Of a stretch of 43,635 nt of DNA, positions 1-43,635 are shown one piece after another (the first letter of the stretch is position 1; each line of letters starts with the position of its first letter). Source of the DNA: Amaricoccus solimangrovi (GTDB lineage Bacteria; Pseudomonadota; Alphaproteobacteria; Rhodobacterales; Rhodobacteraceae); assembly GCF_006385685.1 (NCBI RefSeq), contig NZ_VFRP01000030.1, forward strand, positions 1-43,635, read 5' to 3'. The position numbers were made by a program, and so were the translations under genes. The notes under the pieces were generated by a model. That model saw only the letters and a list, made by a program, of their open reading frames with translations. It was not told the DNA's origin and did no database searches.

Positions 1-1
1 G

Positions 2-202
<201 letters not shown>

Positions 203-296
203 CCAACACGGATATTCTAGCGCCTGACCCCGGCGTTGGAAGGCCCTGCCGAGGGTCACATTGACCTTCCGCCGCCGCCCTCCTCGGGCCCGCCTC

Positions 297-1040
297 TCAA
301 ACCTCAGTCCTTACATGCGCGTCGGCGACCTCGGCGAGCCAGTATCCGCTGGCCCGAAGCCACTGCTTGGGATGACCGCGGATGTCGAGCACGTGTGCCC
401 GCAACGCCTTGGTCACCCCCGCCTCGGCCGCGATCCAGACGAAGCCCTCGCCCTCCGGCCAGTCGAGCTTAGCCAGCGCATCGAGCAGCGGCTCCGGGTC
501 GGCCGCGCGCTCCTCCGGCCGGTGCACCCAGTGCGCCCGATGGTCTCCGGCCGTGTCGAAGCGCTGCTCCTCCTCCGGGCCGGTCACGGCGACGAGCGTC
601 AGCAGACGCGCGCCGGGAGCGGCCTCCTCGACCCGGCGGCCGATCGCGGGAAGCGCGGTCTCGTCTCCGATCATGAGCCACCAGTCGAAGCTGTCCGAGA
701 CGACGACGGAGCCCCGCGGCCCGCCGATCTCGAGCCCATCGCCAAGCTTCGCCTCCATCGCCCAGCGGGTCGCGGGACCGGCCTCGTGGATGGCGAAATC
801 GAGCGCCAGGGTTCCCGCCTCCGCGTCATGGCGGCGTGGCGTGTAGTCGCGCCGCAGCGGCTCCGCTTCTCCCGGCAGGAAGAGCTTCACGTGATCGTCG
901 AAGCCCGCGCTGGCGAAGCCCTCGAGCTCCGGACCTTCGAGCACCACGCGGACCATTCCGGGGGTAACGAGGCTGACCGTCCGAACGGTCAGCCGGCGTC
1001 GCCGCGTCGCGTGACGGAGCCGGACGATTTCATGCTTCAT
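297..1040 (-). CDS. Siderophore-interacting protein (FAD-binding ferric reductase, ViuB/SIP type)
   Basis: 247 residues, normal for the family. Members bind FAD and use NAD(P)H or ferredoxin to reduce ferric siderophores in the cytoplasm. The RDYTPR motif near residue 63, which contacts flavin in this family, is clear. It sits in an N-terminal beta-barrel (about 15-115) and is followed by the C-terminal SIP domain with WLMIGDETALPAI and a late W-x-A-x-EAG segment. The start ATG at 1040 has a GAGAGG-like ribosome site in front. A transglutaminase-like gene on the same strand lies 54 bases upstream. No siderophore receptor or synthesis gene is in the window, so the ferric substrate is unknown. 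Confidence 0.9.
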   Translation of the reverse strand: MKHEIVRLRHATRRRRLTVRTVSLVTPGMVRVVLEGPELEGFASAGFDDHVKLFLPGEAEPLRRDYTPRRHDAEAGTLALDFAIHEAGPATRWAMEAKLGDGLEIGGPRGSVVVSDSFDWWLMIGDETALPAIGRRVEEAAPGARLLTLVAVTGPEEEQRFDTAGDHRAHWVHRPEERAADPEPLLDALAKLDWPEGEGFVWIAAEAGVTKALRAHVLDIRGHPKQWLRASGYWLAEVADAHVRTEV

Positions 1041-1094
1041 GCGCGCCTCTCACGAGGGACTGCTCCGCCCGGCACCCCGATGGCGCCGGATCGA

Positions 1095-2204
1095 TCACGC
1101 TCCGACTTCCTCGGCCGTGATCTTGTACGAGAACGTGTCCGCGGCAAGCTCGTCGAAGCGTCCGGCGCGGTTCTCTCCCTGAGGATACATGAGAAACGGC
1201 AGCGGGCCGGCGGACGATCCGGGCAGGATCACGTCGCTCGCGGTGTTGTAGGCGATCCAGTTGCCTTCCCAGTTTCCGAACAGCGCGGCGTCCACCGGGG
1301 CGATCAGCGGGTTCTCCCGGTCCTTGATCCAGTCCTCGCGCTCCTGACGCATGACCTTGAGCACGTCGGCGGGGTCCATCGCGACCCAGCCGTAATCTTC
1401 GAGCCAGACCTCGGCGCGGCAATGCTGGGCGCCGGAAAGCTTCTCGGGGGTACCACCGAGCTGCTTGTAGTCGAACGCCGAAGGAGCGACGCGAACCCCG
1501 TAGACATCGCGCGCCGGAACTCCCGACGCGCGGGCGAGCCCGACGAAGAGTCCGTTGAGATCGGCGCATTTGCCGGCGTAGCCGGTCTGGGTCAGGACGG
1601 CGGCGATATCGCCCGGCCCGCAGCCGGGAACGGAAGGCTCGCGATGGCAGGTCGCGACGATCCAGTCGTAGATTGCCCGCACCTTCTCGACGTCGGTGGT
1701 CGCCCCGGCGGTGATCGAGCGCGCGGTTTTGAGAACCACCCCGTCGAGCGGCTTCATCCGGCTCGGAGCGAGCGCGGCCCGAAGAACGGCGGGATCTTCC
1801 TGGGCGGGAGTGTTCGCGGACCAGTCGATCACGCGATCGCGGGTCTCGACCGTGCTGATCAGCGTGAGCGTGGGCGCCGCCTCGTCGGCGGCGAAGGAGG
1901 CGCGAAGCATGCGGGCGCCGGAGGCCGGATCCGTCACGATCTCCGTCTTCATCGCGTTCCCGGACCAGCGGTCGTCGCGCGTCCTCTGCCAGTCCGTGGC
2001 GAGATCGGGCAGCGGCAGCCAGACCTGCGTCGCGCCCTGACCGGCGGGCGGGACGATCGTCGTCCTGAGCTCGAACGTCCGCCAGGCCGTGCGCGCGGGC
2101 GCGTAGACCCGAGCGCCCTCCGCGCGGAGGATGCCGGGCAACGCGGATGCGACCCCGGCGAGAAGGCCGAGCTTCAGAAAGCCGCGACGGCTGGAATAGG
2201 TCAT
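1095..2204 (-). CDS. Tat-exported transglutaminase-like protein
   Basis: 369 residues. The N-terminus SSRRGFLKLGLLAG, followed by a hydrophobic stretch and an AEG region, is a textbook twin-arginine signal, so the folded protein should go to the periplasm. The C-terminal half carries a transglutaminase-like (papain-fold) core with a plausible catalytic triad: Cys213 in GKCADLN, His261 in QHCRAEVW, Asp277 in MDPAD. Such bacterial proteins may act as proteases or amidases; the reaction here is unknown. The start at 2204 is supported by GGGGAGGAG just upstream. It lies downstream of the ABC ATPase gene, separated by a strong hairpin, so co-transcription is uncertain. Confidence 0.82.
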   Translation of the reverse strand: MTYSSRRGFLKLGLLAGVASALPGILRAEGARVYAPARTAWRTFELRTTIVPPAGQGATQVWLPLPDLATDWQRTRDDRWSGNAMKTEIVTDPASGARMLRASFAADEAAPTLTLISTVETRDRVIDWSANTPAQEDPAVLRAALAPSRMKPLDGVVLKTARSITAGATTDVEKVRAIYDWIVATCHREPSVPGCGPGDIAAVLTQTGYAGKCADLNGLFVGLARASGVPARDVYGVRVAPSAFDYKQLGGTPEKLSGAQHCRAEVWLEDYGWVAMDPADVLKVMRQEREDWIKDRENPLIAPVDAALFGNWEGNWIAYNTASDVILPGSSAGPLPFLMYPQGENRAGRFDELAADTFSYKITAEEVGA

Positions 2205-2239
2205 GGAAATGCTCCTCCCCGATGATGTCGGGTACCATA

Positions 2240-2261
2240 GGCGCGCGCCCCCGCGCGCGCC
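2240..2261. terminator. GC-rich hairpin between the ABC ATPase and transglutaminase genes
   Basis: A perfect 9-bp inverted repeat, GGCGCGCGC against GCGCGCGCC, closes a CCCC loop. There is no T-tract on either side, so it is not a canonical intrinsic terminator. It could act with Rho, stall RNA decay, or reduce expression of the downstream gene. Confidence 0.4.
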
Positions 2262-2300
2262 ATTGTCAGGCTGTCAGTCCGCGCTCAAAAACAGTGATCG

Positions 2301-3497
2301 TCAGCCGGCGTCCTGGAACACGCGCACGACATCCGGATCGACGCTCACGGTCACGCCGCGCCCGTCCTCCATGCGCGCGGCAGACATCGAGCGGGCGGCG
2401 AGATAGCCCTCGCCGATCCTCAGCCGGTATTCGACGTGGCTGCCGAGGAAGACGCGCTGTTCGACGCTGGCCGCGAAGCTGTTCGGGCCGTTCACGGGTC
2501 CGTCGCGCAGCTGGCCATGTTCCGGGCGGAACATGACCTTGACGGGCGCGCCCGTCGCCGTTGGCGCGTCCGCGACCGTGCCGAGAAGGCGTCCGACCGG
2601 GGTGTCGACCGCGAGATGGTTGCCCTCCCAGCCCGCGACGGTGCCGCTAAGCTCGTTCACGCAGCCGACGAAATCCGCGACGTATCGGGAATGCGGCTCG
2701 TTGAAGATCGCCTCCGGCTCGCCAAGCTGCGCGACCTCGCCCACCTGCATCACCGCGATGCGGTCCGCGAGCGCCGCGGCCTCGACCTGGTCGTGGGTGA
2801 CGTAGATGGCCGTGAAGCCGAAGCGCCGCTGCATCGCGATGAGCTCGTCGCGAAGGCGCTCGCGCACCTTGGCGTCGAGGTTGGAGAGCGGCTCGTCGAA
2901 AAGGATGAGCCCATCGTTCGCAACCAGTGCGCGGGCGAGCGCGACGCGCTGCTGCTGGCCGCCGCTCATCTGGCCGGGGTACTTCAGCGCGTGCTGCTGG
3001 AGCCCGGTAAGGTCGAGGATCTTCCGGACGCGCTCGCGGACCTCCGCCTCGGGCACCTTGGAGACGCGCAGCGGATAGCCGACATTGTCGGCGACCGTCA
3101 TGTGCGGCCAGAGCGCGTAGGACTGGAAAACCATGCTGAGATTGCGCTTCTCGGGCGGCAGGGAGAGGTTGTGCTCGGAGGAAAAAACCGTCTGGCCGCG
3201 CACCGTGATGGTGCCGGTCGTCGGCTGCTCAAGTCCCGCGACGGAGCGCAGCAGAGTCGTCTTGCCGCAGCCCGACGGCCCGAGGAGCACGAGAACCTCG
3301 CCCTCGTAGATGTCGATGTCGACGCCCTTGAGCGCGTGCACCGCGCCGTAGGCCTTGCTCAGATCGCGGATGCTTACCATGACCTTCCGGTCCTGGGCCG
3401 CGGCTGGCGGGATGTCTGCGGTGGTCATGCGGGACTCCGTGCTGGCGGATTGCCGTTGCGGAAGCACGGTAACCGTCGTTTCAGCTGCGATCGCCAT
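2301..3497 (-). CDS. ABC transporter ATP-binding protein (PotA/FbpC/MalK-like, with TOBE domain)
   Basis: 398 residues. Walker A GPSGCGKTT is at 73-81, the Q-loop at VFQSYALW, the signature SGGQQQR at 178-184, Walker B LILFDE at 197-202 and the switch His in THDQVEA. A C-terminal TOBE-type region from about 285 includes VMFRPEHG. This layout is typical of ATPases for ferric iron, polyamine, sugar and phosphonate importers. The start at 3497 follows GGGAGG and leaves an unusual leader of about 40 residues before the domain. No permease or binding protein adjoins it. The only partner-less importer parts in the window are the solute-binding protein and fused permease at 28.2-31.1 kb, which lack an ATPase; pairing them is inference. 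Confidence 0.92.
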   Translation of the reverse strand: MAIAAETTVTVLPQRQSASTESRMTTADIPPAAAQDRKVMVSIRDLSKAYGAVHALKGVDIDIYEGEVLVLLGPSGCGKTTLLRSVAGLEQPTTGTITVRGQTVFSSEHNLSLPPEKRNLSMVFQSYALWPHMTVADNVGYPLRVSKVPEAEVRERVRKILDLTGLQQHALKYPGQMSGGQQQRVALARALVANDGLILFDEPLSNLDAKVRERLRDELIAMQRRFGFTAIYVTHDQVEAAALADRIAVMQVGEVAQLGEPEAIFNEPHSRYVADFVGCVNELSGTVAGWEGNHLAVDTPVGRLLGTVADAPTATGAPVKVMFRPEHGQLRDGPVNGPNSFAASVEQRVFLGSHVEYRLRIGEGYLAARSMSAARMEDGRGVTVSVDPDVVRVFQDAG

Positions 3498-3557
3498 CCT
3501 TGCTTCCTCCCTCTTCTTTGTAACCGCTCTCCGATTCCGGATCGGCGGGCATGCCGA

Positions 3558-4763
3558 TCAATAGACGACCTTCTCCGCCGCCAATCGATCCATCTCCTCC
3601 TGCGACAGTCCGAGGCCGCCCCCGAGGATCTCCGCGTTGTCGGCCCCGATGAAGGGCGCCGAGCCGCGGATCCGCGTCGGGGTTTCGGAGAAGCGGTACG
3701 GCGCCGTTATCGTCCTGCGCCGCCCGAGTACCGGGTGATCGACCTCCTCCACCTGCCCGCGGGCGAGGACGTGGGGGTCATTGAAGAGATCCTCGGCCTT
3801 GAACGACGGCGTGGCGGGCACGCCCTCCGCCTGGAGCAGGCGCATGGCCTCCACATAGGTCTTGTCCGCCGTCCAGGCCGAGATGCGGGCGTCGAGCGCC
3901 GCCTCGTTCGCCTTGCGGTCCGGGGCCGTCGCGAAGCCCGGCTCGGCGGTCCAGTCCGGCGTACCGAGCGCGCGGACGAGGCCGCGCCACTCCTCCTCGT
4001 CGCCGACGGCGATCGAGACCCACTCGTCCTTGCCGGCGCAGCGGTAGACGCCGTGCGGCGCCATCCTGGGATCCGCGTTGCCGTGGCGCTTCGGGGAGCG
4101 GCCGTTCATCGCGAAGTCCATCATCTGGTCGCCGATCATCGAGTTGATGACCTCGCAGGACGACGAGTCGATGTAGGAGCCCTTGCCGGTCTGCTGGCGG
4201 AACCTGAGCGCGACGAGCGCGGCGAAGACGGCCGCGGTGCCCGCGCGGGCGTCGCCGCCCGAGTTCGTCATCGTGTTCGGCTTCTTCTCGGCATAGCCGG
4301 TCAGGTGCGAGACGCCGCCGACGCTGGTGAAGCACGGGTTGTAGGCGGCGTAGCGCCGCAGCGGCCCGGTCGCCCCGAAGCCCGAGAGCGACAGCATGAT
4401 CAGATCGGGCTTCACCTTCACGAGCGCGTCGTAGTCGAGGCCGAGCTTCGTCATCACGCCCGGGCGCATGTTCTCGAGCACGATGTCCGCGGTCGCGACG
4501 AGCCGTTTCGCGAGGTCCCGCCCCTGCTCGGTGGTCAGGTTGAGCGTGACGCTCTTCTTGCCGAGGTTGACCTCGAAGAAGTTCGAATTGGCCTCGAGAT
4601 TGTCCGCGGCGCCATGCCCGTGCTGCGCGCGCTGCTCGTCCGGTCGGGAGCGGGTCTCGACCTTGATCACCTCCGCGCCGAGCGAGGCGAGCTGCATCGT
4701 GCACCACGGCCCGGCGAGAACGTGGCCGAAATCGATGACGCGGATGCCCTGAAGTGCGTCCAT
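3558..4763 (-). CDS. Class III CoA-transferase (CaiB/BaiF family)
   Basis: 401 residues, normal length. The N-terminus has the family hallmark: GIRVIDFGHVLAGPWC, then LGAEVIKVE and NLGKKSVTLNL. SGGDARAGTAAVFAAL near 170 holds the aspartate expected to form the acyl-enzyme intermediate. These enzymes move CoA between carboxylic acids without ATP, activating a carboxylate for degradation. The start has GGGAGGGG in front. It begins 11 bases after the stop of a second CoA-transferase and follows a MaoC hydratase, so the three form one operon. Two non-identical CaiB proteins could be subunits of one heteromer or separate enzymes; the substrate cannot be told from sequence. Confidence 0.93.
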   Translation of the reverse strand: MDALQGIRVIDFGHVLAGPWCTMQLASLGAEVIKVETRSRPDEQRAQHGHGAADNLEANSNFFEVNLGKKSVTLNLTTEQGRDLAKRLVATADIVLENMRPGVMTKLGLDYDALVKVKPDLIMLSLSGFGATGPLRRYAAYNPCFTSVGGVSHLTGYAEKKPNTMTNSGGDARAGTAAVFAALVALRFRQQTGKGSYIDSSSCEVINSMIGDQMMDFAMNGRSPKRHGNADPRMAPHGVYRCAGKDEWVSIAVGDEEEWRGLVRALGTPDWTAEPGFATAPDRKANEAALDARISAWTADKTYVEAMRLLQAEGVPATPSFKAEDLFNDPHVLARGQVEEVDHPVLGRRRTITAPYRFSETPTRIRGSAPFIGADNAEILGGGLGLSQEEMDRLAAEKVVY

Positions 4764-4774
4764 GATCCCCTCCC

Positions 4775-5956
4775 TCAGACGGACTGGCGCGCCGGGGCGC
4801 GGTCACGAAGTTGGGCGAGCACCTCCTCGGTATGCTCCCCGAGCAGCGGCGCGCGCCGCTTCGCCGGCAAGTCAATGCCCACCGGCCGGGTCGGCTGGCC
4901 GATGTATTCGAGCGGGCCCGCCACCGGATGATCGATGGTGACGAAATGGCCGCGTTCGCGGAACTGCGCCAGCTTGAAGACACCCTCGGCCGTCAGGATC
5001 GGCGCCGCCGCCGAGCCTTCACGCTGGATCGCGTGGAAGAGCTCGTCCTGCGTCACGGTGCCGGCCCATTCGTTCAGGCGCGCCCGGAGTTCGGCGTAGT
5101 TGTCGGACCGGCCCTTCTGGGTATCGAACGGGGGCTTCATGCCCCATTCCGGCTCCCCCATCGCGCGCCAAAGCCCGAGCCACTGCTGCTGCGAGGACAG
5201 GATGACCACTGCGAACTCGCCGTCCGAGCACTGGACAAGGCTCTCGAGCAGGCGGCCCTTGCCGGTCCGGTTCGGGCTGACACCGTCGTCGATGAACCGC
5301 CGGAGCTGGGACCGCTCGAGCGCCATCATCGCGTGCTGGATGGACACGTCGATGTGCTGTCCGGTACCACTGGCGTCGCGCCAGAAGAGCGCGGCCAGCG
5401 TCGCCGTCGCGCCGGCCATGCCGCCGTCGAAGAAGCCGAGATACCCCGGCCCCTGGCAGGGCGGCACGTCGAGATTGATCGCCCACATCGGCAGCAGGTA
5501 GCCCTGCCCGCTCGCGTGGTAGAGGTTGAGGTGGCGCGCCTTGTAGTCCCTGTACGGCCCGACCTGCCCGAAGGGCGTGATCGAGGTCACGATCAGGTTC
5601 GGGTTCAGCGCCCGCAGATCCTCGTAGCCGAGGCCGAGCTTCGCGAGCTCGCCCGGCATTTGGTCCTCGATCAGCACGTCCGCGTCGCGGAGCAGCGCGC
5701 GCAGCGTGTCCCGACCCTCGTCCGTCTCGATGTCGAGCTCGACCGAGCGCTTGCCCGTGTTGAGGTAGAGAAAGGTCCCCGAGGCTTCCGGGTTCGGCAC
5801 GTCGTCCTTGAACGGTCCGAGGTGGCGCGCGTCGTCGCCGCGACCCGGCCGTTCGATCTTGATCACGTCCGCGCCGAAGTCCGCGAGAAGCTTGCCGCAG
5901 TAGGGCCCGGCGACGAAATCGGCGAGCTCGATGACCTTGACGTTGAGCGTATCCAT
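4775..5956 (-). CDS. Second class III CoA-transferase (CaiB/BaiF family)
   Basis: 393 residues. The N-terminus VKVIELADFVAGPYCGKLLADFGADVIKIERPGRGD is family-typical, and FFDGGMAGATATLAALF near 180 carries the candidate catalytic Asp. The frame stays open for 398 more codons upstream, but those overlap the MaoC gene in another frame. The ATG at 5956, two bases after the MaoC stop, is the natural start and implies translational coupling. It differs substantially from the CoA-transferase that follows, so this is a paired-paralogue arrangement rather than a recent duplication. Likely role: CoA activation of the operon's substrate, alone or with its partner. Confidence 0.93.
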   Translation of the reverse strand: MDTLNVKVIELADFVAGPYCGKLLADFGADVIKIERPGRGDDARHLGPFKDDVPNPEASGTFLYLNTGKRSVELDIETDEGRDTLRALLRDADVLIEDQMPGELAKLGLGYEDLRALNPNLIVTSITPFGQVGPYRDYKARHLNLYHASGQGYLLPMWAINLDVPPCQGPGYLGFFDGGMAGATATLAALFWRDASGTGQHIDVSIQHAMMALERSQLRRFIDDGVSPNRTGKGRLLESLVQCSDGEFAVVILSSQQQWLGLWRAMGEPEWGMKPPFDTQKGRSDNYAELRARLNEWAGTVTQDELFHAIQREGSAAAPILTAEGVFKLAQFRERGHFVTIDHPVAGPLEYIGQPTRPVGIDLPAKRRAPLLGEHTEEVLAQLRDRAPARQSV

Positions 5957-5958
5957 GG

Positions 5959-7200
5959 TCAGTCCGCCTTCGACGGCAGCTTCACGTGCACCTTCGCCTG
6001 CGTGTGCGTGTCGCCGTCCTGGTTCACCGCCCTGACGTCGAGCTCGACGAGGCGCCTGCCCTGGTCGTCGGTGAACTTGCGCGCGACGCTGCCCTTCACC
6101 CAGGTCGAGTCGCCGAAGAAGTTGAAGCGGCGGTCTTGGCTGTCCATCGACACCACGAAGCCGTCGTCGCCCATCCAGTCGGTGACGGGATGCACCAGCA
6201 TCATCTCGTTGTGGATGCCGCCGGCGTTGGCGAGCGGCGAGCCGAACATCTGCGCGGCCCGGTCGGAATAGTGCCAGTCGCGGCGGAAGCGGTGCTCGCC
6301 GGTCAGCGGGTCGATCGGGTGGGTCTGCAGGTGGCCCCGCATCGCGGCCCACTTGATCGCGAAGGCGTAGACGTAGCAGGAGACCACCGTCCGGGCCGAG
6401 CTGTCGCAGACATCGTAGATGCCCTTGGCGATCGTCGGCAGTTCCTCGCCCTCGACGACGTCCTCCCAGTAGCGGATCTTCGCGCCGCGGCGCTTGGTGC
6501 CGGCGAGCTGGGCGTCGAAGTCGTCGTGGATCTCCTTGAGCTCCGCCTCGGAATACTTCCGGTAGTCCTTGCCCGCGTACTTGGCGCCGACCTTCGATTC
6601 CTTGCCGCCTTCCTTGGCCTTGCGCTTCGAGGGCGGCGTCGCGAGGTAGATGTTGCGCCCCGTGGCGACTGCGATCGTCTCGTCGCGCTGGTTGACGAAG
6701 TAGCGCGGCACGCTCTCGATGAACATCCGGTAGGGCTTGCCCTCGACCTTCTTCTCCTCGAAGCCCGCGTACTTGTCGTAGACGTGGAACTCGTCGCCCG
6801 GGCGGAACGGCGCGAAGTATTCGTGCTTGTTGCCGGCGGCGAGGCGGCCGACGCCGGGCACGCGCAGGCGCCCGCCAAAGGACGATCCGAAGGCGATGCA
6901 GCTCTCGTAGAGGGGCGGCGCGATGATGCCGCCCCAGCGCGTGCTCTGCGCATAGGTCCGGTTGCGCCAGATCGGATTCGGGTCGCCGATCGCGTCGGCG
7001 AAGTGGCGGATCAGATCCTCGGTGACGAGCGCGTTCAGCACGCCGCGCTCGTACTCGTTGTCCATGATGTCGTGGACGGGAACCGGCAGCTTGAGCTCGC
7101 CGCGGCCTTCGTTGAACTGCGCGATCAGCTTGTCGAGGCGCTCGTTCCACTCACCGTCGGACAGGTGGTCCCAATCGCGATCCTGCGCCTGGACGTTCAT
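5959..7200 (-). CDS. MaoC-type double-hotdog hydratase/dehydratase
   Basis: 413 residues from ATG 7200, which is preceded by GAGGGGAGG at good spacing; an upstream start at 7257 would cover the operator and is unlikely. The N-terminal half (about 20-190) resembles the FAS1-type dehydratase domain, with IGDPNPIW and GGIIAPPLYE. The C-terminal half (about 225-410) begins RYWEDVVEGEELP and has the MaoC look, including a DWHYSD segment. A lysine-rich linker joins them. Such proteins hydrate or dehydrate enoyl-CoA esters, including mesaconyl- and itaconyl-CoA types. Being first in an operon with two CoA-transferases supports a CoA-ester pathway. Confidence 0.88.
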   Translation of the reverse strand: MNVQAQDRDWDHLSDGEWNERLDKLIAQFNEGRGELKLPVPVHDIMDNEYERGVLNALVTEDLIRHFADAIGDPNPIWRNRTYAQSTRWGGIIAPPLYESCIAFGSSFGGRLRVPGVGRLAAGNKHEYFAPFRPGDEFHVYDKYAGFEEKKVEGKPYRMFIESVPRYFVNQRDETIAVATGRNIYLATPPSKRKAKEGGKESKVGAKYAGKDYRKYSEAELKEIHDDFDAQLAGTKRRGAKIRYWEDVVEGEELPTIAKGIYDVCDSSARTVVSCYVYAFAIKWAAMRGHLQTHPIDPLTGEHRFRRDWHYSDRAAQMFGSPLANAGGIHNEMMLVHPVTDWMGDDGFVVSMDSQDRRFNFFGDSTWVKGSVARKFTDDQGRRLVELDVRAVNQDGDTHTQAKVHVKLPSKAD

Positions 7201-7257
7201 GATGCGCCTCCCCTCGGATGCTCGGCGCCTGTGCCTTGGGCGCTCTGTGTTGATCAA

Positions 7258-7272
7258 TATTGTCTAACAATA
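7258..7272. promoter_or_regulatory. Palindromic operator upstream of the MaoC/CoA-transferase operon
   Basis: TATTGTCTAACAATA is a 6-bp perfect inverted repeat around a CTA centre, 58 bases upstream of the MaoC start, in a local AT-rich island. Its core, read on the minus strand as TTGTTAGACAA, fits TNGTNNNACNA, the consensus known for FadR-subfamily GntR regulators. The same 12 bases recur at 20386-20397. Confidence 0.65.
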
Positions 7273-7296
7273 CCGATGTGCCTAATGATTCGTCAA
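7267..7296 (-). promoter_or_regulatory. Predicted sigma-70-type promoter of the MaoC/CoA-transferase operon
   Basis: On the minus strand a -35-like TTGACG (7296 down to 7291) is followed after 18 bases by TATTGT (7272 down to 7267), which matches TATAAT at four of six positions. The -10 lies inside the palindromic operator, so a bound regulator would be expected to block RNA polymerase. Read by eye; no transcript data. Confidence 0.45.
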
Positions 7297-7414
7297 CCCG
7301 CCGGATGCGCGGACGCGCCCATGCTCACAAATCCGCACCGACACCTAACCATCGCGGAACGCGCGGGTTCGTCCCGTCCGGCTAAGACCCATCCCATCCA
7401 AGAAGGAGGACGCC

Positions 7415-8809
7415 ATGGCCAACCGTCATGTTATCGAAACGCGGTCCGGAGTCGCGGCGGAGCCGAGGTCGCCGGGTCGGCGACGGTTCTTCGTCGGCGC
7501 CGCCAGTCTGGCCGCCGGCGCGGTCGCGGCGGGCGCCACTGGCTGGGCCGCCGAAGCGGCGGAAGCGCCGCTCACGATCGCCGAGGGCGGGCGCGGCCCG
7601 ACGCGGCTTCACCCGTCCTTCGTCAAGGACGTGGGACTGCTGACGGACCTCAACAAGACCAACCAGGGCGGTGCCTGGTGGAACTTCGACACCTACATCA
7701 CCCCGGTCGAACAGTTCTACATCCGCAACGAGTATCCGACGCCGCGCGCCGAGATCGACCGGCGCGTCGACCCGCGCCACTGGCGGCTCAGGATCCACGG
7801 CGACGCGGTCGAGCGCCCGCTGGAAATTACCTACGACGACCTGCTCCGCATGCCGTCCCGCTCGATCATGAGCGTCATGCAATGCGCCGGAAACGGGCGA
7901 ACGCTGTTCTGGGAGCAGGAGGGCATGACCGCCGAGCCCACCAAGGTTGGCGGCAACGGCTGGGGGCTTGGCGGCGTCGGGATGGCGGAATGGCAGTACG
8001 TCCCGATGAGCCACATCCTCGGGCTCGTCGGGCTGAGGCCGAACGCCAAGGCGTGCCTCTTCTGGTCCGGGGTAGACGGCAAGGCCCCGAACACCGAGTC
8101 CGACACCGGGCGCCCACTCCCGGTCCGCGAGCTGATCGAGCGGGGCGATGACATCGGCCTCGCGTTCAAGATGAACGGCATGCCCCTGCCTCCCGACCAC
8201 GGAGCGCCGGTCCGCGCGCTGGTGCCGGGCTGGTGCGGCGGCGCCTCGACCAAGTGGCTGACCGAGATCAAGATCGCCTCGCACGACTTCTGGGTGCGGC
8301 TGAACACGCTCGGGCATTCCAACATCGGCCCCGATTATACGCCGCCGATCCCCGCGCCCGACGACGAGTTCCGCTTCGTCACGCCGAAGGACGTGGTGGG
8401 GGTTCCGGTGACCTGGCACGTGGCCCGCTCCATGCTGACCATCCCCCTCGTGCTCGAACGGCAGCCCGACATGCCGGGCAACTATCCGCTGGCCCGGGGC
8501 GAATGGCCTGCGATGCCCGCCGGTCCCCAGACGCTGCGCGGCTATGCCTGGGCGCCCCGGTACGGCGTCGAGCGCGTGGACGCGCGGGTGAACGGCGGCG
8601 AGTGGCAGGCGGCGCGGATCATCGACGTGGAGCCGAACCGCTATTCCTGGGTCCGTTTCGAGCTCCCGTTCGCGCCGCTGCCGGGCGAGTACCTGATCGA
8701 GACCCGCGTGACGGACCGGAACGGCGGGGTCCAGCCGGTATCCGTGCCCTACAACAAGGGCGGCTACGACTATGGCGCGATTCCGATCTTCAAGGCGCGG
8801 TTCGCCTGA
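7415..8809 (+). CDS. Tat-exported sulfite oxidase-like molybdopterin oxidoreductase (SoxC/SorA type)
   Basis: 464 residues with a twin-arginine leader (PGRRRFFVGAASLAAG, residues 20-35), so it folds with cofactor inside and acts in the periplasm. Cys157 in MQCAGNGR is the expected molybdenum ligand of the sulfite oxidase family. The Mo-cofactor domain spans roughly 90-300 and the Ig-like dimerisation domain 320-464 (GYAWAPRYGVERVDARVNGG). Family members oxidise sulfite to sulfate or act on related sulfur compounds, usually passing electrons to a cytochrome c. No heme subunit (SorB/SoxD) is adjacent. Start supported by AAGAAGGAGG. Divergent from the MaoC operon, which may link it to breakdown of a sulfur-containing substrate; that is inference. 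Confidence 0.88.
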   Translation: MANRHVIETRSGVAAEPRSPGRRRFFVGAASLAAGAVAAGATGWAAEAAEAPLTIAEGGRGPTRLHPSFVKDVGLLTDLNKTNQGGAWWNFDTYITPVEQFYIRNEYPTPRAEIDRRVDPRHWRLRIHGDAVERPLEITYDDLLRMPSRSIMSVMQCAGNGRTLFWEQEGMTAEPTKVGGNGWGLGGVGMAEWQYVPMSHILGLVGLRPNAKACLFWSGVDGKAPNTESDTGRPLPVRELIERGDDIGLAFKMNGMPLPPDHGAPVRALVPGWCGGASTKWLTEIKIASHDFWVRLNTLGHSNIGPDYTPPIPAPDDEFRFVTPKDVVGVPVTWHVARSMLTIPLVLERQPDMPGNYPLARGEWPAMPAGPQTLRGYAWAPRYGVERVDARVNGGEWQAARIIDVEPNRYSWVRFELPFAPLPGEYLIETRVTDRNGGVQPVSVPYNKGGYDYGAIPIFKARFA

Positions 8810-8816
8810 CCGGCCC

Positions 8817-8841
8817 GGCGGCGGGCATCCATCCCGCCGCC
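8817..8841. terminator. Hairpin between convergent genes
   Basis: A perfect 9-bp stem (GGCGGCGGG with CCCGCCGCC) closes a 7-base loop, 7 bases after the sulfite-oxidase stop and before the stop of the convergent hydrolase gene. There is no T-run, but the position between convergent stops suits a bidirectional terminator. Confidence 0.6.
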
Positions 8842-8864
8842 CCGCCCGCCGATCGGCGGACGGC

Positions 8865-9767
8865 TCATACGTTTCCGCGCCGCAGAAAGGCGAGCACGGC
8901 ATCCGTGAACGGACCCGGCGCCTCCTCGGGGACCGCGTGTCCGCAGGGGAGCGCGGCGCCCGCGACGTCGAGCGCCTTCTCGCGCCAGGTCCCAAGCACG
9001 TCGTAGGACTGGCCGACGACCCCGAGCGCGCCCCAGAGCGCGAGCAGCGGCGCGGTGACGCGGGCTTCCGCGTCGGCGGCGTCGTGGACCAGGTCGATCC
9101 CGGCCGCGGCGCGATAGTCCTCGCAGATCGCGTGGATGGTCCTCGGATCACGGTAGCAGCGCAGGTACTCGGCGAAGGCCTCGGGTTCGACGGCGCCCGG
9201 CGTCGCCGACTGCCCGGCCAAGTGTCGCCGGAGGAAGTACTCCGGGTCATATCCGATCATCCGCTCGGGCAGATCGAACGGCTGGATCAGGAAGAACCAC
9301 CAGAAATAGCGGGTCGCGAAAGCCTTGTCGGTGCGCGCGTACATCGTCGCCGTCGGAGCGATATCGACGACGACGAGACGCTCGACCGCCTCCGGATGGT
9401 CGAGGGCCATCCGGTGGGCGACGCGACCTCCACGATCGTGTCCGACCACCGCGAACCGGTCGAAGCCGAGCTCCCGCATCAGCGCGACCTGATCGCGGGC
9501 CATCGCGCGTTTCGAATAGTCGAGGTTGTCTGGACCGCCGGCGGGCTTGTCGCTGTCTCCGTAGCCGCGGAGATCGGCCGCGACCACCGTGTACCCCGCC
9601 GCGACGAGCCGCGGCGCGACCTTGCGCCAGACGACGAGCGTCTGCGGATGTCCGTGCAGCAGCAGCACCGGCGGTCCCTCGCCGGCGACGGCCGCCCGGA
9701 TCGTCACCTCCCCAGCGTCGACGCGGCGGATGTCGAAACCGGGCATCAGGGCCGAGAGCGCGTCCAT
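8865..9767 (-). CDS. Alpha/beta hydrolase resembling haloacetate (fluoroacetate) dehalogenase
   Basis: 300 residues from ATG 9767, preceded by GGAG eight bases away; a GTG at 9776 is the alternative. Oxyanion-hole region LLLHGHPQT is followed by ADLRGYGDSDKP. Nucleophile Asp111 sits in GHDRGGR with Arg112 and Arg115, the carboxylate-binding pair of fluoroacetate dehalogenase. DIAPTA supplies the acid and His277 (CGHAVPEEAP) is the base; Tyr218 in CEDYRA is kept. Against the Rhodopseudomonas palustris enzyme as I remember it, the halide-pocket His before Trp is a Trp here (WW, 156-157). It could be a dehalogenase with altered halide binding, or an epoxide hydrolase or esterase. Its gene starts 22 bases after the tRNA-Sec 3' end, on the same strand. 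Confidence 0.82.
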   Translation of the reverse strand: MDALSALMPGFDIRRVDAGEVTIRAAVAGEGPPVLLLHGHPQTLVVWRKVAPRLVAAGYTVVAADLRGYGDSDKPAGGPDNLDYSKRAMARDQVALMRELGFDRFAVVGHDRGGRVAHRMALDHPEAVERLVVVDIAPTATMYARTDKAFATRYFWWFFLIQPFDLPERMIGYDPEYFLRRHLAGQSATPGAVEPEAFAEYLRCYRDPRTIHAICEDYRAAAGIDLVHDAADAEARVTAPLLALWGALGVVGQSYDVLGTWREKALDVAGAALPCGHAVPEEAPGPFTDAVLAFLRRGNV

Positions 9768-9789
9768 GGCGGTCACTCCGGGACATGGG

Positions 9790-9883
9790 TGGCGGAAGAG
9801 GAAGGAGTCGAACCTACCGGAGACGCGAGGCGCCTCCCACCGGATTTGAAGTCCGGGCGCCCCACCGGGGACGTTGCTCTTCC
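9790..9883 (-). tRNA. selC: tRNA-Sec (anticodon TCA)
   Basis: The minus strand starts GGAAGAGC and ends CTCTTCCGCCA, giving a paired acceptor stem, discriminator G and encoded CCA; 94 bases in all. The anticodon arm is CCGGA, loop CTTCAAA, TCCGG, so the anticodon is TCA, which reads UGA. A long variable arm (7-bp stem with one G-T pair, 5-base loop) and the TTCGACT T-loop match bacterial tRNA-Sec such as E. coli selC. One T-stem pair is mismatched. The selA, selB and selD genes are all within 17 kb. Confidence 0.95.
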
Positions 9884-10064
9884 GGGAACGAGCGGTAGCG
9901 CGAGGGTGTCCGCGCTGTCAACGCGGCCAGCGGCGCCGCGGGCTGGGTTATCACAGAGTTCGAGCGCCCCTTCACGAAGCCGATGCGGCGGGACGCGGGC
10001 CTAGCCTCTATTGATCCTGCCAAGGCGCCCAAGGGGGCGCGGGTGAGATCGGGGAGGCAAGAGG

Positions 10065-10958
10065 ATGCGGAATTTCGATGTCGTCGTGATCGGTCAGGGC
10101 TACGCGGGGCTGATGGCCGCCAGGCTCGCCGCCGAGCGGGGCCTCAGCACCGCCAATGTCGAGGCGATGTTCGCGGGCGGGCTGGTGATGAGCATCAACG
10201 AACTCGAGCCTTCGCCCGATGCCGGCGCGGAGGGCGGCGGCGATCTGACCAGCACGATCGCGATGGAGAACATGGATCGCGGCATCGAGACCATATCGAG
10301 CCCGGTCGCCGCCGTCGAGCGGAACGGGACCGGCTGGAAGGTTCGCACCGACGAGGGCGAGCTGGGCGCGAAGAACGTCATCGTGGCCTCGGGGGCGCGC
10401 CTGCGCAAGCTCGGCGTGCCGGGCGAGGAGGAATTCTTCGGCCGCGGCGTCTCGGAATGCGCCGATTGCGACGGCCCGATGTATGGCGGCGCCACCTGCG
10501 TCGTGGTCGGAGGCGGGGATTCCGCGTTTCAGGAAGCCCTCGCGCTCACCCATTACGCCGAGAGCGTGAAGATCCTGCTGCGCGGGGCGGCGCCCCGGGC
10601 GCGCACCGACCTCGTGGAGCGCGTGGCCCGGGAGCCGAAGATCAGCGTGATCACCGGCACGGAGGTCCGCGAGGTCGTCGGTGATGCGAGCGGCGTGACG
10701 GGCGTGCGGGTCGCGAACGGGTTGGGCGAGGAGACGCTACCCTGCGCCGGTGTCTTCGTGTTCGTCGGCCTCGACCCGGTCAGCGGATTCCTTCCAGGAG
10801 AGGTCGAGCGCGACGCGAGCGGCGCCGTGCTCGCGGACGCGGCTGGCCGCGCCACCCTGCCCGGGCTCTTCGCCATCGGCGCCGTCCGGGCGGGCTTCGG
10901 CGGCCTCCTGACCGACGCGGCCGATGACGCCGCCCGCGCCGTGGCCGGGATCGCATGA
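10065..10958 (+). CDS. Thioredoxin reductase-like FAD/NAD(P)-dependent oxidoreductase with CADC motif
   Basis: 297 residues, slightly short for TrxB. The FAD fold is VVVIGQGYAGLMAAR (6-20) and the NAD(P) fold CVVVGGGDSAFQEA (145-158). Between them is ECADCDG with a redox pair Cys132/Cys135, equivalent to CATC in TrxB. The C-terminal flavin motif reads GLFAIGAVRAG where TrxB normally has GD, so the flavin-binding Asp is replaced. GGGGAGG precedes ATG 10065. It is divergent from selC and followed closely by an MFS exporter gene. A second, more standard TrxB is encoded at 15.5 kb, so this may serve a dedicated partner such as the island's selenoprotein; that is inference. Confidence 0.85.
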   Translation: MRNFDVVVIGQGYAGLMAARLAAERGLSTANVEAMFAGGLVMSINELEPSPDAGAEGGGDLTSTIAMENMDRGIETISSPVAAVERNGTGWKVRTDEGELGAKNVIVASGARLRKLGVPGEEEFFGRGVSECADCDGPMYGGATCVVVGGGDSAFQEALALTHYAESVKILLRGAAPRARTDLVERVAREPKISVITGTEVREVVGDASGVTGVRVANGLGEETLPCAGVFVFVGLDPVSGFLPGEVERDASGAVLADAAGRATLPGLFAIGAVRAGFGGLLTDAADDAARAVAGIA

Positions 10959-10980
10959 CCTCGCAGGGAAGCTCCGTGAC

Positions 10981-12597
10981 GTGACCGACGCCGTCTCGCC
11001 GCTCGCGCCGTTCCGCAACCGGCTCTATCTCGCCTACTGGCTCACCGGCCTGATGGCGAATTTCGGCTGGCTGATCCAGATGGTCGGGGCATCGTGGCTC
11101 ATGACCTCGATCGGCGGATCGCCGGAGATGGTGGCGCTCGTCCAGACCAGCGTGGCGCTTCCGACGATGCTCTTCTCGCTCGCCGCGGGCGCGATGGCCG
11201 ACAACTTCGGCCGGCGGACGATGATCCTCGTATCGCAGTCCTTCCTGCTGGTGATCTCGTCGGTGCTCGCCTTCCTGTCCTGGGCGGGATGGGTCAATCC
11301 GTGGATGCTGCTCTGCTTCACCTTCCTGATCGGCAGCGGCAAGGCGCTGAACAATCCGGCCTGGCAGACCTACGTCACCGAGTTCATGCCGCGCGAAGAC
11401 CTGCCGGAGGCGATCGCCGCGAACAGCGTCGGCTTCAACCTCGCGCGCAGCGTCGGGCCGGCCATCGGGGGCGCGATCGTCGCCTCCGTCGGCGCCTTCG
11501 CCGCCTTCGCGGTCAACGCGGTCAGCAACATCGGCATGATCGTCGTGATGCTGGGCCGCGGGACAACCGCCTCCGCGTCCGATCTGCCGCCGGAGCGGGT
11601 CGGCAGCGCCATGCTCGCGGGCATCCGCTACGTCGCCATGTCGCCGCATCTGCTCGTCGTCATGGTCCGCGGCGCGGTCTTCAACTTCGCCGCGATCTCG
11701 GTCATGGCGCTGCTGCCGCTCGTCGCCCGCGATCTGGTCGAGGGCGGCCCCCGCACCTACGGCATCCTGCTCGGCGGCTTCGGGGTTGGGGCGGTGATCG
11801 GCGCCCTCGCCGGGGCGCGTCTGCGCCACATGATGTCGCTCGAATGGCTGGTCAGGACCGGATTTCTCGCCTTCGCCGTGGCGGTGGCGGTGATCGCGAC
11901 GAGCAGCGTCGCGCCGCTCAGCATCCTGGCGTCGGCCTGTGCCGGGGCGAGCTGGTTGCTGACGCTCTCGACGTTCAACACGACGGTGCAGATGACCTCG
12001 CCGCGCTGGGTCGTGAGCCGGGCGCACGCGCTTTACCAGGCCGCCTCCTTCGGCGGGAACGCGCTCGGAAGCTGGGTCTGGGGAATGCTCGCCGCGAGCT
12101 ACGGGATACCGACGTCGCTCCTCGCCGCGGCGGCGGTCCTCGTCTTCGGCGCGGGCCTCGGCCTAGGGCTTCGCCTGCGCGAACTCGGACCGCTCGGCCT
12201 CGATCCGTCGGGCCGCTGGGTCGCGCCAAGGGGCGCGGCGGACCTGCGGCCGCGCAGCGGGCCGATCCTGACCTCCATCGAGTACCGGATCGCGCCGGAG
12301 GACATCGACGCCTTTCTTCGGATCATGGCCGAGCGGCGGCGCAGCCGGGCGCGGGATGGCGCGCGCGCCTGGAGCCTCGCGCGTGACATGGACGATTCCG
12401 AGATCTGGACCGAGCGCTACCAGACACCGACCTGGCTCGACACCCAGCGGTTCCACAGCCGCCGCACGCAGGCGGACGCGGAGCTTTCGGACAGGCTCAA
12501 GGCGCTGCACGGCGGGCAGGCGCCGACGATCCGTCACGAGATCGAGCGCCAGCCCGGCAGGCCGGCGCCCGACTGGACCGGCCTCGCCGACCACTGA
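10981..12597 (+). CDS. MFS exporter, EntS/MFS_3 type, with C-terminal soluble domain
   Basis: About 538 residues from GTG 10981; the frame is open back to 10924, overlapping the previous gene, so the start is uncertain. Residues 1-400 form the membrane part with many hydrophobic helices and the MFS loop motif GAMADNFGRRT. From about 420 a soluble tail follows (SIEYRIAPEDIDAFLRIM, then W-x-LARDMDD), a ferredoxin-like monooxygenase-type domain that is usual at the end of MFS_3 proteins. Probably an efflux pump; the substrate is unknown. It lies tightly downstream of the thioredoxin-reductase-like gene and is convergent with the hydratase/dehydrogenase gene, with only 15 bases between stops. Confidence 0.85.
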   Translation: MTDAVSPLAPFRNRLYLAYWLTGLMANFGWLIQMVGASWLMTSIGGSPEMVALVQTSVALPTMLFSLAAGAMADNFGRRTMILVSQSFLLVISSVLAFLSWAGWVNPWMLLCFTFLIGSGKALNNPAWQTYVTEFMPREDLPEAIAANSVGFNLARSVGPAIGGAIVASVGAFAAFAVNAVSNIGMIVVMLGRGTTASASDLPPERVGSAMLAGIRYVAMSPHLLVVMVRGAVFNFAAISVMALLPLVARDLVEGGPRTYGILLGGFGVGAVIGALAGARLRHMMSLEWLVRTGFLAFAVAVAVIATSSVAPLSILASACAGASWLLTLSTFNTTVQMTSPRWVVSRAHALYQAASFGGNALGSWVWGMLAASYGIPTSLLAAAAVLVFGAGLGLGLRLRELGPLGLDPSGRWVAPRGAADLRPRSGPILTSIEYRIAPEDIDAFLRIMAERRRSRARDGARAWSLARDMDDSEIWTERYQTPTWLDTQRFHSRRTQADAELSDRLKALHGGQAPTIRHEIERQPGRPAPDWTGLADH

Positions 12598-12612
12598 TCC
12601 GCGGGGGACGCC

Positions 12613-14658
12613 TCAGACGGGCTCCGCGGCGAAGATCGCAGCCAGATCGCCGCGCTGGAAGCCGGCCCCGCTCGCCTCCTCGAGCCGGTCGAGATTGCGG
12701 GCGACCATGGCAGCGCCGCGCTCGGTCGCCCAGAACACCGGACCCCCTTCCCATTTCGGGAAGCCGTAGCCGTTGGTCAGCACCACGTCGACGTCGCTGG
12801 CGCGCGGGGCGACGCCCTCGCCGAGCAGCAGGCATGCCTCGTTCACCATCGCGAGCAGCGCGCGCTCGACGATCTCCTCGGCCGCGATCGCCCGGGGCAC
12901 GATGCCCTTCTCCGCCCGCGCGGCGTCGATGATCGCCACCGTGGCGGGATCCGGCTGGCGCTTGCCGTCCTCGTAGCGGTAATAGCCTGCGCCGGTCTTC
13001 CGGCCGAGGCGCCCGGCCTCGCAGAGCCGGTCGGGGATCGTCACGTAACGGTGCGACGGATCGCGGCTCGCCGCGGTGCTCTGGCGCATGCGCCAGGCGA
13101 TGTCGAGGCCCGACATGTCCCCGACCGCGAACGGGCCCATAGCGAAGCCGAAGCCCTCGAGCGCGGCGTCGACCTCGGCCGGCGAGGCGCCCTCCTCGAG
13201 CAGGAACTCGCACTGGCGGCGGTAGGCCGCGTAGATCCGGTTGCCGATGAAGCCGAAGGCGTTCCCCGACACCACGGAGACCTTGCCGAGCCTGCGCCCG
13301 AGCGCGAGCCCGGTCGCGAGCGTGTCCGGCGCGGTCTTCGCGCCCCGCACGACTTCGAGCAGGCGCATGACGTTCGCCGGGCTGAAGAAGTGCAGGCCGA
13401 CCACGTCCTCGGGACGGCTCGTCGCGGCGGCGATCGCGTCGAGGTCGAGATAGGAGGTGTTGGAGGCGAGCACCGCGCCTGGGCGGGCGACCGCGTCGAG
13501 ACGCTTGAAGACCTCGCGCTTCACGTCGAGGTCCTCGAAGACCGCCTCGATGACGAGATCGACCTCGCCGAGGCTGTCCCAGTCGAGCGTCGGGGTAAGC
13601 CGCCCCTCACGCGCGGCGGCCGCCTCCGCCGTCAGCGCGCCCCTGGCGACCCGCCCCGCGTAGAAGTCGCTGATCCGCGCCCGCCCGCGGTCGAGCGCGG
13701 CCGCGTCCTGCTCGACGAGCGTCACCGGCAGCCCCGCGTCGAGCGAGGAGATCGCGATTCCGGTGCCCATGGTGCCCGCGCCCAGCACGGCTACCCTCGC
13801 GAGGGGCCGCGGCTTCGCGTCAAGCCCGGGCAACTTCGCCGCCTCGCGCTCCGCGAAGAACTGGTGGCGCAGCGCCCGCGCCTCGCGCGAGGTCCGCAAT
13901 TCCTGGAACGCGGCGCGCTCGGCCGCCAGCCCCTCGTCGATCGGCGTCTCCGCCGCGACGGTGATGGCCGCGATGGCCGCGCGCACCGCCGGCCGGCCGC
14001 GGCCCGCCTTGAGCGCGGCGGCGGCGGCGGCCTCGATCGCCTCGGGGGACGCGTCGGGCACCGGCCGGTCGCGGAGCCGGTTCTTCCCGATCATGGCGCG
14101 CGCATGGGCGACGGCCGCCGCGCGCAGCTCCGCCGGCGCGACCGCGTCGATCATCCCGAGCGCCAGCGCCTCCTCGGTGCCGATCCGCGCGCCCTTGCAG
14201 ACGAGTTCGACCGCCTTCGGGATCCCGGTCAAGCGCGGCAGCCGCTGCGTGCCGCCCGCGCCCGGGATGATCCCGAGCGTGACTTCGGGGAGCCCGACCT
14301 TGGTCTCCGCGAGGGCGACGCGGGCATCGCAGCCGAGCGCGATCTCGAAGCCGCCGCCGAGCGCCGCGCCATGCAGCGCGGCGACCACCGGCTTCGCACA
14401 GGCCTCGATCGCGGCGATCACGGCCGGGTTCTGCGGATCGGCGAGCGGCTGGCCGAACTCTTTCAGGTCCGCCCCCGCGATGAAGGTGGACCCCGCGCCG
14501 ATCAGCACGACCGCGTTGACCGCGGGATCCGCAGCGGCGGCTTCGACCGCCGCGAGAATGCCGGCGCGCACGCTGAGCGAACTCGCGTTGATCGGCGGAT
14601 TGTCGATCACCACGACCGCGACGTCGCCCTCGGGTTCGACCCGCACTACGTCGGCCAC
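12613..14658 (-). CDS. Bifunctional enoyl-CoA hydratase / 3-hydroxyacyl-CoA dehydrogenase (FadJ/FadB-alpha like)
   Basis: 681 residues. The N-terminal crotonase domain (1-190) has the oxyanion-hole segments FIAGADLKEF and HGAALGGGFEIALG and the catalytic Glu region LPEVTLGIIPGAGGTQRLPRL. A Rossmann fold begins at VAVLGAGTMGTGIA (about 290) and the dehydrogenase domain has HFFSPANVMRLLEVV with the catalytic His, and SGNAFGFIGNRI. It catalyses two successive beta-oxidation steps in the cytoplasm. The GTG start at 14658 follows GGGAGC, three bases after the preceding hydratase stop. Length and order match the short FadJ-type proteins common in alphaproteobacteria. Last gene of the lactonase-selA-thiolase-trxB-hydratase series. 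Confidence 0.93.
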   Translation of the reverse strand: MADVVRVEPEGDVAVVVIDNPPINASSLSVRAGILAAVEAAAADPAVNAVVLIGAGSTFIAGADLKEFGQPLADPQNPAVIAAIEACAKPVVAALHGAALGGGFEIALGCDARVALAETKVGLPEVTLGIIPGAGGTQRLPRLTGIPKAVELVCKGARIGTEEALALGMIDAVAPAELRAAAVAHARAMIGKNRLRDRPVPDASPEAIEAAAAAALKAGRGRPAVRAAIAAITVAAETPIDEGLAAERAAFQELRTSREARALRHQFFAEREAAKLPGLDAKPRPLARVAVLGAGTMGTGIAISSLDAGLPVTLVEQDAAALDRGRARISDFYAGRVARGALTAEAAAAREGRLTPTLDWDSLGEVDLVIEAVFEDLDVKREVFKRLDAVARPGAVLASNTSYLDLDAIAAATSRPEDVVGLHFFSPANVMRLLEVVRGAKTAPDTLATGLALGRRLGKVSVVSGNAFGFIGNRIYAAYRRQCEFLLEEGASPAEVDAALEGFGFAMGPFAVGDMSGLDIAWRMRQSTAASRDPSHRYVTIPDRLCEAGRLGRKTGAGYYRYEDGKRQPDPATVAIIDAARAEKGIVPRAIAAEEIVERALLAMVNEACLLLGEGVAPRASDVDVVLTNGYGFPKWEGGPVFWATERGAAMVARNLDRLEEASGAGFQRGDLAAIFAAEPV

Positions 14659-14661
14659 CCC

Positions 14662-15462
14662 TTATGCTCCCGCCTTGGCGCGCCGGGCCTCCGCGGCCGC
14701 GGCGAAGGCGCGGACCGAGGCCTGGTGCTCCTCGCTCGTGTAGCATATGCCCTGCGCGGCGCTGCCCTTGGCGAAGACGTCCTCGAGGCTCAGTTCGAAG
14801 CTTTGGTCGAGGATGGATTTTCCGAGCGCGAGCGCGGTCGGCGAATTCGCCGCGATCTCGGCGGCGAAGGCCCGCGCCTCCGCAACGTGGTCGTCGCAGA
14901 GGCGATCGGCGATCCCGAGCGAGACCGCCTCATCGGCGGCGACCTGGCGCCCGGTGAAGATCAGTTCCTTCGCCTTCGCGAGCCCGATCCGCCGCGGCAG
15001 GAAGTACATGCCGCCGCCGTCCGGGATCAGCCCGCGCTTGATGTAGCCCCAGGAGAAGGCCGCGTCCTTCGCGGCGAAGACGAAGTCGCAGGCGAGCGCC
15101 GTGTCGGCGCCGAGGCCGGCGGCCGGGCCATGGACCGCGGCGATGGTCGGGACCGAGAGCGTGTGCAGCAGGACCTGCGCGTGATGCACCTGCTGCTGGC
15201 GCCGCCAGCCGGCGAAGCCGACGGTGCCGAGCGGCTCGCGCAGCCGCTTCTCCATCCCGGCGACGTCGCCGCCGGCGCAGAAGCTCTTGCCGCGACCCGC
15301 GAGGACGAGCGCGCGCACGCACCCGTCGCGGGCGACGCGCTCGAGCCCGTGCACCAGATCGGCGCGCAGGGCGTCGTTCAGCGCGTTGCGCTTGTCGGGG
15401 CGGTTGAGGAACAGGGTGGCGACGCCATCCGCGATCTCGAGTTCGACCAGTCCGCTTTCCAT
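14662..15462 (-). CDS. Enoyl-CoA hydratase/isomerase family protein
   Basis: 266 residues, usual crotonase length. The oxyanion-hole loops are AGRGKSFCAGGDVAGM (about 55-70) and VHGPAAGLGADTALACD (about 105-121). The second catalytic region has WGYIKRGLIPDGGG: an Asp takes the place of the second Glu of true hydratases, so isomerase or other crotonase chemistry is possible. Start ATG 15462 has AAGGAG seven bases ahead and lies 10 bases after the trxB stop, so they are co-transcribed. It feeds the dehydrogenase encoded next. Confidence 0.88.
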   Translation of the reverse strand: MESGLVELEIADGVATLFLNRPDKRNALNDALRADLVHGLERVARDGCVRALVLAGRGKSFCAGGDVAGMEKRLREPLGTVGFAGWRRQQQVHHAQVLLHTLSVPTIAAVHGPAAGLGADTALACDFVFAAKDAAFSWGYIKRGLIPDGGGMYFLPRRIGLAKAKELIFTGRQVAADEAVSLGIADRLCDDHVAEARAFAAEIAANSPTALALGKSILDQSFELSLEDVFAKGSAAQGICYTSEEHQASVRAFAAAAEARRAKAGA

Positions 15463-15472
15463 GGCAGGCTCC

Positions 15473-16489
<1,017 letters not shown>

Positions 16490-16553
16490 TTAATCCGCGG
16501 CGGCGAAGCCGCAATTTCCGGTTCGTGGCGCGGCGCTGCCTTCGCGTGATGGG

Positions 16554-17752
<1,199 letters not shown>

Positions 17753-17756
<4 letters not shown>

Positions 17757-19156
17757 GACAGGTCGACCTCCGGGAAGATAGTGGTGAGTTCGAGAAGCTG
17801 GGCGCGGAAAGCCTCCGCGTCGTCGAGGCAGCGCAGATCCAGCACGACCGCGTCGCGTTCGATCCGCCCGATCACGGGGATCGGCAGCCGGCGCAGCGCG
17901 CTCGCCAGACGCTCGGCGCGGCCGCCTGGCGCGGGAGCACGGAGCGCGACGCTCTCGAAGGTTTCGAGCGGCAGCGCGCCCGAGCCGACCTGCGCCTCGG
18001 TGTCGACGACCGCGACCTCGGCGCCGAGCGCGGCGGCGAGGCTCGGCCGCAGGTCCTCGGCGAGGGCGCGGAGCTCCGCGACCGTCCGCGCGAAGGTCCG
18101 GATCGTCGGCAGTGTCTCGGCGAGCCGCTCGGTATGGCGGTAAAGGCGCAGGGTCGCTTCCAGCGCGGCGAGGCGCACCTTGTCGAGCCGCAGCGCGCGC
18201 TTGAGCGGGTGGGCGGCGCAGGCCCGGACCAGATCGCGGCGGCCGGCGATGAACCCCGCCTGCGGCCCACCGAGCAGCTTGTCGCCGGAGAAGGTGACGA
18301 GATCCGCGCCGTCGGCCAGCGCCTCCTGAACCGTGCGCTCGCGCGCGACGCCCCAGCGCGAGAGATCCACGAGCACGCCGGAGCCGAGGTCGTCGACGAG
18401 CGGGAGCCCCGCGTTCCGTGCGATCGCCGCGAGCTCGGCCCCCGCGACCTCGGTGGTGAAGCCCATGACGCGGTAGTTCGAGGTGTGGACCTTCAGGATC
18501 AGCGCCGTTTCCGGTCCGATCGCGGCCCGGTAATCGCGCGGATGGGTCCGGTTGGTGGTGCCGACCTCGCGCAGCCGCGTGCCCGCGCTCGCCATCACGT
18601 CCGGCATCCGGAACGAGCCGCCGATCTCGATCAGCTCGCCGCGCGAGACGATGGTCTCGCGTCCCTGGGCGAGCGCGGCGAGCACGAGCAGCACGGCGGA
18701 GGCGTTGTTGTTGACGACGCAGGCGTCCTCGGCCCCAGTGATCTCGGCGACCAGCCGCTGCGCCGGCTCGTCGCGCTGGCCGCGCCGGCCGGCATCGAGA
18801 TCGTATTCGAGCGACAGCGGGTGGCGCATGGCCGTGGTGGCCGCCTCGACCGCCGCCTCGGCGTAGAGCGCCCGCCCGAGATTGGTGTGGAGCACCGTGC
18901 CCGTCAGGTTGAAGACGCGGCGCGCCCCGGACCGCTCGGCCCCGGCGAGCGCCGCGCCCGCGGCCTCCGCGACGAAGAGGCCGGCATCGACGCGCGCCGG
19001 TCCGGGCTCGCCGCCCCGCAGCCGCAGGCGCAGCGCGTCGAGCTCGGTCCGGATCGCGCGGCGCGTCGCCGCCTGGCCGTGGCGCGCGATGAGCGACTGG
19101 CCCGTCGGCGTGCGCAGCGCCTCGTCGACGGAGGGAAGCGTGCGAAGGTCAGACAC
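17753..19156 (-). CDS. selA: L-seryl-tRNA(Sec) selenium transferase
   Basis: 467 residues, matching bacterial SelA. This PLP enzyme converts Ser-tRNA-Sec to Sec-tRNA-Sec using selenophosphate. Visible landmarks are the N-terminal LPSVDEAL and TGTVLHTNLGRALYAEAA, VVNNNASAVLLVL, and the PLP lysine Lys293 in SGDKLLGGPQAG. It overlaps both neighbours: its start lies inside the end of the lactonase gene (8 bases), and its stop overlaps the thiolase start. Bacterial selA usually precedes selB; here selB is 2.6 kb away on the same strand with two genes between. Placement between a lactonase and a thiolase ties Sec synthesis to the catabolic operon. Confidence 0.97.
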
Positions 19157-20339
19157 CGGAGGCTCCTCCCTTCCCGGTATTCGCCGCCACGGCGAAGGTC
19201 AGGCAGCCCGGCGCGGGATGCGGGTAGCTTCGGCCCTCGCCGCGCAGCAGGCCGTCCGCCCCGAGGGGGAACACGCGCACCTCCCGGCTGGTGACCGCGG
19301 CGACGAGGAAGTGACGGCCATCGGGCGAAATGGCCGCGCCCCTGGCGTTGCCGACGCCGAGCGGCTGGGTGGCGAGCGGGCGCAGGGTCCCGTCCTCGGC
19401 GACGGCGTGGATGGCCACGACCTCCGCGCCCCGGACGAGGGTGTAGAGGAAGCGCCCGTCGGGGTGGAGGATCAGGTCGGACTGCATCCCCTCCGCGTGC
19501 TCCGGGAGCCGCGTTTCCTGGACGAGATCCAGAGCGTCGTCGCCCACCCGGTAGAGGTGGAGGATCGGGGCGGTCTCGAAATTGACGTAGAGAAGCGGTC
19601 GCGCGGGATGGAACACGCAATAGCGCGGCGAACTGCCCGGTGGCGCGGGCAGGCTCGCCTTCCGCTCGAGCGCGCCGGCCGCGCGGTCGATGCCGAAAAG
19701 GTGGAGTCGGTCGGCCCCCTTGTCGCAGACCACGAACAGATCCCGGTCGGGAGCGCGCACGACCGAATGGAGCTGCGGGTGGGTCTGCGCCGGAAGCGCG
19801 CCATGCCCCTCGTGGCGGAACAGGTCAGAGGGAGGCTCGATGGCGCCGGCCCCGTCGAGCGGGAAAAGGACCGTCGCCGCTTCGTCATAGTCGAGCACGA
19901 CGCGGAAGCGGCCATCGTCGCCGCGCTCGGCGCGGGTCACCGGCGTATGGCCGGTGTGATTGGCGAGCAGAAGATAGTCGCCCTCCGCCGAAAGGGCGGT
20001 GTAGGCGGGCAGCGTGCCGAAGCTCGGCTGTCGCGACGCTTCGGAAATCCCGCCCGAGTCCATGTCCAGGTGGAAGGCGATGACCTGTCCCCCGCCTCCG
20101 AGATGGTGGCCGGGCAGCGTCAATGCCTCGTGGACGACGTAGAGCAGGTGGCGTTCGGCGTCCCAGGTGATCGCGCCGACGCTGACTTCCCCGGCCGCCG
20201 CGCCGATCGGCTCCAGCTCGCCGGTGTCCGGGTCGAAGCGGTGAATGTCGAGCCCGTGGCGGCCCGGAGAAGCCTTCTCCCAGGAAGAAGGACCCTTGCG
20301 CCGGTTGCCGACGCACAGCAATGGCTGTGAAATCCCCAT
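19149..20339 (-). CDS. Lactonase family beta-propeller protein (6-phosphogluconolactonase Pgl-like)
   Basis: 396 residues from ATG 20339, preceded by TAGGGA; a longer TTG-initiated form from 20396 would run through the operator and is unlikely. Repeated blade motifs typical of the seven-bladed lactonase fold are visible, such as YTALSAEGDYLLLANH, HSVVRAPDRDLFVVCDKGADRLHLF, LILHPDGRFLYTLVRG and AAISPDGRHFLVAAV. Family members hydrolyse sugar lactones or muconolactone-type esters, but many have no known role. No signal peptide. First gene of the lactonase-selA-thiolase operon, just behind the shared operator and divergent from the LysR gene. Confidence 0.85.
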   Translation of the reverse strand: MGISQPLLCVGNRRKGPSSWEKASPGRHGLDIHRFDPDTGELEPIGAAAGEVSVGAITWDAERHLLYVVHEALTLPGHHLGGGGQVIAFHLDMDSGGISEASRQPSFGTLPAYTALSAEGDYLLLANHTGHTPVTRAERGDDGRFRVVLDYDEAATVLFPLDGAGAIEPPSDLFRHEGHGALPAQTHPQLHSVVRAPDRDLFVVCDKGADRLHLFGIDRAAGALERKASLPAPPGSSPRYCVFHPARPLLYVNFETAPILHLYRVGDDALDLVQETRLPEHAEGMQSDLILHPDGRFLYTLVRGAEVVAIHAVAEDGTLRPLATQPLGVGNARGAAISPDGRHFLVAAVTSREVRVFPLGADGLLRGEGRSYPHPAPGCLTFAVAANTGKGGASGV

Positions 20340-20385
20340 GCGCGTCCCTACCCTGTCCGCTGACTTGCTGTCAGCGCTTGCAATT

Positions 20386-20397
20386 TTGTTAGACAAT
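20386..20397. promoter_or_regulatory. Second copy of the palindromic operator (lactonase-selA promoter region)
   Basis: TTGTTAGACAAT is the exact reverse complement of bases 7259-7270. It sits 47 bases upstream of the lactonase start and about 100 upstream of the divergent LysR start. A weaker copy, TTGTTCAACAT (20399-20409), follows directly. The core fits the FadR-type consensus TNGTNNNACNA. No convincing -10/-35 pair could be assigned by eye. Confidence 0.6.
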
Positions 20398-20494
20398 CTT
20401 GTTCAACATGTCGAGCGAAAAACCCACCCGGCGAGGAGGTCTTCGAATTGACAGCGTATTCCCTGTCCGTCAGATCTCCTCTCGGGGGAGGCCA

Positions 20495-21778
20495 ATGGAC
20501 AATCACGCACCCACCGGGCGTGGAGCTTCGTTGCTGGATCTGGGCGACCAGCTTCAGAACCTGCGAATGTTCCTCTTCGCCGCCGACGCGCAGAGCATCG
20601 CCGGCGCGGCCAAGCAGCTCTACAAGTCGCCCTCGGCGATCACCCGGTCGATCATGGAGCTCGAGAAGGTCGTCGGCGTCCAGCTGCTCGAGCGCAATTC
20701 GCGCGGCATCCTGCCGAACGCCTACGGCGACGTCGTGCTGGCGCGGAGCCGCCGGATCGAGGCGGAGCTCGGACAGGCGGCGGAGGACCTCGCCACGCCG
20801 AGGAGCCAGGGGACACCCCCCTCTCCCAGCGCGATCAGCCATTTCCTGTTCAACGGCCGCAAGCTCAGGCTGCTGATCCATCTCGCCGACAGCCGCAAGA
20901 TATCGACCGCGGCGGCCCGCCTCGACATCAGCCAGTCGGGCGCGAGCATGGCGCTGTCGCGGATCGAGGCGGCGGTCGGCGAGCCGCTCTTTCACCGCGG
21001 AATGCACGGGATGATCGCGACCGAGATGGCCGACGGCTTGGTGATGCGTGCGAAGCGGGTGTTCGCCGAACTCCGGCACATGCTCTCGGAAATATCGATG
21101 CTGTCGGGCAGCCTCGCGGGCAGCGTGGTGGCGGGGACGCTTCCGCTCGGGCGGACCTATGTGCTGCCGATGGCGATCGCCGCGACGCTGGAGCGCTACC
21201 CGGGCATCCGCGTGACGACGATCGAGAATCACTTTGAGCAACTCGTCACCGATCTCCGGAGCGGCGAGATCGACGCCGTTCTCGGCGTTCCGCGCGACGA
21301 GAGCCAGCGACAGGGTCTGAGCGTCGAGCCGCTCTTCCTCGAAGGGCTCCGGGTGATCGCCCGCGCGGGCCATCCGATCTTCGAGCGCGGCGCGATCACG
21401 CTCGCTGATCTCGGCGCGGAACGCTGGGTGCTCCCCTGGTCGAACTCGCTCAGTCATCGCCTGATCGAGGAGGCCTTCCGGCTCGAGGGGCTGGAGCCGC
21501 CGGTCGCCTCGGTCGAATCGGCCGACCTTCAGGTCATGCGCCAGCTCCTGCTTTCGAGCGACATGCTGGCGATCGCATCTCCCCGGCAGCTGAGCTACGA
21601 GCTGCGCTCGGGGCTCTTCCTCGAGGTGCCGGTCGCGTTGCGCGGGACGGAGCGGGAGGTCGCGCTGATGACGCGCGAGGGCGCCATGCTGTCGCCGGCC
21701 GCGCTCGCGGTGCTCGATGCGATCCGCGAGCAGGCGACGGCCGATCCCCGGCGGATGGAGTTGCTCGTGCCCGACTGA
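20495..21778 (+). CDS. LysR-type regulator with two tandem N-terminal HTH domains
   Basis: 427 residues from ATG 20495, preceded by GGGGGAGG. A first LysR-type winged helix spans about 18-95 (FLFAADAQSIAGAAKQLYKS, then ITRSIMELEKVVG, LLERNSRG). A second, different one spans about 115-190 (LIHLADSRKISTAAARLDIS, then MALSRIEAAVGEPLF). The effector-binding domain follows from about 210 (LPLGRTYVLP, then YPGIRVTTIE and DAVLGVP). Most LysR proteins (about 300 residues) have one HTH. It is divergent from the lactonase-selA operon, the usual place for a LysR regulator of that operon. The effector is unknown. Its stop lies five bases from the convergent selB stop. Confidence 0.88.
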   Translation: MDNHAPTGRGASLLDLGDQLQNLRMFLFAADAQSIAGAAKQLYKSPSAITRSIMELEKVVGVQLLERNSRGILPNAYGDVVLARSRRIEAELGQAAEDLATPRSQGTPPSPSAISHFLFNGRKLRLLIHLADSRKISTAAARLDISQSGASMALSRIEAAVGEPLFHRGMHGMIATEMADGLVMRAKRVFAELRHMLSEISMLSGSLAGSVVAGTLPLGRTYVLPMAIAATLERYPGIRVTTIENHFEQLVTDLRSGEIDAVLGVPRDESQRQGLSVEPLFLEGLRVIARAGHPIFERGAITLADLGAERWVLPWSNSLSHRLIEEAFRLEGLEPPVASVESADLQVMRQLLLSSDMLAIASPRQLSYELRSGLFLEVPVALRGTEREVALMTREGAMLSPAALAVLDAIREQATADPRRMELLVPD

Positions 21779-21783
21779 CGGCC

Positions 21784-23766
21784 TCATCGCCGTGACCGTC
21801 TCCGGGCCGGGGTTCTCGCCGCGAAGGCGAGATCGGACAGGCCGCGCTCGAGCTCGGCCGCGCGGCGCAGGATCACTCCGTGGTTTGCCTGGACGGCGCG
21901 GGCATCGCCGCGGCGGCGGGTCACTCCTACCCGGTCGAAGAACTCGAGCACCTCGATGACGAGGTTGCGGCCGATTCCCGCGGCGTCGCGCATGTCGGCG
22001 GCGGTGAAGCCGGCCTCGCCCTTCCGCTCGGTCAGGGACGCGGCGACGTCGGCGAGGCGGGCAACCTCGGCGCGGGGAAGCATACGCTCGGCGCCGACGC
22101 GCCAGATGTCGCCGGTCCCGCGCATGCGCGCGAAGAGGCCGCGGGTCTCGGTCTCGGGCAGGTCGATCTCCTTCGCGATCTCCGCCGTGGTGAACGGCTT
22201 GCCGCCGCGCGCGTCGGCGGCGGCCAGAACCTTGTGCCACAGCGCGACATCGGCGTTGCCGCGGGCCGGAATGTGTCCGGGCATGCGCGCGTAGGATCCG
22301 CCGGAGGCGATCTCGCGCCGGTCGACCATCTCGCGGCGAAGCGCCTGGCGGGCGGCCGGCGACAGCGGGGTGGCGAGATGGGCGTCGAGTTCGGCGATGG
22401 GCAGGCCGTTCGCCTCGGGGTGGTCGCGGTGATAGGTCTTGACCGCCGCGACGATCTCGGCGCGGGCGGCTTCGACGCGGGCGGCGTCGATCGCCCGGGT
22501 CTTGCCCATGATGACCGCGCCGGCCGCGCGAACGAGCGCTGCGACGGCATCGGCGCGGAGATTGAAGCGACGCTCGAACATCGGCACGTCGACCTCGTGC
22601 CCCGGGATCGCGAGCAGCGCGGCGAGCGCGGCGGCCGGATCGGCGTTTTCGAGCGCCGCCCATACCTGTTCGCGCTGAGCCACGTGACGACGTCCTCCGC
22701 TCACGACCGGGTCGACGACGACGCCCCCGCCGAGGGTGGTCCGGCCCGCCTGGTCGCGGATCACGAAGCGGTCGCCCGTCACGGCGAGCGTGGGTTCGCC
22801 GAGCACCAGCTGGACGAGGGCCGAGGATCCCGGTCCGATCGCCGCGCCGCCGGGGATCAGCACGCGCGCGGGGATCGCCGCCGTCCCGATATGGAGGTGA
22901 ACGGAGCCGTTGTGGCGCAGCGCCTCGCCGTCGGGAATGATGCGCAGGCGCGCGGCGAGGCGGCGGGTCGGCTGATCCATGCCCGGAACCACGAGCCAGT
23001 CGCCGCGATGGACATGGTCGAGATCGAGGCCGGCGAGGGCTATGGCGGCGCGCTGGCTGGGCTCGATCGCGGCGACGCTCGCCCCGGCGGACTGGAGCCC
23101 GCGGACGCGGACCTCGATCCCCTCGGGCGCGAGGATCAGCCGGGCACCGGGGGCGAGCGCGGCGTCCCGCGCCGTCCCGGTCACGACGGTGCCGGTTCCG
23201 GTGACCGAGAAGGCGCGGTCGATGGCGAGCCGGAAGGTCCTCCCCGTGTCGGGAGCCGGCGCCTCGGCGCGCGCCGCTTCGACGAGAAAGGCCGCGAGCG
23301 GCTCCACCCCCGCCCCGACGGTCGCCGCGACCTCGAAGACCGGCGCGCCGGCGAGCGCCGTCCGGGCGACCAGGGCCGTGACCTCGTCGCGAACGGCGGC
23401 GACCCGTCCCTCGTCCACGCGATCGGTCTTGGTGATCGCGACCGCGGCGCGCGGCGCGCCGAGCAGATCGAGGATCGCCAGATGCTCGCGCGTCTGCGGC
23501 ATGACGCCGTCGTCCGCGGCGACCACGAGAAGGGCCAGATCGACGCGGGTGACGCCCGCGAGCATGTTGCGCACGAATTTCTCGTGACCGGGCACGTCGA
23601 CGAAGCCGATGGTCAGCCCGGGTTCCGGCCGCCAGTAGGCGAAGCCGAGATCGATCGAGATGCCCCGGGACTTCTCCTCGGGCAGGCGGTCGGTCTCGAC
23701 GCCGGTCAGCGCGCGCACCAGCGTGGTCTTGCCGTGATCGATATGTCCGGCCGTCGCGACGAGCAT
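21784..23766 (-). CDS. selB: Selenocysteine-specific elongation factor
   Basis: 660 residues. The EF-Tu-like GTPase part has G1 GHIDHGKTT (7-15), G3 DVPGHEKF (57-64) and G4 ITKTD, with RGISIDLGFAYW in the switch region as in SelB. Domains II-III follow (FSVTGTGTVVTGT). A winged-helix C-terminal region of about 290 residues, including FTAADMRDAAGIGRNLVIEVLEFFDRVG near the end, binds the SECIS hairpin. The frame is open far upstream, but ATG 23766, right behind GGGAGGGGGAAGG, is the start. SelB delivers Sec-tRNA to UGA codons followed by a SECIS. Convergent with LysR, divergent from the CapA-like gene. Confidence 0.97.
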   Translation of the reverse strand: MLVATAGHIDHGKTTLVRALTGVETDRLPEEKSRGISIDLGFAYWRPEPGLTIGFVDVPGHEKFVRNMLAGVTRVDLALLVVAADDGVMPQTREHLAILDLLGAPRAAVAITKTDRVDEGRVAAVRDEVTALVARTALAGAPVFEVAATVGAGVEPLAAFLVEAARAEAPAPDTGRTFRLAIDRAFSVTGTGTVVTGTARDAALAPGARLILAPEGIEVRVRGLQSAGASVAAIEPSQRAAIALAGLDLDHVHRGDWLVVPGMDQPTRRLAARLRIIPDGEALRHNGSVHLHIGTAAIPARVLIPGGAAIGPGSSALVQLVLGEPTLAVTGDRFVIRDQAGRTTLGGGVVVDPVVSGGRRHVAQREQVWAALENADPAAALAALLAIPGHEVDVPMFERRFNLRADAVAALVRAAGAVIMGKTRAIDAARVEAARAEIVAAVKTYHRDHPEANGLPIAELDAHLATPLSPAARQALRREMVDRREIASGGSYARMPGHIPARGNADVALWHKVLAAADARGGKPFTTAEIAKEIDLPETETRGLFARMRGTGDIWRVGAERMLPRAEVARLADVAASLTERKGEAGFTAADMRDAAGIGRNLVIEVLEFFDRVGVTRRRGDARAVQANHGVILRRAAELERGLSDLAFAARTPARRRSRR

Positions 23767-23789
23767 GCCTTCCCCCTCCCGGTGAGCGC

Positions 23790-23808
23790 GCGACCCTATA
23801 CCGGTCGC
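23790..23808. promoter_or_regulatory. Inverted repeat upstream of selB
   Basis: GCGACC and GGTCGC flank a 7-base CTATACC centre, 24 bases upstream of the selB start and in the divergent region shared with the CapA-like gene. It could be an operator or a hairpin in the selB leader. No match to a known site is claimed. Confidence 0.3.
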
Positions 23809-23937
23809 TGAGGGGGAGGGATCGGCGGCGGCGTGATCGGGGCTCGATTCTGGTGATGCACGCTGTCGCGGGGCTAGCGGGACGGCGTAGTGACAGGGGC
23901 GAGCACGCGATGGCACAGAGGCGCGAAGGAGGCTCCA

Positions 23938-25302
23938 TTGACCCGCGACATGTCGGTCGAGATCGCGACGAAGATCACCGCGCCCTTCACCGTGGCCGCG
24001 GTCGGGGATCTCATCATGCCGGAGCCGCTCCGGCGCTCCGACCCGCGTTTCGAGGCGCTGGTGGGTCACCTCCGCGCCGCCGACGTGGGGTTCGCGAACA
24101 TGGAATCGAGCCTCATCGACCTTCCCCGCTTCGCCGGAGGCGCGGTGGCGGGCACGGCGGCCCCGCTCGCGATGGGCGAGTCGATCAGGGCCATGGGCGT
24201 GACGATGATGAGCCGCGCCAACAACCACACCTTCGACTGCGGCCTCGCGGGGATGATCTCGACCGACGCCGCGCTCGACGCGCTCGGGATCACCCACGCG
24301 GGGACCGGCGCGAACCTGCAGGAAGCGCGCGCCGCGCGGTTCCGCGAAACCCCCAAGGGGCGGGTGGGCCTGGTCAGCTTCTACTCGATCGCCGACACCG
24401 GGCATTTCGGCCCGACCTATGCGAGGACGGAGGCGACGGCGCGCACCGGGAGCATCGGAGGGATGCCGGGCGTGAACCCGCTGCGTGTCACCGGCTACAA
24501 CGTGGTCTCGCCCGATCATCTCGAGCGGATGAAACGCCTCGCGCACGAGATCTATGGCGAACGGCCCGGCGCGAGCGAGCCGGCGGCGGACGGACGGCCC
24601 GAGCGGCTGCGCTTCTTCGACCAGTGGTACCAGGCGGGCGAGGACGTGGGCGCGATCCAGTTCGACATCGACCCCGCCGACCGCGGCGCCATTCTCGCGA
24701 GCGTGCGGAACGGAAAGATCTATTCCGATTTCCTGATCGCCACGATCCACGCCCACCAGACCGGCCGGTTCGATCCGACGCTCGCCTTCGGCAAGGTCAA
24801 GGGGATGAAGGAGGCGATCGACCATCATCCGGCGAATTTCCTCGCCGAGATCGCCAGGGCCAGCATCGACGCGGGCGCGGACATGTTCGTGAGCCATGGC
24901 GTGCACGCGCTGGCGGGGATGGAGATCTACAAGGGCCGGCCGATCTTCTACGGCCTTTCCAACTTCGTCTTCCAGTTCGGGCTCCAGTATGGCGCGAGCT
25001 CCGACGTGATGGAGAACTGGAAGACGAAGAACGAGCTCGAGAACCCCGCAAGCCACGTCGCGATCCTCGTCACCTGCCATTTCGACGGCGGAGAGTTGAC
25101 GGAGGTGCGCGTCCACCCCGCCGACCTCGGCGGGGCGAAGCGGCCGATCTCGCAAATGGGCATCCCGCTCGTGCCCGAGCCCGAGGACGCGGCCCGGATC
25201 CTCGCCGACTTCGCCGCGTATTCCGCCCCGTTCGGCACGCACGTCGAGATCGAGAGCGGCGTCGGAGTCGTTCGCCTCGGCGCCGTGACTCGGGTGCGCT
25301 GA
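23938..25302 (+). CDS. CapA family metallophosphoesterase-like protein
   Basis: 454 residues from TTG 23938, chosen because AAGGAGG lies five bases ahead; ATG 23950 is an alternative. Calcineurin-like motifs of the PGA_cap family appear in order: AVGDLIMPEP, ANMESSLID, MMSRANNHTFDCG, ATIHAHQTG and FVSHGVHALAGMEIYKGRPIFYGLSNFVF. Family members include poly-gamma-glutamate capsule proteins, but many are stand-alone phosphoesterases; there is no signal peptide or membrane anchor here, unlike capsule CapA. It lies between selB and selD, the latter on the same strand 113 bases on. A role with the selenium genes is not established. Confidence 0.85.
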   Translation: MTRDMSVEIATKITAPFTVAAVGDLIMPEPLRRSDPRFEALVGHLRAADVGFANMESSLIDLPRFAGGAVAGTAAPLAMGESIRAMGVTMMSRANNHTFDCGLAGMISTDAALDALGITHAGTGANLQEARAARFRETPKGRVGLVSFYSIADTGHFGPTYARTEATARTGSIGGMPGVNPLRVTGYNVVSPDHLERMKRLAHEIYGERPGASEPAADGRPERLRFFDQWYQAGEDVGAIQFDIDPADRGAILASVRNGKIYSDFLIATIHAHQTGRFDPTLAFGKVKGMKEAIDHHPANFLAEIARASIDAGADMFVSHGVHALAGMEIYKGRPIFYGLSNFVFQFGLQYGASSDVMENWKTKNELENPASHVAILVTCHFDGGELTEVRVHPADLGGAKRPISQMGIPLVPEPEDAARILADFAAYSAPFGTHVEIESGVGVVRLGAVTRVR

Positions 25303-25346
25303 GCCGTGCGCGCCGCGTGATGACCGTTCCAACTTTGTGATGTGAG

Positions 25347-25387
25347 GTTCGAACGGCCTGTCCGACGCGCTATGTTCACGGGAACAT
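25347..25387. promoter_or_regulatory. Palindromes in front of selD
   Basis: Two inverted repeats built on the same GTTC/GAAC half-site stand upstream of selD: GTTCGAAC at 25347-25354 and ATGTTCACGGGAACAT at 25372-25387, the latter a perfect 6-bp repeat with a 4-base centre, 28 bases before the selD start. Position suggests an operator for the selD-selenoprotein operon. They do not resemble the 7258 and 20386 sites. Confidence 0.4.
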
Positions 25388-25415
25388 GGGTCCGAGGGGA
25401 TCCGGGGAGGAAGGG

Positions 25416-26489
25416 ATGATCGCGACCGATACGCTGGCGAAGCCGGAGGAGCCGCGGCTGACGTCGCTGTCCCATGGCGGCGGCTGCGGCTGCAAGATCG
25501 CGCCGAGCGTGCTGTCGCGCATCCTGCGCGGGGAGGCGGCGATGCCGGTGCCCGAGCAGCTGCTCGTCGGGATCGAGACCTCCGACGACGCGGCGGTCTG
25601 GAAGCTCAACGATACCCAGGCGCTGGTGGCGACGACTGACTTCTTCATGCCGATCGTGGACGATCCGGCCGATTTCGGGCGGATCGCCGCCACCAACGCG
25701 CTCTCCGACGTCTATGCCATGGGCGGAACGCCGATCATGGCGCTCGCCATCGTCGGCATGCCGATCAACGTGCTGTCGCACGAGACCATCGGCGCCATCC
25801 TCGGCGGTGGCGCGGCGGCCTGCCGCGACGCCGGAATCCCCGTGGCCGGCGGGCACACGATCGACTCGGTCGAGGCGATCTACGGCCTGGTCGCGCTCGG
25901 GCTCGTCCATCCCGACCGGGTCCGCGCGAACGCGGCGGCCCGGCCCGGCGACGTTCTGATCCTCGGCAAGCCGCTCGGCGTCGGGGTGATGTCGGCGGCC
26001 CTGAAGAAGGGCGCGCTCGACGCCGATGGCTACGCGCAGATGATCGCGACGACCACGAGGCTCAACACGCCCGGGCCGGAGCTCGCAGGCATCGAGGGCG
26101 TGCATGCGATGACCGACGTGACGGGCTTCGCGCTCGCCGGCCACGCACTCGAGATGGCGCGAGGCTCGGGATGCGACATCCGGCTCGACTGGGAGGCCAC
26201 GCCCCTGCTCGCCGGGGTCCGCGATCTCGCGCGCCGCGGCTTCGTGACCGGCGCTTCCGCCCGCAACTGGGCGAGCTACGGCGACGAGGTGGTGCTGCCC
26301 GCGGGGTTCCCGGCGGAGGACCGGGCGCTCCTGAGCGACCCGCAGACCAGCGGCGGCCTGCTCGTCACCTGCGATCCCGCCTCCGCGGAGGCGGTGCTCG
26401 CAACCTTCCGCCGCCACGGCTTCGCCGAGGCGGCGGTGATCGGCGGGGTGGACGCGTCCGACGCGCCGCGCCTTCGCGTGAATGCATGA
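25416..26489 (+). CDS. selD: Selenide, water dikinase (selenophosphate synthetase)
   Basis: 357 residues from ATG 25416 with GGGGAGGAAGG ahead; a start at 25386 would lie in the upstream palindrome. SelD makes selenophosphate from selenide and ATP. The active-site loop is SHGGGCGCKI, with Cys24 at the position of catalytic Cys17 in E. coli (Sec in some homologues) and Lys27. The AIR synthase-like domains show TTDFFMPIVDDPADFGRIAATNALSDVYAMGG and DVTGFALAGHALEMA. It is followed 16 bases after its stop by the selenoprotein gene, so the selenium donor and its client are co-expressed. Confidence 0.97.
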   Translation: MIATDTLAKPEEPRLTSLSHGGGCGCKIAPSVLSRILRGEAAMPVPEQLLVGIETSDDAAVWKLNDTQALVATTDFFMPIVDDPADFGRIAATNALSDVYAMGGTPIMALAIVGMPINVLSHETIGAILGGGAAACRDAGIPVAGGHTIDSVEAIYGLVALGLVHPDRVRANAAARPGDVLILGKPLGVGVMSAALKKGALDADGYAQMIATTTRLNTPGPELAGIEGVHAMTDVTGFALAGHALEMARGSGCDIRLDWEATPLLAGVRDLARRGFVTGASARNWASYGDEVVLPAGFPAEDRALLSDPQTSGGLLVTCDPASAEAVLATFRRHGFAEAAVIGGVDASDAPRLRVNA

Positions 26490-26505
26490 AAGAGGAGACG
26501 ATCCG

Positions 26506-28233
26506 GTGACGGACGAGAGCACTTACAAGGTCGTGTGGCCATCCAGCCCGCGCCAGCACACAGGCCACAAGCTCGCGAAACGCCTCGATGATCTCGACGG
26601 CAAGGTGGTCGCCGAGCTCTGGGACTGGGTGTTCAAGGGCGACATCATGTTCGACGTCTGGGAGCGCGAGCTCAAGGCGCGCTACCCCAACATCACCTTC
26701 GTCTCCTGGCGCGAGTTCGGCGAGATCCACGGCGCCAACGAGCACAAGGTGCTCGAGGAACTGCCGCAGAAGCTCAAGGATTTCGGCGTCGACGCCGTGA
26801 TCTGCGGGGTAGGCTGTTGAGGCTCCTGCACGGCCGCCGTGACGCGTGCCAGCGTACTTGTTGAAAAACTGGGCTATCCGACCGTCACCATGCTTTGCTC
26901 CGGGTTCGTGAACCAGGGCAAGATGACGGCGAAGGGATTGGGGATGCCCAATCTCCCGCACACGATCCACCAGGGTCATGTGAACATGGTTCCCGACGAC
27001 CAGCTCGAGAAGACCGTCGCCGGTCCGATGCTGGAGCAGGTCATCCAGGGCCTGACCGTTCAGCCGCCGGAAGCGCGGATGGCAGGCGAGCCGGGAATGC
27101 GCGACATCATCTTCGAAGGCACCTTCGAGGAGGTCAACGAGCACTTCCTGGAGAAGGACTGGAGCGAGGGCCTGCCGGTCGTTCCGCCGACGCTCGAGAG
27201 GGTCGAGGAATTCCTGCGCTTCACCGACAAGAAGCCCGAGGAGGTGCTGGGCAAGGCCCTGCCGGACTCGCGCGACGCGACGGTCTGGAGCGTCGCGGTG
27301 AACGGCGTCATGTCGGGCTGCCGGCCCGAGTACATGCCGGTGCTCGTCGCCATCGTCGAGGCGATGATGGATCCGGTGTTCGGCCACGAACACCTCGGCC
27401 ACACGCCCGCGACCGAGACGCAGATCATCGTCAACGGGAAGATCCTGAAGGAATTGGGGTTCAACTTTGGACAGGCCGCGCTCCGGCCGGGCTTCCAGGC
27501 GAACACCAGCGTCGGCCGGTTCTGGCGCATGTACATGCGCAACGTCTGCGGCTTCATCCCGCACGGCACGGACAAGGGCTGCTTCGGCGGCAACTTCCGC
27601 ATCGTGCTCGCGGAGAGCGAGGACCTGACCCACGAGATGGGCTGGCCCACGCACGCGCAGGAGGAGGGCTACGAATACGGCGAGAACGTCGTGACCATTA
27701 CCGCCTGCACCGAGATGACCCAGGCCATCGAGGTGGGCGATCCGAACGCGGAGCAGATCCTGAAGAACATCGAGGCCCGTATGGCCGACAACAACATGTT
27801 CATTCAGTTCTTCTTCCGGGGGATGGTGACGCGGCCGCTCGTCGTGATCACGCCGGCGATCCTCAAGGTCCTGACTGACCAGGGATGGACCAAGGAGCGG
27901 GTGCGCAAGCACTTCTACGAGAATGCCAAGCTCCGCGTCTCACGGCTGTCCGGCATGATCCTGAACCGCTTCTACCGGGGCATCAACGAGAAGTGCTGGC
28001 CCGAACAGCTCGGCACCTCGATGGACGTGGAACGCGACATCCAGATGGTCTCGAAGCCCGAGGATTTCCTGATCGTCGTCGCCGGCGATCCGGACCGCGA
28101 CCACACGATGATCGGTTCGGGCAACGGCTACATCGGCTTTCCCGTCACCAGGAAGATCGCGCTGCCGGAGAAGTGGGGCGAACTGCTGGCGGAAACCCGG
28201 AACAAGAAGAAACAGGGAGCGATACAGACATGA
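26506..28233 (+). CDS. UGSC-type selenoprotein; in-frame TGA at 26818-26820 read as Sec105
   Basis: 575 residues if TGA 26818-26820 is Sec. GTG 26506 has AGAGGAG eight bases ahead, and both sides of the TGA are in one frame. The N-terminal domain leads to ICGVGC-U-GSC-TAAV: Cys100, Cys104, Sec105 and Cys108, so Sec is in a U-x-x-C redox motif and next to a Cys. From about 222 (GLPVVPPTLERVEEFL) a second domain follows with NGVMSGCRPEYMPVLVAIVEAM, GHTPATETQIIVNGKI and HGTDKGCFGGNF; I know no function for it. I recall a (seleno)protein family named for UGSC. Read conventionally the gene would be two broken ORFs of 104 and about 464 codons. It follows selD by 16 bases and overlaps the next gene (ATGA). 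Likely a redox enzyme; substrate unknown. Confidence 0.92.
26818..26852 (+). promoter_or_regulatory. Sec UGA codon and candidate bacterial SECIS hairpin
   Basis: Just after the TGA, GCACG (26828-26832) can pair with CGTGC (26845-26849) around a 12-base loop starting with G; CT and AG extend the stem across a bulged C. A competing fold pairs CACGG (26829-26833) with CCGTG (26837-26841). Bacterial SECIS elements lie directly 3' of the UGA within coding sequence and need a G at the start of the apical loop. The loop starts about 12 bases after UGA, slightly nearer than usual. Confidence 0.55.
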
Positions 28234-29294
28234 AGCGACCAATCACGGCCCTCGGGGGCCTTCCGAGCGACAGGGCGGCTGGGTTCGGCCGTCGCGACCT
28301 GATGCGGGCCGCCGGACTGGCCGCCCTCCTCGGCGCCTCCGGCGGCCTGGGCCTCGGCCTTCCGGCCGCCGCGCAGGACGAGGCGCTCATCGCGGCGGCC
28401 CAGGAAGAGGGTCACGTGATGCTCTACACGGCGTCCGAGGAGTCGATCATCGCCGCGCTGAGCGCGGCGATGAGCGACAAGTACGGCATCACGCTGGAAT
28501 ATCAGCGGTTGAACTCCCGCGACGTCGCCGGCCGCTATTCGGCCGAGGCGGAAGCCGGCAAGACGGTGGCGGACGTCATCCTGACGGGCGATCCGATCCT
28601 GATCGACGATTTCTCGGCCAAGGGCTGGATCGCGCCGATCGATGCCAGCCAGATCCCGGGGTTCGACGCCTGGCCCGCCGAGTTCAAGAACGACCATTCG
28701 GTGATCGTGTCGATCAATCCGCAGACGGTCGCGATCAACACCGACAATCTGAAAGCACCGATCACCAGCTGGCAGGATCTGCTGCGTCCCGATCTGAAGG
28801 GCCAGATCGTCACAGTGGATCTCAAGCGCGTCGGCCTGGTGGCCTTCGCAGCCTACGATCTGATGCTCAAGACCTATGGCGAGGAATTCCTCACCAAGCT
28901 CGGGCAGCAGGACCCGAGGCTCTTCGACAGCGGCCCGTCGGCGATCCAGCAGCTCGCGTCGGGCGCCGCGGCGGCGTACTTCCCGGCGTCCACCACCCAG
29001 TCCCAGTCGATGATCGACATGGGCGCGCCGGTCCAGGCGATCATCCCGGAGGGCGAACCCTACACCGGCGTGATGTCGCCCGTGGCGATCTCGGCCAACG
29101 CGCCGAGCCCGAACGCCGCCCGGCTCTTCGTCAGCTTCGTCATGAGCGAGGAGGGGCAGAAGATCCTGAACGAGCACACCGCCTCGCCGAACAACACCCC
29201 CGGCACCGGTGAGCTGAAGCCGGGCTTCGTACCGCCGGACATGGAATCCTCGGCGGCCAACAAGGACAAGATCATCCAGCTGATGGGGCTCTGA
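28230..29294 (+). CDS. Tat-type periplasmic solute-binding protein of an ABC importer (ferric/AfuA-like family)
   Basis: 354 residues. The ATG overlaps the selenoprotein stop (ATGA). The leader FGRRDLMRAAGLAALLGA (residues 19-36) is a twin-arginine signal ending near AAAQ-DE. The mature part is a family 1 binding protein: EEGHVMLYTASEE, SGKTVADV-like segment AEAGKTVADVILTGDP, SWQDLLRPDLKGQIV and GEPYTGVMSPVAIS. This family carries ferric ion, thiamine, phosphonates and other anions. I do not see a clear ferric Tyr-Tyr pair, so an organic anion is as likely as iron. It should deliver its ligand to the permease encoded next; the missing ATPase may be the one at 2.3-3.5 kb. Confidence 0.88.
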   Translation: MKRPITALGGLPSDRAAGFGRRDLMRAAGLAALLGASGGLGLGLPAAAQDEALIAAAQEEGHVMLYTASEESIIAALSAAMSDKYGITLEYQRLNSRDVAGRYSAEAEAGKTVADVILTGDPILIDDFSAKGWIAPIDASQIPGFDAWPAEFKNDHSVIVSINPQTVAINTDNLKAPITSWQDLLRPDLKGQIVTVDLKRVGLVAFAAYDLMLKTYGEEFLTKLGQQDPRLFDSGPSAIQQLASGAAAAYFPASTTQSQSMIDMGAPVQAIIPEGEPYTGVMSPVAISANAPSPNAARLFVSFVMSEEGQKILNEHTASPNNTPGTGELKPGFVPPDMESSAANKDKIIQLMGL

Positions 29295-29314
29295 GGCGAA
29301 ACATCGCGATACAA

Positions 29315-29340
29315 CCGGGCTGGCGACGCCGCCAGTCCGG
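29315..29340 (+). other. Intercistronic hairpin after the solute-binding protein gene
   Basis: An 11-bp stem with a single G-T pair and a 4-base ACGC loop lies 20 bases after the stop. There is no T-run. Such hairpins between binding-protein and permease genes often protect the upstream message and lower permease output. Known principle; its use here is inferred. Confidence 0.55.
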
Positions 29341-29396
29341 CGGGCAGACGCGCGCCGAAGAAACTCCGATCCCGAAGATCGAAGGGTTTTTCCAGA

Positions 29397-31136
29397 ATGC
29401 CGAACATGCAAGTCGCCAGCGGTCCGGCGCGAATGGCCCGCCCCGGCTGGTTTTCCAACCCGATCGGGCTGCTGGCCACCGCGCTCCTGATCGGCGTCGG
29501 CTTCCTCGTCCTCTATCCGGTGTTCCTGCTCATCGAGCGGGTCATCGCCAATCCCGGCGAGGATGGCCTCGGGATCGACGCCTCCATCTGGGGCACGCTT
29601 CTCAACACGTTCCTGATCGTGGGAGGGAGCAGCATTCTCGCGCTCGCCTTCGGCTCGCTGCTCGCGATCATCAACGAGCGGACCGATGGCAGCATCCGGG
29701 GCCTCGGCACCTTCATGCCCGTGGCGCCGCTGATGCTTCCCTCCATCACCGGCGTGCTCGGCTGGGTCGTGCTCTTCGATCCGCGCGTCGGCATGGTGAA
29801 CGTGATCCTGCGCGACGTCTTCGGCTTCGCCGCCGGATCGGGCGAAGGGCCCATCAACGTCTACTCCTGGGGCGGCATGCTGCTTGCCTACACCGTCCAT
29901 CTCGTGCCGGCGATCTATCTCATCATCGCCGCCGCGCTCCGAAGCCTCGATCCCTCGGTCGAGGAAGCGTCTCGGATCTTCGGGGCGGGTCCGATCCGCA
30001 CCTGGTGGCGCGTGACCCTGCCCGCGATCCGGCCGGCGCTGTTCGAGGCGTGGCTGCTGTCGGTCATCAACGCGATCGCAATGTTCGCCGTGCCCGTCAT
30101 CCTCGGCACCGGCGCCGGCGTCGAGGTGATCTCGGTCAGCATCTGGACCTATCTCACGCAGTATCCGCCCAACCAGCAGGCGGCGATCGTCCTCGCGGGT
30201 GGCATGCTCGCGGTCGTCCTGCTGCTGCGCGGCATCCAGTGGCGTTTGGTGCCGAGCGGACGGCAGGCGGTGATCGGCGGTCGTGGCGTGCGCGGCACGA
30301 TGGCGAGCCTCGGCGCGCTCCGCCACGTCGCCCGGGCCATCGTGATCGGCTACATCCTGATCTCGCTGGTCCTGCCTCTGATCGGTCTCTTCATCGTTTC
30401 GCTGGAGCCGTTCTGGACCGCCAATGTCCCTTGGGAGCGCCTCTCCTTCTCCAACTACACGCGGATCCTGACCCAGAACCCGACCACCATCCGGGCGCTC
30501 GTCAACTCGCTGATCCTCGCCGCCATGGGCGCGACGATCTTCATGGCGGTCGCGGCCTTTCTCCGGCTTTACGCCCGGCAATCCACCGGACAGACCGGCA
30601 AGGGGCTGTTCAGCCGCAGCTTCGACGGCATCGTGGACTTCGTGACCTCGATGCCGGCGACCCTGCCGCACAGCATGGTGGGCGTCGCCTTCATCCTCGC
30701 CTTCAGCCGCTGGCCGCTGGACCTCTATGGCACCATCTGGATCCTTCTGCTCGCCCACGCGGTGATGGAGCTGCCCTACGCCTCGGCCTCGGCCAAGTCG
30801 GCCGCGAGCTTCATCGGCCGGGAACTCGCGGAATCCTCTCGGATCTTCCGCGCCTCCGAGGGAACGACGATGTGGAGGATCCTGGTTCCGCTGGCGCTGC
30901 CCGGCCTCGCGGCCGGATGGGTGCTCGTCTTCATCAAGATCCTCGGCGAGGTGACAGCCTCGGCGATCCTGGCGGGCACATCCAATCCCGTCGTCGGCAG
31001 CGTGCTGCTTGACCTCTGGCTCCAGGGCAACTTCCCGATGATGACCGCCTTCGCGCTGATCATCTGGGTGATCACCTCCGTGCTGGTCATTCTGGTCCTG
31101 TGGCTCAACAACCGCAATCTGGCACGCGCGCGCTGA
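29397..31136 (+). CDS. Fused ABC importer permease (two MetI-like domains, FbpB type)
   Basis: 579 residues holding two copies of the six-helix binding-protein-dependent permease domain. Copy one spans about 20-285 with the EAA loop EEASRIFGAGPIRTWWRVTLPAIRP; copy two spans about 300-579 with ESSRIFRASEGTTMWRILVPLALPG. Fusion into one chain is usual in the ferric/AfuB-like class, so a single gene forms the whole channel. Upstream GAAGG is modest. Gene order SBP-permease without an ATPase leaves the transporter incomplete locally; the orphan ATPase at 2.3-3.5 kb is the only candidate in the window. Confidence 0.93.
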   Translation: MPNMQVASGPARMARPGWFSNPIGLLATALLIGVGFLVLYPVFLLIERVIANPGEDGLGIDASIWGTLLNTFLIVGGSSILALAFGSLLAIINERTDGSIRGLGTFMPVAPLMLPSITGVLGWVVLFDPRVGMVNVILRDVFGFAAGSGEGPINVYSWGGMLLAYTVHLVPAIYLIIAAALRSLDPSVEEASRIFGAGPIRTWWRVTLPAIRPALFEAWLLSVINAIAMFAVPVILGTGAGVEVISVSIWTYLTQYPPNQQAAIVLAGGMLAVVLLLRGIQWRLVPSGRQAVIGGRGVRGTMASLGALRHVARAIVIGYILISLVLPLIGLFIVSLEPFWTANVPWERLSFSNYTRILTQNPTTIRALVNSLILAAMGATIFMAVAAFLRLYARQSTGQTGKGLFSRSFDGIVDFVTSMPATLPHSMVGVAFILAFSRWPLDLYGTIWILLLAHAVMELPYASASAKSAASFIGRELAESSRIFRASEGTTMWRILVPLALPGLAAGWVLVFIKILGEVTASAILAGTSNPVVGSVLLDLWLQGNFPMMTAFALIIWVITSVLVILVLWLNNRNLARAR

Positions 31137-31150
31137 ACCCCTCCGAGGAC

Positions 31151-31184
31151 CGCCGCGGGGCGCCGTGCGACGGCTACCGCGGCG
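31151..31184 (+). other. Nested intercistronic hairpin between permease and LUD genes
   Basis: An outer 8-bp stem (CGCCGCGG with CCGCGGCG) encloses an inner 5-bp stem (GCCGT, GCG loop, ACGGC). It starts 14 bases after the permease stop and has no T-run. It may stabilise or partly terminate the transcript before the LUD gene. Confidence 0.45.
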
Positions 31185-31214
31185 TGCCTCACCCTGCAAT
31201 CAGGAGCATACGCC

Positions 31215-31880
31215 ATGGCAATGGGCGATACCGATCTCAGCGCTGAGATCAAGCAGTACAACCGCGAGCGCGCCGAGACGGTCGTGAAGAACCTGCGCGA
31301 GAAGTACATGGACGGCTACTTCGTCGAGACCCGCGAGGACGCGCTCAAGCTGGTTCTAGACCTGATCCCGGAAGGCGCCCAGCTCGGCCGGGGCGACTCC
31401 GTCACGCTGAACCAGATCGGCGTGTTCGAGGCGCTGACCGAACGGGGCACGAACGAGTTCATCAACCCGGTCCGGACCGACGTGCAGGGCTACAACCCCC
31501 CGCGCGAGGAGCGCCGCAAGATGCAGCGGATGACGCTGCTCTCGGACATCTATCTCACCGGCACCAACGCGATCACCATGGGCGGCACGATCGTCTCGAC
31601 CGATGGCTCGGGCAACCGGGTCGGTGCGATGATGTTCGGCCCGAAGAAGGTCATCATCGTCTGCGGCTGCAACAAGATCTGCGCCGACGTCGACGACGCG
31701 CTGCGCCGCATCCGCGACTGGGCCGGCCCGGTCAACGCCTGGCGGCACCGGCTGAAGCACCGCAAGGACGACGGCCTCGGCTGGGGCGTGCTGCGCTACA
31801 CCGCGATCATCGACGGCAACCAGCCGGTCGAGCAGGGCAAGATCTGCGTGATCCTCGTCAACGAGGACCTGGGTCTGTGA
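31215..31880 (+). CDS. LUD-domain protein (LutC/YkgG-like, stand-alone)
   Basis: 221 residues, one LUD domain. Landmarks are RGDSVTLNQIGVFEALTERG, AITMGGTIVSTDGSGNRVGAMMFGPKKVIIV and the C-terminal NKICADVDDALRRIRDWAGPVNAWRH. The domain occurs in lactate-utilisation proteins LutB/LutC and in many single-domain proteins of unknown reaction. Here IVCGCNKIC carries three closely spaced cysteines where I expect fewer, possibly a metal or redox site. No LutA or LutB is nearby, so classical lactate oxidation is unlikely. ATG 31215 follows AGGAG. Part of the selD-selenoprotein-transporter operon. Confidence 0.88.
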   Translation: MAMGDTDLSAEIKQYNRERAETVVKNLREKYMDGYFVETREDALKLVLDLIPEGAQLGRGDSVTLNQIGVFEALTERGTNEFINPVRTDVQGYNPPREERRKMQRMTLLSDIYLTGTNAITMGGTIVSTDGSGNRVGAMMFGPKKVIIVCGCNKICADVDDALRRIRDWAGPVNAWRHRLKHRKDDGLGWGVLRYTAIIDGNQPVEQGKICVILVNEDLGL

Positions 31881-31923
31881 TGGCCCGCGCGGACATCGGA
31901 ATGATGATTTCAGGGAGGCATCA

Positions 31924-32772
31924 ATGACCCCGAGAAGCTGGCTGATCGTGCCCGCCGACAACGAGGAGAAGATCGCCGCCGCGCTCGGCTCCGCCGCCGA
32001 CGCCGTGATCTTTGATCTGGAGGACAGCGTCGCGGCGAGCGAGAAGGCGCGCGCGCGCGACATCCTGCGGGGCCTCGGCGCCCGGACCGCCGGGGGCCCA
32101 TCGCGCTGGGTGCGGATCAATCCGCTCGAGAGCGAGTTCTCGGGTCCGGACATCGGTTGCTGCGAGGAGCTTGAACTCGACGGTCTCGTGCTGCCGAAGG
32201 CCGAGGAAGGCGAGCAGGTCCGTCGTCTGGCCATGGACGTGATGGAGGCCAGCTGGCGGCTGCACGCGATGGTCGGCGCGACGCCCGCGAGCCTCTTCGG
32301 CATGGACTCCTTCATCGGCGCCGCCGCCTCGCTCACCACGATGAGCTGCGGCATCGACGACCTCTCGACCGCGCTCGGCGCCTCGTCGAAGTTCGACGCC
32401 GACGGAAGCCTCAGCTTCACCTATCGTCTCGCCCGGTCGCTCTGCCTCACCGCGGCGCGAGCGGCGGGGGCGCAGCCGGTCGACGGCGTGTTCCGCGACG
32501 TCACCGATGTCGAGCGCCTGCGGCGTGAGGCCGAGGCCGCGCGGCGCGAGGGCTTCACCGGCAAGCTCGCGATCGATCCGTCCCAGGTCGAGGTCATCAA
32601 CGAGGCCTTCACGCCGACCGCCGAGGAGGTCGCGGCGGCGCGGGCGATCGTCGCCGCCTTCGAGGCCGAGCCGCGGCGGGGATCTCTGGCGGTCGGGGCG
32701 CGGCTCATCGACCGTCCGCGGCTCGCGCAGGCCCGCGGAGTTCTGCAGCGCGCGGGCGCCGCGAAGGAGTGA
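31924..32772 (+). CDS. HpcH/HpaI aldolase / citrate lyase beta-like protein (CitE, citramalyl-CoA lyase type)
   Basis: 282 residues. The family signature is plain: RSWLIVPADNEEKIAAAL, AVIFDLEDSVAASEKARAR, WVRINPLESEF, LDGLVLPKAE, then GKLAIDPSQVEVINEAFTPT. These metal-dependent lyases cleave or form C-C bonds next to a CoA thioester, as in (S)-citramalyl-CoA, malyl-CoA or citryl-CoA. Start follows GGGAGG. Last gene before a hairpin. Together with the MaoC hydratase and CaiB CoA-transferases far upstream it would make a CoA-transferase, hydratase, lyase set like that of itaconate or mesaconate breakdown; the distance makes this tentative. Confidence 0.9.
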   Translation: MTPRSWLIVPADNEEKIAAALGSAADAVIFDLEDSVAASEKARARDILRGLGARTAGGPSRWVRINPLESEFSGPDIGCCEELELDGLVLPKAEEGEQVRRLAMDVMEASWRLHAMVGATPASLFGMDSFIGAAASLTTMSCGIDDLSTALGASSKFDADGSLSFTYRLARSLCLTAARAAGAQPVDGVFRDVTDVERLRREAEAARREGFTGKLAIDPSQVEVINEAFTPTAEEVAAARAIVAAFEAEPRRGSLAVGARLIDRPRLAQARGVLQRAGAAKE

Positions 32773-32803
32773 GCGCGATCGGGCGGGCACAGGCCGCCTT
32801 TGC

Positions 32804-32831
32804 CGCGGCGCCTCCATCCAGGGGCGCCGCG
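32804..32831 (+). terminator. Hairpin downstream of the CitE-like gene
   Basis: A perfect 9-bp stem (CGCGGCGCC with GGCGCCGCG) with a 10-base loop, about 30 bases after the stop. No T-run. It is placed where the selD operon should end, ahead of the GntR gene. Confidence 0.5.
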
Positions 32832-32963
32832 TTCGGCGTCCGCTCGGACGGGGCCGAGACGCCGCCGCCCGCAACATTGATGGACGATCTGGTTGACGAT
32901 CTCGCTATCGTGACCTAGCTCTGGTGCCGGCGGGGGACGAGTATCGCGGGAGAGTTCTGTCGC

Positions 32964-33662
32964 ATGGAGCAGTTGAAGGTGGATTCGTCGAAGTCGGCGA
33001 AGCCTCTCGCCCAGGCTGCCGTCACCGACCGCATCCGCCAGGCCATCCTCGAGAATGACCTCGCGCCCGGACAGCGCCTCATCGAGGCGGAACTCTGCGA
33101 TCTCCTCAAGGTCAGCCGCGGCACGATCAGGATCGCGCTTATGGATCTCGCACACGAGGGTCTCGTCGAGCGCGTCGCAAACCGGGGCGCGCGCGTGCGG
33201 GTGGTAACTCTCGAGGAGGCGCTCCAGCTGGCCGATGTGAGGCTGGCCGTGGAGAGCCTCTGCGTCGCCCTCGCGGCCGAGCGGATCACGGACGCCGAGG
33301 CGGCGACGCTCCGCGCGCTCGGCGAGGACCTCAAGAGGTTCGAGGCGGAAAACGACGTCGCGGGCTTCGCGAGCACGACGCACCGGATCTTCCTGACCTA
33401 CGTCGCCGCCTCCGGGCAGGTCGTCGCACGGGAAGTTCTCGAGCGGCTGCGCGACCGCAACGCCCGCCACCGCTTTCGCCTGTCGTTCCGCCCGGGCCGC
33501 GCGAAGGTCTCGCTGCCGCAGTGGCTCGAGATCATCGACGCGATCTGCCGCCGCGACCCCGAGGCCGCGCAGGCGGCGCTACGGCGTCACGTCGACAGCG
33601 TCAAGGAAGCGATGATCGCCGTCTCGAGGGACGCGCTCGTGCTTACGAAACACGTGTCCTGA
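32964..33662 (+). CDS. GntR-family regulator, FadR subfamily (FCD effector domain)
   Basis: 232 residues. The winged HTH occupies about 20-80 (RIRQAILENDLAPGQRLIEAELCDLLKVSRGTIR, then GLVERVANRGARV). The all-helical FCD domain runs about 85-225. Of the usual metal ligands, Asp91, His140 (THRIF) and His209 (RRHV) are kept, but the His normally in an S-x-x-EH segment is replaced (SLPQW, Trp187), so effector or metal binding may be altered. FadR-type regulators bind TNGTNNNACNA and answer to organic acids or acyl-CoAs. Two such sites lie in front of catabolic operons in this window, which makes this the best candidate regulator. It is the first gene after the selD operon hairpin. Confidence 0.92.
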   Translation: MEQLKVDSSKSAKPLAQAAVTDRIRQAILENDLAPGQRLIEAELCDLLKVSRGTIRIALMDLAHEGLVERVANRGARVRVVTLEEALQLADVRLAVESLCVALAAERITDAEAATLRALGEDLKRFEAENDVAGFASTTHRIFLTYVAASGQVVAREVLERLRDRNARHRFRLSFRPGRAKVSLPQWLEIIDAICRRDPEAAQAALRRHVDSVKEAMIAVSRDALVLTKHVS

Positions 33663-33859
33663 TTCTGGCACGGGCGCGGCCCTTCGGGAAGGAAGCGTTT
33701 CGGGCAAGGTGCGCGGCTCGATCTTTCCGTATGGCAGATCATCAACTCGACGCGAGGAGCGGGGGCAACCGCGGCGTGAAGCGACGGAACCCGCCCGCTC
33801 GCGCGTCAAACGATCCATCATTTCGAAGCGTTCGAGCAGTTCATGAAGAGACAATCCGC

Positions 33860-35059
33860 ATGCTGAGGGGCCGGCTTCCGCGGCTTGCCCTGGCTACCGC
33901 CTTCATCGCAGTCGCGGCGGGCGGCGCGCTCGCGCAGGGGCGCGGCGGGCAGTCCAGCGATCCGAAGCCGGTCGGCGTGATGGATGTCGCCGAACAGGCG
34001 GTGCCCTTCACCGTCGAACTGCCCGGGCGGGCCGTCGCGTTCGAACAGGCCGACATCCGCCCGCGGGTTGAGGGCGTCATCAAGGACATCCCGTATCGGC
34101 CCGGCGTCCCGGTCAAGGTAGGCGACGTGCTGTTCCGCATAGAGGACGACAGCTACCAGGCGAACCTCGCCGCCGCCGAGGCCGCGGTCTCGCAGGCGGA
34201 CAGCGCGGCGCAGGCGGCCCAGGTCACGCTCGACCGCTATACACAGCTCGAGGGCGCCGGTGTCACCAAGGAGACCGTCGACGCGGCCCGGGTCGCGCTC
34301 CTGCAGGCGCAGGCGACGCTGAAGAGCGCGCAGGCCTCGCTAAAGACCGCCCAGCTCGAACTCGACTGGACCGAGATCCGGAGCCCGATCGACGGCATCC
34401 CCGACGTCGCCGCGGTCTCGGTCGGCGCGCTCGTCACCGCGAACCAGACCGACGCGCTCACCACCGTGACGCGGCTCGATCCGGTCTACGTCGACGTGGC
34501 GGAATCGAGCGCGAGGATGCTGCGGGTTCGGGAGCGGGTCCGGGCGGGCAGCCTGAAGCTCGGCGACAAGATCGGCATGACGCTGACGCTCGAGAACGGG
34601 CAGGTCTACGACGCGACGGGCGAGATCGTCAGCCCCGGCATCCTGGTCTCGCAGACCACGGGCACCTTCAACATCCGCGTCCGCTTCCCGAACCCCGACC
34701 GCCAGATCCTGCCGGGCCAGTTCCTCCGCGTTCAGGCGATGCTCGGTACCACCCAAGGTATCCTCGTCCCGCAGATCGCCACCAGCCGCTCCTCGACGGG
34801 CGTGTTGACGGCCTTCGTCGCGCGGAGCGGCGAGGCAGTTCAGGTGACGCTGGCCGACGCTGGATCCTACGAGAACGCCTGGATCGTAAACGAAGGGCTG
34901 GACCGGGGCGACAAGTTAATCGTCGACGGCCTGAAGAACCTGCGCGCGGGTGCCAAGATCAAACCGACCGAGGTGACGATCGGCGCCGACGGGCTGGTTC
35001 AGGACGCCCCGGCGGCACCCGCGGACGCACAGGCGGCGCCGGCCGAGGCCGGTAACTGA
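33860..35059 (+). CDS. RND efflux periplasmic adaptor subunit (HlyD/AcrA family)
   Basis: 399 residues from ATG 33860, the first in-frame start giving a clean signal peptide (about 1-25, ending ALAQ). The lipoyl and hairpin parts are FEQADIRPRVEGVIKDIPYRPGVPVKVGDVLFRIED and an Ala/Gln-rich coiled coil (145-215 of the open frame). The beta-barrel and membrane-proximal domains follow (VYVDVAES, LPGQFLRVQ). It links the inner-membrane pump to the outer-membrane channel. The RND gene starts four bases after its stop. Frame-open sequence upstream to 33521 overlaps gntR and is not used. Confidence 0.94.
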   Translation: MLRGRLPRLALATAFIAVAAGGALAQGRGGQSSDPKPVGVMDVAEQAVPFTVELPGRAVAFEQADIRPRVEGVIKDIPYRPGVPVKVGDVLFRIEDDSYQANLAAAEAAVSQADSAAQAAQVTLDRYTQLEGAGVTKETVDAARVALLQAQATLKSAQASLKTAQLELDWTEIRSPIDGIPDVAAVSVGALVTANQTDALTTVTRLDPVYVDVAESSARMLRVRERVRAGSLKLGDKIGMTLTLENGQVYDATGEIVSPGILVSQTTGTFNIRVRFPNPDRQILPGQFLRVQAMLGTTQGILVPQIATSRSSTGVLTAFVARSGEAVQVTLADAGSYENAWIVNEGLDRGDKLIVDGLKNLRAGAKIKPTEVTIGADGLVQDAPAAPADAQAAPAEAGN

Positions 35060-35063
35060 CCGC

Positions 35064-38000
35064 ATGGCCCGCTTCTTCATTCACCGCCCGATCTTCGCAA
35101 TGGTGCTCGCCATCGTGACGATGCTCGCGGGCGGCTTCGCGATCACCCGGCTCGCCGTCTCGCAATATCCCGACATCGCGCCGACGACCGTGCGCGTCTC
35201 CGCCACCTATTCCGGCGCGACGGCGGAGGCGGTGCAGAACTCGGTGACGACGACGATCGAGGACGCGCTGACCGGCATCGACGGCCTGCTCTACACGGTC
35301 TCGACCTCCAGCGAGGGCTCGGCCTCGATCACGCTGACCTTCGACGAGAGCGTCGATCCGATCGAAGCGCAGAACGAAGTCCAGACCAATATCCGCCAGA
35401 TCGAGAGCCAGCTTCCGACCAGCGTCCAGCAGCGCGGCGTCCGCGTCCGGCGCTCGAGTTCGTCGATCCTGATGGTCGGCGCCCTGGTCTCCCTCGATGG
35501 CAAGCGCAGTCCGGTCGAACTCGGAGATATCCTGACCAACTCGGTCGAGGACACGGTCCTGCGCACCACGGGCGTCGGCGACCTCAATGTCTTCGGCTCA
35601 GGCTATGCGATGCGGATCTGGCTCGACCCGATCGCACTGGCGCGCTACGCGCTGACGCCGAACGACGTCACTTCGGCGGTCGAGGCGCAGAACACCACGG
35701 TCTCGGTCGGCTCGCTCGGCGATTTGCCGAGCACGCGGGGCCAGCAATTCACCGCGACGATGACGGCGCAGAGCCAACTCCGGACAGTGGCCGACTTCGA
35801 GAACATCCTGCTCAAGACGGACGAGACCGGCGCCGCGGTCACGCTCGGCGACGTCGCCCGCGTCGAGATCGGCCAGGAGAACTACGGCTCGAACTCGCGC
35901 TTCGACGGCCTGCCCGCCGCCGGCTTCGGCGTCAACCTCGCGACCGGGGCCAACGCCGTCGACACCGCCGCGGCGGTGCGCGCCACGCTCGACAGGCTCG
36001 CGCCTTCCCTCCCCTCCGGCGTCGAGTTCCGGATCGCGCATGACACGTCGCCCTTCGTCGAGGCCTCGATCGAGAAGGTCTACCACACGCTGATCGAGGC
36101 GATCGTCCTCGTCCTGCTCGTCATCCTCGTCTTCCTGCAGAACTGGCGCGCGACGCTCATTCCCATCGTCGCCGTGCCCGTCGTCCTCCTCGGCACCTTC
36201 GCCGTGCTCTGGGGCCTCGGCTATTCGATCAACACGCTGACCATGTTCGCGATGGTCCTCGCCATCGGCCTGCTCGTCGACGACGCCATCGTCGTCGTCG
36301 AGAACGTGGAGCGGCTGATGCGAACCGAGGGACTTTCCCCGATGAAGGCGACGGAGAAGAGCATGGGCCAGATCACCGGCGCGCTCATCGGCATCGCCCT
36401 GGTTCTCTCGGCCGTATTCCTTCCGATGGCCTTCATGGGCGGCTCGACCGGCGTGATCTACCGGCAGTTCTCGGCGACGATCATCACCGCCATGCTGCTC
36501 TCGGTGCTGGTCGCGGTCATCCTCACCCCCGCGCTCTGCGCGATCCTGCTCAGGCCCCACGCGGGCGAAGGCTTCGCGCCGGCGCGCTGGTTCAACCTGG
36601 GCTTCGACGCGCTCACGCGGGGTTATGCCGCCGCGGTCCGGCGCATCGTCGCTCACCCCTTCTGGATGCTGCTCGTCCTCGGACTCCTGGTGTTTGGCGC
36701 CTGGCAGCTCTACGGCCGGATAGACTCGTCCTTCCTGCCCTCGGAGGATCAGGGCTCGGTCATGGCGCGGATCCAGCTCGGGGAGGGCGCGACGCAGGCG
36801 CAGACCATCGCCGCGGTCGAGGATGTGGAGCGGTATCTGAAGAGCGCGGAACCCGACGGCCTCGCGTCCACCTTCGCCGCGCTCGGCTTCGGTTTCGCGG
36901 GCACCGGGCAGAACACCGCGATGATGTTCGCGAGGCTCAAGGATTTCGCGGACCGGACCGACCTCAACCTCTCCGCGAGCGCGATCGCGGCCCGGGCCAA
37001 CCGGCATTTCGCAGGTTATCGCGCGGGCCAGGTATTGTTCATGCAGCCGCCGGCGATCCCGGGGCTCGGCAATACCGCCGGCTTCTCGATGTATCTCGTC
37101 GACCAGTCCGGCGCCGGCATCGACACGCTGATCGAAGCGGCGAAGACGCTGGAGCAGACCGCGGCCGGCGATACGCGCGTCGCGAACGTGGTCGCAGAGG
37201 GCGTCGACGCGGAAAGCGCGCTCCGCATCAACATCGATCAGCAGAAGGCGGAGAGCTTCGGGCTCAGCCTCTCCGACCTCAACCAGATGCTCTCGGTGAT
37301 CTTCGCCGGCGACGAGGTGAACGATTTCGTGCTCGGCGACTCGCTCCGGCCCGTGATCGTCGAGGCCGACGCGCCCTACCGGATGCAGCCGGGCGACATC
37401 GACGACTGGTACGCGCGCAACGACACGGGCGAGATGGTGCCGTTCCACGCGTTCGTCACCACCGGCTGGGCGCCGGTCACGCCCAGCCTCGCCCGATACA
37501 ACGGCTCGACCGCGCTCCAGATCTCGGGCGAGCCGGGCGCGGGCGTCTCCTCGGGCACGGCGATGGATGCGATGGAGGAGCTGGTGTCGCAGCTCCCCGG
37601 CGGCTACGCCGTCGCCTGGACCGGCATCAGCTACCAGGAACGCCAGTCGGGCGACCAGGCGCCCTATCTCTACGCGCTCTCGGTGCTGGTGGTCTTCCTC
37701 TGCCTGGCCGCGCTTTATGAGAGCTGGACCATCCCGCTCTCGGTGATGCTCGCCGTCCCCGTCGGTGTGCTCGGCGCGCTGGCGGCCGCCCTGTTCTTCG
37801 GCCAGGCGAACGACGTCTATTTCAAGGTCGGCATCCTCACCACCATCGGCCTCGCCGCGAAGAACGCGATCCTGATCGTCGAATTCGCGGCCGATCTCGA
37901 GAAACAGGGGGAGAGCCTGCTCGACGCGACGGTGGAGGCCGCGCATCTGAGGCTTCGCCCAATCCTGATGACCTCGCTCGCCTTCTCGCTCGGCGTGCTT

Positions 38001-38189
38001 CCGCTCGCGATCGCCACCGGCGCGGGCGCCGCCGCGCAGAATGCGATCGGCGTGGGCGTGCTCGGCGGCATCCTGACCGCCACCTTCATCGGCGTGTTCA
38101 TGGTGCCGGCCTTCTACGTCGTGGTCCGCCGGACCTTCGGCAGCCGGAAACGCGCGACGCCCAGCCAGGGAATGAGACCCGCCGGATGA
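35064..38189 (+). CDS. RND multidrug efflux permease (HAE1/AcrB family)
   Basis: 1041 residues, full length. Begins MARFFIHRPIFAMVLAIVTMLAGG as in AcrB/MexB. The proton-relay aspartates are in GLLVDDAIVVVENV (Asp405-Asp406). GGSTGVIYRQFSATI and the C-terminal GLAAKNAILIVEFA are further hallmarks. It has twelve expected membrane helices with two large periplasmic loops. It uses the proton gradient to export hydrophobic drugs or metabolites. Flanked by its adaptor and outer-membrane factor in one operon. The specific substrate cannot be told. Confidence 0.97.
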   Translation: MARFFIHRPIFAMVLAIVTMLAGGFAITRLAVSQYPDIAPTTVRVSATYSGATAEAVQNSVTTTIEDALTGIDGLLYTVSTSSEGSASITLTFDESVDPIEAQNEVQTNIRQIESQLPTSVQQRGVRVRRSSSSILMVGALVSLDGKRSPVELGDILTNSVEDTVLRTTGVGDLNVFGSGYAMRIWLDPIALARYALTPNDVTSAVEAQNTTVSVGSLGDLPSTRGQQFTATMTAQSQLRTVADFENILLKTDETGAAVTLGDVARVEIGQENYGSNSRFDGLPAAGFGVNLATGANAVDTAAAVRATLDRLAPSLPSGVEFRIAHDTSPFVEASIEKVYHTLIEAIVLVLLVILVFLQNWRATLIPIVAVPVVLLGTFAVLWGLGYSINTLTMFAMVLAIGLLVDDAIVVVENVERLMRTEGLSPMKATEKSMGQITGALIGIALVLSAVFLPMAFMGGSTGVIYRQFSATIITAMLLSVLVAVILTPALCAILLRPHAGEGFAPARWFNLGFDALTRGYAAAVRRIVAHPFWMLLVLGLLVFGAWQLYGRIDSSFLPSEDQGSVMARIQLGEGATQAQTIAAVEDVERYLKSAEPDGLASTFAALGFGFAGTGQNTAMMFARLKDFADRTDLNLSASAIAARANRHFAGYRAGQVLFMQPPAIPGLGNTAGFSMYLVDQSGAGIDTLIEAAKTLEQTAAGDTRVANVVAEGVDAESALRINIDQQKAESFGLSLSDLNQMLSVIFAGDEVNDFVLGDSLRPVIVEADAPYRMQPGDIDDWYARNDTGEMVPFHAFVTTGWAPVTPSLARYNGSTALQISGEPGAGVSSGTAMDAMEELVSQLPGGYAVAWTGISYQERQSGDQAPYLYALSVLVVFLCLAALYESWTIPLSVMLAVPVGVLGALAAALFFGQANDVYFKVGILTTIGLAAKNAILIVEFAADLEKQGESLLDATVEAAHLRLRPILMTSLAFSLGVLPLAIATGAGAAAQNAIGVGVLGGILTATFIGVFMVPAFYVVVRRTFGSRKRATPSQGMRPAG

Positions 38190-39559
38190 CGTCGAAGCTC
38201 AGCCTCCTGAAACGCCCGCCCGCGGGTCTGGCTCTGGTCCCCGTCGCCTGCCTGCTCGCCGCCTGCGCCGTCGGCCCCGACTACCACGCGCCCTCGATCT
38301 CGCTCTCCTCCCGCTTCGCCGAGAGCGGCGCGGCGAGCGACGGCGACGTTGCCCTGGAACGCTGGTGGACCGGCTTCGGCGATCCGACGCTGAACGCGCT
38401 CGCCGATCAGGGTCTCGCGCAGAACCTCGACATTCTGACCGCCGTGGAGCGGATCAACCAGTCCGAGGCGGTCCTGCGCGCCACCGGTCTGCCCGCGCTC
38501 GTCTCGGGTGATATCGCCGCCGGCACCGGCCGCTCGAAGCAGCAGGGTTCCATCGCGACCGAGTCCTCCGCGACCGCCGCGGCCGATCTCGTCATCGATC
38601 TCTTCGGCGGCGAGCGCCGCGCCCAGGAACAGGCGACGGCTCAACTCCAGGCCAGTGAGCTCGATGTCGGGACCGCGCGGCTCGCCTTCCTCTCCAGCCT
38701 TGTCGGAGCCTATGTCGATGCGCGCTATTATCAGGAAGCCGCCGCGATCACCCGCGGCCTGATCGAGAGCCGCCAGCAGACCCGCGACCTCGTGAAACGC
38801 CAGCAAAGCGTCGGCCTTGCCACCGATCTCGATGTGCTCCAGTCACAGGCGCTGCTCGATCAGACACGAGCGACCCTGCCCGCGTTCGAGCAAGGCTTCG
38901 CAAGCTCGGTCTTTGCCATGGCGACGCTGCTCGCGACGCCGGCGGCCCCCCTGATGACGAGCCTCCAGCGCGGCGCCGCGCAGCCCCGTCCCCCGGCGGG
39001 CGCCGGGGCCGGCATCCCCGCCGATCTCTTGCGCAACCGTCCCGATGTCCGCGCCGCCGAGCGGAGCTACGCCGCCGCCGTCGCGAACGTGGGCGTGGCG
39101 GAGGCCAGCCTCTATCCGAGCCTGGACCTCGCAGGGGCGATCACAGCCTCGAACCCGTCGAGCTGGAGCTTCGGCCCGGCCCTCGTCATTCCGGTCCTGA
39201 ACCAGCCCCTGCTGCGCGCGAGCCGCGATCAGGCGATCTCGGAGGCGAAGCAGGCCGAGCTCGGCTGGCGCCAGACCGTTCTTTCCGCCGTCGAGGACGT
39301 GCAGACCGCGCAGGGAGCCACGATCCGCGGCCGCCGGGAGCTATCCGCGCAGCGGGCGGCGACGGAGAACTACGGCCGCGCCCGTGATCTTTCCCAGCAG
39401 ACCTACGAGGCCGGCACCACCACCTTCCTCGATTTTCTCGATGCCGAACGCTCGGCCGGAACCACGGCCCTCGCCCTCGCCCTCTCCCGGCGCAGCCTCG
39501 CAATTGACTGGGTCTCACTCCAGATCGCTGCCGGTCGCGGCTGGGCCGCCGGCCCGTGA
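38186..39559 (+). CDS. RND efflux outer membrane factor (NodT/OprM family lipoprotein)
   Basis: 457 residues. The lipobox LLAAC puts the lipidated Cys at 27, followed by AVGPDYHAP, the usual start of NodT/OprM proteins. Two repeats of the outer-membrane efflux domain follow, with LQSQALLDQTRATLP, DLLRNRPDVRAAERSYAAAVANVGVAEASLYPSLDLAG and the late ARDLSQQTYEAGTTTFLDFLDAERS. It forms the trimeric TolC-like tunnel. Its ATG overlaps the permease stop (ATGA), so all three efflux proteins are translated together. Confidence 0.95.
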   Translation: MTSKLSLLKRPPAGLALVPVACLLAACAVGPDYHAPSISLSSRFAESGAASDGDVALERWWTGFGDPTLNALADQGLAQNLDILTAVERINQSEAVLRATGLPALVSGDIAAGTGRSKQQGSIATESSATAAADLVIDLFGGERRAQEQATAQLQASELDVGTARLAFLSSLVGAYVDARYYQEAAAITRGLIESRQQTRDLVKRQQSVGLATDLDVLQSQALLDQTRATLPAFEQGFASSVFAMATLLATPAAPLMTSLQRGAAQPRPPAGAGAGIPADLLRNRPDVRAAERSYAAAVANVGVAEASLYPSLDLAGAITASNPSSWSFGPALVIPVLNQPLLRASRDQAISEAKQAELGWRQTVLSAVEDVQTAQGATIRGRRELSAQRAATENYGRARDLSQQTYEAGTTTFLDFLDAERSAGTTALALALSRRSLAIDWVSLQIAAGRGWAAGP

Positions 39560-39627
39560 CATTGCCGCGCGGCTCAGCCGCCGGTTCCGCGGGACGGCGA
39601 AGCTGTCGGCCGGGCCCCGCGTCACCC

Positions 39628-39729
39628 TCACCCGACCAGGCGACTTACCTCCATGCCGCTTCCGATCGGAAGGAGGACGCTGGCGAGCGCGGGCAGCCCG
39701 CCCACGCGCGTGGCGTAGGCGTCGATGGG
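39628..39729 (-). pseudogene. Short remnant, possibly the C-terminus of an O-methyltransferase
   Basis: About 33 residues on the minus strand, ending in a stop at 39628, read IDAYATRVGGLPALASV, then LLPIGSGMEVSRL. The LLPIG-x-G-x-x-x-R pattern resembles the C-terminal strand of class I O-methyltransferases. No matching body is upstream; the IS110 copy begins within 200 bases. The remainder of the 353-base stretch 39560-39912 holds no other gene I can support. Confidence 0.3.
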
Positions 39730-39912
39730 TCGTGTCAGCGGAGGTGGTGTAGGAGCGCCGACCTTCGGAGAGGTCCGAGCCTGCTCAGGCGGCCACGGCG
39801 GGCAGCCTGACGGTGGGATTGTCGGTGACACGCGCCAGGCTTTCAAGATGTCGTCATGGGGCGGCCTGGAGCGGATACGCTGGGCGCGTCCGGCATCGGG
39901 GAGGAAGACGGC

Positions 39913-40996
39913 ATGAAAGCCTTCATCGGCATCGACGTATCGCTCGCGAGTTCGGCGTTCTGCGTGCTCGACGAGCACGGAAACATCCTGAAGCGCGCGC
40001 AGGTGGTCAGCGAGCCCGAGGCCTTCGTCGCGTTCCTCCGCGAGCTGCCCTGGCCCATCGAGGCGATCGGCCTTGAGGCCGGACCGCTCTCGCAATGGCT
40101 CCATCGCGAGCTCGCCGAAGCCGACTTCGAACTGGTCTTGATGGAAACGCGCCAGGTCAAGGCGGTGCTGAAGGCGATACCGGTGAAGACAGATCGCCGG
40201 GACGCGGAGGGCATCGCCCAGTTGCTCCGCATGGGCTGGATCCGCCCCGTCCACTGCAAATCCGTTTCCGCGCAGGAGCTTCGCGCTTTGCTCAGCGCCC
40301 GCGGGGCGGTCCAGAAAGCCGCGCTGGACATCGAGCAATCGCTGCGCGGTGTGCTTCGCAACTTCGGTCTGAAGCTCGGTCGGATCAGCCCAAGCCGCTA
40401 TGAGGCGCGAGTCCGCGAACTTCTGGCGGACAATGCCATGCTCGAGGCAGCGGCCACCGCCATCCTGAAGGCTCGCGCGGCGCTGCGAGCGGAGTTGTCC
40501 GTCCTCGAGGGTCGGCTTCGCGATCTCGCCCGGCGGGACGAGGTCTGCCGGCGGATGATGACGATGCCCGGCGTCGGCGCCGTGGTCGCGCTGACCGTCC
40601 GCGCGGCCATCGATGATCCGGCAAGGTTCCGTTCGTCCCGCGATGTCGGTCCCTGGGTCGGGCTGACGCCCCGACGCGATCAGTCCGGTGAACGCGATCT
40701 CGTCGGGCACATCACCAAGGCGGGAGACGCGATGCTGCGAACCGTCCTGTTTCAACGCGGCGACGGTGATGATGCATCGGGCTCGCCCCTGCTGGCTCAA
40801 AGCCTGGGGTTCGCGGGTGGCCGGCCGGCGTGGGCAAAAGCGCGCGACGGTCGCGGTGGCGCGCCGCATCGGGGTGGCTCTTCACCGCATGTGGATGGAC
40901 GGCACGGACTTCCGCATGACCCGAGACACGGAAACGGTCGCGATCATCGTCTGTCAAACGAACTGGGGATTTGACCCCGCGTATTGCCGCAAGTGA
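39913..40996 (+). pseudogene. IS110-family transposase, frameshifted near its 3' end
   Basis: The N-terminal RuvC-like DEDD domain is intact: IGIDVS (Asp), GLEAGPLSQWL (Glu) and KTDRRDAEGIAQLL (Asp pair). The C-terminal transposase_20 region follows (MMTMPGVGAVVALT, then WVGLTPRRDQSG and HITKAGDAMLRTVLF). At about 40753 one extra base moves the frame: the expected continuation AATVMMHRARPCWLKAWG and RRGQKRATVAVARRIGVALHRMW is in the next frame. The shifted frame ends at 40996, in the repeat of the following DDE element, so the natural 3' end may also be lost. The start ATG 39913 is the first giving the family N-terminus. Confidence 0.85.
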
Positions 40997-42606
40997 GAAT
41001 GTTACCGAGCCGAGCCTCACCATTCGCGCATCATGCGGCGCTGTTGAGGGAGCGCGCGATGAGCGCGATCTCCTGTTCGAGCAGCTCGACGCGGAGGAGC
41101 CTTACAAGTTTCTGGACCGAGCGGGGCCCGACCAGATGGCCGCCGTTGCGATGGGTCAGCCTCTCCTGGATGGCAGCCGCGGTCAGCGTCGGATCGACAG
41201 TGAGCCAGACGCGGACTTCGGCGACATAGGGATCCAGGCGCGACGGCCGACGCTGGATCGGCTTCGTTCTGCGATAGGCCCGACGGTGAAGCCGGGGAGG
41301 CGATTCCGACCGGGCGATGCTCGCGACCGTCGTGCGATCCTGCTCCGTCACGGGCGCGGCTTCGGCTTCTCGCGCGCCCTTCAACCCGCGCCGATCCACC
41401 CGTTGTCCCAGCTCGTCCTGAGCCTGGCGGATCAGGCGCATGAGCTCCACCGGGTCGGATGCCGCGCGTAGCTCGAGCACGCGCTCCCGTGTCGCCGGGG
41501 AAAGATCCTCACGCGCCAGGAGGCGCGCCGCCGGCGTCGTCGGCCGATCCCAGGTCTTGCGCACCTTCGCGCCAATCCGGACCTTCGATCTGAGCTTGAA
41601 CGAGGGCTGGTAAAGGTTAACGTGCAGGCGGGCAGCGGCGTAGAGCCGGCCCAGGGAATGCGCGGTATCGAGACCTTCGAGGCGCCCGTATCCGATGAGG
41701 CGGCGGACGATCGCCCCGTTCTTCTGTTCGACCCAGGCCTGATCGTTCTTCTTGTAGGCGCGAGACCGGGTCACCGTCAGGCCATGGGCGCGGCACCATG
41801 GCACGACTTGGTCGTTCATGAAGCTGCCGTCGTTGTCGAAATCGATGCCCCCGAGCGGGAAGGGAAACAGCGCCATCGCCGCCTCGAGCTCCTTGACCAC
41901 CAGGGGCGCGCTCCGCGTCACCACCGGCACGCACTCCGTCCAGCCGGTCGCGATATCGGTCAGCACGAGGGTCTGGACGAAGGATCCCGCGACATCGGTG
42001 CCTCCATGCGCGACGAAATCCGCCTCGACGAAACCGGGCGCCGGATCGCCCCAGTCGTTGAACGTTCGGACCGGAACCTCGCGCCGGATCGCCGAGCTCA
42101 TGCCAGCCCTCCGTCGGCGTCCCGCCTGAGCGGAGATGCGCGCTTCCGCGAGCAGCCGGTCGATCGTCGCCGGGCTCACCTTCAGGAGTTGGGTGGAGAG
42201 ATCGCTGGCATCGTCGATGACCCCATGACGGATCGCCGCCGGCAAGAGCAGCGGGATCATCTCCCGGAGCCGTTTCGAGCAGACCCGATCCGACAGGTTC
42301 CAGAGCACGAGCAACGCCGCCCGCACCTCGGCGCCATAGCTCGCCCGTCGGCCGCGCCGCTTCGCCTTCGGCACGGGCTCCCGCGCGAGCAGTCGGATCG
42401 CGTGCTTGCGGTGATAGCCGGTCAGCGCGGTGAACTCGTCGAGGATGCGGCCGCGCTCATCACGATCGCCGCGTCGATACCGATCTCCCACAGCCGCCAA
42501 GAGCTCCGCGCGCGTCGCCATGCTGATCCTCCGAACCATCCGTGCTCCGCGACAAGGTCACTCCCTCGCGCGACGCTATCCGGCTCAGCCGCCGGTAACA
42601 GTTTCA
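40994..42606. mobile_element. DDE-type insertion sequence with imperfect inverted repeats
   Basis: TGAGAATGTTACCG (40994-41007) and, inverted, TGAAACTGTTACCG (42606 down to 42593) bracket a single transposase gene. ATTGCC also occurs just outside both repeats, so the true ends may lie some tens of bases further out; no target duplication was identified. It landed at the 3' end of the IS110 copy. Confidence 0.6.
41031..42521 (-). CDS. DDE transposase with rve/integrase core
   Basis: 496 residues from ATG 42521 (GGAGG six bases ahead; 42539 is the first possible start). An N-terminal HTH-rich part has ALTGYHRKHAIRLLAREP. The integrase core (about 160-330) has candidate catalytic acids in VEADFVAHGG, IDFDNDGSFMN and QAWVEQKNG, a D-D-E arrangement. 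A basic C-terminal region follows. The gene is uninterrupted and could be active. The exact IS family is not certain; it recalls ISNCY or IS481-like integrase-core transposases. Confidence 0.88.
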   Translation of the reverse strand: MATRAELLAAVGDRYRRGDRDERGRILDEFTALTGYHRKHAIRLLAREPVPKAKRRGRRASYGAEVRAALLVLWNLSDRVCSKRLREMIPLLLPAAIRHGVIDDASDLSTQLLKVSPATIDRLLAEARISAQAGRRRRAGMSSAIRREVPVRTFNDWGDPAPGFVEADFVAHGGTDVAGSFVQTLVLTDIATGWTECVPVVTRSAPLVVKELEAAMALFPFPLGGIDFDNDGSFMNDQVVPWCRAHGLTVTRSRAYKKNDQAWVEQKNGAIVRRLIGYGRLEGLDTAHSLGRLYAAARLHVNLYQPSFKLRSKVRIGAKVRKTWDRPTTPAARLLAREDLSPATRERVLELRAASDPVELMRLIRQAQDELGQRVDRRGLKGAREAEAAPVTEQDRTTVASIARSESPPRLHRRAYRRTKPIQRRPSRLDPYVAEVRVWLTVDPTLTAAAIQERLTHRNGGHLVGPRSVQKLVRLLRVELLEQEIALIARSLNSAA

Positions 42607-42673
42607 ATGAGGCAATGCGCCCCGTTGTCGCACCGAAGAACTGACCCCTGTTCATGATGCGTTGGTTTCGAGT

Positions 42674-43635
<962 letters not shown>

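Follow-up and report, generated by a model that had tools for sequence, protein, structure and literature searches.

In the reductases for glycine, sarcosine, betaine and D-proline, the selenoprotein that binds the substrate is GrdB, GrdF, GrdH or PrdB; these systems include a second, substrate-side protein, the pyruvoyl subunit GrdE or PrdA, together with selenoether and Se-S chemistry and reductive C-N cleavage. GrdB and PrdB are selenoproteins that act where glycine reductase and proline reductase cleave their substrates. Another selenoprotein group, the UGSC family, was described in 2008, reportedly by Zhang and Gladyshev. The sections available of that description (PMC2398784) count UGSC proteins as one of the major selenoprotein families in metagenomes from the ocean and other aquatic settings, report a fusion of UGSC to a protein called 'Unknown_1' and give no function; a thioredoxin-like fold is suggested there and in the available text of PMC13188914.

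The window analyzed here is the entire 43,635-nucleotide stretch of Amaricoccus solimangrovi DNA, and its features are collected in Table 1. By its profile match, one of its genes is a further member of the published UGSC family, and such membership is in itself ordinary. As in that family, Sec stands in a U-G-S-C motif, PF24696 is matched and the protein is a fusion, as reported there for 'Unknown_1'. It differs in being a 575-residue fusion that scores below the cut-off of the NCBIfam equivalog model NF041046 (UGSC_fam; 50.4 bits against 125), and its C-terminal domain may or may not be the same as 'Unknown_1'.

Table 1. Positions of the features assigned in the window, ordered by coordinate
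Feature	Position	Strand	Basis
ABC ATPase with TOBE domain	2301..3497	-	profile scan
CoA-transferase family III	3558..4763	-	78% to P. aminovorans island
Second CoA-transferase-like gene, approximate limits	4775..5958	-	393-residue match, 85% to P. aminovorans L302:6799-8028
FAS1-like dehydratase-region protein	5959..7257	-	90% to P. aminovorans island
tRNA-Sec, TCA anticodon	9791..9884	-	anticodon
Thioredoxin-reductase-like flavoprotein (CADC), UGSC-linked clade	10065..10958	+	tree, profile score
FadJ/FadB-type hydratase/dehydrogenase	12613..14658	-	profile scan
Housekeeping-type TrxB	15473..16435	-	profile scan, tree
Thiolase, PcaF type	16554..17756	-	80% to P. aminovorans island
selA	17753..19156	-	TIGR00474 560.3 bits at C61:17810-19147
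Lactonase, 7-bladed propeller	19149..20396	-	profile scan
LysR-type regulator with N-terminal extension	20399..21778	+	profile scan
selB	21784..23766	-	46% to SelB of the P. aminovorans island, 42% to the other SelB of the genome
PGA_cap-family protein	23890..25302	+	67% to P. aminovorans island
selD, no in-frame TGA	25386..26489	+	TIGR00476 420.9 bits, cut-off 125
UGSC selenoprotein fused to C-terminal partner domain	26506..28233	+	GTG start; 575 aa
UGSC domain (PF24696), apparent remote homologue of GrdB/PrdB Sec domain	26530..27057	+	profile comparison
In-frame TGA, read as Sec105 of U-G-S-C motif	26818..26820	+	column conservation in best matches
SECIS-like hairpin with bulged U and apical loop of 6 bases	26832..26850	+	register shared with hairpin conserved in Sec homologues
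C-terminal partner domain, approximately residues 200-575	27103..28230	+	no Pfam family
ABC solute-binding protein	28230..29294	+	profile scan, P. aminovorans comparison
ABC permease, single protein with two BPD_transp_1 stretches	29397..31136	+	profile scan
LUD-domain protein	31215..31880	+	80% to P. aminovorans island
CitE/RipC-like C-C lyase	31924..32772	+	below equivalog cut-offs
GntR/FCD regulator	32964..33662	+	profile scan

The preliminary description of this DNA, made from its letters, joined two open reading frames across a TGA into one selenoprotein gene. Translation bears this out, as the frame 26506-28233 holds a single internal TGA at codon 105 (26818-26820) and a terminal TGA at 28231-28233, with Cys100, Cys104, Sec105 and Cys108 where they had been placed. 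The expected product near 64 kDa agrees with the 64.5 kDa computed for the 575-residue read-through protein with Cys in place of Sec. The GTG start is preceded by AGGAG about 8 bases upstream, selD ends at 26489, leaving the 16 bases described between the two genes, and the next gene starts with an ATG at 28230 that overlaps the stop as ATGA, as had also been observed. The (seleno)protein family said there to carry the motif does exist, with PF24696 matching residues 9-184 across the TGA at 119.6 bits (gathering cut-off 25) and the two halves on either side scoring 38.7 and 59.2 bits alone. In addition, contig C63 of the same genome encodes a UGSC copy that is 69% identical, has TGC at the Sec site and contains no stop.

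A species-genome collection was scanned with two patterns, one of which spelled Cys at the Sec position. This yielded at least 566 relatives, and the best 80 of 566 were kept, representing 79 distinct loci that are not independent, several coming from one assembly (JACPQD01); L048 and L100 (both 140,662 long) were treated as duplicates, as were L045 and L103 (12,324). The homologue comparison that had been proposed for residue 105 gave Sec in 77/79 and Cys in 2/79 when the best match per locus was taken (best 80 of at least 566 relatives), and Cys108 was present in all 79. Position 104 was Cys in 44/79 and position 100 in 1/79 of these same best matches (best 80 of at least 566), and because these two positions are partly or rarely Cys, the family motif is U-G-S-C and not the C-U-G-S-C originally given; the residues of the longer motif are present in the window protein, with Sec105 and Cys108 conserved in the family and Cys100 and Cys104 not. 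Across the 103 copies covering the Sec site in the 79 loci (best 80 of at least 566), the column reads Sec in 95, Cys in 5, and Gly, Ser and Thr in one each. The closest relatives with species names among the matches listed are from Paracoccus aminovorans, at 86% identity and with Sec, and from Novosphingobium flavum, at 67% and with Cys. Both genera are aerobes, unlike the GrdB/PrdB comparison systems.

A profile search of the class found UGSC matches in 38/385 genomes. For the 98 places listed from this search, a count by eye found one TGA in 92 and none in 6, and one of the latter six (G349:C311) matches model positions 2-77 only. The alignment used for modeling (A2) has 73 rows, consisting of 72 of 93 candidate segments plus the window; its rows were chosen for long matches, so it does not test for relatives ending before residue 105.

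Several records in the collection stand apart. UGSC-type paralogues with Ser, Thr or Gly in place of Sec, in which Cys108 is also lost, occur at L133:8251-9864, L133:18357-19970 and L084:5241-6884, and their products probably lack the redox pair. Three UGSC-type copies are carried by L084, a MAG whose title reads uncultured Lachnospiraceae; one of them is about 60% identical to that of the window, reflecting either recent transfer or contamination. Eight MAG records with the UGSC family are titled Bordetella parapertussis (L089, L092, L094, L102, L108, L118, L123 and L140), and these titles look mislabelled.

A TGA is formally a stop codon, and the hairpin downstream of it is weaker in the window than in the family, as detailed below, so that a true stop, arising from a frameshift, a pseudogene or an assembly error and leaving two fragments, had to be weighed. 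We consider this extremely improbable, as TGA is found at this site in 77 of the 79 best matches (best 80 of at least 566 relatives), in records titled as several phyla, with Cys in the other 2; the P. aminovorans homologue is 86% identical on either side of the TGA; and Sec machinery is encoded in the window itself. Chance read-through is rejected on the basis of conservation, namely the PF24696 match across the TGA, the TGA retained in P. aminovorans and the Sec/Cys column. The original reading of the TGA as Sec is upheld by this same evidence, and the gene seemingly split by a stop is most likely one selenium-containing enzyme.

The RNA downstream of the TGA points to a SECIS-like hairpin that is conserved in the Sec relatives and weaker in the window. 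Counting the T of the TGA as 0, the window hairpin spans +14 to +32, with the loop CGUGAC and a folding energy of -7.7 kcal/mol when folded alone. In 85 Sec copies, including the window, the five-pair stem +15..+19/+26..+30 has standard pairs in 390 of 425 cells, compared with at most 248 of 425 for slid registers of the stem, and all five pairs are kept in 69/85 Sec copies versus 0/8 non-Sec copies. The window is among the 16 Sec copies lacking the complete stem: of the five pairs seen in the family, it has lost two. Measured against synonymous recodings, the 45 bases starting at the TGA reach a mean z of -1.34 in the same 85 copies, whereas this measure gives -0.52 for a mid-gene control (93 copies) and -0.35 for the 8 non-Sec copies; part of the pairing signal also comes from codon constraints where the protein motif is conserved. 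Longer stretches of window RNA after the TGA were no more stable than shuffles (z +1.16; +0.32, +0.89, +0.44), and we count this ordinary stability against the explanation proposed below.

SelA, SelB, SelD and tRNA-Sec are all encoded in the window. A second tRNA-Sec and SelA, along with relatives of SelB and SelD, lie next to a formate dehydrogenase gene that contains a TGA, on contig C59 (L300, C59:9000-28900). The genome thus has two sets that have diverged from each other, each with a tRNA-Sec gene. Comparison of the two sets gave identities of 62% for SelA, 42% for SelB and 59% for SelD, with 74 of 93 aligned columns for tRNA-Sec.

By profile comparison, the UGSC domain looks like a remote homologue of the GrdB/PrdB selenoproteins, with Sec aligned on Sec. 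The kinship was first seen at 91.8% (E 7.5e-7). With hhalign, the UGSC profile matched 23 GrdB sequences, taken from the class to which the Lachnospiraceae MAG belongs, at 95.1% (E 3e-8) and 26 environmental PrdB-like sequences at 94.9% (E 4.7e-8), and both alignments place Sec on Sec and Cys on Cys, the UGSC Cys falling on the Cys of UGTC in GrdB. Among the controls, reversed columns gave E values of 0.064 and 0.39, and the best of 60 column shuffles reached 0.022. The UGSC profile also scored on GrdE/PrdA (32.7%, E 4.6e-4), so part of the GrdB/PrdB signal may reflect a shared fold. A third profile set, 'prdbF' (96.1%, E 3e-9), was not counted, as it is not independent: of its 24 records, 23 are frames already used in the GrdB set. 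The window protein differs from GrdB/GrdF/GrdH and PrdB (PF07355), to which its Sec domain appears homologous, in lacking a PF07355 match, in lacking the third Cys of the GrdB UxxCxxC motif (UGSC is followed by TAA) and in having a partner apparently unrelated to GrdE/PrdA. The PF07355 profile found no match in this genome and none among the hits of the window protein at E <= 1, and it is not among the 25 of 29 families listed for the 73 members of A2. The missing PF07355 match, the missing third Cys and the score on GrdE/PrdA all weigh against the explanation proposed below. Elsewhere, PF07355 is matched by 17/190 genomes of the class, and L161-L186 (alphaproteobacterial-class genomes plus Vineibacter) contain PrdB-like proteins with U-P-x-C or C-P-x-C at several loci, which make up another selenoprotein group.

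An AlphaFold2 model built with 73 sequences had a pLDDT of 92.8 and a pTM of 0.93. In the predicted UGSC domain strands and helices alternate, Sec105 lies directly after strand 97-103 and ahead of helix 106-121, and the beta hairpin of the thioredoxin fold is absent. Foldseek returned no match in the PDB at E <= 0.001, and a sequence search of the PDB gave nothing convincing. The 50 structure matches listed, out of 1381 in total, are weak and include no thioredoxin; flavodoxin-like proteins account for several of those to which Foldseek gives a high probability. The published thioredoxin-like fold is not supported by the model. A thioredoxin-like oxidoreductase, in which UxxC would act as a redox switch on disulfides of proteins or small molecules or on peroxides, as suggested in print, would suit the UxxC motif and the thioredoxin-reductase-like neighbor described below, but we judge it unlikely given this fold prediction and these structure matches, the profile match to GrdB/PrdB and the catabolic gene setting. 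The alpha/beta fold and weak PDB matches to hydantoin racemase would also accommodate a racemase or isomerase of the Asp/Glu racemase type that uses Sec as an acid/base; this is decidedly improbable, as hhalign against 15 Asp/Glu racemases gave an E of 0.041, no better than the best shuffle, and the linked reductase would be hard to account for. The kinship to GrdB/PrdB, together with the absence of a predicted thioredoxin fold, would be new, no statement of that kinship having been found in the literature searched, including the available parts of PMC2398784, PMC13188914 and PMC9312934.

The remainder of the protein, from about residue 200 to 575, matches no Pfam family above its cut-off. A profile of this C-domain found a copy in frame with the UGSC gene, or no more than 1.5 kb away from it, in 29/30 loci (same frame in 3, separate in 26, none in 1); these loci are drawn from the 98 places of the class search, a selection that favors strong UGSC matches. 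In three annotated records of haloarchaeal plasmids, one match covers both a hypothetical protein and, as a distinct entry, a UGSC family (seleno)protein, and several full-length relatives have an extra C-domain copy directly downstream. In 101 C-domain sequences (73 rows of the fused alignment and 28 separate proteins), P274, R338 and E370 are present in all 101 and C272 in 98. The C-domain, without a Pfam family, is a near-constant companion of UGSC in the loci examined, an association that would be new. An origin of the C-domain from GrdE/PrdA was considered and is unsupported (hhalign E 0.18), and comparison with GrdB likewise showed no relation (hhalign E 0.049); this unrelatedness to GrdE/PrdA and GrdB is counted against the proposed explanation. 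Modeling the C-domain alone without an alignment gave an unusable model (pLDDT 33.5).

A second recurrent neighbor is a thioredoxin-reductase-like flavoprotein with a CxxC motif, found within 5 kb in 20 of the 79 loci (best 80 of at least 566 relatives; 626 kb examined). No reductase was found within 5 kb in the other 59 (best 80 of at least 566), and 39 of the 79 loci fall short of 5 kb on at least one side; among those with 5 kb on both sides, 17/40 have the neighbor (best 80 of at least 566). Five genomes totaling about 24.5 Mb contain 18 reductase homologues in all by profile search, some of them UGSC-linked. Reductase density near UGSC is roughly forty-fold higher, an estimate that sets clustered BLAST near UGSC against the profile search in the five genomes. 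An early count of a thioredoxin reductase cluster in 33 loci was discarded, having included the window TrxB fragment and duplicate contigs.

In a midpoint-rooted FastTree tree, from which L048 (duplicate), L060 and L158 (length) and the window TrxB fragment were dropped, 25 of 29 neighboring reductases form one clade with the window protein encoded at 10065-10958, with housekeeping TrxB outside. Of the four outside the clade, L084 and L133 fall on the TrxB side, and a branch apart from both holds L145 and L071. The linked flavoprotein shares the fold family and CxxC of TrxB (TIGR01292), but it scores 204 bits against that model's cut-off of 343 and its clade is apart from housekeeping TrxB. 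A distinct thioredoxin-reductase-like flavoprotein linked to UGSC genes is, on this tree and these scores, a further apparent novelty. Glycine reductase is coupled to thioredoxin, which is comparable with the reductase linked to UGSC. The reductase of the window itself lies about 15.5 kb from the UGSC gene, and this distance is also counted against the proposed explanation, as are the 59 loci with no reductase found within 5 kb and the four neighbors outside the clade.

The surrounding genes have an extensive counterpart in P. aminovorans, where a Sec gene, a Cys copy, selD, selB, selA and tRNA-Sec are found within 40 kb. The same 40 kb also contains two UGSC-clade reductases, TrxB, an ABC importer, a LUD gene, two GntR regulators, two CoA-transferase-like genes, a FAS1-type dehydratase, FadJ, thiolase, lactonase, LysR and PGA_cap. 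Eight non-UGSC genes are 66-90% identical between the two (thiolase, TrxB, SelA, LUD, both CoA-transferase-like genes, the FAS1-type gene and PGA_cap), and no counterparts of the CitE-like, RND efflux and alpha/beta-hydrolase genes turned up in the island of P. aminovorans at E <= 1e-15. Window positions 33521-39559, beside the island, hold genes resembling an RND efflux operon, the last of which is an outer membrane efflux protein by profile scan. Among 10 other genomes of the genus searched, none has the UGSC gene and 4 have a SelA above the cut-off; the gene is therefore sporadic in the genus, consistent with possible transfer. By gene content, the window is a catabolic island that brings along selA, selB, selD and tRNA-Sec of its own, largely shared with P. 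aminovorans, which would also be new, and the neighboring enzymes fit an imported acid that may be degraded as a CoA ester. The sel genes of the island could instead indicate handling of metals, metalloids or selenium itself, which would account for the nearby selD. We hold this to be very improbable, since catabolic genes abound in the island (importer, CoA-transferases, dehydratase, FadJ, thiolase and lactonase) and a selA-like neighbor was found in only 11 other clustered loci.

Taken with the GrdB/PrdB kinship, these genes suggest a reductive cleavage in which the flavoprotein feeds electrons to Sec105 and Cys108, which would cleave an imported acid held by the C-domain; we regard this scheme as evenly balanced between right and wrong. 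The ABC importer would take up a small acid, and the C-domain would bind and activate it, standing in for the pyruvoyl subunit GrdE/PrdA. Sec105 would attack a carbon and expel the leaving group, Cys108 would form an Se-S bond, freeing the reduced product, and the linked thioredoxin-reductase-like flavoprotein with NAD(P)H would reset the Se-S bond. The CoA-transferases, dehydratase, FadJ-type enzyme and thiolase might then process the product further. The reaction, the substrate and the electron route are what we infer in this scheme, and the gene, the hairpin, the homology, the two-part association, the reductase clade and the island are drawn from sequence.

More broadly, and tentatively, with a probability that we place somewhat below even, UGSC may be the Sec half of a widespread reductive-cleavage system of the GrdB type that serves aerobic catabolism, with a second domain replacing the pyruvoyl subunit, a dedicated flavoprotein, paralogues for different substrates and, in this lineage, a pathway traveling with its own Sec machinery. 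With the kinship to GrdB/PrdB, the partner domain and the reductase, what was an 'unknown redox protein' becomes the subject of an assay with three proteins. The island, which has selA, selB, selD and tRNA-Sec in addition to a second set elsewhere in the genome, is also a clear case in which to study how the Sec trait may spread together with a gene that uses it. If this broader proposal is true, the UGSC proteins, which are reported to be some of the commonest selenoproteins of natural waters, would be the Sec half of an aerobic GrdB-type system.
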